Origin: Roseateles aquatilis
Lineage (GTDB): Bacteria > Pseudomonadota > Gammaproteobacteria > Burkholderiales > Burkholderiaceae_C
Length of the DNA: 64,000 nucleotides
Direction: 5' to 3'
Assembly (NCBI RefSeq): GCF_002205645.1
Contig: NZ_NIOF01000002.1
Span: 372,001-436,000 of the forward strand
Below, piece by piece: positions 1 to 64,000 of this stretch. Each line of letters starts with the position of its first letter. Position 1 is the first letter of the stretch. The notes under the pieces are model-generated. The model had not been told where the DNA came from. It searched no databases and worked only from the letters and a program-made list of their open reading frames with translations. A program made the translations under genes and the position numbers.

Positions 1-870
1 CACCGTGTCGGGGTCGGGTCCGAGGGCATTCAACGCGGGATGCGCCAGTCCAGGCTTCTGGATGAAGGTGGTGGACACGGCGTCGGCATTCAGGCCGAGC
101 TGCGAGGCCATCAGGCGATGGGGGTCCGAGATCGTTCCGGAGTATTGAAGCGCGTCCGCTCCATCCAGCCAGAGCGCCGAGTTCAGTCCGTTCACATTGC
201 CGAAGTCCCTGACCGTCCGATTGACGTCGTCCTGCGAGTGAGCGTATTGCCCCGCCGTCGGCATCCAGCCCAGTCGTGCATCGCCGGGGCGCGGTGCCTG
301 GTACCGGCTGTAGCTGTCCTGCACCGGGAGGGGCGGCGCGGCGATCGATTCAGCGAGCTTGTTGAACTGGGCCTCGCCCCAACTCGTGTGCAGCAACGCG
401 AGATCGGTGGCGAACCCCGAGGCCGTCGGCGTATCGGCGGTTCTCGCGAAGTCGAAGCGTCCGATGGCCGAGATGAGGTCGGTCACTTCCTGGGCGTGCT
501 CGTTCACGGCTTCACGGTCGCTCAAGAGGTCGAGCAGTTGTCGCAACGTCCGCGTGGACGTGTCGACGTTGTGCCCGTTCACCTGGATCGTCGCCCGCTG
601 GACGACGCCGCTCATGGCGCCGGCCTCGGCAGGCATGGCATGGGGCGCGGAGACATCCGATGCCCGCATGGCGTCGAGCTGGCGACGCTGCGCGACCATG
701 CGCGGCGAGCGAGCGACCCATGCCTGGCGTTGCGCGGGGCCGCCCTCGGGCGAGGTGTCGCGCAACGAAGCCGCCGCCTCGCTCTCCGCACCCACGGCCG
801 AAGGTTTCGCCGCCGCGGCTTCCCGAGGCGCGGCTGCTTGGGGCCTGGGCGCTTTCGCTGCTCGTTGCAT
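1..870 (-). CDS. Partial secreted-toxin-like / eCIS-associated protein, runs off left edge
   Basis: A reading frame on the minus strand stays open from an ATG at 870 to base 1 (290 codons) and continues beyond the window. The start has a good GAGGA ribosome site 7 bases upstream. Another in-frame ATG at 954 lacks one. The first 35 residues are Ala/Pro-rich. Around residues 45-95 are segments reading SPRMVAQRRQLDAM and, later, GVVQRA. This 'SPRxVAQRxxLxxM ... VVQR' pattern recurs in proteins with the DUF4157/eCIS-core domain and in cargo-like proteins around them; that link is my inference from the motif. The remaining ~190 residues are acidic and mixed in composition, look like real globular protein, and match no domain I recognise. 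No signal peptide is visible. The C-terminus, where a toxin or core domain would sit, lies outside the window. Confidence 0.6.
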   Translation of the reverse strand, partial: MQRAAKAPRPQAAAPREAAAAKPSAVGAESEAAASLRDTSPEGGPAQRQAWVARSPRMVAQRRQLDAMRASDVSAPHAMPAEAGAMSGVVQRATIQVNGHNVDTSTRTLRQLLDLLSDREAVNEHAQEVTDLISAIGRFDFARTADTPTASGFATDLALLHTSWGEAQFNKLAESIAAPPLPVQDSYSRYQAPRPGDARLGWMPTAGQYAHSQDDVNRTVRDFGNVNGLNSALWLDGADALQYSGTISDPHRLMASQLGLNADAVSTTFIQKPGLAHPALNALGPDPDTV

Positions 871-990
871 CAGAGGGTCCTCGGGCGCCGTGGGATGCCC
901 GAGAGGACATGGCGAGATCCTCGCGTTGTAGCCCCGTTCGCGGCCCCGGGCCATCGGTGGAGTGCTGAATCGGGGCTTCAGGAATTCTTA

Positions 991-1017
991 CCCGTCCGGC
1001 GACGATGCCGGGACGGG
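991..1017 (-). terminator. Hairpin downstream of the DUF11 operon
   Basis: The arms CCCGTCCGGC and GCCGGGACGGG flank a 6-base loop, with one bulged base. It lies just past the end of the last DUF11 gene (stop at 1088) and before the next minus-strand gene (start at 870). No proper U-tract follows on the minus strand (TAAGAATT), so it may be a weak terminator or a processing hairpin. The rest of 871-1087 shows nothing else I can identify. Confidence 0.45.
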
Positions 1018-1087
1018 TGTGATGGGGCTCGACGGCACGGGCGTGTCGGCGGGCGGCTTCGCGCGCGCGGACGCCACCGACCCGGCG

Positions 1088-3910
1088 TCACTGCAGCTTC
1101 ACCGCAAACGTCACATTGCCCGACAAGCCGCTGCCCAGCGTGCCGGTGAACGTCCACTCGATGCGGCCGCTGGCGCCGACCGCGGGTTGCGTCGACACCG
1201 CGCAACTGATCTGCGCGTTCGGCACCGGACCGCAGGCCACGGTCTGCAGGACGGTGTAGGCCGGCGTCGCGTCCTGGATCTTGAGCGTGGCCAACGCCGC
1301 GGTGCTCTGGTTGGTGTATGTGATCGTGTACGTGATGACATCGCCGCTGACGGCCGAGGTCTTGTCCACCGTCTTCACCAGCTTCAGGCCGGTGGCCGCC
1401 GGCTCGCCGACGGTGGTGAGGTCGCTGCGTTGCAGGTCGCGGGTCAGCGCGCTGTTGGCGTAGACGTAGTGCGCGCTCAAGGTGAGCGGCAATTGCGCGC
1501 CGTCGGTCGCGCCGGCCGGCGAGGTGACCTTCACCAGCAGGCACAGCTTCTGATCCGCCACCATCGTGATCGCGCCGCTCACCACCACCTCGCCGGGATC
1601 GATCAGGCCGTTGCAGTTGGCGTCCAGATAGACCAACTGCGTCCAGCCCGGCGTCGCCGGCGCCGACGCGCTCAGCGTCACCGTGCCGCCGGTGCCCGAC
1701 GTGAAACTGTGCGCGTAGACCACCGCGCTGCCCGCCAGGACGCTCTGCTGACCGTCGGGCTGGAGCACGTTGACCGGCACGTCGCCGAAGTTCAGGCCGG
1801 TGTAGACGGTGCCGGCGGTCGGCGTGAAGCTGACGGTCCCGTTGGCCTGCGAGAAGCTGCCGCCGGTCGTGCCCGGCGCACCGGAAACCACCAGCCAGCT
1901 CGCGTCCAGTCCGGCGTGGGCCACCTGGACGGCGCCGCTGGCGGAGGCCGGGATCCAGAGCGTGTAGGTGCCGAGATCGGCGCTGACGGCGCGATCCAGC
2001 AGCGTCGCGCCAGCGTCCGTCGCGGTGATCACGCCGCCGGACAAGGGCGGTTCCGTGCCGTCCCGGATGCCGTTGTTGGCGATGCCGCCGCCCAGGCCGT
2101 TGTCCTTGAAGATCGTGCCGCTGAGCTTGCTGCCGTTGAACAGGCCGAAGCGCTGGTTCGGGACGTCGGCCGTCGACAGCGTGAAGCTGCGCGTCAGCGT
2201 GGGCGCCTCCGTGCCCAGCCAGCCGGCGGGCGTGGCCGGGACCAGGTCGGTGGCCGAGGCCGTTGCGTTGATCACCACCGAGTAACCCGCCGCGGCGACG
2301 CTGGTGAAGCTGAAGGTCCCCGCCGACGGGCTGATCGCCGCCACCGCCACCGCGGGGCCGGCCGGTTGCGTGGCCGGGATCAACTTGGCGTAGAGCGTCA
2401 GCCCGGTGCCGGCTTCGCCGCCGTCGAGCGCGCCGTTGTGGTTGACGTCGCTGTAGACGTTGCCCGACACCGCGCAGGCCATCACCACGCCCTCGGTGCT
2501 GATGTCGGTCTCGCCCAGGCGGATGCCCAGCAGGTTCAGCAGCGGATCGATCAGGCCCGTCACCAGGCTGTTCACCGTCGTGGTCAGCGCCGTCTGCAGG
2601 ATGGGCTTGAGCAGGTTGATCACGCTGGTGACCAGGCCACCCGCAAGACCTGGCCCCAGGTTGACCTGCAGATTCCCGATTAGCGTGCTCACCAGCGTGG
2701 TGGCGAAGCCGGCGTTCGAGTAGACCGTGGCGGTGGGGCTGCCTGGCGTCAGCGTCACGGTGGACGCGCCGACCGCGCTGCCGACGGCGGCGGCCTGCGC
2801 CAGGATGTCCACCGTCAGCGCGCCCACCGACAACTGGCCGATCGTGCCCCAGGTCAGGTCGGAGGCGACGTTGATCGCGTGGTTGCGATTGAAAAAGAGC
2901 GAGTCGCTGATCGTGCCGAGGTACAGCGCCGCCACGCCCGGCGTCGCTTGCACGGTGACCGCGCTGGACAGCGCGTTGATGGCCGTGAGCACGCCGTCGG
3001 TGCGCGCGACCTCCACGTAGACGTCCAGATGCGCGATGCTGGCCGACACCGTGCCGCCGAGCAGGACGTCCAGCACCGACACATTCAGGGCGACCGAGAC
3101 CAGGTCGATGGACAGCTTCACGCGGATCGCCGCCGAGTGGAAGCTGGTCCCGACCGCGCCGCAGTTGATCACCGGCGGCTCGACCACCTGCGCCTGCAGC
3201 GCCACGTTGCCGATCAGCGAGCCCAGGCCCAGGCTGCTGCCGGACAGCGTGATCGGGTTGGGTGTGGTGGCCACGTTGCTGCCGTTGTAGAGCTGGATCA
3301 CGCCGGTCACCAGCTCCAGCGCGTTGATGCGCGTCGTGCCCAGCACGCCGTTGCTCTGCAGCAGTTGGCCCAGCTGGATCGGCGTGCTCAGGCCGTTCAG
3401 CGCGATCGCCAGCGCGTTGAGCGAGGCGGCGAGCTGTGTCCGGCCCTCCGCCGTCGCGCCGGTGGAGGCGGCGGTCAGGATCTGCGCCACCGTGGCGTTG
3501 GCGGTCAGCGTCGATGCCGGCGTCGACGCGTTGACCGACGCCTGCAGCGCGCTGACGGTGCGCAGCAGACTGAGGTCGCCGGTGGCCAGCGTGTTCCAGT
3601 CCAGCACCGTGAGCGTCAGCGTCGAGTTGGTCAGGCCGCCCAGCAGCGCGTTGAGCAACACGCCCTGCGTGGAATTGACGCTCGCCAGGCGCGGGCCGGC
3701 CGAGACGCAGCCCAGGCTGCCGCAGGCGGCCCGCGCGGGGCCGGCGCTCAGCGCCAGCACGAGCATCAACATCAGGGTCAGGCCGATGGAGACCGCGCGC
3801 ATCCAGGCGCGTCGCGGCGGGCGCCGGACCGGACGGAGCAGGGCGATCATCGGCGCGGCCGTCGCGGGGACGGTCCAGGCTGGATCCGGCGGGGTGAAGG
3901 AGGCGTTCAT
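1088..3910 (-). CDS. Secreted DUF11 / SdrD B-like repeat protein
   Basis: This is a 940-residue exported protein. The start ATG at 3910 overlaps the stop of the upstream 1822-residue gene as ATGA, so the two are translationally coupled. An open extension to 4042 lies inside that gene and is rejected. After a ~35-residue basic N-region a hydrophobic stretch (about 40-60) ends in AGPARA, a likely signal-peptidase site. The first ~450 residues of mature protein are a Ser/Thr/Ala/Leu/Val-rich region. Then come two SdrD B-like modules (DVNHNGALDGGE and DNGLGGG...NNGIRDGTE) and a segment with another Ca-loop-like motif (DANCNGLIDPGE). A C-terminal DUF11 domain starts near LKLVKTVDKTSAVSGD. There is no LPXTG, no barrel and no ATPase. 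The likely role is a surface or matrix protein. Function is unknown. Confidence 0.85.
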   Translation of the reverse strand: MNASFTPPDPAWTVPATAAPMIALLRPVRRPPRRAWMRAVSIGLTLMLMLVLALSAGPARAACGSLGCVSAGPRLASVNSTQGVLLNALLGGLTNSTLTLTVLDWNTLATGDLSLLRTVSALQASVNASTPASTLTANATVAQILTAASTGATAEGRTQLAASLNALAIALNGLSTPIQLGQLLQSNGVLGTTRINALELVTGVIQLYNGSNVATTPNPITLSGSSLGLGSLIGNVALQAQVVEPPVINCGAVGTSFHSAAIRVKLSIDLVSVALNVSVLDVLLGGTVSASIAHLDVYVEVARTDGVLTAINALSSAVTVQATPGVAALYLGTISDSLFFNRNHAINVASDLTWGTIGQLSVGALTVDILAQAAAVGSAVGASTVTLTPGSPTATVYSNAGFATTLVSTLIGNLQVNLGPGLAGGLVTSVINLLKPILQTALTTTVNSLVTGLIDPLLNLLGIRLGETDISTEGVVMACAVSGNVYSDVNHNGALDGGEAGTGLTLYAKLIPATQPAGPAVAVAAISPSAGTFSFTSVAAAGYSVVINATASATDLVPATPAGWLGTEAPTLTRSFTLSTADVPNQRFGLFNGSKLSGTIFKDNGLGGGIANNGIRDGTEPPLSGGVITATDAGATLLDRAVSADLGTYTLWIPASASGAVQVAHAGLDASWLVVSGAPGTTGGSFSQANGTVSFTPTAGTVYTGLNFGDVPVNVLQPDGQQSVLAGSAVVYAHSFTSGTGGTVTLSASAPATPGWTQLVYLDANCNGLIDPGEVVVSGAITMVADQKLCLLVKVTSPAGATDGAQLPLTLSAHYVYANSALTRDLQRSDLTTVGEPAATGLKLVKTVDKTSAVSGDVITYTITYTNQSTAALATLKIQDATPAYTVLQTVACGPVPNAQISCAVSTQPAVGASGRIEWTFTGTLGSGLSGNVTFAVKLQ

Positions 3911-6900
3911 GAGTTCAGGCGCGAGAACAACGTCTCGTCGAATTTGAAGCGCAGCCGCAGATAGACGCCGCGGGCCGTCGCGTTGTCGGCGCTCAGGTCG
4001 CGGTCCTTGAAGCCGCGGACGTTGTAGCCGACGGAGATCCACAGGTTGTCCTTGGCGCGATAACCGACCTCCGCGCCCAGCGAGGTCTGGCGGCTGCGCA
4101 GCCGCGCGTCGCCCATCACGCTGGCGGAGGCGCCGACGTCCCAGCGCTCGCCCAGGTCCCGGGTGACGCGCATGCTGGCGAGCTGCGCCGTGGTGCGCTG
4201 GCGCATGCCGCCGAAGGCTTCCTCGACCAGCTTGGCGGCGTAGCGCCCGGTGACCGCGACGCCCTGGCCGACCTGACGCTCCGCATGCACGCTGACGATG
4301 TGGGCCCGGCGCGAGTCCACGTCCCCCAGCGTGCCGCGCTCGTCCTTGTATTCATAACGGCCCAGCGCGTTGAGGCGGTTGTCCGCGCCGCGGTAGGCGG
4401 CGCCCAGCTGCAGGCGTTCCTGCCAGCGGTCGGGCTGCCGGTTCCCGTGCGCCAGCGTGCCGGCCAGCACGTTCTTGCCCAGCAGGGTCCATTGGTCGTC
4501 GAGCTTGTAGGCCAGCCCCAGGGTGGACAGCAGACCGGTGCTGCCAGCGCCTTCCCGCACTTCCAGGCGGGCGGTGCCCTTCCAGCGCGGGTCGGCGGTG
4601 TATTCGACGCCCGCGGTGGCGGCGCTGCTCTGGTTCTCGCCGGTGCCGCCGCGCAGCGCCTGGACGCGCTCCAGGCTCGCGTTCAGGCGCAGGCCGGGCC
4701 GCACCAGCCACTGGTTGCGCAGGCCGATGGCGGCCTCCGTCTCGCGGCCGGAGAAGGCCTCGCGGCCGCGGTACTCGCTGAACACGCGGCCCTCGCCGCC
4801 GACCACGGTGGTGCCCGCGTCCACGCCCAGTACGGTGGTGTTGTGGCGCACCGTCGGGTCCAGCGAATAGGGGCCGGTGAGGGACGACACCAGCTCGTGC
4901 CGCAGGTAGACGCGGCCGCGGCCCGCCACCTGGTAGTCGCCGCCGACGGCGAGCAGGTGCTTGTCGGAATCGCGCACGTCCTGCTCGCCCTCGATGAACA
5001 CCGACGCCTGCGGCAGCCCCGGCACCGGCGTGCTGAACTTGCCGCGCACGCTGGTGGTGGTGCCGCCCTGGATGCCCAGGCTGTTGCCCTGATCGTCGGT
5101 GGTGGCGCCGGGATGGTCGTTGAGGTCCTTGACGTGGCGCACCCCGAGCTCGACCTTGGCGCCGCTCTCCAGGCTGCGCTCCACGCCGACCAGCACGCCC
5201 AGTCGGCGCGCGCCGCTGGCGACATCGGCCGTGTACAGCGCCTCGCCGGTCAGCCGGGTGCGCTCATCGACGCGGTAGCTGGCCTGCGCGCCGCCTTCCG
5301 CGCGGCCGCTGTTGATGAGGGCGGAGCGATTGTCGAAACCCACGTCGCTGCGCGCCGCATGCACCCGCGCCTTCAGGTCCTGGCCGTCGTGCGTCAGCGC
5401 GAAGCGCTCGGCATTGCCGGCGTGCGCGGCGGTGCCGTCGACGGCGGACGCGTCGCGGTCGATGCGGGCGACCTCGGCGACCAGCGCGGTGCGCTCGCCC
5501 AGCGCGACCTTGGCGTTGGCGCTGCCCATGCGCATCGGCGCCAGCGGATTCCAGTCCTTCACCAGGGAGCCGCCCACCTGCACGGACTCGGTGGCCTGCC
5601 ATTGCGCGTCGACGCCGGCCACCCAGAAGGACGGGCCGCCTTGCTCGACCTCGTAGGTCACGCGGATGGAGATCGGGTTGAGGTCGGCGTCGACGCTGGG
5701 CACCGGCGCGCGGAACAGCAGGCGGCCGGTCAGCGGCTCCAGGTCGTAGTCGGTGAAGCGGTCCTTGGGCGTGGTGCTGATGATCAGCGCCGGCTGGTTG
5801 CGGTCCCGCACCAGCAGCTCCACCTTCTCGCTGTTGGGCACCAGGCCGACGCCGAGGGCATAGGGGCCGGAGGTGCCGTCGCCGCGCAGCTCGACGATGT
5901 TCTGACGCGTGCTGTCGCGGGCGGCGAAGGCGTTGGCGCTCAGGCCGCCGATCTGCAGGTGGTGCTTCAGGCCGTTGAGGCTGCGCTGGTAGGTGCCGAG
6001 CTGGCGGATCGGGTCGTCGCTCTGCGTCGTGTAGTCGCCGTACAGCAGCCAGGACTGCTTGCGGTCGATGCGCGCGTACAGGCGGCCGGTGGACTGGGCA
6101 TCGAAGCTGCGCGCCGACGAATCGCCGTAGACGGGGTAGAAGGCGTCGGGCTGGATGTCGCGGAACAGCCGCTGGTTGCCGTCCTTGTCGGAGTCGTAGA
6201 CGAGCGTCAGCAGCGTGTCCTGGTACACCTCGCCCTTGACGAACACGGCGCCGCGGCCGTCCGCGCCCTTCTTGTCGCCGGCGAAGGCGCGCAATTGATC
6301 GTCGAAGCCGTCGTCCCCGGAGGACGTGCCGTTGCCCCGGACGCGGCGCAGGTTGACCACGGCATCGATCACGCCGACGGCGATCAGCGGACGCAGCGCG
6401 GCGGCCACCGCGACACGGGTCTCGGCGCGGACGCCGTCCACGGCGACACGCAGCAGGGCGTCGCCGGGCACGTCGGGCGCCTTCCAGGCCAGTTCCACCG
6501 TGCCGCCCTCGACGAAGCCTTGCACGTCCGGCAGGCGCGGGTCCAGATCGTCCACGCCCCATCGGCCCGGCCCGGCCAAGGTCACCGGCAGGCGTGAGGT
6601 GACGGGCAGGCCGCGCTCATCCTCGAAGCGCAGCCGCACCGCCGCGGTGGCGCCGGCCTCCACCGATTCCGGCGCGACGATGACGATGCGCGCCAGCGCG
6701 CCGGCCAGCAGTACCGTCGCCTCCCGCGTGGCACGCAACTGGCCGAAGGCGTCGTGCTCGGTCAGGGTCAGCCGGTTTTCGCCGGGGCGCAGCGGCAGGC
6801 CGAGGTAGGTCCGGGTCTCGGTCTGGTCGTCGATGGACCGGGTGCGCTCGCCGATCTTGGCGTCGCCCACCGGTTCGCCGTTGACGCTGAGCGTCAGCGT

Positions 6901-9375
6901 CGTGCCCAGGTGCCCCGCCAGCTTCACCGGCGGGGCCGGCGAAGGCAGCACCTGGCCGTCGCGCAGGCCGATGAAATGCGGCAAGGGGCCGTTGTCGCTC
7001 ATCGCGTTCGAGGTCGCCGCTTCCGCAGCCGGCGCCACGGGAGACGTCGCGACCAGGACAGCAGCCGAAGACGACTTGGAGGAAATCGACGATGCCGGTG
7101 CCGGTGCCGGTGCAGAGGCAGAGGCAGAGGCAGAGGCAGAGGCGGCTGTGGGTGCAGGCGCAGGCGCAGGCGCAACAGCCGCTGCAGGCACGGGAGCAGG
7201 AGCCTCGGTGCCAGGCGTGACCGCGATCGGGGTCGGCGTGATGACGGCGGCCCGGCTGGTGGCCGCGGCGGCCAGCGCGGCCACCGCCGCGTCGACGGGC
7301 GGGGCGGCGAGATTGGCCGAGGCCGAGGGGGCGGTGATCGGCATGTCCGCCGCGCTCATGGCGCCGATCGACTGCCTCGATCCCATGGCACTCGTGGACC
7401 CCATGGACCCGAACGGCCCCATCGATCCCATCGACCCCATCGCCATCGACCCGAACGACGCGGCCGATCCGAGCGACCCCGCCAGGCCGGGCGAGCCGAT
7501 CGAGCCGGTGATCCCGGCGGCTCCGCCGAAGCCGCCGAGGCCGCCGGACGTCGGCGCATCGCCGAGCCGGCCGCTGGCGGGCAGGGCGCGGACGTCGGAC
7601 GCGATGGCGGTGGCGGTCGGCGACAGCGCGGTGCGCAGCGTGCCGGTGATCTCATCCCCTTGCTGACCGGCCGTCGCCACGCGCAATCGCACCTCGTCCC
7701 GCAGCGCGGGCGAGCAGCCGCCGAGGGCGAAATCGGCGCGTTGCAGCTCGCCCGGCGTCAGGTCGACGAAGCGGCTGCGGCCGTCGCCCGCATGGCGATG
7801 CGAGATCGCCAGCGGCGTGGCGCCGGCGGGCAGCGTGACCGGATCCAGCTTGAGCACATGCGTGCGCGGGCTCAGCCCGTACAGGCTGTAGCGGCCGGCG
7901 CCGTCGGTGACGACCGAGGTGCCGTCCTCCATCCACAGCCGCACGCCGGGGATGCCGGGCTCGTCCGCGTCCTTGACGCCGTTGGCGTCGCAGTCCGCGT
8001 AGACGGTGCCCATGACGATGGCGCGGTCCGAGAACACGCCCGCCTCGACCTTCACCTTGGCGGTGGCCAGGTTGCTGGTGATGGTCTCCGGCGCCTGCGC
8101 GAACGCCTGCGCGCGGTTGATGCCGTCCCCCTGCATCGCGCCCGTGCCGATGCGCACGCGGTAACGCAGCGTGTGGGCCACGGCGGCGGGCAGGCTGTCG
8201 ATGAGCGGCCACTCCAGGCGCGGGCCGGCGCTGCCCGTCGGATCCGCCACCGCCTTGCCGTCCAGCCGCGAGGTGCCGGGCACGTAGCGGAAGCCCAGCG
8301 GCAGCCGGTCCTGCAACCGGACGGCGGTCAGGGCCTGCTGCCCGACGTTCTTCACCGTCACGACGTATTCGAGCGTCTCCGCCACCTCGGCGACGGTGCG
8401 CGAGGCCGTCTTCTGCACCGACAGGCCGCGCGGCAGGGGATCGAGCGGCACGTTCACGATCACGGCGTTGGTCTGCGCGCCGACCGTGAAGACCGCGCCG
8501 AACGAGGCCGGCACCGTGGCATAGGTGAAGTTGCGCGCCGCGCCGTTGGCGACCTGCGCGGCGGGGAAGCCGTAGCCGTCGACGGGGCGCACCACCAGCC
8601 GGTAGTCGCCCGCGACCAGGAACGGAAAGACGTAGCCCCCGTCCGCGTCGGTGACGAGGCTGCCGGACATCGGCGTCACGCCGTCGGCCTGGAACACCAC
8701 CGCCGGGCCGCCGGGGTTGCCGCCGTTGCTGTTGCCGCTGACGTCGATCAGCTGCACCAGCTCGCCGGCCAGCGGCCGGCCGCTGCCGGCGTCGAACACG
8801 AAGGCGCGCGCCTCGATGCGCAGCGAGGCGCGCATCGTCTGGCCGGTGCAGTCGGGCGCGCTCGCTTCGACCATGTCGCCGGGCAGCACGTCCAGCGCGT
8901 CGGCGTTGGGCGGATTGTTGGGGGTCCACAGGCGCGCGATGACGTCGTCCTTCAACTCGAACATGCCCGTGTTGGGCGCCGTCTCGATGGCGGTGAACTG
9001 CTTGGTCTGCTGCGCCTGCACCGAGTGCATCGTCACGGACAGCGTCTCGCGGACCAGCGGATCGACGTTGCAGGCGCTGGCGCGCAGCCGCGGGAACATC
9101 AGCTTGCCGGGGCTGGACATCCACATCCGCGTGTTGGCGGTGTCGCTGGAGAAGAAGCCCAGCGTGGGCACGGCCTCCGGGGTCATGGCCTCGACGCGGT
9201 TGGACATCGTCGTGACCGTGATGCCGGTGACCGGGTCGGTGTAGCTCAAGCGGGCCTGCGCCAGGATCTCCAGCATGACCTCGTCCGCCCGCGCCGGCGA
9301 CAGGCCCAGCAGCCCCAGCAGCAGGACCAGGAGCGCGCACAGGCGCGTCGGCAGGCGATGAGGGGTGGGCGACAT
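3907..9375 (-). CDS. Giant outer-membrane protein with DUF11, SdrD-like domain and C-terminal beta-barrel
   Basis: This 1822-residue protein has a clear Sec signal peptide (hydrophobic 13-28, cleavage near SPARA-D). In order I see: a region with conserved Cys; a carboxypeptidase-regulatory-like module at ~190-290 (FDAGSGRPLAGELVQL); a DUF11 domain at ~320-440 (SVQKTASRTVAEVAETLEY); and an SdrD B-like module at ~455-540 (DCDANGVKDADEPG). Next is a long Ala/Ser/Pro and Gly-Ser-Met low-complexity linker (~600-800). From about 1000 onward the protein has many alternating amphipathic strands, including YPVYGDSSARSFDAQ, and ends in strands finishing KFDETLFSRLNS. I read this as an outer-membrane beta-barrel that anchors the extended N-terminal part. 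It is the third gene of the DUF11 operon. An anchor or export channel for the neighbouring DUF11 proteins is possible but unproven. Confidence 0.85.
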   Translation of the reverse strand: MSPTPHRLPTRLCALLVLLLGLLGLSPARADEVMLEILAQARLSYTDPVTGITVTTMSNRVEAMTPEAVPTLGFFSSDTANTRMWMSSPGKLMFPRLRASACNVDPLVRETLSVTMHSVQAQQTKQFTAIETAPNTGMFELKDDVIARLWTPNNPPNADALDVLPGDMVEASAPDCTGQTMRASLRIEARAFVFDAGSGRPLAGELVQLIDVSGNSNGGNPGGPAVVFQADGVTPMSGSLVTDADGGYVFPFLVAGDYRLVVRPVDGYGFPAAQVANGAARNFTYATVPASFGAVFTVGAQTNAVIVNVPLDPLPRGLSVQKTASRTVAEVAETLEYVVTVKNVGQQALTAVRLQDRLPLGFRYVPGTSRLDGKAVADPTGSAGPRLEWPLIDSLPAAVAHTLRYRVRIGTGAMQGDGINRAQAFAQAPETITSNLATAKVKVEAGVFSDRAIVMGTVYADCDANGVKDADEPGIPGVRLWMEDGTSVVTDGAGRYSLYGLSPRTHVLKLDPVTLPAGATPLAISHRHAGDGRSRFVDLTPGELQRADFALGGCSPALRDEVRLRVATAGQQGDEITGTLRTALSPTATAIASDVRALPASGRLGDAPTSGGLGGFGGAAGITGSIGSPGLAGSLGSAASFGSMAMGSMGSMGPFGSMGSTSAMGSRQSIGAMSAADMPITAPSASANLAAPPVDAAVAALAAAATSRAAVITPTPIAVTPGTEAPAPVPAAAVAPAPAPAPTAASASASASASAPAPAPASSISSKSSSAAVLVATSPVAPAAEAATSNAMSDNGPLPHFIGLRDGQVLPSPAPPVKLAGHLGTTLTLSVNGEPVGDAKIGERTRSIDDQTETRTYLGLPLRPGENRLTLTEHDAFGQLRATREATVLLAGALARIVIVAPESVEAGATAAVRLRFEDERGLPVTSRLPVTLAGPGRWGVDDLDPRLPDVQGFVEGGTVELAWKAPDVPGDALLRVAVDGVRAETRVAVAAALRPLIAVGVIDAVVNLRRVRGNGTSSGDDGFDDQLRAFAGDKKGADGRGAVFVKGEVYQDTLLTLVYDSDKDGNQRLFRDIQPDAFYPVYGDSSARSFDAQSTGRLYARIDRKQSWLLYGDYTTQSDDPIRQLGTYQRSLNGLKHHLQIGGLSANAFAARDSTRQNIVELRGDGTSGPYALGVGLVPNSEKVELLVRDRNQPALIISTTPKDRFTDYDLEPLTGRLLFRAPVPSVDADLNPISIRVTYEVEQGGPSFWVAGVDAQWQATESVQVGGSLVKDWNPLAPMRMGSANAKVALGERTALVAEVARIDRDASAVDGTAAHAGNAERFALTHDGQDLKARVHAARSDVGFDNRSALINSGRAEGGAQASYRVDERTRLTGEALYTADVASGARRLGVLVGVERSLESGAKVELGVRHVKDLNDHPGATTDDQGNSLGIQGGTTTSVRGKFSTPVPGLPQASVFIEGEQDVRDSDKHLLAVGGDYQVAGRGRVYLRHELVSSLTGPYSLDPTVRHNTTVLGVDAGTTVVGGEGRVFSEYRGREAFSGRETEAAIGLRNQWLVRPGLRLNASLERVQALRGGTGENQSSAATAGVEYTADPRWKGTARLEVREGAGSTGLLSTLGLAYKLDDQWTLLGKNVLAGTLAHGNRQPDRWQERLQLGAAYRGADNRLNALGRYEYKDERGTLGDVDSRRAHIVSVHAERQVGQGVAVTGRYAAKLVEEAFGGMRQRTTAQLASMRVTRDLGERWDVGASASVMGDARLRSRQTSLGAEVGYRAKDNLWISVGYNVRGFKDRDLSADNATARGVYLRLRFKFDETLFSRLNS
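7094..7141. repeat. Hexanucleotide microsatellite in the low-complexity linker
   Basis: Three copies of GCCGGT are followed directly by five copies of GCAGAG. The unit is 6 bases, so copy-number changes stay in frame and only lengthen or shorten an Ala/Ser or Ala/Pro dipeptide tract in the linker of the giant outer-membrane protein. Confidence 0.9.
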
Positions 9376-9480
9376 GATCGAGACAGCGTGGTGGCGGAGG
9401 TCGTCGATGGGCGGGGCGATGTCGGCGGTGGGCGTCGGCGTGGATGAAGGTCGTCAATCAGGTCGAAGGGCGAGGGCAGG

Positions 9481-9518
9481 GCTCCGCCCGCCGCGGCTCG
9501 AAAGCCGCGCGGTGGAGC
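9481..9518 (-). promoter_or_regulatory. Strong hairpin between two DUF11 genes
   Basis: GCTCC..CCG.CGCGGCT, a CGAA loop, then AGCCGCG.CGG.GGAGC forms a long GC stem inside the 167-base gap between the 866-residue and 1822-residue genes. No U-run follows on the minus strand, so I favour an attenuator, mRNA-processing or stability element over a true terminator. It could set different expression levels for the two halves of the operon. Confidence 0.5.
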
Positions 9519-9542
9519 GGGATCGGCGGGGAGGCGTGGGCG

Positions 9543-12143
9543 TCAGGGGTCGATGCGCACGCCGAAGCGCAGCACGACCGAGGCCCCCGCGGCGAGCGAC
9601 GCGACCGTGGTCTGCACCGTGCCGCGGGCCCCGTTGGCCGGCGCGGTCACCGTGCCGGCGGTGGCCGAGGCCGGCACGGTCGCGCTGTAGGTCGTGTAGA
9701 TCGGCGTCGAATCGCTGACGACGACGTTGGTCACGGCCACCGGCCCGACGTTGGTGGCGGTGATCTCGTAGCGCAGGCAGCCGCCGGGGGCCGCGCCGGT
9801 CAGGATCGCCACCGGCGAGAACGCCGTATCGGCGATGCCGTCGCAGCCGGCGTCCAGCGCCTGCGTCTTCACCAGCGTGACCTGCGAACTGATCACCGCG
9901 CTGGTGTCGGTGGCGACCGCGGCCGCCGGCGGCGCGGCGCCGCCGTTGGTGCCGGTCAACGTGACGGTCAGCGTGGTGATGTCGGACGCGCCGGTGACGG
10001 CGGCGGCCGGCGAGGTCACCTTCACGAAGAGCCGCACGCTCTCGCCCGGCGACAGGCCGGCCGCGGTGCTGGCGCCGTTGGTGCCGCCGACCAGTTGCGA
10101 CAGGTCGGTGATGACCGGGTCGTTGGGGTCCAGCACGCCGTCGTTGTTCTTGTCCCAGTAGACGACCGAGGTGAAGCCGGTGGTCGAGTCGCTGGTGGAC
10201 AGCGTGCCGGTGCTGGCCACCGCGTCGCCCTCCAGCACGTTGCCGACATTGGTCAGCGTGTGGGTGTAGATGGCGCCGCCGCCGGGGGTGAGCTGGGCGG
10301 TGTTGTTGGGCGTGATCACCAGGCCGCGCACGGTGCCGACGGCGACGGCGTCGTGCAGCGTGTCGGTGGCGCCGGTGGTGGGCGACTTGGCGTTGAAGTA
10401 CAGCTGCGTGGTCGCGGCCGCCGCGTTGGCCGGCACGGTGACGTCGGCATAAACCGTCTTGTTGGTCCCCGCGGCGACGACGCCGGTGTTGCTGATCACC
10501 GCGCCGGTGCTGTCGTGGAAGACCACGGTCCAGCCGGTCGGCAGCACGGTGGTGGCGAAGGTGGGGTCGGTGCTGGCGCTCAGGGCGAAGGTGTCGGCCA
10601 CCGTCGCGCCGTTGGCCGCCACCAGCGTGACGCGGGTGGTGCCGCCCGGGGCCACGGTGACGGTGGCGGCGGGCGAGGCCTCCGGCCCCGCGCCGTAGCC
10701 GGGCGCGCCCGGACCCGCGGCGTTGTTGGTCAGGTCCACGGTGCTGGTGCTGATCGCCGTCAGCGTGTTGGTGGCCGTGCCGCTCTTGGTCGGGTCCAGG
10801 CCCGAGGTGCCCTTGACCACGACGTTGAACGGACCGCCGGTGGCGGACGTCGGCAGGATCGCGCGCACCACGACGTTGACCGACGCGCCGGCCGCCAGCG
10901 GCCCGGTGTCGGGCGTGCCGTTGCCGTTGTGGTCCACCATCGGCGTGACGCCGTCGGCCAGGAAGAACTGGAAGGTCGTGCCGGGCGGGAAGGTCGAGCT
11001 GAGCACGCTCAGGTCGATGGTGTCGGTGGCATTGCCGCCGTTGGTGACGGTGTCGGTGAAGTTGACGACGCCGCCCTGCGGCGCGCTCGGCGCGGTGCCG
11101 CCCGTCAGGCTGACCTGGGCGCTGGCCACCACCGTGTACTGCGCGGTGTTGGTGTTGCTGGCCGCGATGTTGACGGAGCCGTCGTTGTAGCTGAAGACGC
11201 CGGTGGTGGCGGTGGCCGCGTTGGCGCCGGCCGGCAGGTTGGCGTTGATGTTGACCTGGTAGCTCAGCGTGCCGCTGGCGCCCGGCGGCACCGATGCGAT
11301 CACCGCGTTGACGCGGTTGGCGGTGGTGACGTTCCAGTCATAGACGATGCCGCCCTGGTTGTCGGTGTTGTCGGCGTCCGAGAGCACGGTGGACCCGGTG
11401 ACGCTCCAGCGCCCGCTGCCGGCGACGTAGGTCATGCCGCTGGGCACCGCCTCGGCCAGGATCACGTTGACCGCGGTGGTGTTGCCGGTGTTGGTGTACG
11501 TCAGCGTGACGGTGCGCGCCGAGGTGGACGGCGACGGCCCGCTGGTGACGTCCAGCGCCTGGGTCACGTTGATCACGGCCTGCGCGGTGACGGTGGTGTT
11601 GTCCGTGACGCTGGCGCTGGTGGAGGCGTTGAAGCCGCTGGTGGCGGTGGCGATCAACGCGTTGGTCGTGCCGGCCACGGCGGTGCCGGGCACGACGCCG
11701 GCGACGACGAAGCGGAAGGTCTGCCCCGCCGCCAGCTGGCCGGTGCTGGTGATGGGCGTGGTGTTGTCCGGCACGCCGTCGCCGTTGGCATCGGCATAGA
11801 AGAGCGTGCTGGAAAAAACAAAGCCACCGGAGTTGGTGGCTGAGAGCGCGAAGGTGTCGGTGCCGTTGCCGGTGTTGGTCAGTGTCTGCGGAAAGTAGAC
11901 CTGGCCGCCCACTGAGACGGTTTTGTTGCCCGGCGCGGTGAGGCTCACGCTGGCCACCTGCTGCACCGTGGTGGAGACGGTGTTGGAGGTGACGGTGCGC
12001 ACGACGGAAGTGCCGTCGGCATAGGTGGCGGCGGCCTGGTTGCCGATGACAGTGCCGGCCGGCGCGGCGGCGAACGCGGTCATGGACACCAGCATGAGGG
12101 CGAGCGCGACCACGCCCGCCAGAAGGCGGAGGATGTTTTTCAT
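9543..12143 (-). CDS. Secreted multi-repeat DUF11 protein
   Basis: This 866-residue protein has a textbook signal peptide (MKNILRLLAGVVALALMLVS, cleavage after AFA). The mature protein is a chain of immunoglobulin-like repeats of ~110-130 residues, rich in Thr/Val/Asn/Gly, with recurring TNTGN, DTFAL and VTNGGN phrases. These are typical of DUF11 and alpha-galactosidase-NEW3-like modules. Calcium-loop-like motifs recur (DANGDGVPDN, DKNNDGVLDPND, DHNGNGTPD), as in extracellular Ca-stabilised repeats. The C-terminal ~120 residues are a typical DUF11 domain starting VTLVKTQALDAG. There is no barrel and no anchor sequence. It lies 27 bases after the 184-residue gene and is almost certainly co-transcribed. 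The likely role is a structural surface or biofilm protein. Confidence 0.85.
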   Translation of the reverse strand: MKNILRLLAGVVALALMLVSMTAFAAAPAGTVIGNQAAATYADGTSVVRTVTSNTVSTTVQQVASVSLTAPGNKTVSVGGQVYFPQTLTNTGNGTDTFALSATNSGGFVFSSTLFYADANGDGVPDNTTPITSTGQLAAGQTFRFVVAGVVPGTAVAGTTNALIATATSGFNASTSASVTDNTTVTAQAVINVTQALDVTSGPSPSTSARTVTLTYTNTGNTTAVNVILAEAVPSGMTYVAGSGRWSVTGSTVLSDADNTDNQGGIVYDWNVTTANRVNAVIASVPPGASGTLSYQVNINANLPAGANAATATTGVFSYNDGSVNIAASNTNTAQYTVVASAQVSLTGGTAPSAPQGGVVNFTDTVTNGGNATDTIDLSVLSSTFPPGTTFQFFLADGVTPMVDHNGNGTPDTGPLAAGASVNVVVRAILPTSATGGPFNVVVKGTSGLDPTKSGTATNTLTAISTSTVDLTNNAAGPGAPGYGAGPEASPAATVTVAPGGTTRVTLVAANGATVADTFALSASTDPTFATTVLPTGWTVVFHDSTGAVISNTGVVAAGTNKTVYADVTVPANAAAATTQLYFNAKSPTTGATDTLHDAVAVGTVRGLVITPNNTAQLTPGGGAIYTHTLTNVGNVLEGDAVASTGTLSTSDSTTGFTSVVYWDKNNDGVLDPNDPVITDLSQLVGGTNGASTAAGLSPGESVRLFVKVTSPAAAVTGASDITTLTVTLTGTNGGAAPPAAAVATDTSAVISSQVTLVKTQALDAGCDGIADTAFSPVAILTGAAPGGCLRYEITATNVGPVAVTNVVVSDSTPIYTTYSATVPASATAGTVTAPANGARGTVQTTVASLAAGASVVLRFGVRIDP

Positions 12144-12170
12144 GACGATGCTGAGGTGGCGATCGGTGGA

Positions 12171-12725
12171 TTACGGGCGGCCGACGCCGACCAGCGGCGG
12201 CAGCTGCATGCGGGCACGCACCGTGCGCTCCGCGCCGGCGGGCAGGTCACCCAGTTGCCATCGCAGATAGCGGTACTCCGACAGGGGTACCGGCTCGACG
12301 GCGACGTGGCCGTCGGCCCGTCGCACTTCGCGTTTCAAGGGGATGGGATCGAAGCGTCGCCCGTCGAGGCTGGCCCAGCGGGCCCGGGACGGCAGCGTGT
12401 CCAGGCTCGTGAGCTCCAGGCCGCCGGCCGGCACGGGCAAGGTCAGCTGCACGTTGCTGACGGGCCTGGCGGTGGTGTTGATGTAGCGGGCCTCGTACTC
12501 GACGACGTCGCCGGGGCGGACGTCCTTGAGGGGCTGCAGGCGCTCCTGCACCCGGGCCTGTTCAACGACGGTCTGTACCAGCCACGCTTGCAGGCGCACT
12601 TCCGCCTGGGGTGGGGGATCCGCGGCGACGGCGGGCGACATGGCCAGCGTCAGGGCGGCGAAGAGGGACAGCGTCAGAATCAAGACGAGCAGACGCCCGC
12701 CGACCGAGAACGATCGAGATGACAT
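12171..12725 (-). CDS. Small exported DUF11-like protein, first gene of the surface-protein operon
   Basis: This 184-residue protein starts with an N-terminal hydrophobic signal (about 11-35, cleavage near AVAA). The remainder is one DUF11-like beta-sandwich, with motifs VRPGDVVEYEARYINTT and LRWQLGDLPAGAERTVRARM. A strong ribosome site (AAGGGAG, 6 bases before ATG) supports the start. As the first gene in the operon and a single-domain protein, it could be a periplasmic chaperone or assembly factor for the larger DUF11 proteins, or a minor subunit; the sequence does not decide. No metal or catalytic motif is visible. Confidence 0.8.
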   Translation of the reverse strand: MSSRSFSVGGRLLVLILTLSLFAALTLAMSPAVAADPPPQAEVRLQAWLVQTVVEQARVQERLQPLKDVRPGDVVEYEARYINTTARPVSNVQLTLPVPAGGLELTSLDTLPSRARWASLDGRRFDPIPLKREVRRADGHVAVEPVPLSEYRYLRWQLGDLPAGAERTVRARMQLPPLVGVGRP

Positions 12726-12789
12726 TGCTAACTCCCTTGAGAACGGCTGCCGGTGCTCTTTATCGAGATCTACTCGTCAGCGTTTCGGG

Positions 12790-12818
12790 AGAGTAAGAAT
12801 CGTAAATGGGCGTACCAA
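12790..12818 (-). promoter_or_regulatory. Candidate sigma-70 promoter for the DUF11 operon
   Basis: On the minus strand TTGGTA (-35) and TACTCT (-10) are separated by exactly 17 bases, about 57 bases upstream of the first gene's ATG. The match is imperfect, but the site lies in a locally AT-richer patch of the 295-base gap 12726-13020. I see no gene, tRNA or strong hairpin in the rest of that gap. Confidence 0.35.
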
Positions 12819-13020
12819 TCAGGCTTCTTCCATCGATCCTGTCAGGGTTTGGCCCGGCGGCTTGTCAGGCAAATTCCTACGCGGGTTATCCGCTGTAAGG
12901 GCCATGGCAGCGGGATGAGGCCCGTATTCACGAGGGCGTGGCAGGTCGAGGCCGAGGATCTGCCGAGGATCGGCGGAAGCGTTGCCGTGCACATGTCCGC
13001 GGACCGTCGACGGCGGCGCG

Positions 13021-14795
<1,775 letters not shown>

Positions 14796-14799
<4 letters not shown>

Positions 14800-17700
14800 G
14801 TGCGTTGTCCTTGGCCGGCGCGGCGGCCCGTCCAGGCGCGGACGCGGTGTTCGAGGGCGTCGATCAGCTGATAGATCAGCGGCACGAAGATCAGGCTGAG
14901 CAGCGTGCTGGTGAGCAGTCCGCCGATCACGGCGATGGCCATCGGCGCGCGGAAGCCGTCGTCGTTGCCCCAGCCCAGCGCCGCCGGCAGCATGCCGCCG
15001 GCCATCGCCAGCGTCGTCATCACGATCGGGCGCATGCGGTCGCGGCCGGCGTCCAGGATCGCCTGCCCGCGCGCGGTGCCGGCGCGGCGCGCCGCCACGA
15101 TGAAGTCCACCAGCAGGATCGAGTTCTTGCTCACGATGCCCAGCAGCATCAGCAGCCCGATCACCGTGGACAGGTTGAGCGAATGGCCCGTCATCAGCAG
15201 CCCCGCCGCCGCGCCGCTGAGCGACAGCGGCAACGCGACCATGATGGTCAGCGGCTGCAACCAGTCGTCAAACAGCAGCACCAGCACCGCATACACCGCG
15301 ACGAGCCCGGCCAGCGCGGCGATGGCGAACTGCGTGAACATCTCGTCCATGTACTCGGACTCGCCGTAGGCGGCCTGGCGCACCTCGGGCGGCAGCGCCT
15401 GGAAGGCGGGCAGCGCCTGCACCGCCTCCATCGCCTGCCCGAGCGTGGCGGGGCCCACCAGGTTGGCCTGCAGCTGGATCTGGCGCTCGCGGTTCAGGCG
15501 GCTCAGCGAGGACGGCACGCTGCCGTGCGCGAAGGTCGCCACCGCGCCCAGCGCCACGGTGCCGCCGCTCGCGGTGGCCACCGGCAGCTGGCGCAACTGG
15601 TCCAGGCTCAGCGCCTTGCCGCCAGCCAGGCGGGCGCGCAGCATCAGCGGGCGACCGTCGACGGGCACGCGCGTCAGCGCCGTGTCGAGGTCGGACAGCG
15701 TGGCCAGCCTCAGCACATCGGCCACCGCGCTGGTGGTCACGCCCAGGCGGGCCGCCTCGTCCGCGAGCAGGCGCACGTCGACGGTCGTCACGCGCGGCCC
15801 CTGCGAGAGCGCCACGTCGGTGAGCATCGGCAGCTCGCGCGCCTGCACCAGCAACCGCGCCATCGCGGCCTCCAGCGCGTCGACGTCGCGCGAGACGAAG
15901 CTCAGGTTGACCTCCTTGCCGCCGTCGCCCAGCAGCAGCGTCGCCCGCAGATCGGGCACGCGCGTCAGTCGCGCGCGCACCCGCTGTTCGAGCTCGGCCT
16001 GCGACAGCACGCGGTCGCCGAGCGGTGGCAGCAGGATCAGCAGGCCGCCCAGCTCGGCGCTGCCGCGGTCCTGCGCGAACACGCCCTGCACATCAGGCAC
16101 GTCCTGCAGCTCGCGCCGCAACGCTTCGGCCGCCCGCACGCCGTCGGCCAACGTGGCGCCCGGCGGCAGCTCGTATTGCGCCTGCAGCGACAGCGGCCGG
16201 GTCTTGGGCATGAAGCCCGTAGGCACCTGGTCCAGCAGCACTGCGGTGGTCACCAGCACGGCGGCGCCCGCCGCCAGCGTCCGCGCCGGATGGGCCAGCA
16301 CGCGACCCAGCAGCCGCAGGTACAGCGCCTCGGCGCGCCCGCTCCCGCCGTGGTGCCCGGCCGACGCCGGCTTCAACCACCGGGCGCACATCAGCGGCGT
16401 CATCAATCGCGCCACCACCAGCGACGAGATCACGGCGAAGGTGGTGGTCAGGCCGAACTCGGTGAAGTACTTGCCGACGACGCCGCCGATGAAGCTCACC
16501 GGCAGGAACACCGCGACGATGGTGGCCGTGATGGCGATCACCGCCAGGCCCAGCGAGTCCGCGCCGACCGAGGCGGCCACCCGCGGCGCGTCGCCCGCCT
16601 GGATGCGGCGCTCGATGTTCTCGATCTCGACGATGGCGTCGTCGACCAGGATGCCGATGACGAGGATCAACGCCAGCAGCGTCACCGCGTCGAGCTGGAA
16701 GCCCTTCAGCTGCATGACCAGGAAGGTGGGCAGCAGCGACAGCGGGATGGCCGCCGCGGCGATCCAGGTGGCGCGCGTGTTGCGCAGGAAGCCCCAGATC
16801 ACCAGCACCGTCAGCAGCGCGCCCTCCAGCAGCATGTCGCGCGCGCCGGCGAAGCTCAGGCGCGTGTCCTGCACGCCGTCGTCGAAGAGCTCGAAGCGCA
16901 CGCCGGGATGCCTTGCCTCGGCGCGCGCGAGCGCCGCCGCCACGCCGTCGGCCAGGGCGATCTCGGATGCGCCGCGCTTCTTGTAGAGCTCCAGCGCCAC
17001 GCCCGGCTCGCCGTTCAGCAGCGCGTAGCCGCGCGGCTCGGAGGCGACGTCGATGACGCGCCCCAGCTCGCCCAGCGTGAGGGTGCGGCCGGTGGCCAGC
17101 GTCAGCGGTCGCCGCGCCAGTTGGGCGGCGTCGGCGCTGGCGCCCATCACGCGCACCGGCAACTGCTGGCCGGCGGCGTTGGCGGCGGTGCCGCCGGGGA
17201 TGTCGGCCTCGGCCAGGCGCAATTGCCGCAGCACGTCGGCGACCGACAGGCCCGCGGCGGCCATGCGCGCCGGATCCAGCTCCAGCCGCAGCTCGCGCAC
17301 CGTGCCGCCGACGCGCTTGAACTGCTGCACGCCGGGAACGCCCAGCAGCGACGGCCCGACCTCCTCGTCGACGAGTCGGCCGAGCTGCGCCTCGTCCAGC
17401 GTGTCCGATCGCACCATGTAGCGCTGCAGCGCGCCGCCGCTGACGTCCACCCGGTTGACCACCGGCTCGCCGATGTTGCCCGGCAGCTCGGGCCGCACCT
17501 GCGCGACGGCGTCGCGCACGTCGCTGACGGCGCGGTCGATGTCGGCGTCGAGCTGGAACTCGGCGACCAGTTGCACGTCGCCGCCGGTGATCGTCGTCGT
17601 CAGGTGCTTGACGCCGGAGATGCCGGCCACCGCTTCCTCCAGGCGACGCGCGACGTGGACTTCGAGTTCCCGCGGCGAGGCGCCCGGCTGAGCGACGCCG

Positions 17701-17846
17701 ACGCTGACGATGGGCAGCTCCACGCGGGGGTTGCCGGCGATGGGCAACTGCCCGTAGGCCAGCAGCCCGGCCAGCGACAGCAGCAGGAACAGCAGCAGGA
17801 CGGGCGTCGGGTGCTCGATCGCCCAGGTGGAGATCTTGAGTTTCAT
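14796..17846 (-). CDS. RND-family multidrug efflux pump, inner-membrane subunit
   Basis: This is a 1016-residue AcrB/MexF-type proton-driven transporter. It opens with MKLKISTWAIEHPTPVLLLF, the usual cytosolic tail and first membrane helix. It has twelve predicted helices with two large periplasmic loops. TM4 carries the paired acidic residues of the proton relay (GILVDDAIVEIEN, about residues 395-410), and a GLLMLLGIVSKN motif follows the second loop. The ATG at 17846 overlaps the membrane-fusion gene stop (ATGA); the reading frame extends further upstream, but only inside that gene. Its substrate cannot be read from sequence. A NarL-type two-component system diverges from this operon and is a candidate regulator. 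Confidence 0.93.
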
Positions 17847-19213
17847 GTCCTCGGTGCCTCCAGGCGGATGCGGCTGACGGCCGGGGGGCGCACCGGCTCG
17901 ATGACCTGGCCGGGGCTGAGCAGCGCGGCGGCGGCCCGCACCACGGTGTCTCCGGCCGCGAGGCCGCCCAGCACGACGGCGCCGTCCTCCGACAGCGCGA
18001 CGCGCCGCTTGGCGACGCGGTGGCCGGCCTCGACGACGTACACCCAGGGCTCCGGGTCGAACTGCAGCGCGGTGGCCGGCACCGGCCATCCGGCGACGGG
18101 CGCGCCGCGGACGGTCGCGGTGGCGGTCGTGCCCAGCGCGGGCGGCGGCGCATCGGGCGGCCAGGCGTCGGGCAGGGCGACGCGCACGCGGCCCCGGCGG
18201 CTGTCGTCGGCCAGCGCCTCGTCGATGGCGCGGACCTTCCCGCGCACCGTCAGCGGCACCACCGAGCCGGTGGGCGTCAGCGTCACGTCGACCGCGTCGC
18301 CCACGCGCAGGCCGGCGAGGCGGCTGCCGTCGACCCAGGCCTCGAACTCGCGATCGCCGCGACGTGCCAGCTTGAACAACGGGCCGGCCGCGGCGTCGGT
18401 CACGGTGCCGACCTCGACCCGGCGCTCGCTCACGATGCCGGCCACGGTGGCGCGCAGCACGCCGTCGCGTTCGCGTTCGTCGGCCAGTTGCAGCGCCGCC
18501 CGGGCCGCGGCCAGATCGGCCTGCGCCGCGGCCAGCGCCTGCGCGGTCGCGTCGCGCTCGGCCATCGCCTGCTCCAGCTGCGTGCGCCGCTGGCGGTGCT
18601 CGATCTCGCTGACGGCACCACCGCCGGCCACCGCGGCGAAGCGACGGGCCTCGTCCTCGGCGCCGCGCCAGCGTGATTCGGCCTGCATCTGCTGCGCGCG
18701 GGCGACGGCCACCTGCGCCACGGCGCGCAGGCGCTGCTGCTCCGCCTGTTGCCGCTCGCCGCGCAGCGCGCGCGCATCCAGCCGCACCAGCGGCTGGCCG
18801 ACGGTCACGGCCTGGCCGGCCTCGACGAACACGTGCTCGACGCGCAGGCCCTCGTGCCGGGCATGGATCAGCACGGGCTCGCGGGCGACGACGCGGCCCA
18901 CGAGCTCGACCGTGCGGTCCCGCGTGCCGGGCTCGACGCGAAACACCTGCACCTTCATCGCGCCGGGGCCCTGCGGCATGGCGCCGGGTCGGCCATCGCA
19001 GGCGGTGAGCAGCGCCGCCGCGCTCACGGCGGCGGCGATCAGCAGCAGGGGCGGTGGGATCCAGGGACGGGACGGGCGCGACGGCCCCGACGGTCGTGAC
19101 GGCGGCGCGGAAGGCGCCGGAGTCGATGGACGCGGCGGACGCGGGAAGGGCGATGCGGGGCCGCGTGGCGGCGTGACGACGGGCGCGAAGTAGGAGAAGG
19201 CGGGCAAGGGCAT
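17843..19213 (-). CDS. RND efflux membrane-fusion (periplasmic adaptor) lipoprotein
   Basis: This HlyD/AcrA-type adaptor has 456 residues from the ATG at 19213, which has an AGGAAG ribosome site. A GTG at 19261 is possible. The barrel-sandwich part begins MKVQVFRVEPGTRDRTVELVG and is interrupted by a coiled-coil hairpin (about 160-235, Ala/Glu/Arg-rich). Lipoyl and beta-barrel domains follow. The oddity is the N-terminus: about 50 Pro/Ser/Arg-rich residues precede the hydrophobic core and lipobox (AAALLTACDG). Lipoprotein signals normally start within ~10 residues, and no in-frame ATG, GTG or TTG lies nearer. It is the first gene of the operon, with ATGA coupling to the pump. Confidence 0.9.
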   Translation of the reverse strand: MPLPAFSYFAPVVTPPRGPASPFPRPPRPSTPAPSAPPSRPSGPSRPSRPWIPPPLLLIAAAVSAAALLTACDGRPGAMPQGPGAMKVQVFRVEPGTRDRTVELVGRVVAREPVLIHARHEGLRVEHVFVEAGQAVTVGQPLVRLDARALRGERQQAEQQRLRAVAQVAVARAQQMQAESRWRGAEDEARRFAAVAGGGAVSEIEHRQRRTQLEQAMAERDATAQALAAAQADLAAARAALQLADERERDGVLRATVAGIVSERRVEVGTVTDAAAGPLFKLARRGDREFEAWVDGSRLAGLRVGDAVDVTLTPTGSVVPLTVRGKVRAIDEALADDSRRGRVRVALPDAWPPDAPPPALGTTATATVRGAPVAGWPVPATALQFDPEPWVYVVEAGHRVAKRRVALSEDGAVVLGGLAAGDTVVRAAAALLSPGQVIEPVRPPAVSRIRLEAPRT

Positions 19214-19317
19214 GTCGCTTCCTGCAGCGGTTGGAGTCGACGGTGCCGACGATGCCGTCACTGTAGGAATCGACCTCGCGCCGCGCCTGAGACCGAGGAC
19301 GCCCGGCCCGGGCCCGT

Positions 19318-19368
19318 GGTCCCGGGTCGAGGCCCGTCAGGTCCCGACCGGACCGGGACTCTGGTCCC
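19318..19368. promoter_or_regulatory. Phased GGTCCC repeats in the divergent pump/two-component promoter region
   Basis: GGTCCC occurs at 19318, 19340 and 19363, spaced 22-23 bases (about two helical turns). The last copy forms an inverted repeat GGGAC-TCTG-GTCCC (19355-19368). The gap 19214-19420 lies between the efflux operon and the histidine kinase, so these are candidate binding sites for the response regulator. No good sigma-70 hexamers were seen. Confidence 0.35.
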
Positions 19369-19420
19369 AGGCGCGGACCGGGCGGCGGCGATATGCTGGC
19401 GACCCCTCCCGTGGCCGCCC

Positions 19421-20803
19421 ATGAAGACCCTCGTCAGATCCCTTTGGTGGAAGCTCACCGTCGCCAACGTGGTCGTCACGCTGCTGGGCTCGCTGCTGGC
19501 CGTGATGACGCTGGGGCCGGCGCTGGATGCGCCCGCCTTCCGCGAGAGCGTGCGGCCGGAGCACCTGGCGACGCTGCTGGAACGCGAGCGCGTGTTGCTG
19601 GAAGGCCGGCTGGACGATCCCGCGCTCGCGGCGGGCCTGCTGCGCGCGATCAGCGACCAGCTGGAGGACGTGCAGGGGCCGCATGGGATGTACGGCATCG
19701 CGTACTCGTCGCAGCCGCGGGTGAGCCTGGCGGTGTATGCCGAGGACGGACGCGCGGTGGCCCGCATCGACGCGCCCGGCCTGGCCCTGCCGGCCACCTG
19801 GCTGCGCGGCCCGCGCCGGCTGGAGGCCGTCTCCGACGCCGAGCGGCTGCTGGTGCTGCCGCTGCAACCGGCGGGCATGCTGGTGGTGCGCCACTTCGCC
19901 GAGTTCAGCGTCGTGCAGAACCTCAAGAGCACGCTCGACGACACCGGCGCGTCCCTGTGGTTCCTGGTGGTGATGGTGTCGATCCCCGGCTCGGTGCTGG
20001 GCGTGGGCCTGACGCAATGGCTGGCGCGACGGCTGCGGCGCATGGCCGCGGCGTCGGATGCGTGGGCCAAGGGGGACTTCCGCCCCCGCATCGACGACCG
20101 CCGCGCCGACGAGCTGGGCCGGCACGCGTTGGCGCTGGACACGATGGCCGCGCGGCTGGACAACCATCTGCGCACCGAGCAGGCCCTGGCCACGCTGCAG
20201 GAGCGCCAGCGGCTGGCGCGCGAACTGCATGACGGCGTCAAGCAGCAGGTGTTCGCGACCGGCCTGCAACTGCACGCCGCCGCGCAGTGGCTGACGCGCG
20301 ACCCCGAGCGCGCGGCGGAAGCCTTGCGGCGGGCACAGGCCATCAACCAGTCGGTCTCGGGCGACCTGGTGGAGATGCTGTCGCGGCTCAAGCCCGACAC
20401 CGCCGACCAGCCGCTGGGCGACGTGCTGCGGCGCGCGCTGCTGCCCTGGGCCGGTCAGATCGAGATCCAGGTCGCGGCGCCCCCCGACCTGGTGGTCTCG
20501 GCCGACGCCGCGCACGAGCTGTCGCGCATCGTGGCGGAGGCCGCCGCCAATTCGGTGCGCCACGCCGATGCCCGGCGCATCGACGTGCGCGTCGCGCTGA
20601 GCGAGGACGAGCTGGTGGTCGAAGTGGCCGACGACGGCCGCGGCTTCGACCCGGCGCGTGTCCGCGAGGGCATGGGCCTGGCATCGATGCGCCAGCGCGT
20701 GACCCTGCTGCCGCAGGGGCGCCTCGACCTGGACAGCTCGGGGCAGGGCACGCGGCTGATCGTGCGCAGCCGGCATGCGGCGCGGGCGGAGGCGCCGGCA
20801 TGA
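19421..20803 (+). CDS. NarL-family sensor histidine kinase
   Basis: This 460-residue membrane kinase has an N-terminal helix at about 10-35 and a second at about 180-205, which enclose a ~145-residue periplasmic sensor with no domain I recognise. A HAMP-like segment (QWLARRLRRMAAASDAWAKGDF) follows. The HisKA_3 motif RQRLARELHDGVKQQ has the phosphorylatable His near residue 269. A short HATPase domain carries EAAANSVRHADA (N box) and ADDGRGFDPA (G1). This is the arrangement of DesK/NarX-type kinases. The stop overlaps the regulator start (ATGA), so both proteins are made together. Divergence from the RND operon suggests control of efflux. Confidence 0.93.
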   Translation: MKTLVRSLWWKLTVANVVVTLLGSLLAVMTLGPALDAPAFRESVRPEHLATLLERERVLLEGRLDDPALAAGLLRAISDQLEDVQGPHGMYGIAYSSQPRVSLAVYAEDGRAVARIDAPGLALPATWLRGPRRLEAVSDAERLLVLPLQPAGMLVVRHFAEFSVVQNLKSTLDDTGASLWFLVVMVSIPGSVLGVGLTQWLARRLRRMAAASDAWAKGDFRPRIDDRRADELGRHALALDTMAARLDNHLRTEQALATLQERQRLARELHDGVKQQVFATGLQLHAAAQWLTRDPERAAEALRRAQAINQSVSGDLVEMLSRLKPDTADQPLGDVLRRALLPWAGQIEIQVAAPPDLVVSADAAHELSRIVAEAAANSVRHADARRIDVRVALSEDELVVEVADDGRGFDPARVREGMGLASMRQRVTLLPQGRLDLDSSGQGTRLIVRSRHAARAEAPA

Positions 20804-21435
20804 TCTCCATCCTCATCTGCGACGACCACGCGGTGGTGCGCTACGGGATCATGGCCGTGCTGGAGGCGCAAGGCGAGTTCCGACTCGTCGGCGCCGTGGG
20901 CGACGGCGATGCCGCGATCGCCGTCGCGGCGCGCGAGCAGCCGCAGGTGGTGCTGATGGACCTGCTGATGCCGGGCCGCAACGGTGTCGACACCACGCGC
21001 GAGATCAAGCGCGTGAGCCCCGGGTCCCACGTCATGCTGCTGACCAGCCACGAGGGCGACGAGCATCTGGTGGAGGCGATGCAGGCCGGCGCCATCAGCT
21101 ATCTGCTCAAGGACACGCCGCCGGGCGAGCTGGTGCAGGCCATCGAGCGCACCGCGCGCGGCGAGCCCGCGCTGCATCCGCGCATCGCCACGGCCATGAT
21201 GCGGGCGCTGTCCGGCCCCGCCGCCGAAGTCGCGCCCGACCTGCTGACGCCGCGCGAGGCCGAGGTGCTGGGCCTGATCGCCGAGGGCCTGCCCAACGCC
21301 GCCATCGCGGCGCGGCTGGGGCTCAGCGAGAAGACGGTCAAGAACCACGTCACCAGCATCCTGGCCAAGCTGCAGGTCGACGACCGCACCCAGGCCGCCG
21401 TTTTCGCCTGGCGCCAGCGGTTGAAGGATCGCTAG
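20800..21435 (+). CDS. NarL/LuxR-type response regulator
   Basis: This is a 211-residue regulator. The receiver domain spans 1-120, with acidic pocket D8/D9, phosphoacceptor Asp54 (MDLLMPG), Thr/Ser near 82 (LLTSHEGD) and Lys near 104 (LLKDTPP). The C-terminal LuxR helix-turn-helix at ~150-205 has LTPREAEVLGLIAEGLPN and KTVKNHVTSILAKLQV. Its partner is the overlapping kinase gene. Probable targets are its own operon and the divergent efflux genes. Confidence 0.95.
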   Translation: MISILICDDHAVVRYGIMAVLEAQGEFRLVGAVGDGDAAIAVAAREQPQVVLMDLLMPGRNGVDTTREIKRVSPGSHVMLLTSHEGDEHLVEAMQAGAISYLLKDTPPGELVQAIERTARGEPALHPRIATAMMRALSGPAAEVAPDLLTPREAEVLGLIAEGLPNAAIAARLGLSEKTVKNHVTSILAKLQVDDRTQAAVFAWRQRLKDR

Positions 21436-21475
21436 CGGAGGTCTGCACAGCTCGCCGCGGCTGACGCCGCTCCGA

Positions 21476-21561
21476 TTCGGGCTGCGCTGCAAGGCGCGAA
21501 CCGCAGCCATGGCTATGGCTGTGGCCATGGCGAGGATTCGCAGCGCCGCAGAGCGCCCGAA
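21476..21561. other. Nested inverted-repeat element between convergent genes
   Basis: An outer imperfect stem (TTCGGGC and GCGCTGC, pairing with GCAGCGC and GCCCGAA) encloses a compact hairpin CAGCCAT-GGCT-ATGGCTG (21504-21521). It lies in the 164-base gap between the response regulator and the phosphoribosyltransferase, which converge. It may be a bidirectional terminator without U-tracts, a REP-like element or a small structured RNA. Confidence 0.5.
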
Positions 21562-21599
21562 GCGTTGCGGCAGTCGTGGGGGCGTTGTTTGGACCTTCG

Positions 21600-22358
21600 C
21601 TAAGGGAGGTGGGCGACCGCGGCGCGGCGCTCGTCCGCGGCATCCAGCCAGCGCCGCACCTCGTCGTCCGAGGTCTGCTCGAAACGCTCGTACCACTGGC
21701 CCACCGAGCGGAAGCGCTCGGGCGTCTGGCCGCAGACGACCTCGTCGGCATCCTGGCCCAGCAGGTGGCAGGTCTCGGCCGCGGCGACCGGCACCGCGAC
21801 CACGATGCGGGCGGGCGCCATGACCCGGAGCGCCTGCACGGCCGCGCGCATCGTCGCGCCGGTGGCCATGCCGTCATCGACGACGATCACGCGGCGCCCG
21901 CGCAGCGGCGGCATCGGGCGATCGCCGCGATAGAGCTTCTCGCGGCGATGCAGCTCGCGCACCTCGGCGCGCGTGACGATGTCGATGGCCGAGGCGCTGA
22001 TCGCCAGTTGCTGCAGCACCTGCGCGTTGAGCACGCGCACGTCGCCGGAAGCGATGGCGCCCATCGCATATTCCGGCTGGCCGGGCAGGCCCAGCTTGCG
22101 CACGACGAGCACGTCCAGCGGCGCGCCCAGCGCCCGCGCGATCTCCGCGGCCACGGGCACCCCGCCGCGCGGCAAGGCGAGCACGGTCATGTCGTCCTGA
22201 TGCGCGTAGACGGTGAGTCGCGCCGCCAGATGGCGTCCCGCATCCCGACGGTCGGCATAGAACGGATGCTGGGGCGCCCGCGGCTGCGGGCGCCCCTCGG
22301 CGAGCCGGGTGTCCGCAGAGGCGCGGAGCGGGAGCAGGGCGTGAGTTTCGGGCGTCAT
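21600..22358 (-). CDS. Phosphoribosyltransferase-domain protein
   Basis: This 252-residue protein starts at MTPETHALLPL; an upstream frame extension looks unlike protein. A type I phosphoribosyltransferase fold is shown by the PRPP loop RVIVVDDGMATGATM near residues 145-160 and by an N-terminal ALPRGGVPVAAEIARAL motif. This subfamily of stand-alone proteins is often annotated simply as phosphoribosyltransferase. The substrate base is not evident, and it is not a clear hpt, apt or upp. It is divergent from ku with ~160 bases between. A role in stress or nucleotide salvage is possible but not shown. Confidence 0.85.
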   Translation of the reverse strand: MTPETHALLPLRASADTRLAEGRPQPRAPQHPFYADRRDAGRHLAARLTVYAHQDDMTVLALPRGGVPVAAEIARALGAPLDVLVVRKLGLPGQPEYAMGAIASGDVRVLNAQVLQQLAISASAIDIVTRAEVRELHRREKLYRGDRPMPPLRGRRVIVVDDGMATGATMRAAVQALRVMAPARIVVAVPVAAAETCHLLGQDADEVVCGQTPERFRSVGQWYERFEQTSDDEVRRWLDAADERRAAVAHLP

Positions 22359-22516
22359 GAGGCGTTTCGGGTGCGGCCACGGCGGGCGCTGACGCCGACG
22401 AAGCAGCAAGCGGGATGCCCGAGCCGCGCGGGCGGCCGATGCCGCGGGCGCGTCGATTGCCGATTCCGGGCCCTGGGAGGAGCCGCCGGCCCTCCGCAAC
22501 GACCTCGAGGCGCCGC

Positions 22517-23512
22517 ATGCCCACCCGCACCGCATCCTCCTCCAGCCGCTCCGCCCCTTCCGCCCGCAAGGCCCCGGCGCGCGCCGCGTCGCCCCGGCGC
22601 GCCTCCAACGCCGACCGCGCCGGCAAGGCGGGCCGCGGCGGCGCGGGCCACGGCAAGTCCGCTGCTGGTGACAGCGACGACGCGCCCAGCGCCCGACGCG
22701 CGATCTGGAAGGGCGCCATCAGTTTCGGGCTGCTGCACGTGCCGGTGGCGCTCTATCCGGCGTCGCGCGACCAGGGCGTGGACTTCGACTGGCTGGACAA
22801 GCGTTCGATGGACCCGGTGGGCTACAAGCGCATCAACAAGCGCACCGGCAAGGACATCGACAAGACGCAGATCGTCAAGGGCGTCAAGCAGGACAACGGC
22901 GACTACGTGCTGGTCTCCGACGACGAGATCCGCAAGGCCTATCCCACCACCACGCAGACCATCGAGATCGAGACCTTCGTGCCCGCGACGCAGGTGTCCT
23001 TCGTCTATCTGGAGAAGCCGTACTACCTGGAGCCGATCGGCAAGTCCGCCAAGGTCTACGCGCTGCTGCGCGAGGCGATGGCCGATGCCGGGCTGATCGC
23101 GATCGCGCGGCTGGTCATCCACAGCAAGGAGCACCTCGCCGCGCTGCTGCCCGCGGGACCGGCGCTGATGGTCGGCATGCTGCGCTGGGCCAACGAGATC
23201 CGCCCCTGCGACGGGCTGGACCTGCCGGCCGAAGGCAAGTCCACGCACGGCTTCAAGGAAGGCGAGCTCAAGATGGCCCGCCAGTTGATCGACGAGATGA
23301 GCGGCGACTGGCATCCCGAGGATTACCACGACGAGTTCACCGCCGCGATCCGTCAGCTGATCGCCCGCAAGGTCGAGCAGGGCGAGACCGAGACCGTCAC
23401 GCCGCTCGAATCCGTGCCGGACGAGTCCGGCGACGGCGGCGGCAACGTCGTCGACCTGACCGAGTTGCTGCGCCGCAGCCTGGGCGGCAAGAAGAAGCCC
23501 AAGGCGGCGTGA
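22517..23512 (+). CDS. ku: Ku protein, bacterial non-homologous end joining
   Basis: This 331-residue homodimeric DNA-end-binding protein encircles broken ends and recruits LigD. The first ~60 residues are a Ser/Ala/Arg-rich basic tail. The Ku core then starts at AIWKGAISFGLLHVPVALYP, continues through the beta-barrel ring (KDIDKTQIVKGV, IEIETFVPATQV) and ends in a Lys-rich tail (GGKKKPKAA) typical of bacterial Ku. The N-terminal extension is longer than usual (most start within a few residues of the WKG motif) and resembles the basic linkers in the adjacent LigD. The stop overlaps the GTG start of ligD (GTGA). Confidence 0.96.
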   Translation: MPTRTASSSSRSAPSARKAPARAASPRRASNADRAGKAGRGGAGHGKSAAGDSDDAPSARRAIWKGAISFGLLHVPVALYPASRDQGVDFDWLDKRSMDPVGYKRINKRTGKDIDKTQIVKGVKQDNGDYVLVSDDEIRKAYPTTTQTIEIETFVPATQVSFVYLEKPYYLEPIGKSAKVYALLREAMADAGLIAIARLVIHSKEHLAALLPAGPALMVGMLRWANEIRPCDGLDLPAEGKSTHGFKEGELKMARQLIDEMSGDWHPEDYHDEFTAAIRQLIARKVEQGETETVTPLESVPDESGDGGGNVVDLTELLRRSLGGKKKPKAA

Positions 23513-26457
23513 GCACCGCCATGCCGACCGCTCCCCGCAACGACCCGTTGGCGCGCTATCGACAGAAGCGCGACTTCCGCATCACGCCCGAGCCGGATCA
23601 CGTCGAGGACGACGACAAGCCGCGGTCGACGCGGGCGCGCGCGAAGGCCCCGCGCCGCGCGACGCGACCCGCGGTGGGGGCCTTGTCCTTCGTCGTCCAG
23701 AAGCACTGGGCCAGCCACCTGCACTACGACTTCCGGCTCGAGCTCGACGGCGTGCTGCTCAGCTGGGCCGTGCCCAAGGGGCCGTCCTTCGATCCCAAGG
23801 AGCGCCGCATGGCGATCCATGTCGAGGACCACCCGCTGGCCTACGGCGGCTTCGAGGGCACCATCCCGCCGAAGCAGTACGGTGCCGGCGAGGTCATCGT
23901 CTGGGACAACGGCATCTGGGAGCCCGAGGGCGACCCGAGGCAGGCCTTGAAGGACGGCAAGCTGGTGTTCCGGCTGCGCGGACAGAAGCTCGCCGGCATG
24001 TGGCAGTTGATCCGCACCTCGCGCGACGCGTCCAGGCGCGAGCAGTGGCTGCTCATCAAGAAACACGACGGCATGGAGCGCGCGCATGCCGACTACGACG
24101 TCACCGTCGCGCTGCCGGACAGCGTCGTCGGCAAGCCGCTGGGATGGGCCGATGAGCGCGACGGAACGGGGGCCGGCAAGGGCGCCGACAGGGCCGCCCG
24201 GCACGGCGGTGCCGATGAGGCCGGCGGGGACGGCGCGTCGGCCCGGCAAGCCAGGAAGGGCGGCAAGACGGCCGCCGCGAGGGGGGCGATGGGCGGGACG
24301 TCCGCGACGTCCGGGAAGGGGGCCGCGGCGGCGCCCGTGGAGGCCGGACTCGATCCCGCCATCGGCGAGCCCGATCTGAGCCGGGCGAAGCAGGCGCGCC
24401 TGCCAATCGAGCTCTCGCCGCAGCTGGCGACGCTGGTCAGCGCGACGCCGCCTGGCGAGTGGGTGGCCGAGGCCAAGTTCGACGGCTATCGGCTGGCGGC
24501 GCGCATCGACAAGGGCCGGGCGCGGCTCGTCACCCGTGGCGGCAACGACTGGACGGCGCGGTTGCCGTCGCTGGCCGATGCGATCGTGGCGCTGGGCCTG
24601 AGCGATGGCTGGCTGGATGGAGAGATCGTCGTGCTCCGGGAGGATGGCGCGCCCGACTTCAGCCTGCTGCAGCAGGCGATCGGGCACCCGACGCGGACCC
24701 GGCACGAGGACATCGTGTATTTCCTGTTCGACGTGCCTTTCCTGAATGGCCACGACCTGCGCGAGGTGCCCCTGAGGCACCGCCGCGCGGTGCTGCGCGC
24801 GCTGATGGCGGGCCATGAAGGCGACCGCCTGCGCTTCAGCGAGGACTTCGCGGTCCCGCCCGACGAGATGCTGGCCGCCGCCTGCCAGATGCGGCTGGAG
24901 GGCCTGATCCTGAAACGGCCCGACAGCACCTACGTGTCCGGGCGCAGCGAGGCGTGGGTCAAGCTGAAGTGCCAGCAGCGGCAGGAGTTCGTGGTCGTCG
25001 GCTTCACCGACCGCTCCGACGGCGCGAAGGCGCTGGGCAGCCTGCTGCTCGGCTATCACGAGCACGGCGAGCTGCGGTACGCCGGACGTGTCGGCACCGG
25101 CTGGTCGCTGAAGCTGGCCGGTGAACTGCACCGGCGCCTGGTGGCCCTGGAGCGCAAGACGCCGCACTTCGACGACGAGACCATCGAGCGCAGCCACTGG
25201 GCCCGACGCGCCGGCCGCGCGGGCGGCGACGAGCGCTGGGTCAGGCCGACGATGGTGGTCGAAGTCGCCTTCGCGGAATGGACCCCGGAAGGGCACATCC
25301 GCCACGCGTCGTTCCAGGGCGAACGCGAGGACAAGGCGGCGAAGGACGTCGAACGCGAGACGGCGAAACCGGCCGATGCGGTGAGACGCGCCGATGGGGC
25401 GAAGCCGGTGTCGGGCGTCGACCAGCCACCCACGGTCAAGGTCGCGGCCAAGGCCGTCGCGAAGGGCGCGAAGGGCGTGTCGAAGGGCGAGGCCGTCGAG
25501 GCCGCGCAGGGCGCCGAGAAGACGACCGGCAAGACGGCTGGCAAGTCAACGGGCAACACGAAGCGACAGGCCGCAGCCAAGACGGCCGGATCACGCGCGT
25601 CGACCGCGGCGTCGGTGGCCCAGGCGTCCTCGGGTCAGCTCCGCATCACGCATCCGGAGCGCGTCATCGACCCGTCCACGGGCATCACCAAGATCGATCT
25701 GGTCCGGTATTACGAGAGCATGGCCGAGTGGCTGATGCCACACCTGGGCCGTCGCCCGGTGGCGATCGTGCGGGCGCCCGACGGGATCGACGGGCAGCTG
25801 TTCTTTCAGAAGCATGTCGAAGGCGACGACCTGATCGTGGTGCCCGATGCCGCCGCGCTGATGCAGTTCACGCAGATGAACGCGGTCGAGTTCCACACCT
25901 GGAATGCGCAGGACGACCGCCTGGATCGATCGGACCGGGTGATCTTCGATCTGGACCCGGGAGAGGGCGTGGCCTGGAAACAGGTGGCGGAGGCGGCCGG
26001 CATCGTGCGCGCGCTGCTGCGCGAGCTGGGCTTGCAGGCCTGGTTGAAGACCAGCGGCGGCAAGGGGCTGCACCTGGTCGCGCCGCTGGATCGTCGGCAC
26101 GATCACGCGACCGCGAAGCGTTTCAGCCAGGCGGTGGTGCGGCACCTGACGGAGACCTTCCCGAAGCGCTTCTCCGCCAAGAGCGGTCCGAAGCATCGCG
26201 TGGGAAAGATATTCCCGGACTACCTGCGCAATGGCGAAGGGCAGACCACCGCGTCGGCCTTCTCGGCACGCGCGCGTCCCGGCATGGGCGTCTCGATGCC
26301 CATCGCGTGGGATGAACTGCCGGAGGTCAAGCGCGGCGATCAATGGACGCTCGCCAACGCCCGCGATCGCATGAGCTTCCAGAAGCAGGACCCATGGAAC
26401 GACTACTGGACCTGCCGCCAGACGTTGACCCGCGGCATGAAGCTGCTGGGCCTGTGA
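23509..26457 (+). CDS. ligD: Multifunctional ATP-dependent DNA ligase LigD
   Basis: This 982-residue NHEJ enzyme has the Pseudomonas-type domain order. The phosphoesterase (about 55-200) carries HLHYDFRLELDG. The ligase (about 300-600) has catalytic Lys near 321 in AEAKFDGYR, LDGEIVVL, and OB motifs around WVKLKCQQR. The primase-like polymerase (about 705-982) has HPERVIDPSTG, FDLDPGEG with catalytic Asp residues near 813, and SGGKGLHLV. Two linkers are unusually long: a Gly/Ala/Lys segment at ~210-285 and an Ala/Lys/Thr segment at ~620-700 that resembles histone H1 tails. The GTG start overlaps the ku stop. Known role: gap filling, end cleaning and ligation of double-strand breaks. Confidence 0.96.
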   Translation: MSTAMPTAPRNDPLARYRQKRDFRITPEPDHVEDDDKPRSTRARAKAPRRATRPAVGALSFVVQKHWASHLHYDFRLELDGVLLSWAVPKGPSFDPKERRMAIHVEDHPLAYGGFEGTIPPKQYGAGEVIVWDNGIWEPEGDPRQALKDGKLVFRLRGQKLAGMWQLIRTSRDASRREQWLLIKKHDGMERAHADYDVTVALPDSVVGKPLGWADERDGTGAGKGADRAARHGGADEAGGDGASARQARKGGKTAAARGAMGGTSATSGKGAAAAPVEAGLDPAIGEPDLSRAKQARLPIELSPQLATLVSATPPGEWVAEAKFDGYRLAARIDKGRARLVTRGGNDWTARLPSLADAIVALGLSDGWLDGEIVVLREDGAPDFSLLQQAIGHPTRTRHEDIVYFLFDVPFLNGHDLREVPLRHRRAVLRALMAGHEGDRLRFSEDFAVPPDEMLAAACQMRLEGLILKRPDSTYVSGRSEAWVKLKCQQRQEFVVVGFTDRSDGAKALGSLLLGYHEHGELRYAGRVGTGWSLKLAGELHRRLVALERKTPHFDDETIERSHWARRAGRAGGDERWVRPTMVVEVAFAEWTPEGHIRHASFQGEREDKAAKDVERETAKPADAVRRADGAKPVSGVDQPPTVKVAAKAVAKGAKGVSKGEAVEAAQGAEKTTGKTAGKSTGNTKRQAAAKTAGSRASTAASVAQASSGQLRITHPERVIDPSTGITKIDLVRYYESMAEWLMPHLGRRPVAIVRAPDGIDGQLFFQKHVEGDDLIVVPDAAALMQFTQMNAVEFHTWNAQDDRLDRSDRVIFDLDPGEGVAWKQVAEAAGIVRALLRELGLQAWLKTSGGKGLHLVAPLDRRHDHATAKRFSQAVVRHLTETFPKRFSAKSGPKHRVGKIFPDYLRNGEGQTTASAFSARARPGMGVSMPIAWDELPEVKRGDQWTLANARDRMSFQKQDPWNDYWTCRQTLTRGMKLLGL

Positions 26458-26544
26458 ACGCCGGGCGTCAGGCGCGAGCGACCGCGCGGCGCCGGCCGAA
26501 GTGACCCGCCCCGTGGGGGGCGGGCCGGGGCGGGGCACCGACGA

Positions 26545-26567
26545 CCCCGCCCGCCTGGAGGGCGGGG
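26545..26567. terminator. GC-rich hairpin between ligD and the hybrid kinase
   Basis: CCCCGCCC, a 7-base loop, then GGGCGGGG form a perfect 8-bp stem in the 186-base gap between convergent genes. A short A-run (26591-26596) becomes a U-run on the minus strand but sits on the far side. It probably stops ligD transcription. A second GC hairpin (CCGCCCC...GGGGCGGG) lies just before it. Confidence 0.55.
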
Positions 26568-26643
26568 AAGGGGCGGGAGCGAAACGGTAAAAAAGCAAAC
26601 GTCCAGCGCCTCATTCGCCGGGTGCGGTCCGGCGTCGGGCCGC

Positions 26644-29600
26644 TTACCGCCAATCCGGCGCCAACGCCCGCGCCAGATCCCCCGGGTCCGCCGGCTTCAC
26701 CAGATGGGCATCGAAGCCGGCCTCCGCCGTCCGCTGCCGGTCCTCCGCCTGCCCGTACCCGGTCAACGCCACCAGCCGCAGCGCGCGCCAGGCCGGATGC
26801 GCCCGGATGCGCTGGGCGAGTTCATAACCGCTCATCCCCGGCAGACCGATGTCCAGCAGCGCGACGTCCACGCGGCCGCGCTCCAGGAAGCGCAGCGCTT
26901 CCGGACCGCTGTGCACCTGCGTCACCTCGTGCCCCTCCATCGCGAGGATCATCGCCAGCGACGCCGCGGCGTCCGCGTTGTCGTCCACGACCAGGATCCG
27001 CCGTGGCAACAGACGCGGCACCGCCTCGACCCGCTCGTCCGACGGCTCCGCAACCAGCAAGGGCAGCCGCAGCTCGAAACGCGCGCCGCGACCGAGGCCC
27101 TCGCTGAACGCGGACACGCTGCCGCCGTGCATCTCGATCAGCCGCTTCACCAGCGACAGCCCGATGCCCAGCCCGCCCTGCGACCGGTCCAGCGTCCGAT
27201 CCCCCTGCACGAACAGGTCGAACATCGTCACCTGCAGCTCCGGCGGAATGCCCATGCCGTCGTCCATGACCGCGATGGTGGCCATGCCCGGGCCGCCGTC
27301 CTCGCCACGCGTCTCGCTGACCGTCAGATGGATCCGGCCATGCGGGTCGGTGTACTTGGCGGCGTTCGTCAGCAGATTGGCGACGCACTGCACCAGCCGG
27401 GCCAGGTCGCCGCGTACCCGCAGCGGCCGGCCGGTGGTCACCGAGAAGCGATGGCGCCGGTCCCGCATCAAGGGCTCCGCCGTCTCGACCGCCTGGGCCA
27501 CCACCTCGGACAGCGCCACGGGGCCGCACTGCAGCTCCACCCGGCCCTGCGTGATCCGGGACACGTCCAGCAGGTCGTCCACCAGCCGCGTCAGCGTGTC
27601 GACCTGGCGCCGGATGATGTCGACCATCTTCCTGGACCGATCGTCGGGCAGGCCCAGCCGCGACAGCACGTCGCCGGCGCTGCGGATCGGGGCGATGGGG
27701 TTGCGCAGCTCGTGCGCCAGCATCGCCAGGAACTGGTCCTTCTGCCGGTCCGCGTCCTCCAGGCGGCGCCGCGCGCGCAGGTGCGCGGAGATCTCGCGGA
27801 AGTAGCACACCACGCCCGGCGTGCCGTCGGGCAGCGGGATGCGGTTGATCTGCCACTCGTAGGCCTCGGTGGCGCCTCGGTCGGTGCGCGCCTGGATGAA
27901 CTCCGGCGTGTAGTACGGGTCGCCCGTTTCCAGCGTGCGCTGGAACAGCGACACGATCTGGTCCGACAGCGGATGGCCCCATTGCCGCTCCACCAGGTCG
28001 TCGAAGCGCGCGCCGATCAGCTCGTGCGAGGCGCCGAAGGTCGCGCGCGCGGTCGGATTGGCTTCCCGCACGCGCAGCACGCCGGCCTCGTGGCCGACCA
28101 GGAAGACGCCCATCGGCGCTTCGTTCAGCAGGGTCTCGAACTGCGCCGTGCGCAGCCGGAAGGCCTCTTCCGCCGCCTGCCGCATGCGACGCAGCTCCAG
28201 CAGCGCGCCCAGGCGCGCCAGCAGCTCGCGCGCCGAGAAGGGCTTGGTCATGTAGTCGTCGGCCCCGGCGTCCAGGCCTTCGATGCGGGCGTCCTCGCCG
28301 GCGCGCGCGGACAGCAGCACCACCGGCACGCCGACCAGCCGCGTGTCGGCGCGGATCGCGCCCAGCAGCGCCAGGCCGTCCAGCCTGGGCATCATGACGT
28401 CGCTCAGGATCAGGTCCGGCGGCTCGCGCCGCGCCGCCTGCAGCGCCTGCAGGCCGTCGGACACGGTCTCCACGGCGTAATACGGCGCCAGCAGGTCGCG
28501 CACGTAGTCGCGCATGTCGGCGTTGTCGTCGGCCAGCAGCACCCGCGCGCCGAAGGTCGGCGCGAAGCGCAGGTCGGCCGCGTCGATGGCGCCGGCCTCG
28601 ATCCGTCGCGTATCGACGGCCTCGCGCCCCGCGTCGTGGGCGGGCAGCCAGCGCAGCGCCTCCTCGACGAAGGCGCGCGCGCCGGTCGTGCTCGGCGCTG
28701 TCTCGGCACCGCGACGCGCGGTCTCGCGCTCGGGCTCCACCCGATCCGCCGGCAGATGGTCGCGGCCCAGCGGCACCGTGACGCGGAAGAGCGTGCCTTC
28801 GCCCTGCACGCTGGCGACGTCGATGCGTCCGCCATGCAGCTTGACCAGCTCCTGCACCAGCGCCAGGCCGATGCCGGAGCCCTCGTGCGTGCGGCCCTCG
28901 ACGCCGGCCACGCGGTGGAAGCGCTCGAACAGGCGCGGCAGCTCGTCGGCCGGAATGCCGACGCCGGTGTCCGCCACCTCCAGCACCGCCTGGCGCGGAT
29001 CGTGGCCCTGGGGCCGCAGGCGCACCGTCACCTGGCCGTCGATGGTGAACTTGAAGGCGTTGGAGAGCAGGTTCAGCACCACCTTCTCCCACATCTCCCG
29101 GTCGACGTAGGCCGGCTGGCCCAGCGACTGGCAGTCGACCTCGAAGACCAGCCCGGCCCGCTCCATCGCCGAGCGGAAGGTGCTGGCCAGGTCGCGCGTC
29201 AGCACCGCCAGCTCGGTCGCCTGGTAGCGGGCCTGCGCGCGGCCGGCCTCGATGCGGGAGAAGTCCAGTAGCGTGTTGACCAGCCGCCGCAGGCGCCCGG
29301 CGTTGCGCAGCACCAGCGACAGCCGCTCGCGCTGCGCCGCGCTCAGGTCGGGCGTGGTGATCAGCTCTTCCAGCGGGCCCAGCATCAAGGTCAGCGGGGT
29401 GCGGAACTCGTGGCTGACGTTGGAGAAGAAGGCGGTCTTGGCGCGGTCCAGCGCGGCCAGCGATTCGGCGCGGCGGCGCTCGGCCTCGTAGGCCGCGGCA
29501 TCGGCCAGCGCGGCGGCGATCTGGCCGGCCACCAGTTGCAGGAAGCCGCGGTAGGCCTCGTCGTCGGGCCGGCGCGGGCTCAGGCCCGCGACCAGGAAGC

Positions 29601-30507
29601 CGGCCAGCTCCGCGCCCGGGCTCTTCAGGGGCAGCAGCACCGCGCGCTCGACGGGCTCCGGCCACGGCGGCAGGTCCAGGTCGAGCCCGAGCGCCGTCAG
29701 CGAGGGCAGCTCCTGCGTCGTCTCGGCGTCATACAGCGCGCGCAGCGGCCAGCCGCTCGGCGCGTCGTCCAGGTTCAAGCGCTGCGGCAGTTGCGCGGCG
29801 CTGCGCTCGCCCGCGCAGCCGGCGCGGCGCACCGAGCGACCGCCCGGCTCGGTCAGGTAGAGCGCCGCGACGGGCAGGTCGAGCGGGAACTCCCCGAGCA
29901 CCTCGCAGGTCCGCCGCGCGCATTCGTCGGCCTGGTCGGCGCCGACGGTGCGCGCGGCCAGGTCGCGCAGCACGCGCAGGCGGCGTTCGCCGATGACGCG
30001 GTCCGTGACTTCGGTGACCACGCACAACATGCCGTTCACCCGCAGCGTGTCGTCGTAGACCGGGCTGTAGGAGAAGGTGTGATAGGTCTCCTCGCGGAAG
30101 CCGCTGCGCTCCAGGAACAGCAGCAGGCCCTCGTCCCAGGTGGCCTCGCCGTGCGTGAGCACGTGGCGGATGCGGCTGTAGGCGGCGTCCCAGATCTCGG
30201 ACCAGACGCGCTCCGAGCGCGCCCCCAGGGCCCATTCGCGCTTCATGCCCAGCGTTGGCAGGTAGGCGTCGTTGCACAGGAAGGTCATCGACTCGCCCCA
30301 CGCCATCCACATCGCGTAGCGGGAGTCCAGCATCATTCGCACCACCGTCTTGAGCGCCTGCGGCCAGCCGTCCGGCGGCCCCAGCGGCGTGGCCTGCCAG
30401 TCCAGGCCGCGCAGCCGCTCGCCGACCTCGCCGCCGCCGTCCAGGAAGTGGCGCCATTGCGGCGCGGCCCGCCCGGGGGATGCATCTCCAGCGGCGGCAG
30501 GGGACAT
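26644..30507 (-). CDS. Double hybrid sensor histidine kinase
   Basis: This 1287-residue protein has no membrane helix, so it is cytosolic. Domains in order are: a PAS-like region (~30-175); a GAF-like region (~185-340); HisKA with HEFRTPLT (His near 365) and HATPase; a receiver with Asp near 703 (SDVMMPRLDG); a second PAS (~790-905); a second HisKA with HELRNP (His near 932) and HATPase (DDGMGIPPELQ, GLGIGLSLVKRL); and a C-terminal receiver with Asp near 1218 (LLDIGLPGMSG). Two complete kinase-receiver units in one chain are uncommon and suggest an internal phosphorelay. No DNA-binding partner or Hpt domain is adjacent. The signal is unknown. Confidence 0.92.
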   Translation of the reverse strand: MSPAAAGDASPGRAAPQWRHFLDGGGEVGERLRGLDWQATPLGPPDGWPQALKTVVRMMLDSRYAMWMAWGESMTFLCNDAYLPTLGMKREWALGARSERVWSEIWDAAYSRIRHVLTHGEATWDEGLLLFLERSGFREETYHTFSYSPVYDDTLRVNGMLCVVTEVTDRVIGERRLRVLRDLAARTVGADQADECARRTCEVLGEFPLDLPVAALYLTEPGGRSVRRAGCAGERSAAQLPQRLNLDDAPSGWPLRALYDAETTQELPSLTALGLDLDLPPWPEPVERAVLLPLKSPGAELAGFLVAGLSPRRPDDEAYRGFLQLVAGQIAAALADAAAYEAERRRAESLAALDRAKTAFFSNVSHEFRTPLTLMLGPLEELITTPDLSAAQRERLSLVLRNAGRLRRLVNTLLDFSRIEAGRAQARYQATELAVLTRDLASTFRSAMERAGLVFEVDCQSLGQPAYVDREMWEKVVLNLLSNAFKFTIDGQVTVRLRPQGHDPRQAVLEVADTGVGIPADELPRLFERFHRVAGVEGRTHEGSGIGLALVQELVKLHGGRIDVASVQGEGTLFRVTVPLGRDHLPADRVEPERETARRGAETAPSTTGARAFVEEALRWLPAHDAGREAVDTRRIEAGAIDAADLRFAPTFGARVLLADDNADMRDYVRDLLAPYYAVETVSDGLQALQAARREPPDLILSDVMMPRLDGLALLGAIRADTRLVGVPVVLLSARAGEDARIEGLDAGADDYMTKPFSARELLARLGALLELRRMRQAAEEAFRLRTAQFETLLNEAPMGVFLVGHEAGVLRVREANPTARATFGASHELIGARFDDLVERQWGHPLSDQIVSLFQRTLETGDPYYTPEFIQARTDRGATEAYEWQINRIPLPDGTPGVVCYFREISAHLRARRRLEDADRQKDQFLAMLAHELRNPIAPIRSAGDVLSRLGLPDDRSRKMVDIIRRQVDTLTRLVDDLLDVSRITQGRVELQCGPVALSEVVAQAVETAEPLMRDRRHRFSVTTGRPLRVRGDLARLVQCVANLLTNAAKYTDPHGRIHLTVSETRGEDGGPGMATIAVMDDGMGIPPELQVTMFDLFVQGDRTLDRSQGGLGIGLSLVKRLIEMHGGSVSAFSEGLGRGARFELRLPLLVAEPSDERVEAVPRLLPRRILVVDDNADAAASLAMILAMEGHEVTQVHSGPEALRFLERGRVDVALLDIGLPGMSGYELAQRIRAHPAWRALRLVALTGYGQAEDRQRTAEAGFDAHLVKPADPGDLARALAPDWR

Positions 30508-30750
30508 GGGGCGGGGCCCTCCAGGGCGGAACGGTGGGTGAAGGAGGCGGGGCGAGTCTACAAGGCACCGAGCAAGCGGTGCGCCCGAGTGGGCGGGGGC
30601 GCGGGCACGGCGCGCGGTCCGCGCGCGGAAGTGCCCATGACCGCTGGCGGGGCGGCCGGTCTACCGTATAAGCGGGGCGTCGGTCCGTCCGGGCCGGCCT
30701 TGTCGGGGGGCGGCGCGACGTCGTCCTCCTCACCCACCCGAGGGAGAGTC

Positions 30751-31224
30751 ATGACGATCAACGCATCCCTGCGCGCGGCCGCCCTGGCCGGCGCGATCGC
30801 CGCGACGGTGTCGCTGGCGCCGCCGGCCCTGGCCCAGGCCGGAGGCAACAAGTCCGTTCCCACCATGCAGACCGTCGAGGCCAGCGACGCCGCCACCAAG
30901 GCCGCCACGGCCTGGCTGCAACTGACCGACGCCGGCAAGTACCCGGAGAGCTGGAACCAGGCGTCCAAGGACTTCCGCGGCGCGATCTCCAGCAGCGATT
31001 GGGCGGCGGCCTTGACCTCGGTGCGGACGCCGCTGGGCGCGCCGACCGCGCGCGTCCTGAAGTCCGCCGACTTCAAGCGCGACCTGCCCAACGCGCCGCC
31101 GGGAGAGTACGTGATCCTCCAGTTCGACACCGCCTTCGAGAAGAGGCTGGGCGCCGTCGAGACGGTGGTCGCCGCCCGCGATCCGGACGGGGCCTGGCGG
31201 GTCTCGGGCTACTTCATCAAGTAG
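30751..31224 (+). CDS. DUF4019 exported protein
   Basis: This 157-residue small protein has a signal peptide (about 1-28, cleavage after ALA) and a DUF4019 domain: AATAWLQLTDAGKYPESWNQ near the start and GEYVILQFDTAFEKR...RDPDGAWRVSGYFIK at the end. AGGGAGAG a few bases upstream of ATG is the ribosome site. Family function is unknown; members are periplasmic or secreted single-domain proteins with an NTF2-like look. The 243-base gap to the divergent kinase contains no other gene. Confidence 0.88.
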   Translation: MTINASLRAAALAGAIAATVSLAPPALAQAGGNKSVPTMQTVEASDAATKAATAWLQLTDAGKYPESWNQASKDFRGAISSSDWAAALTSVRTPLGAPTARVLKSADFKRDLPNAPPGEYVILQFDTAFEKRLGAVETVVAARDPDGAWRVSGYFIK

Positions 31225-31305
31225 GCGCGCTGCCCGCATCGGCCGGCCGGGCGGCGGGTTCTCCTCGACCAGGGGCTGCGTGCGGCGTTGGGCGGCCGCT
31301 ACACT

Positions 31306-31336
31306 GGCGGCTTCCCGATTGAGAAAGCCGCCTTTT
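31306..31336 (+). terminator. Terminator-like hairpin overlapping the start of the CNNM gene
   Basis: GGCGGCTT (31306-31313) pairs perfectly with AAGCCGCC (31325-31332) and is followed by TTTT. This is a classical intrinsic terminator for the DUF4019 gene. Yet the T-run merges with the TTG start codon of the next gene, and the only plausible ribosome site (GAGAAAG) lies in the loop and 3' arm. A -10-like TACACT sits at 31300-31305, so transcripts starting there would lack the left arm and escape the hairpin. Confidence 0.65.
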
Positions 31337-32651
31337 GAGTTCCAGCCTGTTCCTGATCCTGGTGCTGATCGTCGCCAGCGCATTTTTCTCGATGGCGGAG
31401 CTGTCGCTGGCGGCCTCCAGGCGCCTGCGGCTGCGTCAACTGGCCGACGAGGGCGACGCCCGCGCGGCGCAGGTGCTGAAGGTGCAGGAACAGCCGGGCC
31501 ACTATTTCACCGTCGTCCAGATCGGTGTCAACACGCTCGCGATCCTGGCCGGCGTGGTCGGCGAAGGCGCGCTGACCCCCCATTTCGAAACGCTGCTGCG
31601 GCCGCTGATCGACATCGATACCGCGCAGCGCGTCGCCTTCGGGCTGTCCTTCGCCTGCGTGACCATCCTCTTCGTCGTGCTGGCGGACCTGCTGCCCAAG
31701 CGGCTCTCGCTGAACGAGCCCGAACGCGTGGCGATGGTGCTGATCCGCCCGATGCTGTTGCTGACGCTGTTGCTGCGTCCGGTGGCCTGGGCCTTGAATC
31801 TGGTGGCCGACAGCCTGTTGCGGCTGCTGGGCCGTCCGATGACCCCGGACAACACGATCACGCACGCCGACATCCTGGCGCTTGCGGCGGCCGGCCATCA
31901 GGCGGGTGTGGTCGCGGCGGCCGAGCAGCAGGTGATCGAGAACGTCTTCGAGCTGGAGACCCGCACGGTCGAGTCGTCGATGACCTCGCGGGAACGGGTG
32001 GTGTATTTCTCGCTCGACGATGACGAGGCGCTCGTGCGCACGCGCATCGCGGACTCGCCGCATTCGACCTACCTCGTCTGTGACAAGGACATCGACCAGG
32101 TCGTCGGTTATGTCGACGCGACCGACCTGTTCCAGCGCGTGCTGCGCGGCGAGGTCATCAGCCTGCGCGCCGAGCCGGGGCTGATCAAGAAGGTGCTGAT
32201 CGTGCCCGACCGGCTGACGCTGGCCGAGGTGCTGACCCAGTTCCGCCAGGCGCATGAGGACTTCGCGGTCATCGTCAACGAGTACAGCCTGGTCGTCGGC
32301 GTGATCACCCTCAACGACGTGATGAGCACGGTGATGGGCTCGATGGTGTCCACCGACGAGGAAGAGCAGCAGATCATCCGCCGGGACGACGGCAGCTTCC
32401 TGGCCGACGGCATCACCCCGATCCCGGACGTGCAGCGTGCGCTGGGGGTCGACGACTTCCCGCACCACGGCCAGTACGACACGCTGGCCGGATTCCTGAT
32501 GGTGATGCTGCGCCGGATCCCGAAGCGGACCGACGTCGTCGAATGGCACGGCTGGCGCTTCGAGGTGGTCGACGTCGACAGCCATCGCGTCGACCAGGTC
32601 ATGATCGCCCGCGTGGTCAGCGGCGCCGCGCCGGCGTCGGCGTCGGATTGA
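31335..32651 (+). CDS. CNNM/CorC-type membrane transporter-associated protein (DUF21-CBS-CorC)
   Basis: This 438-residue hemolysin/CNNM-family protein starts at TTG 31335, which preserves the first helix (SSSLFLILVLIVASAFFSMAE with the family's small-polar motif). DUF21 covers about 1-190 with three to four helices (LPKRLSLNEPERVA). Tandem CBS domains at ~205-335 (MTSRERVVYFSLDDDE, STYLVCDKD) and a C-terminal CorC/HlyC domain (DGSFLADGITPIPDVQRALG...) follow. Relatives act in magnesium or cobalt efflux. The 3' end overlaps the convergent pilT gene by 35 bases. Confidence 0.92.
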   Translation: MSSSLFLILVLIVASAFFSMAELSLAASRRLRLRQLADEGDARAAQVLKVQEQPGHYFTVVQIGVNTLAILAGVVGEGALTPHFETLLRPLIDIDTAQRVAFGLSFACVTILFVVLADLLPKRLSLNEPERVAMVLIRPMLLLTLLLRPVAWALNLVADSLLRLLGRPMTPDNTITHADILALAAAGHQAGVVAAAEQQVIENVFELETRTVESSMTSRERVVYFSLDDDEALVRTRIADSPHSTYLVCDKDIDQVVGYVDATDLFQRVLRGEVISLRAEPGLIKKVLIVPDRLTLAEVLTQFRQAHEDFAVIVNEYSLVVGVITLNDVMSTVMGSMVSTDEEEQQIIRRDDGSFLADGITPIPDVQRALGVDDFPHHGQYDTLAGFLMVMLRRIPKRTDVVEWHGWRFEVVDVDSHRVDQVMIARVVSGAAPASASD

Positions 32652-33129
32652 GCGACGGCGCCGCGGCGCCCAGGGCGATTTCCTCCTCGGCCTTCAACCG
32701 CGCGTAGTGGCGCAGCACCTGCCGCGCATAGGCCAGGCGTTTCTGCGGATCCTGGGCGTTGTAGGCGCCGAGCGCCATCGCGGTATCGCCCATCCTCCGG
32801 AAGTTGCTGGCCAGGATCCAGGCGCCGACCATCGCGTTCGCGCAGGGGTCCCACAGGTCGTGCGCGTGGACGCCGTATCTGGCCAGCGTGGGCACCCAGG
32901 ACGAGTTGATCTGCATCAACCCGATGTCCGTCGAGCCGTCGGCGTTGCGGTGGGACGCGCGCGGATTCAGGTTGGACTCCTGGCGGGCCACCGCGCGCAG
33001 CAGCAGCGGTGACACGCCGTAGCGCTGGCCGGCCGCTTCGAAGCACATGGCTCGGGACGTCACGGTCGCCAGCAGCAGCATCGCGCCCAGGGCGCCGGCA
33101 CGGAAGACGGAGCGCGCGCGTCGTGTCAT
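32617..33129 (-). CDS. pilT: Lytic transglycosylase of the type IVb pilus (PilT of R64 type)
   Basis: This 170-residue exported protein has a signal peptide at ~1-27 and a SLT/VirB1-like lysozyme domain. The catalytic Glu is in RAVARQESNLNP. The family motifs DIGLMQINSSWV and ALGAYNAQDP follow. It cuts peptidoglycan to let the pilus machine through. This is the R64 PilT, unrelated to the retraction ATPase PilT of type IVa pili. The ATG overlaps the pilR stop as ATGA, making it the last gene of the pilus operon. Confidence 0.88.
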   Translation of the reverse strand: MTRRARSVFRAGALGAMLLLATVTSRAMCFEAAGQRYGVSPLLLRAVARQESNLNPRASHRNADGSTDIGLMQINSSWVPTLARYGVHAHDLWDPCANAMVGAWILASNFRRMGDTAMALGAYNAQDPQKRLAYARQVLRHYARLKAEEEIALGAAAPSLNPTPTPARRR

Positions 33130-34208
33130 GACGTCCCCATCTCCATTTGCATGCTGTTCTGCACCTCCATCACGGTGGAGAGAAATCCGCCGACCAGGAA
33201 CAGCAGCAGCGCCGCCGCGGCCACGAGCAGCAGACCGTTGAGTCGCGCGGCCGAATCGGCGATGCCGCGTTGCAGCCGGTCGATCGAGCCGACCCCGATC
33301 TTGACGAAGGCGGCGACGGGATCGCGGCGCTCGGCGGCGTCCTGGACGCGTTCTTCCATGGCTGGATTGAGCACCCCGGTGGCGAAGGCGCGGCCGAACT
33401 GCGCGGCCTGCCGGTCGGACAGCCGGGCGAGGATCTGCCGCAGGTGCCAGCGCATCCACGGCCCGCTGAAGCGGCCGGCGCGCTCCAGCGAGGCACGCAG
33501 CGAAACGCCGGCCCGCATCAGCGAGGACAGCGAGATCACCAGCATCGCGCCCGAGAAGTCCCGATAGAGGCTGAACGGCGGATACCGGTCGAGCCAGCGT
33601 CGCCCCGGGCCTTGCCAGCGCGGCAGCGCCCACACGAACAGCGCGCCGCCCGCGAGTGCCATCGCGCCGATCATGAGCCCGTGATGGCGCACCAGCCAGG
33701 CCACCGCGTACAGCGCCTGCCCGAGTGGCGGCCAGCGCTCCGGCGCGATCAGGTCGGCCAGCACCGGCACCGCGTGCAGCGAGAACACCACCAGGATCGC
33801 CGTCATCGCGCCCAGCAGCATCAGCGGATAGGCCACGGCCTTGCGGACCGCGCGGAACATGCCGTCGACCTTCTCGACGGTGTCGGACAGGAAGTGCAGC
33901 CCCTGGGAGAGCCGCTCATCGCCGCCGCCCTGCAGCGCGTCGATCATCAGCAACTCGCTGGGCGGCACGACGCCGGCCAGCGCCCGCGCCAGCGAACCGC
34001 CCATCGCCGCGCGCAGCATCCGGCGGTAGAGCAGTTGGTCGCCGCGCGAGCGGCGCCGGGCGCGCACCTCGCATTTGCGCAGGATGGTGAACAGCGGGAC
34101 GCGGTCTTCCAGCGCGGCGGCCAGGTCGTAGTAGAAATCGCCGCGTCGCTGGCGCAGCCGCCGTGCCGCGGCGCGCACCAGCAGCCAGTCCAGGGCGGGG
34201 ATCAGCAC
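33126..34208 (-). CDS. pilR: Type IVb pilus inner-membrane platform protein PilR (GspF family)
   Basis: This 360-residue polytopic platform protein corresponds to R64 PilR. Two T2SSF repeats are visible: residues ~20-150 (FYYDLAAALEDRVPLFTILR, then AVRKAVAYPLMLL) and ~215-340 (FSGAMLVISLSSLMRAGVSL). Membrane helices are near 125-145, 165-190 and 325-345. The only start is GTG at 34208. Upstream, the same frame is open to the pilQ stop but has no ATG. A 26-codon frame beginning ATG at 34282 ends at 34202, overlapping this start. It binds the PilQ ATPase and organises pilin assembly. Confidence 0.88.
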   Translation of the reverse strand: MLIPALDWLLVRAAARRLRQRRGDFYYDLAAALEDRVPLFTILRKCEVRARRRSRGDQLLYRRMLRAAMGGSLARALAGVVPPSELLMIDALQGGGDERLSQGLHFLSDTVEKVDGMFRAVRKAVAYPLMLLGAMTAILVVFSLHAVPVLADLIAPERWPPLGQALYAVAWLVRHHGLMIGAMALAGGALFVWALPRWQGPGRRWLDRYPPFSLYRDFSGAMLVISLSSLMRAGVSLRASLERAGRFSGPWMRWHLRQILARLSDRQAAQFGRAFATGVLNPAMEERVQDAAERRDPVAAFVKIGVGSIDRLQRGIADSAARLNGLLLVAAAALLLFLVGGFLSTVMEVQNSMQMEMGTS

Positions 34209-34301
34209 GGCGTCAATGCGCGCGGCGCGCGCGAGACCGCCGGCGCGGCGGCGAGGTTCGAACGGATTGTCGACAGGGTCATGCTTGCAACGGGATCGGG
34301 T

Positions 34302-36263
34302 TCATCGGTCGGCCTCGTCCGCGGCCAGGGTCTGGGCCAGCAGCAGCGCGCTGCCGAAGGTCCGCTCGAAATGGAACGGATCGACCCGACCGGCGGCGAC
34401 GTCGTGCAGCACGTGGCCCCAGGCGTCCTTGCCGTCCATGTCGGGATCGGTGAACGAGGCGGTGCGGCGGCGGCGCCAATGGCGCCGGGCCTCGGCGTCG
34501 CGGCCCTGGCGAAGCAGGTCCAGCAGCCGCAGGTCCGGCACGATCACCTCGGCGCCGACCTTGACGCCGGCGGTGCCGTTGCGGGCGTCCGTGTCATCGT
34601 CGGCGCCGGGGGGATAGTCGATGCCGGGGCGCCGGCAGTGCGTGCAACCGTTCGCGCTGGCGCAGTGAATCGTCAAGGGATCGATGCCAAATCCGTCACG
34701 CCAGACCTGTAAAGCGTCCGGGCTCATGACGCGGACGGCCGGGCGCTTGCAGTGTTCGCAGTTCAGCGGCATCAGCACCTGGTAGACCAGGGCGGAGATG
34801 AATTCGGGGTCGCACAGGTCCTCGCGGGCCAGGCCCAGCAGTCGCGATGACAGCCGGCCGAGGATGCCCAGCGCCGAGGTCGCATGCACCGTGGACAGGA
34901 TCTTGTGGCCGGTCTGGATCGCCGCTTGCGCCATGCCGGCGGACAGCGCGTCGCGGATCTCGCCGAACAGGCCGACGTCGGGATCCATGCGCAGGAAGGC
35001 CAGCATCGCCGCGTGGAAAGGGTCGGCGCCGGCGACCGCGCCGCGCTGGATGGACAGGTGGCTGACGCCGGCCGTCTCGTACTCGACCGGATCCTCGATG
35101 GTGAACAGCTTGCGCGAGCCCTCGCGTGCGAGCAGCGCCATCATGGTGTTGAGCGTGGTCGTCTTGCCCGAGCCGGTCACGCCGGCGACGAACACGCCGC
35201 CCCAGGCCGAGGCCAGGGCCTCGTTCAGCCGGCGTGCCTGCCACGGCGTGTAGCCGAGCGTCTCCAGCGTGCCCAGGCGCGGGCGTCCGCCGCCGGCCGC
35301 GCGCAGCAGCCGGATCACCACGTCCAGGCCGCCGACGGCCGGGTGGCTCTGGTAGCGCAGCGTCAGCCGCGTGCGCCCGAAGTCGAGCGGGATCATCGCG
35401 GCCTGCGGCACGGCGCCGTTGAAGGCGACCTCGCTGCGGGAGCGCTCCTCGGCCAGCATGGTGTAGGCGGCCGAGATGCCGTCGACGGCGATCCGCGCCG
35501 GATAGCGGCCGAGCGGCCGCATGCGTCCGTCGAGCCGCACGCGCGCATGGGCGATGGCGTCGCGCACTTCCAGATGCAGATCGCTCGCGCCGGCGTTCAT
35601 GCAACGCTGGATGACCGCGCGGAACCACTCGAGCGGCGAGGACCTGGCGACCATCGCCTCGATGTCGCGGGCGGTCTCGGCGGCCTGACGCTCGTCGGCG
35701 GTGGGCTCGGAGGACCCGACGCCATCCGTGGCATCGGTGGTGCGGATCCTGTCGGTGCGGGCGTGGAGGGCGGTGGCGCCGCCGCCGCCAGCGCCCTCAC
35801 CACCGTCGGACGCGGTGTCGGCCCGGCTGGTGGCGGGCAAGGCGCCCGGGAGCTCGTCCGTCGTCGCCAGCGCGGCGAAGACCACCGGATCGGCGGTCCG
35901 ATGGCCGGCGTAGTCCAGCCCCAGCGCCTTGCCCGCCTGGATCAGGTGATACCAGGGCGTGCCGTGGACCTCGTCGATGGCGGACAGCAGCAGGAAGCGC
36001 CCGCCCGCCAGCCCGAGCGCCGCCAGCCGGTCCCGCTTGTGCCGTGGCACGCGCAGCATCCCCGTCGGCCCGGCGCCGACGAGCTGATCAGACGCCGTGG
36101 AGATCACGCGCTCGAAAGGCGGCAGTTGGGAGGGATCCGAGAGGTGGCGGTCGGCGGTCGCGGCAGCGGTCGTGCCCGTGCCCGTGCCCGACCCATGCCT
36201 TGCCGCGGGTCCGGCGCCAGATGCCTGATCGGGCACGGGCGCCGGCGCGACGGGGTCAGTCAT
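34302..36263 (-). CDS. pilQ: Type IVb pilus assembly ATPase PilQ (GspE/PilB superfamily)
   Basis: This 653-residue ATPase powers pilus extension (R64 PilQ). The first ~210 residues are Ala/Gly/Pro-rich and variable. The ATPase core begins near MNAGASDLHLEVRD. Walker A is GVTGSGKTTTLNT, with FTIEDPVEYET (Asp box), LRMDPDVGLFGEIRD (Walker B) and a His box near GHKILSTVHATS. Two Cys pairs (CEHC and CTHC) near 510-555 probably bind zinc, as in GspE. The start ATG overlaps the pilP stop by 8 bases. Start codons further upstream (36284) are less likely. Confidence 0.9.
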   Translation of the reverse strand: MTDPVAPAPVPDQASGAGPAARHGSGTGTGTTAAATADRHLSDPSQLPPFERVISTASDQLVGAGPTGMLRVPRHKRDRLAALGLAGGRFLLLSAIDEVHGTPWYHLIQAGKALGLDYAGHRTADPVVFAALATTDELPGALPATSRADTASDGGEGAGGGGATALHARTDRIRTTDATDGVGSSEPTADERQAAETARDIEAMVARSSPLEWFRAVIQRCMNAGASDLHLEVRDAIAHARVRLDGRMRPLGRYPARIAVDGISAAYTMLAEERSRSEVAFNGAVPQAAMIPLDFGRTRLTLRYQSHPAVGGLDVVIRLLRAAGGGRPRLGTLETLGYTPWQARRLNEALASAWGGVFVAGVTGSGKTTTLNTMMALLAREGSRKLFTIEDPVEYETAGVSHLSIQRGAVAGADPFHAAMLAFLRMDPDVGLFGEIRDALSAGMAQAAIQTGHKILSTVHATSALGILGRLSSRLLGLAREDLCDPEFISALVYQVLMPLNCEHCKRPAVRVMSPDALQVWRDGFGIDPLTIHCASANGCTHCRRPGIDYPPGADDDTDARNGTAGVKVGAEVIVPDLRLLDLLRQGRDAEARRHWRRRRTASFTDPDMDGKDAWGHVLHDVAAGRVDPFHFERTFGSALLLAQTLAADEADR

Positions 36264-36969
36264 CGTCCGCGGGCCCGTTGCCATCGTCGACGGTCGATGC
36301 GCCCGGCAGGGGCAACGAGGCGGCGCGGGCCGCCGCATCGGCGGCATCGGCCAGGCGATGCGATGGTGATGCCAGGGCCGACGGCGTGGGCGCGGACCAC
36401 TGCGACGGCGGCGAGGCGGGCGCTTCGAACTTGAAGCTGCCCAAGGCCGTTCCTCGCGAGGGCGGTTTCAGCAGCAACTGTCTCGGCGGTGGCGGCGCGC
36501 CGGCGGCGGACGATGCCGGGGCGGGGCGTTGCAGCATCAGCCCTTGGTCCGTCAGACCTACCACCTGCCAGGGACCGACCTGTCGACGGTCGACGTCGGC
36601 GACGCTGATCGAGCGGATGCGGCCCCCGTACAGAATCTCCGCATGCCAGCGCACGCCGACGGCGGTCAGCGACCAGAGCTTTGGCGGACCGTCGAGGGCG
36701 GTTGGACCGGTGGTATGCGTGGCCGGCGCAAGCATCGATGAGGCGGCGCCGGAAGGAGCCGGCACCGGCGTGTCCGCCGTGCGCTGCGCTTCGGCCAGGC
36801 GCGTCGCGGCGGCATGCAGTTCGGCGGACTTGTTGCGCCGTGCCACGTCGATCAGCTCGCGCAGCGTCGGGTCCCGTGTCGTGGCGGCGGCGGCCTCGGG
36901 CAGCGTCGATGCGCCACTCGCGGCCGTCGCCGTCGCCGTCAGGAGGAAGGACCTGATCAGGCGTGCCAT
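36256..36969 (-). CDS. pilP: Type IVb pilus protein PilP
   Basis: This exported protein has 237 residues from ATG 36969, which gives a clean signal peptide (MARLIRSFLLTATATAASGA). An ATG at 36999 would add ten residues and overlap pilO. The centre has the R64-PilP look: a small domain containing WHAEILYGGRIRSISVADVD and VVGLTDQGLML. The C-terminus is Ala/Pro/Ser-rich and acidic. PilP is periplasmic and needed for pilus assembly, probably connecting PilO to the secretin. Divergence is high, so identity rests on position between pilO and pilQ as well as the motif. Confidence 0.72.
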   Translation of the reverse strand: MARLIRSFLLTATATAASGASTLPEAAAATTRDPTLRELIDVARRNKSAELHAAATRLAEAQRTADTPVPAPSGAASSMLAPATHTTGPTALDGPPKLWSLTAVGVRWHAEILYGGRIRSISVADVDRRQVGPWQVVGLTDQGLMLQRPAPASSAAGAPPPPRQLLLKPPSRGTALGSFKFEAPASPPSQWSAPTPSALASPSHRLADAADAAARAASLPLPGASTVDDGNGPADDD

Positions 36970-36982
36970 GGGCCGTCGGGAT

Positions 36983-38302
36983 TCAGTAACTCTGACCATT
37001 CGCGAAGAGAGAGCCGGTAAGTTCGTAGGTGATTTGCGTGCCGGCGAGGGTCAGCGTCAGCGTCTCGGGTACCGTGTAGGCAGGGAGCTCCAGCATCGGC
37101 AGCGACCACAGGCCGTCGACCACGCGCCATTCCAGGCGGACGATGCCAGTGCCGATCTGCGCGGCGCCAGTGCCGGTCGCCTCGGCGCCGAACGGCGCGC
37201 CGGACGCAAGGGAGGTCCGTCCACCGACCAGCGCCAGATCCTGCAACCGGCTTCCCCACGCGTTGACCGCGTCGCGCAGCCGGGGCAGGCGCTCCTGGAC
37301 CAGCATCTCGGCCGATCCCGCCGGGACGGACTCTCCCGTGGCGACGATCGCGGTCGTCATCGTCGTGCCGAGCCAGTCCGCGCCCGGCGGGTGGCTCGCC
37401 GCGAAAGCCGGTGCGCCGAGCTGGCCGCGCGCTTGTCGGTCCAGGTCCTCGAAGCTGCCGTGATGACGTGCCCAGTGCGCGACGCAGCCTCCATACCGGT
37501 CGCAGTCCACCCGTTGCAGCGACCAGCCGGCACGGCTGAGCGGCAGATCGGCGATGGCGTCGCGCCAGCGAGTCAGGGTGGCGCTGCCGGGACGTCCGGC
37601 CGCGGCGAGCAGCCGCGTCTGCGTCTCGTGCCGGGCTTGGGTCCGGTGCTTCGTCGCCGCCGCGCGTGCCCGCGCCGCCGCGGCTTCGTCGGCTGCCCGC
37701 GTGAGCGCCTGCGCACGGTGCAGCCACCAGGCGGCGGCGATCGCCGCCAACAGCAGCGCCGCCGTGCCGGCGATCAGCACGCCCCTGTCGGGCAGCCGCC
37801 GCAACGACCGCAGCCGCGCCTCCCGGTCCGGCTGACCGAATGGCGGCTCCAGGGCCAGGACGTCACCGATCTGTTCCCGGCCCGGCAGATGGCTGGCGAC
37901 GCGCACGGCCTGGTCCGGGTGCATGTCCCGGAACTCCTGGAGCAGCGCCAGCGCCGCGTCCAGGTCGGGCAGCAGGCGGTCGAAGCCGGGAACCGGGCGT
38001 CGCTCCATCAGGCCGACGAAGGCCACGCCCGGGCCCGCGGCGATCAGGCAGGCCTCCGCGCCGCGCTCGGCGAAGCCGGCGATCAGCAGCGCGACGCCGG
38101 AGTACGGCTGGCCGTGCCCCGTCAAGCGACGCGCCAGGCCGATCAGGCTGCCGTCGGGCAGCGTCACCGCGTGGCCGTAGCCGGCTTGCCTGGCCTGCCG
38201 CAGTTCCGGACGCGGGTCGTCCGGCTGGGCCACCGGATGCCATTCCAGCCCGAAGACCAGGCGCAGGCCGGCGACGTCGACACATTGAATGCCCTCGCTC
38301 AT
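36983..38302 (-). CDS. pilO: Type IVb pilus protein PilO
   Basis: This 439-residue R64 PilO homologue has an N-terminal cytosolic domain at ~1-165 (LRLVFGLEWHPV, GPGVAFVGLMER). A single membrane helix follows at ~172-192 (LIAGTAALLLAAIAAAWWL), then a coiled coil and a periplasmic domain with paired Cys (DCDRYGGC). It is an inner-membrane bitopic protein aligning the machine. Its ATG shares one base with the pilN stop (TGATG). Confidence 0.82.
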   Translation of the reverse strand: MSEGIQCVDVAGLRLVFGLEWHPVAQPDDPRPELRQARQAGYGHAVTLPDGSLIGLARRLTGHGQPYSGVALLIAGFAERGAEACLIAAGPGVAFVGLMERRPVPGFDRLLPDLDAALALLQEFRDMHPDQAVRVASHLPGREQIGDVLALEPPFGQPDREARLRSLRRLPDRGVLIAGTAALLLAAIAAAWWLHRAQALTRAADEAAAARARAAATKHRTQARHETQTRLLAAAGRPGSATLTRWRDAIADLPLSRAGWSLQRVDCDRYGGCVAHWARHHGSFEDLDRQARGQLGAPAFAASHPPGADWLGTTMTTAIVATGESVPAGSAEMLVQERLPRLRDAVNAWGSRLQDLALVGGRTSLASGAPFGAEATGTGAAQIGTGIVRLEWRVVDGLWSLPMLELPAYTVPETLTLTLAGTQITYELTGSLFANGQSY

Positions 38303-39951
38303 CACAGCTCCGTCAACCGGGGCGTGATCAACACGACCGTGCCCTGCTTGCCGCGCGAGCCGCGACGCGCCAGGGGCAGCAGCCCGCGCAGGATGTCGGC
38401 ATCGTCGAGTTGCGTCTGCTCGCGCTCGAAACCGGCCAGCACCAGTGTCTGACCGGCAGGCACGCTGACGCGCTGCATCGCGCTGAAGCTCATCGTCTCC
38501 GGCAATTGCACCGACTGCGCCGAGGTCCCGGTGCCGCTCGCGAAGGAGCGCAACTGGCGCAGTTCGCTGACCTGCAGCGCGGTTTGCAGCAGCACGCGGT
38601 TGGAATCCAGGATCACCGGCAGCACCGTCAGGCCCAATCCGGTGGACAGCTTCCCCGGCTCCAGCGCGCCGGGCGAGACGGCGCCGGTCGTGGGGTTGAC
38701 CACCGCGGCGGTCGCGCGCTGCACGTAGGAGATGGTCTGCAGCGCGCCCATCGGCACCGGCATCCGGTTGGTCGTGGTCACCACGCTGGAGTAGGCGGTG
38801 GAGACGCGGCCGTACTCCTGCAAGGCCTTGGCGACCCACTTGCTGGGCGACTCGCGCGAGGCGGATGCCCCCAGCACGAAGCTCAGCGCGGCCGTCGCGC
38901 CGCCGCCGATCGGGCCGAGCGCGGCGGGGCCGGTGAACTCCAGCGCGTTGCCGCGGCCCAGCCGGCCCAGCATCGCGTGCCAGTCGATGCCGGCGCTGAA
39001 CTGGTCCGAGAAGCTGACCTGCAGCACCTCCACCTCCAGCACCACCTGTCGCATCAAGTTGGTGTTGATCGCGTCCAGGTAGGCCTGCGCGGCCTCGACG
39101 TTGGCCACCGCGTCGGTGACGGTGACCAGTCCGGAGCGGGGATCGACCAGCAGCTTGGCCCGCGTCGACAGCAGGCCCTTGAGCGAATCCGTCAATCCGG
39201 CCCAGTAGTCGCTCTGCGCGCTGAAGTCGACCTTCGCGGCGCCTGAGCCGCCGCTGTCGCTGCCACCGCCCAGCACGTCGAAGCTGGCCGTCGTGGCGAG
39301 ACCGTTGGGCAGGGCCTTGACGGCGATCGCGCGGGTCACGACGCGCGAGAACACGATACGCCCGCCACCGTAGGTCCATTGCAGACCGGCCTGGCTGGCG
39401 ACCCGATCGAGCAGGCCGGCGAGCGGGCCCGCGTAGTTCAGCTCGACGGTGTTCTGATGCTCGGCCGGGGACAGATCCAGCCGCCGCGCGCCGGAGCGTC
39501 CGGCCAGGCGGAGCGCCGCCGCCTCGTCCGGCGCGAGGTCGGGCTCGGCGGCGGGGGCGGACAGGTCGCCGGGCGCGTAGTCGGCGGCGCTTTGCAGCGC
39601 GTCGGGCGTCATGACCACCGGCAGCTCGATCAGGCGCGAGATCGCCTCGGCGACCGTCACCAGCGGCAGTCGCCCCGGGTAGTGCAGCCGCACGTCGCCC
39701 AGATGCGGCGGCAGGCTGGTCGCGAGCCGCAAGGGCACGGATCGCTGCGCGAAGCGGATCGCCGGATCGGCGACGACCAGTGGCGGCAAGGCCTGCGGTT
39801 CTCGGACGCGCGCCTGGAAGGCGCCGCTGCGGTCGAGGTGCTCGCGATGCTCGACCATCGAGCGCCGGGCGGCGGGCAGCGCGCAACCGGCGAGCGCCGC
39901 CGCGAGCAACGCGGCCGTTGGTATCGCGGCTGGACGTGTCGCCCGTCTCAT
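38302..39951 (-). CDS. pilN: Type IVb pilus secretin lipoprotein PilN
   Basis: This 549-residue outer-membrane secretin of the R64/BfpB class has signal and lipobox (AALAGCALP, Cys23). N-terminal domains have a secretin/TonB short-N-like module (VTVAEAISRLIELPVVMT). The secretin domain starts at ~285 (NLMRQVVLEVEVLQVSFSDQ) and ends with the amphipathic signature LVLAGFEREQTQL and VVLITPRLTEL. The multimer forms the pore for the pilus. ATGA overlap with the preceding gene. Confidence 0.9.
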   Translation of the reverse strand: MRRATRPAAIPTAALLAAALAGCALPAARRSMVEHREHLDRSGAFQARVREPQALPPLVVADPAIRFAQRSVPLRLATSLPPHLGDVRLHYPGRLPLVTVAEAISRLIELPVVMTPDALQSAADYAPGDLSAPAAEPDLAPDEAAALRLAGRSGARRLDLSPAEHQNTVELNYAGPLAGLLDRVASQAGLQWTYGGGRIVFSRVVTRAIAVKALPNGLATTASFDVLGGGSDSGGSGAAKVDFSAQSDYWAGLTDSLKGLLSTRAKLLVDPRSGLVTVTDAVANVEAAQAYLDAINTNLMRQVVLEVEVLQVSFSDQFSAGIDWHAMLGRLGRGNALEFTGPAALGPIGGGATAALSFVLGASASRESPSKWVAKALQEYGRVSTAYSSVVTTTNRMPVPMGALQTISYVQRATAAVVNPTTGAVSPGALEPGKLSTGLGLTVLPVILDSNRVLLQTALQVSELRQLRSFASGTGTSAQSVQLPETMSFSAMQRVSVPAGQTLVLAGFEREQTQLDDADILRGLLPLARRGSRGKQGTVVLITPRLTEL

Positions 39952-40535
39952 CGTCGCTCTCCATCGAGCAGGTATCGGCCGACGCGGACCACGCGCGTCT
40001 CCGGCTGGATGCGGGCCTGCAGCGGGAAGTCGGTCGCGCTCAAGGCGGTCATCGCCTGGCCGAGTGCGTCGAGAAAATTGCCGCGCAGCGTGACCTGGGC
40101 GTCGATGGGGAAGTCCCGCTCCGCCTCCCAGACCAGTTGCCAGCCCGCCGCGCGGGTCCAGCGGCGCAGGGTCTGATGGAAGGTGCCGTCGGTGAGCTCG
40201 ATGGTCCAGTCCATCGAGGCTTCGGACCGCAACGTGTCCATCGCCGCCGAGACCGACCGCGATGGCGCGCGCAGCGACACGGCGGGCCGAGGCGTGGCGA
40301 TCCAGTCGATGTCGGCGATCGTCGCCGATGCCGATGCCGATGCCGATGCCGATGCCGATGCAGGTGCAGGCGCAGTCGTGGGCGTGGGCGTGGGCGCAGC
40401 GGTGGACGCCGCTGCCGGCGGCGTGCCCATCGGCGGCGCGGGGCGCGCGAGCAGGGGCACCGCGAGCGACGACAGCGCCGCGATCACCACGGCCGAGGCC
40501 GTGGGGCTGCGTCCGGAAGGACGAGGTCGGGACAT
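39948..40535 (-). CDS. TcpQ/PilL-C-like exported protein of the pilus operon
   Basis: This 195-residue protein has an N-terminal hydrophobic signal (about 14-30). An Ala/Ser/Pro low-complexity linker contains the microsatellite-encoded (Ala-Ser)n tract. The C-terminal ~90-residue domain (WTIELTDGTFHQTLRRWTRA...FPIDAQVTLRGNFLDALGQAM) matches the 'toxin co-regulated pilus biosynthesis Q' fold. That fold also forms the C-terminus of PilL and stabilises the secretin. I therefore take it as the PilL-like secretin partner. It sits between pilS and pilN in an 11-base/ATGA-spaced operon. Confidence 0.78.
   Translation of the reverse strand: MSRPRPSGRSPTASAVVIAALSSLAVPLLARPAPPMGTPPAAASTAAPTPTPTTAPAPASASASASASASATIADIDWIATPRPAVSLRAPSRSVSAAMDTLRSEASMDWTIELTDGTFHQTLRRWTRAAGWQLVWEAERDFPIDAQVTLRGNFLDALGQAMTALSATDFPLQARIQPETRVVRVGRYLLDGERR
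40324..40359. repeat. GCCGAT x6 microsatellite in the PilL-like gene
   Basis: Six perfect 6-base units encode an Ala-Ser dipeptide run on the minus strand. They sit in the linker between the signal sequence and the TcpQ-like domain. Slippage alters linker length in frame. Confidence 0.93.
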
Positions 40536-40546
40536 GGCGGGGGACC

Positions 40547-43373
<2,827 letters not shown>

Positions 43374-43376
43374 GCG

Positions 43377-44657
43377 TCAGGCCGCGGCCGTCTTGCGGCG
43401 GATCGCCATCGCCAGCCCGGCGGCCACCAGGCAGGCCGCGCCGGCGACGTACAGCGCGGGGGCGTAGCTGAGCAGCAGGCTGCGGCTCAACCCCGCGCCG
43501 TAGGCCGCGACGGCGGCGCCGATCTGGTGGCCGGCGAAGATCCAGCCGAAGACCATGCCGACCTTGGCGGCGCCGAAACGCTCGGCCGTCAGGCGCACCG
43601 TCGGCGGCACGGTGGCGATCCAGTCCAGGCCGTAGAAGACGGCGAACAGCGACAGGCCGTAGAGCGTGAACTCCGCGCTCGGCAGCCACAGCAGCGACAG
43701 GCCGCGCAGCGCGTAGTACCAGCACAGCAGCTTGCGGGCGTCGTAGCGGTCGCTCAGCCAGCCCGAGGCGATGGTGCCGATGAAGTCGAACATGCCCATC
43801 ATCGCCAGCACCGAGGCCGCCGGCACCGCGGCCAGCCCGTAGTCGCCGCACAGCGAGATGAAGTGGGTCTGCACCAGTCCGTTGGTCGACAGCCCGCAGA
43901 TGAAGAAGGTGCCGAACAGCAGCCAGAAGGTCGGCTGGCCGACGGCCTCGCGCAGGGCGGTGAACGGCGTGCGCCAGGTCACCGCGGCGGCGGGCGCGGG
44001 CGGCGCGGCGGAGGCCGTCGCCGGATCGGCGCCGTAGGGCGCGATGCCGACGTCGGACGGACGGTCCCGCATGAACAGCAGCACCAGCGCCATCACGCCC
44101 AGGCAGAGCACCGCCAGCGGCAGCAGCGGCGCGCGCCAGCCCCAGCCTTCGATCATCCAGGCGGCGATGGGCAGGCAGATCAACTGACCGGTCGCGGCGC
44201 TGGCGGTGAGGATGCCCATGATCAGGCCGCGGCGCGTGGCGAACCAGCGGTTGGACACGACCGCGCCCAGCACCAGCGCGGTCATGCCGCTGCCCAGGCC
44301 CAGCACCACGCCCCACAACACCACCAGTTGCCACAGCTGCGTGACCAGCCCGGCCAGCAGCATGCCGCCGCCGACCAGCGCCAGCGCCGTGCTCACCACC
44401 GCGCGCACGCCGAAGCGCTCCATCAGCACGGCGGCGAACGGCCCCATCAGCCCGAACAGCGCGAAGCGCAGCGCCAGCGCCGACGAGATCTGGCTGGTCG
44501 ACCAACCGAATTCCTTGGCCAGCGGCTGCAGCATCGCGCCGGGCAGGCCCAGCGCGGCCGACATGAACAGCATCGTCAGGAAGGTCAGTCCGGCGATCAC
44601 CCAACTGAAATGAAGACCCCGGTGGGTCAGGCGGCGGGACATGGCGGCAGCAAGCAT
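43377..44657 (-). CDS. MFS transporter
   Basis: This 426-residue inner-membrane transporter has twelve predicted helices, loop 2-3 motif LMERFGVRAVVSTALALVG, NRWFATRRGLIMGILTA, and a central cytosolic loop (Ala/Pro-rich). It resembles the monocarboxylate-porter/NarK-like group of MFS proteins. Substrate cannot be assigned. Divergent TetR-type regulator 140 bases away with a shared operator-like palindrome suggests ligand-induced expression. Confidence 0.9.
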   Translation of the reverse strand: MLAAAMSRRLTHRGLHFSWVIAGLTFLTMLFMSAALGLPGAMLQPLAKEFGWSTSQISSALALRFALFGLMGPFAAVLMERFGVRAVVSTALALVGGGMLLAGLVTQLWQLVVLWGVVLGLGSGMTALVLGAVVSNRWFATRRGLIMGILTASAATGQLICLPIAAWMIEGWGWRAPLLPLAVLCLGVMALVLLFMRDRPSDVGIAPYGADPATASAAPPAPAAAVTWRTPFTALREAVGQPTFWLLFGTFFICGLSTNGLVQTHFISLCGDYGLAAVPAASVLAMMGMFDFIGTIASGWLSDRYDARKLLCWYYALRGLSLLWLPSAEFTLYGLSLFAVFYGLDWIATVPPTVRLTAERFGAAKVGMVFGWIFAGHQIGAAVAAYGAGLSRSLLLSYAPALYVAGAACLVAAGLAMAIRRKTAAA

Positions 44658-44716
44658 GAGGCACCCGTTTTGATGACGGTCGGCATCGTATCCGGAAGCG
44701 TTGCGTGGCGCGCTGA

Positions 44717-44738
44717 TTTGATGATGACCATATTCAAA
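44717..44738. promoter_or_regulatory. Candidate TetR operator
   Basis: The palindrome TTTGA-TG-ATG-AC-CAT-AT-TCAAA has 8 matched positions per half-site of 11. It lies in the 140-base gap between the MFS gene and its divergent TetR-type regulator, in the AT-richest part of the gap. This is the usual place for autorepression and control of the exporter. Confidence 0.55.
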
Positions 44739-44797
44739 AGAGAGTCTTGCGCCGATCGCGGGCGGCGCGGCGGGGGATTCCTGCCATGATCGCCGCC

Positions 44798-45409
44798 ATG
44801 AAAGTCACGAAGGAACAATCCGCCGCCAACCGCAAGGCGCTGGTCGACGCGGCGGCCCGGCTGTACCGCGAGCGCGGCATCGCCGGTGTCGGGCTGGCGG
44901 AGATTTCGCGCGAGGCCGGCTTCACGCACGGCGGCTTCTATGGACGCTTCGCGTCCAAGGAGGAACTCGCGGCCGAGGCCTGCGGCGAGGCCTTCGGCGT
45001 GTCGATGGCGCGGTTGGAGGCGCAACTGACGCGCCATGACGGCGACCTGACGGCGCTGCTCAAGCGCTACTTCAGCGCCGCGCATCGCGACGCGCCCGGC
45101 GCGGGCTGCCCGATGGCGACGCTGGGGGTGGACGCGGCCCGCGAGGGCGGGCTGCTGGGGCAGGCCATGAGCGACGGCATCGCCGGCTATCTGCGGGCGA
45201 TGGCGTCGCACCGGCCGGACGGCACCGTGCTGGAGCAGCCGACGGCGGACGACGAGGCCCGCGCGATCCGCACGCTGACGACGATGATCGGCGGCGTGAT
45301 CCTGGCGCGGGCCTGCGCCGAGGCGGCACCGGCCATGTCGGACCGGATCCTGCGGACCTCGCTGGCAACGACCCTGGCGTCGCTCAGCGGGGCGTCGGCG
45401 GCGGGGTGA
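44798..45409 (+). CDS. TetR/AcrR-family regulator
   Basis: This repressor has 203 residues from ATG 44798; an upstream open stretch is not protein-like. N-terminal HTH: NRKALVDAAARLYRERG and AGVGLAEISREAGFTHGGFYGRF, then KEELAAEACG. The C-terminal ligand-binding domain includes GAGCPMATLGVDAARE, similar to the NemR-like or acrylate-type branch with a Cys that may sense electrophiles. It probably controls the divergent MFS exporter. The end overlaps the convergent EamA gene by 26 bases. Confidence 0.92.
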   Translation: MKVTKEQSAANRKALVDAAARLYRERGIAGVGLAEISREAGFTHGGFYGRFASKEELAAEACGEAFGVSMARLEAQLTRHDGDLTALLKRYFSAAHRDAPGAGCPMATLGVDAAREGGLLGQAMSDGIAGYLRAMASHRPDGTVLEQPTADDEARAIRTLTTMIGGVILARACAEAAPAMSDRILRTSLATTLASLSGASAAG

Positions 45410-46328
45410 CCGGCGGGGTGCCGGGCGTCGCGCCGGGACCTGGCGGTGTCGTGGCCACCCGGCTCGGCAGCTTCAGCACGCCGACCGCCAGCGCGGTACC
45501 CAGCAGCACGACCAGGCAGCCCGCGGCCATCGAGCCGTTGAGCGTCTCGCCGAGGAACAGCCAGCCCCACAGCAGCGCGAAGACCGGGATCAGGAAGGTC
45601 ACCGAGATCGTGTTGGTCGGCCCGACACGCTTCATCAGCCGGAAGAACAGGATGTAGGCGACGCTGGTGCACAGCAGCGCCAGCAGGACCACCGCCCACC
45701 ACGCGCGCGCGCCCGGCATCTCGACCGGGCGCAGCGTCCAGGCGGGGATCGCCAGCAGCAGCGCGGCGGCGAACTGGCTGCCGGTCGCGACGGCGAGGGG
45801 GCTCGCGCCGCCGAGAAAGCGCTTGGTGGCGTTGGCCGCGATGCCGTAGCTCAGCGTCGCGATCAGCACGGCCACGATGGCGAAGCCGCTGCCGCCGGGC
45901 TTGAAGGAGGCCTTGTCCCAGGCCAGCAGCACCACGCCGCCGAAACCCAGCGCCAGCCCCAGCAGCCGCGAGCCGTCCAGGCGTTGCCCGAACCAGGCCC
46001 AGGCCACCAGCGCGCCCCACATCGGCGTGGTGGCGTTGAGGATGCTCGACAGACCCGCGTTGATCGACAGCGCGGCGAAGCTGAACAGCGCAAACGGGAA
46101 GGCGCTGTTCAGGAACCCGACCAGCAGCAGGCCCTTCCAGTGGGTGCGCAGGTCGCCGAGGCCTTCGCGCAGGCCCAGCAGCGGGATCAGGAACAGCGAG
46201 GCCCCGGCGACCCGCATCGCGGCGGTCGCGACGGCGCCGAACTCGGGTGCGGCGATGCGCATGAACAGAAAGGACGCCCCCCAGATGGCGGCCAGCAGCG
46301 CGAGTTCGATCAGGTCGTTTTTCTTCAC
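45384..46328 (-). CDS. EamA-family (DMT superfamily) transporter
   Basis: This 314-residue protein has ten predicted membrane helices in two EamA repeats (AIWGASFLFMRIAAPEFG...; SVAYILFFRLMKRVGPTN... and LWGWLFLGETLNG). The GTG start at 46328 overlaps the ogt stop (GTGA). A longer frame upstream lies inside ogt and is rejected. A Pro/Thr-rich C-terminal tail is odd. The substrate is unknown; coupling to the alkylation-repair genes suggests a role in removing toxic or alkylating compounds, but that is inference. Confidence 0.9.
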   Translation of the reverse strand: MKKNDLIELALLAAIWGASFLFMRIAAPEFGAVATAAMRVAGASLFLIPLLGLREGLGDLRTHWKGLLLVGFLNSAFPFALFSFAALSINAGLSSILNATTPMWGALVAWAWFGQRLDGSRLLGLALGFGGVVLLAWDKASFKPGGSGFAIVAVLIATLSYGIAANATKRFLGGASPLAVATGSQFAAALLLAIPAWTLRPVEMPGARAWWAVVLLALLCTSVAYILFFRLMKRVGPTNTISVTFLIPVFALLWGWLFLGETLNGSMAAGCLVVLLGTALAVGVLKLPSRVATTPPGPGATPGTPPVTPPPTPR

Positions 46329-46879
46329 GCGGGAACCCCTTGCTTGACGGAAGCGCGGAGCGTAGCCGGCGCCCGGCCCTCCAGTGTCAGCAGGGCTTCC
46401 TTGCGATGCAGGCCGCCGGCGTACCCGGTCAGGCTGCCGTCCGCGCCGATGACGCGATGGCAGGGGATCAGCACCGACACCGGATTGCGGCCCACCGCCG
46501 CCGCCACGGCGCGGACGGCATCGGGCCGGCCCAGCCGCGCCGCGAGCTGGCCGTAGGTGACCGTCTCGCCCGCCGGAATGGCGAGCAGCGCCTGCCACAC
46601 GGCCTGCTGGAACGTCGTGCCTTTCGGGGACATCGGCGGCAGGGTCGGGGTGGTCCCGGCGGATCCCGCGGGTCCGGAGAAGTACTCGCGCAGGATGGCG
46701 ACGGTCTCGCGCAGCAGCGGGTCGTCGTCGTCGCGTGGGGCGGCGAGCTCGCCGGGGTGGTACTTCTGGCCTTCGAACCAGAGGCCGGACAGCCCGTCGG
46801 CGTCGCGGGCCACCAGCAGCCGCCCCAGCGGCGTGTCGGTTTCGGTCCAGGCCAGGTGAGAGGAGGAGGTCGAGGTCAT
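46325..46879 (-). CDS. ogt: Methylated-DNA--protein-cysteine methyltransferase
   Basis: This 184-residue suicide DNA-repair protein removes O6-methyl (and larger) groups from guanine. The active-site Cys near 141 is in VLIPCHRVIG, and the typical GETVTYGQLAARLGRP and TGYAGGLHRKEALL segments are present. It overlaps the upstream ada-alkA stop (ATGA) and the downstream EamA start (GTGA), so all three genes form one operon. The N-terminal half is shorter and more variable than in E. coli Ogt. Confidence 0.94.
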   Translation of the reverse strand: MTSTSSSHLAWTETDTPLGRLLVARDADGLSGLWFEGQKYHPGELAAPRDDDDPLLRETVAILREYFSGPAGSAGTTPTLPPMSPKGTTFQQAVWQALLAIPAGETVTYGQLAARLGRPDAVRAVAAAVGRNPVSVLIPCHRVIGADGSLTGYAGGLHRKEALLTLEGRAPATLRASVKQGVPA

Positions 46880-48471
46880 GGCTTGAGTCCCTTCTTCGGC
46901 CGGGGGGCCGTGGCGTTCGTTGCGGTCTTTCGCGCGGCCGTCCCCGAGGCCGTCCGCGAGGCCATCTGCGAGGCCTCCCGCCACAGCTGCAACACGGCGT
47001 AGCTGCGGTAGGGCGCGAAATGCTCGGCGGCCTCGACCAGCTCGCGGGGGCGCAGCGGGCGGCCGGCGCGTTGCTCCAGGCACTGCTTCAGCACGACGTC
47101 GCCCGGCAGGTAGGCATCGGGCCAGCTCCAGCCGCGCATCAGCATGTAGTGCGCGGTCCAGGGCCCCAGGCCGGGCAGGGCGGCGAGTTCGGCGATGGCG
47201 TCCTCGACCGTGCCGCGGCCATGCGCGAACGCCAGCAGCGGCCATTGGCCGGCCAGGTGGATGAGCGCCTGCGCGCGGCGCGCCGGCATGCCCAGCGAGG
47301 CGATGTCGTCGACAGTCGCGGCCGCCAGCGTCGCCGGGGTGGGGAACACGTGGGAGACGCCGTCGGGCGCGCCCAGCGCCTCCGGCAGCGGCGCGCCGAA
47401 ACGCGAGATCAGGCGCGTCGCCAGCGTGCGGGCGGCGGCGACCGTCACCTGCTGGCCGAGCACGGCCCGGATCGCGAGCTCGAACCGGTCCAGCGACCCC
47501 GGCAGCCGCAGCCCCTCGGCGGGGGGGCCGAGGACTTCGCCCAACGCGGCGGCGATCGCCTGAGGATCGGCGTCCAGGTCCAGCCAGCGGCGCAGGCGCG
47601 GCATCAGCGTCGCGATGGCCGGCCACAACGACGCGCTCAGCGACAGGCGCACCTGGGCGCGTTCGGCGCCGTCGGGGCTCAGGCGCGCCGAGACCCAACC
47701 CAGCAGGTCGGGCTGGCCCGGGCGGACCAGGCGCACGCTGCGCGCCAGCGACAGCCGCTCGACATCGACCGTCTCCACGCCGGGCACGGCGCGGGCGGCG
47801 AGGAAGGTCAGCAGCGCGGTGCCCAGCAGCGGAGGGCGCAGGTCGAGCCGCAACTCGGCGGTTTCGGCGGCATGGGCCGAGGGGGGGCCGGTCTCCGAGC
47901 CGCCCTTGCGCAGTGCAGTCGGGCTCAATCGATAGTGCTCCTGGAACGCGGCGTTGAAGCGTCGCAGGCTGGAGAAGCCGGCGGCCAGCGCCACCTCGGA
48001 AATCGGCAGGCGTGTATCCGTCAGCAACTGCTTGGCCAGCAGGAGCCGACGCGTCTGCAGGTACTGCAGCGGCGCGACGCCGTGCACGGCGGTGAAGACG
48101 CGGCGCACATGGCGCTCGCTGACGCCCAGGTGGGCGGCGAGGGCGGGCAACGAGGCGTCCTCCGGCGCGCATTCGTCGAGCCAGCGGGCGGCCTCGCGGG
48201 CCAGCACGTCGGCGGCGTCCATCGCGCTCCAGGGGCGCGCGGCGGGAGCCAGTTCGGGGCGGCACTTCAAGCAGGGGCGGAAGCGGGCCGCCTCGGCCAG
48301 CGTGGCGCTGGGGAAGAACTGGCAGTTTTCGCGCTTGGGCGTGCGCACCCGGCAGATCGGCCGGCAATAGACGCCGGTGGAGGTCACGCCGACGAACCAT
48401 TGCCCGTCGAAGCGCGCGTCCCGCGCCAGCAGGGCGGGATAGCAGTGGTCGGGGTCGAGCAGGAAGTCCAT
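46876..48471 (-). CDS. alkA: Ada-AlkA fusion: methylphosphotriester sensor and 3-methyladenine glycosylase II
   Basis: This is a 531-residue fusion. The N-terminal Ada zinc domain has GVYCRPIC...NCQFF...RPCLKC, four Cys ligands. An AraC-type DNA-binding domain at ~85-185 has LAAHLGVSERHVRRVFTAVHG. AlkA N-domain and HhH-GPD glycosylase follow (LPGLGPWTAHYMLMRGW; catalytic Asp in LPGDVVLKQ near 457). Loss of alkylated bases and methylation-activated transcription are combined in one protein. A Ser/Ala/Thr/Lys tail ends the protein. It heads the ogt-EamA operon. Confidence 0.94.
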   Translation of the reverse strand: MDFLLDPDHCYPALLARDARFDGQWFVGVTSTGVYCRPICRVRTPKRENCQFFPSATLAEAARFRPCLKCRPELAPAARPWSAMDAADVLAREAARWLDECAPEDASLPALAAHLGVSERHVRRVFTAVHGVAPLQYLQTRRLLLAKQLLTDTRLPISEVALAAGFSSLRRFNAAFQEHYRLSPTALRKGGSETGPPSAHAAETAELRLDLRPPLLGTALLTFLAARAVPGVETVDVERLSLARSVRLVRPGQPDLLGWVSARLSPDGAERAQVRLSLSASLWPAIATLMPRLRRWLDLDADPQAIAAALGEVLGPPAEGLRLPGSLDRFELAIRAVLGQQVTVAAARTLATRLISRFGAPLPEALGAPDGVSHVFPTPATLAAATVDDIASLGMPARRAQALIHLAGQWPLLAFAHGRGTVEDAIAELAALPGLGPWTAHYMLMRGWSWPDAYLPGDVVLKQCLEQRAGRPLRPRELVEAAEHFAPYRSYAVLQLWREASQMASRTASGTAARKTATNATAPRPKKGLKP

Positions 48472-48593
48472 GGCGTGAATGATAGGAGTCGATCCCGCCT
48501 GGGGCTGGCCGTTTTCGGACACGTTCCTGAGACCCCCGGCGCGCGATTCGCCTTCGGTGCACCGGGTTACATGGTGGGTCCGCGGGCGCTGCC

Positions 48594-48599
48594 TACAAT
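48594..48599 (+). promoter_or_regulatory. -10-like TACAAT upstream of the phosphomannomutase gene
   Basis: TACAAT matches the consensus at five of six positions, 56 bases before the ATG. No clear -35 lies at the right spacing, so a weak or activator-dependent promoter is possible. Confidence 0.35.
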
Positions 48600-48654
48600 C
48601 CGCCCCAGTTTCGATCCGGTCTTCAAGACTTTCACCATTCCTACAGGGAAGCAC

Positions 48655-50043
48655 ATGCAAGTTCACGCATCCATCTTCAAGGCTTATGACATTCGCGGTG
48701 TGGTTGGCACGACGCTGGACGAGGCGCTGGCCGAGCACCTGGGCAAGGCCTTCGGCACCGAGGCCGTGAAGGCCGGCGAGAAGGCCGTGGCGGTGGGCCG
48801 CGACGGCCGTGTGTCGGGCCCGTCGCTGGTGGAGGCGCTGATCCGTGGCCTGAAGTCGACCGGGCTGGATGTGGTGGACATCGGCGCGGTCACGACGCCG
48901 ATGCTGTATTACGTGGCCGCGACACGCGGCAAGCATGGCTGCAACTCCGGCATCCAGGTGACCGGCAGCCACAACCCGAAGGACTACAACGGCTTCAAGA
49001 TGGTCCTGAAGGGCGCCGCCGTCTATGGCGAGCAGATCCAGGACCTGAAGCGCCGCATCGAGGCCGAGGACTACGCGACCGGCGACGGCCGCGTCGGCAA
49101 GATGGACGTGACCGACGAGTACGCGGCCCGCATCGTGCGCGACGCCAGGCTGGCGCGGCCGATGAAGATCGTCGTGGACAGCGGCAACGGCATCCCGGGC
49201 GCGACCGCTCCGGCGATCCTGCGCGCGCTGGGTTGCGAGGTCGTGGACATCTTCTCCAAGGTGGACGGCGACTTCCCGAACCACCACCCGGATCCGTCGC
49301 GTCCCGAGAACCTCGAGGACCTGCGGCGCATCGTGCATGCCACCGACGCGGAACTGGGCCTGGCCTTCGACGGCGACGGCGACCGCCTGGGCGTGGTCAC
49401 CAAGGACGGCACGATGATCATGCCGGACCGCCAGATCATGCTGATGGCCGCGGACATCCTGAAGCGCCTGCCGGGCTCGGAGATCATCTTCGACGTCAAG
49501 TGCTCGCAACGCCTGGCGCCGTGGATCGTCGAGCACGGCGGCAAGCCGCTGATGTGGATGACCGGCCACTCGCTGGCCAAGGCCAAGCTCAAGGAAACCG
49601 GCGCGCCGCTGGCCGGCGAGCTGTCGGGCCACATCTTCTTCGCCGAGCGCTGGTACGGCTTCGACGACGCGATGTACACCGCCGCCCGGCTGCTGGAGAT
49701 CCTGTCGCGCAGCGACGACCCGAGCCGGGTGCTGAACGACCTGCCCAACAGCGTCAACACGCCCGAGCTGAACGTGCCCTGCGCCGAGGGCGAGCACCAT
49801 GAGGTCGTGAAGAAGCTCAAGGAGATCGCCGAGTTCCCGAACGCGAAGGACATCATCACGATCGACGGCATCCGCGTCGAATACGACGACGGCTTCGGCC
49901 TGGTGCGCGCGTCCAACACGACGCCGGTGCTGGTGCTGCGCTTCGAGGGCCACACGCAGGAGGCGCTGGAGCGCATCCAGAAGGAAGTGCTGGCGCAGCT
50001 CAAGCGCGTCAAGTCCGACATCACCTTCACGTCGGGTCACTGA
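48655..50043 (+). CDS. Phosphomannomutase/phosphoglucomutase
   Basis: This 462-residue alpha-D-phosphohexomutase is the AlgC/ManB type. It opens MQVHASIFKAYDIRGVVG. The phosphoserine loop is IQVTGSHNPKDYNG (Ser near 105). The metal loop is AFDGDGDRLGVV. The sugar-binding loop is GELSGHIFFAER. The C-terminal phosphate loop is VRASNTTPVLVLRFEG. It interconverts hexose-1- and -6-phosphates for LPS, exopolysaccharide or alginate-type precursors. The next gene, waaA, shares one base (TGATG), so it fits LPS core synthesis. Confidence 0.95.
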   Translation: MQVHASIFKAYDIRGVVGTTLDEALAEHLGKAFGTEAVKAGEKAVAVGRDGRVSGPSLVEALIRGLKSTGLDVVDIGAVTTPMLYYVAATRGKHGCNSGIQVTGSHNPKDYNGFKMVLKGAAVYGEQIQDLKRRIEAEDYATGDGRVGKMDVTDEYAARIVRDARLARPMKIVVDSGNGIPGATAPAILRALGCEVVDIFSKVDGDFPNHHPDPSRPENLEDLRRIVHATDAELGLAFDGDGDRLGVVTKDGTMIMPDRQIMLMAADILKRLPGSEIIFDVKCSQRLAPWIVEHGGKPLMWMTGHSLAKAKLKETGAPLAGELSGHIFFAERWYGFDDAMYTAARLLEILSRSDDPSRVLNDLPNSVNTPELNVPCAEGEHHEVVKKLKEIAEFPNAKDIITIDGIRVEYDDGFGLVRASNTTPVLVLRFEGHTQEALERIQKEVLAQLKRVKSDITFTSGH

Positions 50044-51401
50044 TGGCCGGGGCGGGCGGTCGCCCCGGCGTGGCGGCCGCCTGGCCTCCGCGGCCGGACA
50101 GCGTGAAGGAACGATTCGCGCGCGGCGTCTTCAGCACGGTGCTGAGGCTCGCCAGTCCGGCCTACGTGCTGCGCCTGCTGCTGCGTGGGCGCGCCGAGCC
50201 GCTCTACCAATCCCACCTGGCCGAGCGTTTCGGCTTCGGGCCGGCGATCGCGCCAGGCTCGGTGTGGGTGCATGCGGTGTCGCTGGGCGAGACCCGCGCC
50301 GCCGCCGCGCTGATCGATCGCCTGCGGCGGGACCGTCCGGGCCTGCGGCTGCTGCTCACCCACACCACCGCCACGGGCCGCGAGGCCGGCCTGCCGCTGC
50401 TGCGCGACGGCGACGCGCAGCGCTGGCTGCCGTTCGACACGCCCGGCGCGGTGCGTCGATTCCTGCGGCGCACGCGGCCGTCGGTCGGCGTGTTGATGGA
50501 AACGGAGATCTGGCCCAACGTCCAGCGCCAGGCCTTGAAGGCCGGCGTGCCCATGGTGCTGGCCAACGCGCGCCTGTCCGCGCGCAGCCTGCGCCGCGGC
50601 GAGAAATTCCAGGCGCTGCTGGCGCCGGCGGCCCGCGCGCTGCGGCTCGCGCTGGCCCAGACCGCCGAGGATGCCGACCGATTGCGCCAGGCTGGCGTGC
50701 CTGACGTGCGGGTCTGCGGCAACCTCAAGTTCGACTTGCAGCCCGACGAGGCGTTGCTGGCGCGAGGCCGCGCCTGGCGCGCCGGGCTGACCCGTCCGGT
50801 GGTGATGCTGGCCGTCTCCCGCGAAGGGGAAGAGGCCGCGATGCTGGCCGCCTGGCAGGCGGCCGCGGCGGCGCGCGCCGAGGCGGGGTCGCCGTTGCTG
50901 CTGATCGTGCCGCGTCATCCGCAGCGTTTCGACGAGATCGCCGCGCTGGTGACCGATGCCGGGCTGACACTGGCGCGGCGCAGCGCCTTCGGCAGCCACG
51001 AGCACGCGGTGCCGCCGCCGAGCGCCGGCGTGGCGGACGCGTGGCTGGGGGATTCGATGCGCGAGATGGCGCTCTACTACGGCCTGGCGGACGTTGCCTT
51101 GCTGGGGGGGAGCTTCGAGAAGCTCGGCGGGCAGAACCTGATCGAGGCGGCGGCGTGCGGCGTCCCGCTCTTCATGGGACCGCACACCTTCAACTTCGCC
51201 GAAGCGGCCGAGCTGTCATTGGCCGCGGGCGCATCGCGCCGTGCCGCAACGATTCCCACGGCGTTGAGCGAGGCGCTGTCGCTGCTCACCCGTCCCGAGG
51301 AGCGCGATGCGATGGCCGAAGCCGCGACGACGTTCGCCTCGGCGCATCGTGGAGCAGCGGCCCGGATGGCCGCGCAGATCCTGGAACTGGCAAGAATCTG
51401 A
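50043..51401 (+). CDS. waaA: 3-deoxy-D-manno-octulosonic acid (Kdo) transferase
   Basis: This 452-residue glycosyltransferase adds Kdo to lipid A at the inner membrane. Family motifs are WVHAVSLGETRAAAALI, METEIWPNV, VLANARLSARS, LAQTAEDADRL and, in the C-terminal lobe, GGSFEKLGGQNLIEAAACGVP with HTFNF. The start ATG shares one base with the mutase stop. A GTG at 50103 (VKERFARG) gives a more typical length and may be the true start. The gene ends 5 bases before the convergent ATPase gene. Confidence 0.94.
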   Translation: MAGAGGRPGVAAAWPPRPDSVKERFARGVFSTVLRLASPAYVLRLLLRGRAEPLYQSHLAERFGFGPAIAPGSVWVHAVSLGETRAAAALIDRLRRDRPGLRLLLTHTTATGREAGLPLLRDGDAQRWLPFDTPGAVRRFLRRTRPSVGVLMETEIWPNVQRQALKAGVPMVLANARLSARSLRRGEKFQALLAPAARALRLALAQTAEDADRLRQAGVPDVRVCGNLKFDLQPDEALLARGRAWRAGLTRPVVMLAVSREGEEAAMLAAWQAAAAARAEAGSPLLLIVPRHPQRFDEIAALVTDAGLTLARRSAFGSHEHAVPPPSAGVADAWLGDSMREMALYYGLADVALLGGSFEKLGGQNLIEAAACGVPLFMGPHTFNFAEAAELSLAAGASRRAATIPTALSEALSLLTRPEERDAMAEAATTFASAHRGAAARMAAQILELARI

Positions 51402-51406
51402 CGCGG

Positions 51407-53941
51407 CTACTGATTGCTCGTGGCTCGCACTTCACCCAGGGTGGTGACGCCCTGCAGCACCTTGGCGATGCCGTCCTGACGCAGCGTGCGCATGCCCTCG
51501 GCCATCGACTGGTGCATCAGCTCCTCGGCGCGTGAGCCGGTCTGGATCAGGCGACGCAGCGGGCGGCTGACGATCAGCAACTCGTGCAGGCCGGCGCGGC
51601 CCTTGAAGCCGGTGTGATCGCACTTGTCGCAGCCGGGGCTGTGATATCGCAGCAGGTTCGGTTGCCCGTAGGCGCCTTGCCATTCGGCCAGCACCGCCTC
51701 GCGCGCGGGCCGGTTCTCCGGCGAGAAGACGTGCAGGTAATCGTCGAGCAGTTCCTGCAGCGTGGCGTCCGGCATCGGCTCGGACTTGCGGCAGGCCGGG
51801 CAGATGCGCCGCACCAGCCGCTGTGCCAGCACCGCGAGCAGCGAATCGGCGAAGTTGAACGGATCCATGCCCATGTCGAGCAGACGCGTGACGGTTTCCG
51901 GGGCGCTGTTGGTGTGCAGGGTCGAGAGCACCAGGTGACCGGTCAGCGAGGCCTCGACGGCGATCTCGGCGGTTTCCTCGTCACGGATTTCGCCGACCAT
52001 GATCACGTCCGGGTCCGCGCGCAGGAAGGCGCGCAGCGCCTTGGCGAAGGTCCAGTCGATCTTCGGGTTGACCTGCACCTGCCGCAGTCCGTGCTGGGTG
52101 ATTTCGACCGGGTCCTCGGCCGTCCAGATCTTGCGCTCCGGCGTGTTGATCTGCGACAGCACCGAGTGCAGCGTGGTGGTCTTGCCCGAGCCCGTCGGAC
52201 CCACGCACAGCACCATGCCGTAGGGCCGCTCGGCCGCCGCCTTCAGTTCCTTGAGGTTGCGCGCGGACAGGCCCAGCTTCTCCATCGGAATCGGCCGGGC
52301 CGAGGCCAGGATCCGCATCACGACGTCTTCGAGACCGTTGTTGGTCGGGATCGTGGCGACACGCAGCTCGATCTTGTGCGGCGACGAGAACCGCGCGAAA
52401 TTGATCTTGCCGTCCTGCGGCTTGCGCCGCTCGGAGATGTCCAGGTCGCACATGATCTTGATGCGGGCGATCAGGGCGCTGCGGTAGGTGTGAGGCAGTT
52501 CCACGTGGGGCTGCAGCACCCCGTCCTTGCGGAAGCGGATCTTGACCTTCTCCTTGCCCGGGTGCGTCTCGATGTGGATGTCCGAGACGTTCTGGTTGTG
52601 TGCCTCGATGATCATGCTGTTGATCAGACGCACCAGCGAGTTGTCGCTCTGCTCGATCGGATGCTCTTCCTCGCGCGCGGTCTCGCGGGCCGTCTGCTCC
52701 TGGCCCTCGCGCTCCAGCGTTTCGATCAGCTTGTCGGAGCTGTCCAGCTCGAAATCCATCGTCAGCGCCGGCAGGCCGCCGTCGCGGTTGGGCAGCGGCT
52801 GGTTGCCGAAACGCTCGTAGGCGGACGGGATCGCGAACTGCAGCGAGCCCAGCCGCGCCAGCGCCGGCACGACCTTGAGCTGCGTGATGAACTCGACCTC
52901 GTCGATGCAGTCGCGCCGGGTCGGGTCTTCCATGGCGACGATCAAGCGGCCTTCGCGCAGCACCAGCGGCAGCACCTCCAGCCGGCGCGCCACCGAGAAC
53001 GGCAGCTTGCGCACCGCGTCCGGCTCGATCGCGAAGTTGTCCGCGTCGACCAGCGGATAGCCCATCTTGCGCGCCAGCGCGGACTGCAGCTGCGCGCGGG
53101 TGACGATGCCCTTGCGGACCAGCAGCTCGCCCAGCGGCACCGAGCGGTCGTGCTTCTGCTGTTCAAGCGCCTCGTCCAGTTGCGCCTGCGTGACCAGCTC
53201 CAGCGCCAGCAGCGCCTCGCCGATGCGCACCATCGGCATCTTGGCCTGCTGCTCGATGGCTTGCATCAACTGCTCGGCGCTGACGATCTGCTGCGCCACC
53301 AGGATGTCGCCGACGCGCCGGTCGCGCAGCTGACGCTGTTCGTCGACCGCTTCCTCGACCTGCGCCTGCGTCGCCACCAGCTCGCGCACCAGCATGTCGC
53401 CGATGCGCTCGCCGACCTCGAAACTGGTCAGGCCCTCGCGCGGCACGAACATGCATCGGACCCAATCGCTGGTGTCGCTGACCGGCGGAAAGAGGAACAG
53501 GCCCAACTCGGTCTCGTGATGACCGATGGTGACGCCGCGCTGCTCCTCGCCGCCCTGGTAGACCAGGCGGAAGTCGCTGCGCGGCCGCTGATCGAGCGCC
53601 ATCGGATCGCCGGCGTCCTCCGCGTCTCGCGGCGGGACCTCGATCGCGTGCAGCAGCTTCAACGCCTTGAACTGCGAGAACTTCAGCGGCATCGCGTTGC
53701 GCGCTGGCGGCACCACCACCTGCGCCAGCCGCTCCGACGGCACCATCAGGATCACCTTGCCGACGGTGCGGCTGCCGTTCAGGCCGAGGATCTCGCACGC
53801 CTGCGGCTCACGCTGCGGCTTGGGACGGGGATAGGCGGCGAATGGCGGGGTCGGCCACTCGAACAACGGGGCCTGCTCGGCGGCCGGCGAAACACTCGGC
53901 TGGGCAGGGGACCATTGCAGCGGCACGGACGGGTCGGACAT
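51407..53941 (-). CDS. Stand-alone GspE/PilB-family ATPase with MshEN-like domains
   Basis: This is an 844-residue secretion/pilus-type ATPase. Before the core are a ~190-residue N-domain and two successive helical modules with RIGEALLALELVTQAQLDEA and LGELLVRKGIVTRAQLQSAL. These resemble MshEN repeats that bind cyclic di-GMP in other ATPases. The core carries NVSDIHIETHPG, Walker A GPTGSGKTTTLHS, AEDPVEI, ADPDVIMVGEIRDEET and the tetracysteine C-P-A-C/C-D-K-C zinc site. No pilin, platform or secretin gene is adjacent. It could feed a distant type IV pilus or secretion machine. Confidence 0.9.
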   Translation of the reverse strand: MSDPSVPLQWSPAQPSVSPAAEQAPLFEWPTPPFAAYPRPKPQREPQACEILGLNGSRTVGKVILMVPSERLAQVVVPPARNAMPLKFSQFKALKLLHAIEVPPRDAEDAGDPMALDQRPRSDFRLVYQGGEEQRGVTIGHHETELGLFLFPPVSDTSDWVRCMFVPREGLTSFEVGERIGDMLVRELVATQAQVEEAVDEQRQLRDRRVGDILVAQQIVSAEQLMQAIEQQAKMPMVRIGEALLALELVTQAQLDEALEQQKHDRSVPLGELLVRKGIVTRAQLQSALARKMGYPLVDADNFAIEPDAVRKLPFSVARRLEVLPLVLREGRLIVAMEDPTRRDCIDEVEFITQLKVVPALARLGSLQFAIPSAYERFGNQPLPNRDGGLPALTMDFELDSSDKLIETLEREGQEQTARETAREEEHPIEQSDNSLVRLINSMIIEAHNQNVSDIHIETHPGKEKVKIRFRKDGVLQPHVELPHTYRSALIARIKIMCDLDISERRKPQDGKINFARFSSPHKIELRVATIPTNNGLEDVVMRILASARPIPMEKLGLSARNLKELKAAAERPYGMVLCVGPTGSGKTTTLHSVLSQINTPERKIWTAEDPVEITQHGLRQVQVNPKIDWTFAKALRAFLRADPDVIMVGEIRDEETAEIAVEASLTGHLVLSTLHTNSAPETVTRLLDMGMDPFNFADSLLAVLAQRLVRRICPACRKSEPMPDATLQELLDDYLHVFSPENRPAREAVLAEWQGAYGQPNLLRYHSPGCDKCDHTGFKGRAGLHELLIVSRPLRRLIQTGSRAEELMHQSMAEGMRTLRQDGIAKVLQGVTTLGEVRATSNQ

Positions 53942-54135
53942 GTAGCGGTCTCCGCGAATTTCTCGTCCGGGAACACCGAGCCAGCGACAACATTCGCCGA
54001 CTGTCGGCCTCCCCAGGCGCTCATAGGTAGAAGAGTAACCCGTTTATGTGAATTACCCACCCGGAGAAGCCATCAGCGCCTCTGAAAACTTGGGTTCAAG
54101 GAGGGGCAAGGACCGACCCCGCTAGACTGGCCGGC

Positions 54136-54774
54136 ATGAAGAACATTCTGCTGACCGGCTTCGAACCGTTCGGAGGCGAGCGCGTCAACCCGTCGTGGGA
54201 ACTGGCCCGCGCCCTGAACGGCGAGCTGATCGGCGGGTGCCGGGTGGTCTCGGTGCAACTGCCTTGTGTGTTCGGCGAGGCCTTGCGGCAACTGGACGAG
54301 GCGCTGGACCGCATCCGACCCGTGACGGTGCTGGCGATCGGCCAGGCGGGCGGGCGCTGCGATCTGTCCCTGGAACGGATCGCGATCAATGTGGACGACG
54401 CGCGCATCCCGGACAACGCCGGCGCCCAGCCGATCGACGAGCCGGTCGTCCCGGCCGGTCCGGCGGCGTACTTCTCGACGCTGCCGATCAAGGCGATCGT
54501 GGCGGGCCTGCGGGCGCAGGGATTCCCGGCGTCGGTCTCGCAGACGGCGGGCACCTTCGTCTGCAATCACCTGTTCTACGGCCTGCAGCATCGACTGGCC
54601 GCCAGCGGCGTGCGCAGCGGCTTCATGCACATCCCGTATCTGCCGGAGCAGGCGGCGCATCACCCCGGCGCGCCCAGTCTGCCGCTGCCGACGCTGGTGG
54701 CCGCCACGCGGGTGGCCCTTGCCTTGGCCACGAGCGCCGAGGAACTGCGGCAGGGCGGCGGTCAGCTCGATTGA
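54136..54774 (+). CDS. pcp: Pyrrolidone-carboxylate peptidase (pyroglutamyl peptidase I)
   Basis: This 212-residue cytosolic cysteine peptidase removes N-terminal pyroglutamate. It has the family start [20 protein letters not shown], catalytic Glu region [21 protein letters not shown], the active-site Cys in [12 protein letters not shown] and the His in [10 protein letters not shown]. The length is normal for the family. It is divergent from the lone ATPase with a 194-base gap. Confidence 0.95.
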
Positions 54775-55017
54775 CCGGTCGCCAGCAGGTTGCCGTCGGC
54801 ATGCCATGTCAGGCCATCGGCCTGACAACGCGGCGGCATGGCGTCATCGCGATGCTCCCCAACCGTTGATCGCTGCCCCTGCGACGGCGCCGCTTGGCGA
54901 TCTCGGTTCGCGTGTGATGTGAACTCGCGGCGAGCGCGAATTCTTGGGTGGTTCTGGGTGGCAGCTCACTTTGCTTGATGCATGTCAAGGACAGCGCCGC
55001 TCCTGCGACACGAGACC

Positions 55018-55032
55018 GTTGGGTGACCCAAC
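55018..55032. promoter_or_regulatory. Perfect 15-bp palindrome upstream of the bufferin operon
   Basis: GTTGGGT-G-ACCCAAC lies 98 bases before the DUF2282 gene. It is the clearest dyad in the 355-base gap 54775-55129, which holds no credible gene. A shorter CTTGA...TCAAG repeat lies at 54974-54989. Bufferin operons are often controlled by metal- or ECF-sigma-linked regulators. Which factor acts here is not visible. Confidence 0.45.
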
Positions 55033-55129
55033 TGAGGCGCCTGTGCTCGGCGGGCATGGCAATCGTGCCGGACGCCCTGCGCAAGTTCAGTCATATCGCG
55101 GGGGCGTGCCCTGCATTTTGGAGTCACCC

Positions 55130-55414
55130 ATGAATACCCGTCACGTTGTCCTGGCCGCCCTGACGGCCGCCCTGTCTGTCGGCGCCGCTGGCGCCGCTCA
55201 CGCCGCCAACGGCAAGGAGAAGTGCTACGGCGTCGCCAAGGCCGGTCAGAACGACTGCGCCAACACGACTGGCGTCCATTCCTGCGCTGGCCAGTCCAAG
55301 GTCGACAACGCGCCGGACGAATGGAAGTACGTCGCCAAGGGCACCTGCAAGGTGGCCGGCGGCAAGACCGCCGATGAGGTGAAGGCCGAAGCCGTCACCA
55401 GGGCCGGCAAGTGA
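55130..55414 (+). CDS. DUF2282 bufferin-type RiPP precursor (BufA1)
   Basis: This 94-residue precursor peptide has a Sec signal peptide (about 1-25, cleavage after AHA). Its four cysteines are C32, C43, C52 and C73, in the contexts [21 protein letters not shown] and KGTC. GGAG 6 bases before the ATG supports the start. DUF2282 proteins have been identified as bufferins: exported ribosomal peptides whose central Cys are oxidised by a DUF692 enzyme and which bind copper. The neighbouring DUF692 and DUF2063 genes complete the set. The copper role is from the family, not shown here. Confidence 0.93.
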
Positions 55415-56394
55415 AAGCCGGCGCCACGCTCTGGCCGGTCGCGGTCGGCATCGGGTGGCGCCAGCCCCATTACCGGGAGGTGATGGAGCGAGGCGCTCCC
55501 GGCGTCGATTTCCTGGAGGTCCATACCGAAAACTTCGTCGCGCCGGGTGGCGCCTCCCGGCAGATGCTGCTGGACGCGGCTCGCCGGCATCCGGTGAGCT
55601 TGCACGGCGTGGGGCTCGGGCTGGGTTCCGCGGTCGGCATCGATTGGTCTCATCTGAAACGCGTGCGCGAGCTGGTCGACGCGGTGCGCCCGGCGCTGGT
55701 GTCGGAACACGCCTGCTTCAGCCGCGTGCAGCGCCATCACGAGGCGATGCACGCGCATGAACTGCTGCCGATCCCGTTCAGCGCCGACAGCCTGGCGTTG
55801 CTGGCTTCACAGGTCGATACGGTCCAGCAGGCACTTGGGCGCCAGATCCTGATCGAGAACCTGAGCGCCTATGTCGCCTGGGACGAGGACGCGATCAGCG
55901 AACCCGATTTCTTCAACGCGCTCGCCGCGAAGACGGGCTGTGGTCTGCTGCTCGATCTCAACAACCTGCTGGTCAACGCCCTGAATCGCGGCCGCGACGC
56001 CGAGGCCGCGGTGCTCGATTGCCACGCCTGGCTCGACCGCATCGACGCGGGGGCCGTCGGACAGTACCACTTGGCCGGTCATGCGCGGCTGGGCGATCTG
56101 GTCATCGACGACCACGGCAGCCAGGTCGGCGAGGAGGCCTGGGCGATCTACCGCCATGCGCTCGGTCGGATTGGTGCACGGCCGACCCTGGTCGAGTGGG
56201 ACAACAACATCCCGTCGCTGCAGAAGCTTTCCAGCGAAGTCGCGCGCGCCCGCGCGGAGCAGGGCACGCTGGATCGAGCGCTCATCGCCCCACCGCCCCT
56301 TCGGCTGTCGGCGCGCAATGAGTCCGCGGGCCGCTCCGGACGTGTCGGCCATGCGGTGGCCACCATGCAGGAGGCCGACGATGCCGCTGAATGA
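55411..56394 (+). CDS. DUF692 MNIO enzyme, bufferin-modifying (BufB)
   Basis: This 327-residue multinuclear non-heme iron oxidase is a TIM-barrel of the MbnB family. It modifies Cys residues of the precursor. The sequence begins [20 protein letters not shown]. Metal-ligand-rich stretches are [51 protein letters not shown] and VEWDNNIPS. The GTG start overlaps the precursor stop (GTGA), and the 3' end overlaps the next gene by 14 bases. Confidence 0.93.
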
Positions 56395-57226
56395 TTTCAA
56401 GGACATGAGCGAGCGATATGAGCTGCTGTCACGGCAGTCACGTCTGGTGGAGGCGGTGCTCGCCGCCCCCGGCTCCGAGCCGTCGTCGCTGGTGCCATCC
56501 GGCCTGCAGGCGCTGCCGGGCATCCGGGGCGGCTTGCCGCGTGCGTTGCAGGTCTATCGCAGCCACGCGGTGGCATTGGCGGATCGCGCCCTGACGGCCA
56601 TCTATCCGCGTTTGCGCGATCAGATGGAGGCACAAGCTGCCGGCAGCTTCGCCGCGTTGGCCTGGGCCTGCTGGCGACTGCATGCGCCGGCGCAGGCCGA
56701 TCTGGGTGATTGGGGCGAGGCGCTGATCGGGATGCTCGCGCGGGCTCGAGCCGAACAAGGCCTGCCGGCAACCTGGCCCGCGCTGGCACGACTGGAGTGG
56801 GCGATGCATCGCGTCGAACGCCTCGCCGACGTGTCGCCCGACCTCGGATCGTTGGCGCTTCTCGGGCGTCTGCCCGCTGGGGCGGTTCGGGTGGTGCTGT
56901 CGCGTCAAGTCGAACTGCTGCGCTGCGACGACATCGAGTCGCGCGAGGTGTTGTCGATTCCGGAGGAAGCCTTCGGTCAAGGACCGCGGGAAGCGCTGAT
57001 CGTGTGGCGAGACGGCTGGAAGGGCAGTGCCATGGCGCTCGATGCCGCCGCCCTGCGCTGGTACGAGGCGCTCGACGAAGGCCTGGACCTGGAGCGCTCG
57101 CTGCTTGCGGCCGGGCCAGGTTTCGATTTCATCGCGTGGCTGCCAGCGGCGGTTACGCGAGGTTGGCTGGCGTGCATCGAGACCGCGGGTGTCGCGGCAG
57201 TGATGGCGCCGTCATCCGTGCGATGA
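56381..57226 (+). CDS. DUF2063 partner protein (BufC)
   Basis: This 281-residue protein has the DUF2063 N-terminal region (VYRSHAVALADRALTAIYPRL) with the typical AALAWACWRLHAPA helix. In MbnBC-type enzymes the DUF2063-like partner grips the precursor peptide and holds it in the DUF692 active site. It starts within the 3' end of the DUF692 gene, and its stop overlaps the DoxX-type start (ATGA). Confidence 0.9.
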   Translation: MPLNDFKDMSERYELLSRQSRLVEAVLAAPGSEPSSLVPSGLQALPGIRGGLPRALQVYRSHAVALADRALTAIYPRLRDQMEAQAAGSFAALAWACWRLHAPAQADLGDWGEALIGMLARARAEQGLPATWPALARLEWAMHRVERLADVSPDLGSLALLGRLPAGAVRVVLSRQVELLRCDDIESREVLSIPEEAFGQGPREALIVWRDGWKGSAMALDAAALRWYEALDEGLDLERSLLAAGPGFDFIAWLPAAVTRGWLACIETAGVAAVMAPSSVR

Positions 57227-57813
57227 GGGGACGTATGTTCATGATCAACCACCTGGGCCGCGCGAACGTGGCCTTTTCGACGGTGCCGACGACGCGCCTG
57301 TTCCGATCTCCCTGGCGCCGGGCACTCGGCGCGATCGGTCGCGCGCTGACCGATCCCGGCGCGCGCGGCTCGAGCCGACTTCGCGGTAGCCTTGGCACCC
57401 TGGTCGAAGGGCTGCAGGACGTGGTCGCGCTCACTGCCCGCTGGTATGTCGGCATGGCATTCCTGATGTCGGGCCTGACCAAGATCCGGGACTGGGACAC
57501 GACCCTGGCGCTGTTCCAGGACGAGTACCACGTGCCCTTGCTGCCGCCGGAGGCCGCCGCATGGCTGGGCACCGGCGGCGAGCTCCTGCTGCCGGTCCTG
57601 CTGATGCTCGGTCTGGGCGGGCGATTCGCGGCGCTCGGCCTGAGCGTCGTGAACGTGATCGCGGTCTTCAGCCTGACCGACATCGCGCCGGCCGCGCTGA
57701 TCCAGCATCAACTCTGGGGCGCGTTGCTGATCGTGCTGGCGGTGTTCGGTCCGGGACGCGGCGCCATCGACGCCGCGATCCGCGCCTGGCTCATTCGCGC
57801 GGACGGAAGGTGA
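57223..57813 (+). CDS. DoxX-family membrane protein (BufD)
   Basis: This 196-residue protein has three to four membrane helices and the DoxX motif YVGMAFLMSGLTKIRDWDTTLALF. DoxX proteins are common companions of bufferin clusters and may handle the modified peptide or electrons. The start at 57223 makes the usual ATGA overlap. ATG 57235, behind GAGGGG, is a good alternative. The 3' end overlaps convergent tolA by 23 bases. Confidence 0.86.
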   Translation: MRGRMFMINHLGRANVAFSTVPTTRLFRSPWRRALGAIGRALTDPGARGSSRLRGSLGTLVEGLQDVVALTARWYVGMAFLMSGLTKIRDWDTTLALFQDEYHVPLLPPEAAAWLGTGGELLLPVLLMLGLGGRFAALGLSVVNVIAVFSLTDIAPAALIQHQLWGALLIVLAVFGPGRGAIDAAIRAWLIRADGR

Positions 57814-58702
57814 TGATCATCACGCGGGGCACCGTGCCGTCGGTGTCCCGCGGCAGGATCTCCGTCTTGTCCAACGCCCGCAGCACGGCATTGTCGAAGT
57901 CCGGCAGACCGCTGGACTTGACGATCTTGCGGGCGACGATGGTGCCGTCGGGACCGGCGCGCACCTCGACCTCGGCCTCGGGGTTGGATGGGCCGCCCGG
58001 GTCGTTGTAGATGATGTTGGGCCGCACGCGGGCCTTGATGCGCCCCGCGTAGTTGGCCGACGGACCGGAGCTCTTCAGCGCGTTGCCGGTCGAGGTGGGA
58101 CCGCCGCTGGCGCCCGCCATCCCCTGGATGCGTCGGATGTTCTCCTGGCGCTGCGCCTCGGCCCGGGCCTCGGCGTCCTTGCGGGCCTTCTCCGCCTTGG
58201 CCTTCTCGGCCTTGTCCTTGGCCGCGTCGTCCTTCTTCGCCTGCTCTTCCTTGAGCTTGCGATCGCGCTCTTTCTTGTCGGCCTCGTCCTTCTTCTGCTG
58301 CTCGAGCTTGCGCTTCTCGTCGGCCTCGCGCTGCGCTTGTTCTTCCTTCTGCTTGCGCTCCTTGGCCTTGGCGATCGCGATGTCCGCGTCGCGCTGCGCC
58401 TGGACCTCCTGAGGCGTCGGCTCCTGAGGTTTGGGAGGTTCCGGTTTCGGTTCAGGCTTCGGAGGTTCCGGCTGGTTGTCCGTCGGCAGTTGCTCCTTGG
58501 GCGCGGCCGCCTTCGGGACGGCCGACCACAACTCCGCCTCCAGGGCGGGCACCGGCTTGGAGCGCCAGCTGACGCCGAAGCTCAACGCCATCACCAGCAG
58601 GACGTGGGCGACGATCGCCAGGCTGAACCCGCGGCCCAGGCCGGGCGCGGGCGGCGGCCGCAACGCGTCGCGGTCGAGAGGAAGTCGGGAGGCCATGCTC
58701 AT
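57791..58702 (-). CDS. tolA: TolA, envelope energy-transducing protein
   Basis: This 303-residue protein spans the inner membrane once (GFSLAIVAHVLLVMALSFGV), has a Pro/Glu/Lys-rich stretch, then a long highly charged coiled coil (about 105-195, Lys/Glu/Ala/Asp). A C-terminal TonB-like domain (KARVRPNIIYNDPGGPSNP...) follows. It links TolQR to outer-membrane Pal to coordinate envelope constriction. tolB and pal, which usually follow, are absent here; the converging gene is the bufferin DoxX. Confidence 0.92.
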   Translation of the reverse strand: MSMASRLPLDRDALRPPPAPGLGRGFSLAIVAHVLLVMALSFGVSWRSKPVPALEAELWSAVPKAAAPKEQLPTDNQPEPPKPEPKPEPPKPQEPTPQEVQAQRDADIAIAKAKERKQKEEQAQREADEKRKLEQQKKDEADKKERDRKLKEEQAKKDDAAKDKAEKAKAEKARKDAEARAEAQRQENIRRIQGMAGASGGPTSTGNALKSSGPSANYAGRIKARVRPNIIYNDPGGPSNPEAEVEVRAGPDGTIVARKIVKSSGLPDFDNAVLRALDKTEILPRDTDGTVPRVMIITFRPRE

Positions 58703-58724
58703 CGCGTGCGGTCTGTCCTCGACA

Positions 58725-59165
<441 letters not shown>

Positions 59166-59186
59166 GTCGGTCTCCGTCGGTCGCGA

Positions 59187-59879
59187 TCAGCGCGCCGCGG
59201 CCGGCGCGGGTTGGCCGGCGTTGCGCTGCAGGATGTTGGAGAACTCCTCGATGAAGGTCTCCAGCGTGATCGCGTTGCGGTCGATCTGGCGCGCGAAGCG
59301 GTTGAAGGCCAGCACCGCCGGAATCGCGGCGAACAGGCCGATCGCAGTCGCCACCAGCGCCTCGGCGATGCCCGGCGCGACGGTGGCCAGCGTCACCTGC
59401 GTCAGGTTGGACAGGCCGACGAAGGCGTGCATGATCCCCCAGATGGTGCCGAACAGCCCCACGTAGGGCGATACCGAGCCCACCGAGGCCAGGAACGACA
59501 GGTGCGATTCCATCGCGTCGAGCTCGCGCTGGAAGCTGGCGCGCATGGCGCGGCGGGCGCCGTCCAGCAGCGCGGTGGGGTCCACCACGCGCTTCTCGCG
59601 CAGCTTCAGGAATTCGCGCATGCCGGACGCGAAGATGCGCTCCAGCGGCGCGCCGTCCTGGCGGTTGGACACGCTGGTGTAGAGGTCGTTGAGGTTCTTG
59701 CCGGACCAGAACTCCTGCTCGAAGCCCTCGTTGCGCGCCTTGATGCGCGACAGCGAGATCAGCTTGCTGAAGATCACGCTCCAGCTGGCCAGCGACACCA
59801 GCAGCAACGCGGCGATCACCAGCTGCACCGTGAGGCTCGCGTGGGCGATCAGGGAAACGATGGAGAGGTCTTGGTTCAT
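59187..59879 (-). CDS. tolQ: TolQ
   Basis: This 230-residue MotA/TolQ/ExbB proton channel has three membrane helices (LTVQLVIAALLLVSLASWSV; LASVGSVSPYVGLFGTIWGI; ALVATAIGLFAAIPAVLAFN). It partners with TolR and TolA in outer-membrane integrity and cell division. A 171-base gap upstream (59880-60050) separates it from ybgC and shows no gene. Confidence 0.95.
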   Translation of the reverse strand: MNQDLSIVSLIAHASLTVQLVIAALLLVSLASWSVIFSKLISLSRIKARNEGFEQEFWSGKNLNDLYTSVSNRQDGAPLERIFASGMREFLKLREKRVVDPTALLDGARRAMRASFQRELDAMESHLSFLASVGSVSPYVGLFGTIWGIMHAFVGLSNLTQVTLATVAPGIAEALVATAIGLFAAIPAVLAFNRFARQIDRNAITLETFIEEFSNILQRNAGQPAPAAAR

Positions 59880-60050
59880 GAGGTCGGCGAGGGGTGATCG
59901 CTGGGGGCGTCCGGAGCGGGCGCCGGGTTGAAGTCGACGGTCAAAGGCGGAATTGTGACAAGGCTGGGCGCCTCATCGGCAAACGGCGGGCCAGCGTCTG
60001 CAAACAAGCGTGTCAGCGATCTGCGAAACGAGCCGGGGCGCGCCGTCACG

Positions 60051-60542
60051 TCAGGTCGAGGCGCCGGGCGTCGCCGGTTGCAACGATTGCAGGATGCGTG
60101 CCGGTATGCGCGCCGGCTTGAGGCTCAGCGCGTCGACGCAGCCGATGCGGATCCGCCCTTGGGTCAACAGCTGCTCGCCGCGCCAGACGTGCTGGTCGAT
60201 GACCATGCTGGCGCGGCCGATCTCGGTCGGCTGCACGCTGACACGCAGCCAATCGTCCAGCCGGGCCGGCGCCAGATAGCGCAGTGCGGTATCGCTGACG
60301 ACGAACATCAGGCCCTCGTCGCGGCGCATCGTTTCCTGCTCGAAGCCGAGGCCGCGCAACCACTCGGTGCGGGCACGTTCCATGAACTTCAGGTAGTTGG
60401 CATAGAACACGACACCGCCGGCGTCCGTGTCCTCCCAGTAGATGCGCAGCTCATGCTGGAACATCGGTAGCGCTGCGCCGACCGAGCCGGTGAGCGCGAG
60501 CGGGCCGCCGAGCAGGGCCGGGACGGAGGAGGGCGCGTTCAT
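60051..60542 (-). CDS. ybgC: YbgC-type acyl-CoA thioesterase
   Basis: This 163-residue hotdog-fold thioesterase has the catalytic Asp in YWEDTDAGGVVFYANYLKF. The first ~25 residues are a non-conserved extension before MFQHELRIYWE. ybgC precedes tolQ in many proteobacteria. Start at 60542 overlaps the aminotransferase stop (ATGA). Confidence 0.93.
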   Translation of the reverse strand: MNAPSSVPALLGGPLALTGSVGAALPMFQHELRIYWEDTDAGGVVFYANYLKFMERARTEWLRGLGFEQETMRRDEGLMFVVSDTALRYLAPARLDDWLRVSVQPTEIGRASMVIDQHVWRGEQLLTQGRIRIGCVDALSLKPARIPARILQSLQPATPGAST

Positions 60543-61753
60543 GCGGCACGGGCTTTCAGTTGATCCAGGCGGGCGCGGATGCGCGACAGCGCCTCGCGCA
60601 GGTCATCCATGCCGCTGGCGAAGGACAGGCGCAGGAAGCGCTCGCCGAAGGCGGGGCCGAAGTCACGCCCCGGCGTCAGCGCGACCTGGGCGTGTTGCAT
60701 CAGGTCCATGCACAGGTCCCAACTGGACAGGCCCGTGCCGGACGCGTCGGCCCAGGCGTAGAACGCGCCGTCGGGTGGCACGGGCACGGGCAGTCCCATC
60801 GCCTGCAGCGCGGGCACGACGAGGTCGCGTCGGCGCTGCAGTTCCTGGCGGCGGCGCTCGTACTCGTCCAGCGACTCGCGCTCGAAGCAGGCCAGCGCGG
60901 CGTGCTGAGCGATGGTGGATGGGCAGATGTAGAGGTTCTGCGCGAGCTTCTCCACCGGCGTGATCATCGCCTCGGGCAGCACCAGCCAGCCGAGCCGCCA
61001 GCCGGTCATGCCGAAGTACTTCGAGAAGCTGTTGATCGAGACCACGTCGCCGCCGAGCGCCAGCGCGCTGCGCGCGTAGCGGCTGTCGTAGCTCAGCGAC
61101 TGGTAGATCTCGTCGACGACCATGACCCCGCCACGTTCACGGACGAACGCGTGGATGCGGGCAAGCTCGTCGGGCGCGATCGAGGTGCCGGTCGGGTTGC
61201 TCGGCGAGGCGAGCAGCACGCCGCGGCTGCGGTCGTTCCAATGTGCCTGCAGCGGGCCCAGGCTGAGCTGGAAGCGCTCGTCGGCGGTGGACGGGATCAG
61301 CACCGGCGTGGCATCGACCGCCTCGACGAAGTGGCGGTTGCACGGATAGCTCGGATCCGGCATCAGCACCTCGTCCCCGGCCTGGAACAGCGCCAGGCAG
61401 GCCAGCTGCAGCGCCGCCGAGGCGCCGGCCGTGATGACGATGCGATCGGGGTCGATCGCCAGGCTTTGCGTGTTCCGGTACCAGTCGGACAGACGCTGCC
61501 GCAGCGATATCAGGCCGTTGGCCTGCGTGTAGGGAATGCGGCCCGCGGCGGTGAAGCGCGCGGCGGCGTCGCGCACCTCGGTGCTGGCGCCGAAGTCGGG
61601 CTCGCCGATGTTCAGGTAGATCATGTGCCGGCCGCCGCGGGCCGGATCGCACACCGCCGAGCGGGCGATCTCGTCCGCCCGCTTGGCGCATTCCATGACG
61701 TAGAACGGCTGGATCCGTCCGACGCGGTCGGCTAGCTTGATGTCGATGGACAT
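60539..61753 (-). CDS. PLP-dependent class I/II aminotransferase
   Basis: This 404-residue fold-type I aminotransferase has the PLP Lys near 244 in INSFSKYFGMTGWRLGW and the substrate/PLP motifs LASPSNPTGTSI and VDEIYQSLSYD. It resembles the aspartate/aromatic-type subgroup; the amino-acid substrate is not assignable. It sits between nusB and ybgC, an order seen in this bacterial group. Confidence 0.92.
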   Translation of the reverse strand: MSIDIKLADRVGRIQPFYVMECAKRADEIARSAVCDPARGGRHMIYLNIGEPDFGASTEVRDAAARFTAAGRIPYTQANGLISLRQRLSDWYRNTQSLAIDPDRIVITAGASAALQLACLALFQAGDEVLMPDPSYPCNRHFVEAVDATPVLIPSTADERFQLSLGPLQAHWNDRSRGVLLASPSNPTGTSIAPDELARIHAFVRERGGVMVVDEIYQSLSYDSRYARSALALGGDVVSINSFSKYFGMTGWRLGWLVLPEAMITPVEKLAQNLYICPSTIAQHAALACFERESLDEYERRRQELQRRRDLVVPALQAMGLPVPVPPDGAFYAWADASGTGLSSWDLCMDLMQHAQVALTPGRDFGPAFGERFLRLSFASGMDDLREALSRIRARLDQLKARAA

Positions 61754-61798
61754 GTCGTCAGAGAAAACCCCGCCTGAAAGGCCGCCGCGAGGCGGCGA

Positions 61799-62305
61799 TC
61801 AACCGCCCCGCGCCGCCTTGACCTCGACCGGCCGCAGGTCGGCCGCCGCGCGGTCCAGCACGCCGTTGACGTACTTGTGGCCGTCCGTGCCGCCGAAGGA
61901 CTTTGCCAGTTCGACGGCCTCGTTGATCGCGACCTTGTACGGGATGTCGATGCAGTGCTTGAGCTCGAACGCGCCGATCAACAGGATCGCGTGCTCGATC
62001 GGCGACAGCTCGGTGGTCTTGCGGTCCACGTGGCGGGCCAGCACGGTGTCCAGTTCCGCCGCATCCTCGATCGCGCCGTTGAGCAGCTTGTCGTAGTGAT
62101 TGCGGTCGGCCTTGTCGAAGCCTTCCTGCTCACGCGTGTGGGCGTCGATGACGCCGAGGTCGTCGCCGGTCACCAGCCATTGATAGAGGCCTTGCAGTGC
62201 ATGCTCGCGCGAGCGTCGGCGGGCCGACTTGGCGGGCGGACGCTTGGCGGCCGGCTTGGCCGCGGGCTTGCCGGCGGCGGGGGAGGAGTTATCCATGGAG
62301 CTCAC
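61799..62305 (-). CDS. nusB: Transcription antitermination factor NusB
   Basis: This 168-residue protein begins with an Ala/Lys/Pro-rich ~30-residue extension, then the NusB fold: [33 protein letters not shown] and [18 protein letters not shown]. It binds boxA RNA with NusE for rRNA antitermination. ATG at 62305 overlaps the ribH stop. Confidence 0.96.
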
Positions 62306-62766
62306 TTGAGTTCTTTCAACAGCAGCGCCATTTCGACGGCGACGGTTCCGGCATCACGGCCCTTTTCTTCGGCGCGGGCCCGGGCTTGCGCCTCGTTCTC
62401 GACCGTCAGGATGGCGTTGGCGATCGGGAGGCGATGATCGAGCGTCAGGCGTGTCACGCCGGCCCCGCTTTCATTGGCGACCAGTTCGAAGTGGTAGGTC
62501 TCGCCGCGGATGATGCAGCCCAGCGCCACCAGCGCGTCGTAACGACCGCTCGCGGCCATCGCCTGCAGCGCCACCGGCACTTCCAGCGCGCCGGGCACGG
62601 TCACGTGGCGGATGTCGGCGGCTTGCACGCCCAGGCGATCCAGCTCCGCCAGGCAGGCCCTGGCCAACGTGGACGTCAGCTCATCGTTGAAACGCGCCTG
62701 GACGATGCCGACGCGCAGGCCGCTTCCGTCCAGTTGGGTCGCTTGACCCTTGTCAGATCCTTGCAT
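62302..62766 (-). CDS. ribH: 6,7-dimethyl-8-ribityllumazine synthase
   Basis: This 154-residue lumazine synthase carries out the penultimate step of riboflavin synthesis. Motifs are [50 protein letters not shown] and the C-terminal [20 protein letters not shown]. Coupled to nusB by ATGA, it lies 14 bases after ribBA. Confidence 0.96.
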
Positions 62767-62780
62767 GCGGTCCTCGGCGT

Positions 62781-63893
62781 TCAGCAGTTCTTCGCGGTGG
62801 CGCCGCCCTGGGCAGCCTGGAAGCCGGTGACTTCGAGGCCATAGCCGGTCATGCTGGGCATGCGGCGCGGGCTGCCGAGCAGCTTCATCTTCTGCACGCC
62901 GAGCTCGCGCAGGATCTGCGCGCCCACGCCGTAGGTGCGCAGATCCATCGTCTGGTGCGGCTCCTCGCCGGTGGCGGACTGCAGCCGTCCGAGCAGCGCG
63001 GCGGCGTCCTCGGCGCAGTTCAGCAGCACCGCCACGCCGGCGCCCTCGCGCTGGATCGCGGCCAGCGCCTCGGGGAGCGGCCAGCTGTGGCCGCAGCGGC
63101 CGGCGTCCAGCAGGTCCAGCGCGGAGAACGGCTCATGCACGCGCACCAGCACTTCCTGGTCCTTCTGCCACTGGCCGAGCACCAGCGCCATGTGCACGTT
63201 GTCGGAGCGGTCGCGGAAGACGTGGCATTCGAAGCGGCCCTCTCGCGTCTCCAGCGGACGCTGGGCGACGCGCTGGATGATCGACTCGTTGCGGCTGCGG
63301 TACTCGATCAGGTCGGCGATGGTGCCGATCTTCAGGCCGTGTTCCCTGGCGAAGATCTCCAGATCGGGCAGGCGGGCCATCGTGCCGTCGTCGTTCATGA
63401 TCTCGCAGATCACGCCCGCGGGCGTCAGGCCGGCCATGCGCGACAGGTCGCAACCGGCCTCGGTATGGCCCGCGCGCATCAGCACGCCGCCGTCCTGTGC
63501 CTGGAGCGGGAAGATGTGGCCGGGCTGCACCAGGTCCGTGGCGACGGCGCCCTTGGCGACCGCGGCCTGCACGGTGCGGGCCCGGTCGGCGGCAGAGATG
63601 CCGGTGGTGACGCCAGTGGCGGCCTCGATCGAGACCGTGAAGGCCGTGCCGTGCTTGGTGCCGTTGCGGGTGGCCATCGGCGGCAGTTGCAGTTGCTCGC
63701 AGCGCTCGCGCGTCAGCGTCAGGCAGATCAGGCCGCGGCCGTGCTTGGCCATGAAGTTGATCGCTTCCGGCGTGACGTGGTCAGCGGCCAGGACGAGATC
63801 ACCTTCGTTTTCGCGGTCTTCCTCGTCGACGAGGATGACCATGCGGCCGGCCGCCAGCTCGGCGACCAGCTCGGGAATCGGAGATATTGGCAT
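62781..63893 (-). CDS. ribBA: RibBA: DHBP synthase with degenerate GTP-cyclohydrolase II domain
   Basis: This is a 370-residue protein. The N-terminal DHBP synthase is complete: [16 protein letters not shown], the HGRGLICL loop, [11 protein letters not shown]. The C-terminal half has the GCHII fold but the metal site is broken: the motif corresponding to ECLTGD...RCDCG in true RibA reads [16 protein letters not shown]. It lacks two of three zinc Cys, and the nucleophile/Tyr-Arg region is also missing. It therefore probably makes only the 4-carbon unit, and an active RibA must be elsewhere. No FMN riboswitch fits the 47-base space upstream. Confidence 0.94.
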
Positions 63894-63940
63894 GGGCGGG
63901 ATTGTAGGCGGGCAGGCCGGCGATCCGGGGGCGCCGGGGA

Positions 63941-64000
63941 TTACGCGGGGACCTCGGGCCGCAGGCGCAGCCGGAGGTCGCCGCCCAGGGGCCGGCTGTC
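63941..64000 (-). CDS. C-terminal end of an unidentified minus-strand gene
   Basis: Twenty codons including TAA stop at 63941 are open to the window edge (…PLGGDLRLRLRPEVPA). They are too short to identify. The basic, Leu-rich, TOBE-like ending is not evidence enough. Position 47 bases upstream of ribBA suggests the upstream gene of the riboflavin operon. Confidence 0.4.
   Translation of the reverse strand, partial: DSRPLGGDLRLRLRPEVPA

Follow-up and report, generated by a model that had tools for sequence, protein, structure and literature searches.

In the window, a stretch of 64,000 nucleotides of Roseateles aquatilis (contig NZ_NIOF01000002.1, positions 372,001 to 436,000), four adjacent genes encode secreted DUF11-type proteins, one of which ends in a probable outer-membrane β-barrel. 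This raises the question as to what such a set of proteins builds together and how its parts are joined. The likely answer is that genes A to D encode a self-assembling surface fibre in which B is the repeating subunit, C the base and D the tip, with joints that are probably covalent; polymerisation, polarity, the bond and the roles of A and D are here inferred from sequence.

Organisation and conservation of the locus

The open reading frame translations of the window place four adjacent, co-directional frames on the minus strand in the order A-B-C-D:

12171-12725, minus strand: gene A, 184 aa, a secreted single-domain DUF11-like protein (Pfam, profile comparison)
9543-12143, minus strand: gene B, 866 aa, the proposed repeating subunit, with an N-terminal strand pair and a C-terminal acceptor
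3907-9375, minus strand: gene C, 1822 aa, the proposed base, with strand pair, stalk domains, linker, Ig domain and probable barrel (Pfam, profiles)
1088-3910, minus strand: gene D, 940 aa, the proposed tip protein, with head, SdrD_B domain and acceptor (Pfam, profiles)

Gaps of 27 nt and 167 nt separate A from B and B from C, and the ATG of D overlaps the stop codon of C by 4 nt (a longer D frame, from 4042, extends into C). A promoter scan gave no promoter-like site; terminator-like sites numbered 9 against 3.8 expected, with none in the gaps of the locus. Each of the four proteins starts, by eye, with a signal-peptide-like stretch. The curated Pfam cut-off for DUF11 (PF01345) is 24.6 bits and is exceeded by B (28.2 bits), C (42.7 bits) and D (26.6 bits) but not by A; these three matches are the only ones genome-wide. 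SdrD_B lies above its cut-off in C and D, and CarboxypepD_reg in C.

The earlier note on this DNA had proposed one transcription unit of four genes, with a small DUF11 protein, a fourth SdrD/DUF11 protein, recurrent Ca-loop-like motifs and no linked sortase or secretion ATPase. The frames are indeed real, contiguous and co-directional, D has both of its domains above cut-off, and D-x-N-x-D/N-G stretches recur, by eye, in B, C and D. Sortase (PF04203) has no match genome-wide in a search that, as a control, was positive in 3 of 14 genomes, and none of the four genes matches a secretion ATPase in Pfam. As for the small protein A, the name is right only at a distance: it matches TIGR01451 (E=0.008), but no family lies above cut-off, the best in Pfam being DUF3857 (17.2 bits against 24.6 needed). 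Co-conservation of the genes, which the same note had proposed to check, holds as well: the A-B-C-D order is seen again in five loci (L033, L034, L035, L010 and L067), other genera included, and on three Deinococcota plasmids, where C is split and the barrel is a separate gene, while D is absent from some related loci. All these loci are homologues rather than independent events, and L047, a shorter copy of L049, was left out before counting.

Complementary half-domains and proposed isopeptide residues

How the proteins might be joined is suggested by their ends, which carry the following features:

11952..12068, minus strand: strand pair (hairpin) at the mature N-terminus of B, residues ~26-64, with the proposed isopeptide Asn35 (profile searches)
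9546..9878, minus strand: acceptor of B, a DUF11 domain minus its last two strands, residues ~756-866, with Lys759 and Asp811 (Pfam, profiles)
9184..9288, minus strand: strand pair at the mature N-terminus of C, residues ~30-64, with Ala at the Asn position (profiles)
8041..8424, minus strand: complete DUF11 (CLIPPER) domain of C, residues 318-445, adjoining SdrD_B (457-510) (Pfam)
2462..3730, minus strand: head of D, without a Pfam family (Pfam, locus comparison)
1091..1387, minus strand: C-terminal acceptor of D, with Lys and Asp (Pfam, profiles)

In the terminal domain of the window's B, the Pfam DUF11 match gets no further than position 83 of 114, 3 residues short of the protein's end; that of the complete domain in C reaches 107. 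Across relatives, and against a reference profile of 149 positions made from 13 domains of giant single-chain relatives, 18 of 23 B proteins and 9 of the 11 D proteins, but none of 12 giants, have a last domain that stops at 94-99 and is followed by no more than 4 residues; the other five B and two D have, by eye, the same terminal strand. Neither B nor D ends in an LPXTG motif with a sorting tail; both finish in a strand. At the opposite end, the N-terminal strand pair is found in 20 of 23 B and in all 21 C scored, but in none of 11 D, 20 A and 7 giants (those with an N-terminus inside the stretch). The three B misses, counted as such, are incomplete at the N-terminus (L008 at a contig edge, L013 in pieces, L076 with a broken frame); the count for C left out L033 and the cyanobacterial L015, which gave no match.

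Whether the two ends belong to one fold was addressed informatively by a reverse search with the strand-pair profile and by a joined test with the giants' profile. The former gave 17 within-chain matches at E<=1, most of them weak; the Asn strand is part of 9 matches, and these come, as judged by eye, after the type of strand on which B terminates. In the latter, with tail and strand pair joined in silico, the match ran on as far as position 134-141 of the 149. For 16 tails, taken one by one, the score of the real pair was reached by shuffled strand pairs in 0-5 of 200 trials and by random inner B pieces in 0-23 of 200; against a second profile, shuffles reached it in 0-61 of 200. The score changed by -0.8 to +12.6 bits, with no gain for L003 and L006. 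Compared with a membrane-proximal DUF11 profile, 16 of 23 N-termini, those of the window's B and C included, did no better than shuffles (>5/200). At the level of sequence, the acceptors (B and D) and the strand pairs (B and C) are complementary half-domains, split at the same site in Proteobacteria and Deinococcota.

Two explanations dispense with assembly. The proteins could be ordinary fibrillar adhesins, that is, three independent secreted DUF11 proteins, one of them barrel-anchored, whose odd termini are local variation; DUF11 and SdrD_B are widespread stalk domains (PMC12617251, PMC9210967), and the same barrel is used by single-chain giants. We regard this as improbable, given that the split site is constant in B, D and the strand pairs across both phyla, that Lys and Asp are invariant, and that the giants have no such ends. 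Alternatively, B, which alone holds both halves, could complete its own C-terminal domain and give a ring or compact monomer, the proteins remaining separate at the surface or in the periplasm. We think such self-closure very unlikely: C has only the strand pair (21/21 scored) and D only the acceptor (11/11), so that each needs a partner chain, and the four genes are kept together across phyla.

All 34 acceptors (23 B and 11 D), Thermus and Deinococcus included, have the Lys and the Asp, the Lys count coming from one alignment (a profile alignment leaves most Lys unaligned and gives Arg for the D of L074). Asn is present in 20 of the 20 B strand pairs found, and the acceptors carry no Asn of their own. 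The places of the three residues match the bond of PDB 9IFR, and Lys-Asn bonds would probably form by themselves between subunits. A candidate statement that B has Lys in its terminal domain only was dropped, as the consensus shows Lys in one inner domain too.

The fibre could, on the other hand, be held by strand complementation alone, with Lys, Asp and Asn conserved for packing or as relics. Chaperone-usher pili and TasA are strand-complemented and do without such a bond. So do archaeal bundling pili (PMC9715654), and the strand pair of C keeps its hairpin but has lost the Asn in the window (Ala), L049 (Val), L076 (Ser) and, by eye and in another frame, L033 (Ala). The base joint here would thus be non-covalent. 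For the fibre as a whole we nevertheless think a purely non-covalent joint unlikely, since the three residues are kept without exception in the B and D acceptors and B strand pairs, while the similarly truncated A has the Asp in 1 of 20.

Protein A, with relatives in 20 of 23 loci of this kind, has an end resembling that of the acceptor halves, lacks the conserved Lys/Asp, and has no strand pair at its N-terminus (0/20). Its Asp column holds another residue in 14 of 20 and is unaligned in 5 of 20, the window's A among them. The stronger statement that A never has Lys at the acceptor position was abandoned, some A having it. By analogy, A is proposed to be a chaperone or cap.

The probable barrel of gene C

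The remainder of C consists of a linker and a C-terminal part:

6931..7608, minus strand: Gly/Ser/Met/Ala/Pro low-complexity linker from stalk to barrel (by eye)
3910..6900, minus strand: Ig-like domain and probable large outer-membrane β-barrel, the barrel at ~3931-6228 (sequence tests)

In relatives with a split C, the gene break falls approximately at the position of the linker. From about residue 826 onwards no Pfam barrel family is above cut-off (DUF2490, 19.2 against 29.8 bits). Past residue 1055, on a scale weighted towards Trp and Tyr, strongly amphipathic peaks in C number 32, compared with 17.4 +/- 3.1 in 200 shuffles; looser thresholds give 36 against 26.2 and 39 against 34.7, and a stricter one 26 against 10.4. 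The family shares a conserved terminal strand, RLRFKFDExLF, and its profile matches a porin weakly (E=6e-4). At E<=1, C has no match to the autotransporter barrel PF03797 or to the POTRA and TpsB barrel of two-partner secretion, and the estimated barrel region is much longer than 12 strands. Viral contigs gave 52 pattern matches and no true relative. Elsewhere, the same barrel accompanies giant single-chain stalk proteins without split ends. The earlier note's barrel thus survives the sequence tests as supported, not proven; its self-anchored surface fibre scaffolded by the barrel likewise gains support from the recurring gene order, and the termini suggest a mode of building. A surface matrix instead of a fibre may also be built.

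The split terminal domains were absent from the earlier note; with them, each part can be assigned a role of its own and a way of joining the parts can be proposed.

A proposed fibre and its relation to known systems

In the proposed fibre, B, which carries both halves, would be the repeating subunit, the strand pair of each B completing the C-terminal DUF11 domain of the next, head to tail. C, with the strand half and the probable barrel, would be the base: its N-terminal strand pair would complete the acceptor of a B (or D), while the barrel would sit in the outer membrane. D, with an acceptor at its end and a variable head in place of the strand pair, would form the tip; heads like that of the window occur in L033, L034 and L010, and other loci carry different ones. 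A, a lone acceptor-like domain, would probably shield strand pairs in the periplasm or cap them. At the joints, the acceptor Lys, aided by Asp, would probably form a bond with the Asn of the strand pair that comes in, thereby locking the fibre covalently without a sortase. The assembly would in effect be one giant fibrillar adhesin with a single nick in every subunit, on a barrel shared with the single-chain giants of other genera. We lean towards viewing these loci as a class of natural tag/catcher fibres of outer-membrane bacteria (Proteobacteria and Deinococcota), with a split CLIPPER domain, self-formed Lys-Asn welds, neither sortase nor usher, and a chemically dead acceptor copy, A, as chaperone or cap.

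Sortase-assembled Gram-positive pili are also covalent, consist of tip, repeat unit and anchor, and are rich in isopeptide domains; here, by comparison, the genome has no sortase, and B and D lack an LPXTG-type end. In engineered tag/catcher systems such as SpyTag/SpyCatcher, the halves of a split isopeptide domain bond spontaneously; those systems were designed from intact domains, whereas the A-D split is natural and lies at protein ends. In chaperone-usher pili (type 1 and P pili), incomplete Ig-like subunits are completed by the N-terminal strand of the next subunit. Their genes, like those of the proposed A-D fibre, lie together and encode a tip, a repeat unit, a barrel for the outer membrane and a small helper of Ig-like type (PMC9715654). 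The A-D locus differs in that a DUF11 domain would be completed by a hairpin of two strands, the joint would hold isopeptide Lys, Asp and Asn, and barrel and basal subunit form one chain; usher and PapD-type chaperone families give no Pfam match at E<=1 in A-D.

Comparable in mechanism only is the archaeal thread of Sulfolobus acidocaldarius (Saci_0406), with head-to-tail strand complementation, an apparent isopeptide bond that links Asn57 of one subunit to the Asp24 alpha-amino group of another two positions away, no sortase, and a putative cap protein encoded beside the subunit; unlike A-D, its subunit is a single archaeal domain, without outer membrane or barrel (PMC9715654). The CLIPPER (DUF11) adhesin B9T28_05395 of Acinetobacter silvestris (PDB 9IFR) belongs to the same domain family and has Lys, Asp and Asn in the same places, but its bond lies within one chain and the adhesin is monomeric; the accessible part of that report makes no mention of split domains for CLIPPER adhesins (PMC12617251). 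Type XI secretion (T11SS) cargo was set aside, DUF11 appearing there, in the accessible part of the source, only in domain architectures with DUF1194 (PMC12282271), as were F-ENA spore fibres, which have a different fold (PMC11952670).

Neither this locus nor a naturally split CLIPPER domain was found in the open-access literature, with bioRxiv preprints and most subscription papers outside that scope. To our knowledge, the known covalent bacterial pili are sortase-made; the splitting of isopeptide domains is familiar from protein engineering. If the proposal is true, a natural split isopeptide domain serving as a fibre joint would be another route to covalent fibres, and each step would be testable with short purified fragments. 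New tag/catcher pairs would become available, also from Thermus. The conserved operons of DUF11 proteins would find an explanation, and a role would be given to large probable outer-membrane barrels that have no Pfam model and are paired with single- and multi-chain stalks.

The four-gene locus and its relatives

The earlier note described a four-gene DUF11/SdrD locus, and this description holds: four open reading frames are present, with DUF11 above the Pfam cut-off in B, C and D, SdrD_B in C and D, and CarboxypepD_reg in C; gene A has no Pfam family above the cut-off.

Gene A: 12171-12725, minus strand, 184 aa
Gene B: 9543-12143, minus strand, 866 aa
Gene C: 3907-9375, minus strand, 1822 aa
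Gene D: 1088-3910, minus strand, 940 aa; its ATG overlaps the stop of C

The B-C gap is 167 nt. All three DUF11 matches of the 6.4 Mb genome fall within this locus; the note's remark that no sortase is linked extends to the whole genome, where a search with a working control found none. The genes 5' of A (window 13021-18089, minus strand), in its orientation and about 300 nt from it, look by eye like a TolC-like outer-membrane protein and an RND-type efflux pump; the gene after D (window 1-954, minus strand), cut at the window edge with 318 aa seen, has no Pfam or NCBIfam family above the cut-off.

The order A-B-C-D, whose conservation the note had wished checked, recurs in five related loci: L033, L034, L035, L067 and L010 (a MAG contig labelled Gracilimonas). 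Variations occur in L013, with B in pieces and an OmpA gene ahead of D; in L070, with D upstream and two B-like genes; and in plasmids of Thermus brockianus, Deinococcus sp. QL22 and D. ficus, where C is represented by a stalk gene plus a barrel gene. In the L013 stretch (5602-8947, Acinetobacter haemolyticus plasmid) B is broken into several short frames, and the A, C, OmpA and D genes next to it are open. A-B-C, with D not seen, stands in L002, L003, L006, L014, L049 and L069, of which L006 stops within C, L002 about 1.2 kb past C and L069 near its contig end. L068 carries A, two B-like genes and C, the frame past the second B being cut by the stretch end. Gene A is present in 20 of the 23 loci of the window type and was not found in L071, L076 or L008, whose contig starts inside B.

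At class level, B matched 7 of 274 genomes including its own; of the six others, five also have the barrel, which in four shares a contig with B, and one has no more than a weak B match. In the genus, 3 of 16 genomes match the barrel query (own included, one distantly); in the family, 23 of 100 do (own included, some weakly only).

A DUF11 domain divided, by sequence, between chain ends

A complete DUF11 domain (e.g., C residues 318-445) closes with the strand TLRYRVRIG, followed after a loop by what is here called the strand pair, with the pattern iNxAxA...SNxAxxxVxV. The first-strand Asn of iNxAxA aligns with the isopeptide Asn of 9IFR, the solved CLIPPER domain used as reference, whose bond residues are Lys 715, Asp 748 and Asn 806 (PMC12617251). 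B ends ...VVLRFGVRIDP-stop, directly after the first strand of this domain end, leaving an acceptor that lacks its last two strands, and the mature N-terminus of B, past the signal peptide, reads APAGTVIGNQAAATYADGTSVVRTVTSNTVSTTV, which resembles the missing strand pair in form. A and D have C-termini truncated like that of B and N-termini without the strand-pair form; C has this form at its N-terminus and the barrel at its C-terminus.

Truncation was scored with a 149-position profile of 13 complete domains from the giants, single-chain SdrD_B/DUF11 stalk proteins that go with the same barrel elsewhere, matches being accepted to E=1. In 18 of 23 B and 9 of 11 D the last domain stops at position 94-99, no more than 4 residues before the chain end; in the remaining five B and two D the match stops early and the chain ends in the same strand by eye. 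The L006 B match has E=0.08. None of the 12 giants has a last domain truncated by this profile. The Pfam DUF11 model runs to 83 of 114 in both the window B and the L010 D, with 3 residues left.

A strand-pair profile, built from 22 N-termini with one row wrong and one badly cut, matches the N-terminus of 20 of 23 B (10 of the 20 outside the profile, the three misses being without an intact N-end) and of all 21 C scored (9 outside the profile; L033 and L015 excluded), and of 0/11 D, 0/20 A and 0/12 giants, only seven of which show an N-terminus. In L033 (6900-7160, genome G078) the C strand pair lies in another frame than the remainder of C, a frameshift in gene or assembly. Inside chains the profile gives 17 matches at E<=1, mostly weak, nine of which include the Asn strand; by eye, these nine lie behind the strand that forms the end of B, LRFRVRIANGLPAGTLITNTAQ in L040 (E=0.07) being an example. 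One of the 12 giants has a weak inner match.

When a tail is joined to a strand pair, the match, which for the tail alone stops at 94-97 (46 for L013 D), runs to 134-141 of 149; the score changes by between -0.8 and +12.6 bits. With shuffled pieces the real joined score is reached in 0-5 of 200 trials, whichever of the 16 tails is used. Random inner B pieces reach it in 0-23 of 200, a strict control because B itself contains such strand pairs; with a second profile, the figure for shuffles is 0-61 of 200. An earlier test of N-termini alone found 16 of 23 no better than shuffles.

In one alignment every acceptor, from 23 B and 11 D alike, has the Lys and Asp (34/34). Sixteen of these come from loci not previously used, including all three Deinococcota, and the other 18 show both residues in a previous alignment too; a profile alignment also places Asp in 34/34, leaves most Lys unaligned and sets Arg at the Lys place in L074 D. 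By our count the aligned Asp lies one residue further on than the 9IFR bond Asp. The strand-pair Asn is found in 20/20 B and 18/21 C, its place being taken by Ala in the window, Val in L049 and Ser in L076; the L033 C strand pair, read by eye in its other frame, has Ala. At the Asp column, gene A has Asp in 1 of 20 cases, another residue in 14, and is unalignable in five, including the window A. That acceptors keep Lys and Asp without an Asn of their own is sensible if the Asn is supplied by another chain; the C joint in the window genome would, by sequence, be non-covalent. Many B acceptors carry two Cys around an insert after the isopeptide Lys (window B residues ~760-790; none in L010), perhaps a disulphide.

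The probable barrel and its stalks

From about residue 826 onward, C has no Pfam barrel family above the cut-off. An alignment of 12 sequences including the window (L006 and L008 incomplete) shows an Ig-like domain, conserved motifs around FYPVYGDSS and a terminal strand RLRFKFDExLF; the Ig-like domain matches Big_1 below the cut-off in three relatives. After residue 1055, the alignment average has 32 strong amphipathic peaks versus 17.4 +/- 3.1 in 200 shuffles; a stricter threshold gives 26 versus 10.4, and looser ones 36 versus 26.2 and 39 versus 34.7. The barrel profile matches a porin weakly (E=6e-4) and its Ig part an invasin (E=0.012). We read the C-terminal part of C as a probable large outer-membrane barrel.

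The barrel is its own gene after a SdrD_B/DUF11-rich stalk gene in L004 (Rhodoferax MAG), L005, L007 (Stenotrophomonas nitritireducens), L009 (Methylotenera MAG) and the genomes behind L037, L038 and L039, the stalk genes measuring about 2400-3850 aa where complete in the stretch; L011 has the barrel without a preceding stalk gene, and L012 a giant stalk fused to it. Each of these cases has an OmpA-type gene next in line. In L010 the chain of the barrel itself continues into an OmpA-type match, and the separate barrel protein of L016 is annotated OmpA family protein, to which our OmpA queries gave no match. These pairings suggest that stalk, barrel and OmpA-type domain form one complex. The barrel-proximal stalk stretch (DUF11 plus SdrD_B) is matched in relatives that have a stalk. 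In the window locus no OmpA gene follows C, and the best matches elsewhere in the genome cover the OmpA domain only.

The separate barrel proteins of L004, L005, L007, L009 and L011 form a family of ~1100-1200 aa with a weak Big_1-like N-terminal domain; the three scanned gave no Pfam barrel model. Plasmid relatives at a greater distance bear the annotation TonB-dependent receptor or OmpA family protein.

A proposed strand-complemented fibre

In the fibre that we propose, a strand pair from another chain would complete every acceptor: a B would supply it to D (head plus acceptor), each following B to the B before it, and C to the last B. The barrel of C would anchor the fibre in the outer membrane and is a candidate channel for B and D across it. 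As the chain ends would meet in a loop, such a fibre would correspond to a giant stalk nicked once per subunit. D heads are of one kind in the window, L033, L034 and L010 and of other kinds in L035, L067, L070 (GEVED and P-domain), L013 and Deinococcota; this variety fits a tip role, as expected. Gene A is proposed, by analogy, as a chaperone or cap. L068 and L070 each encode a pair of B-like proteins that flank C and both carry the two halves; they may form a mixed fibre. The evidence for the fibre all comes from sequence, the relatives being homologues, not independent cases.

There are precedents for strand-complemented fibres, for isopeptide stalks and for engineered tag/catcher pairs; in an archaeal thread, strand complementation goes together with apparent isopeptide bonds between subunits, of a different kind (PMC9715654). 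The open-access literature searched yielded no description of the operon, of CLIPPER domains split in nature or of such domains serving to join a fibre. We rate the proposed fibre as belonging among the head-to-tail strand-complemented fibres; its joint chemistry would be new.
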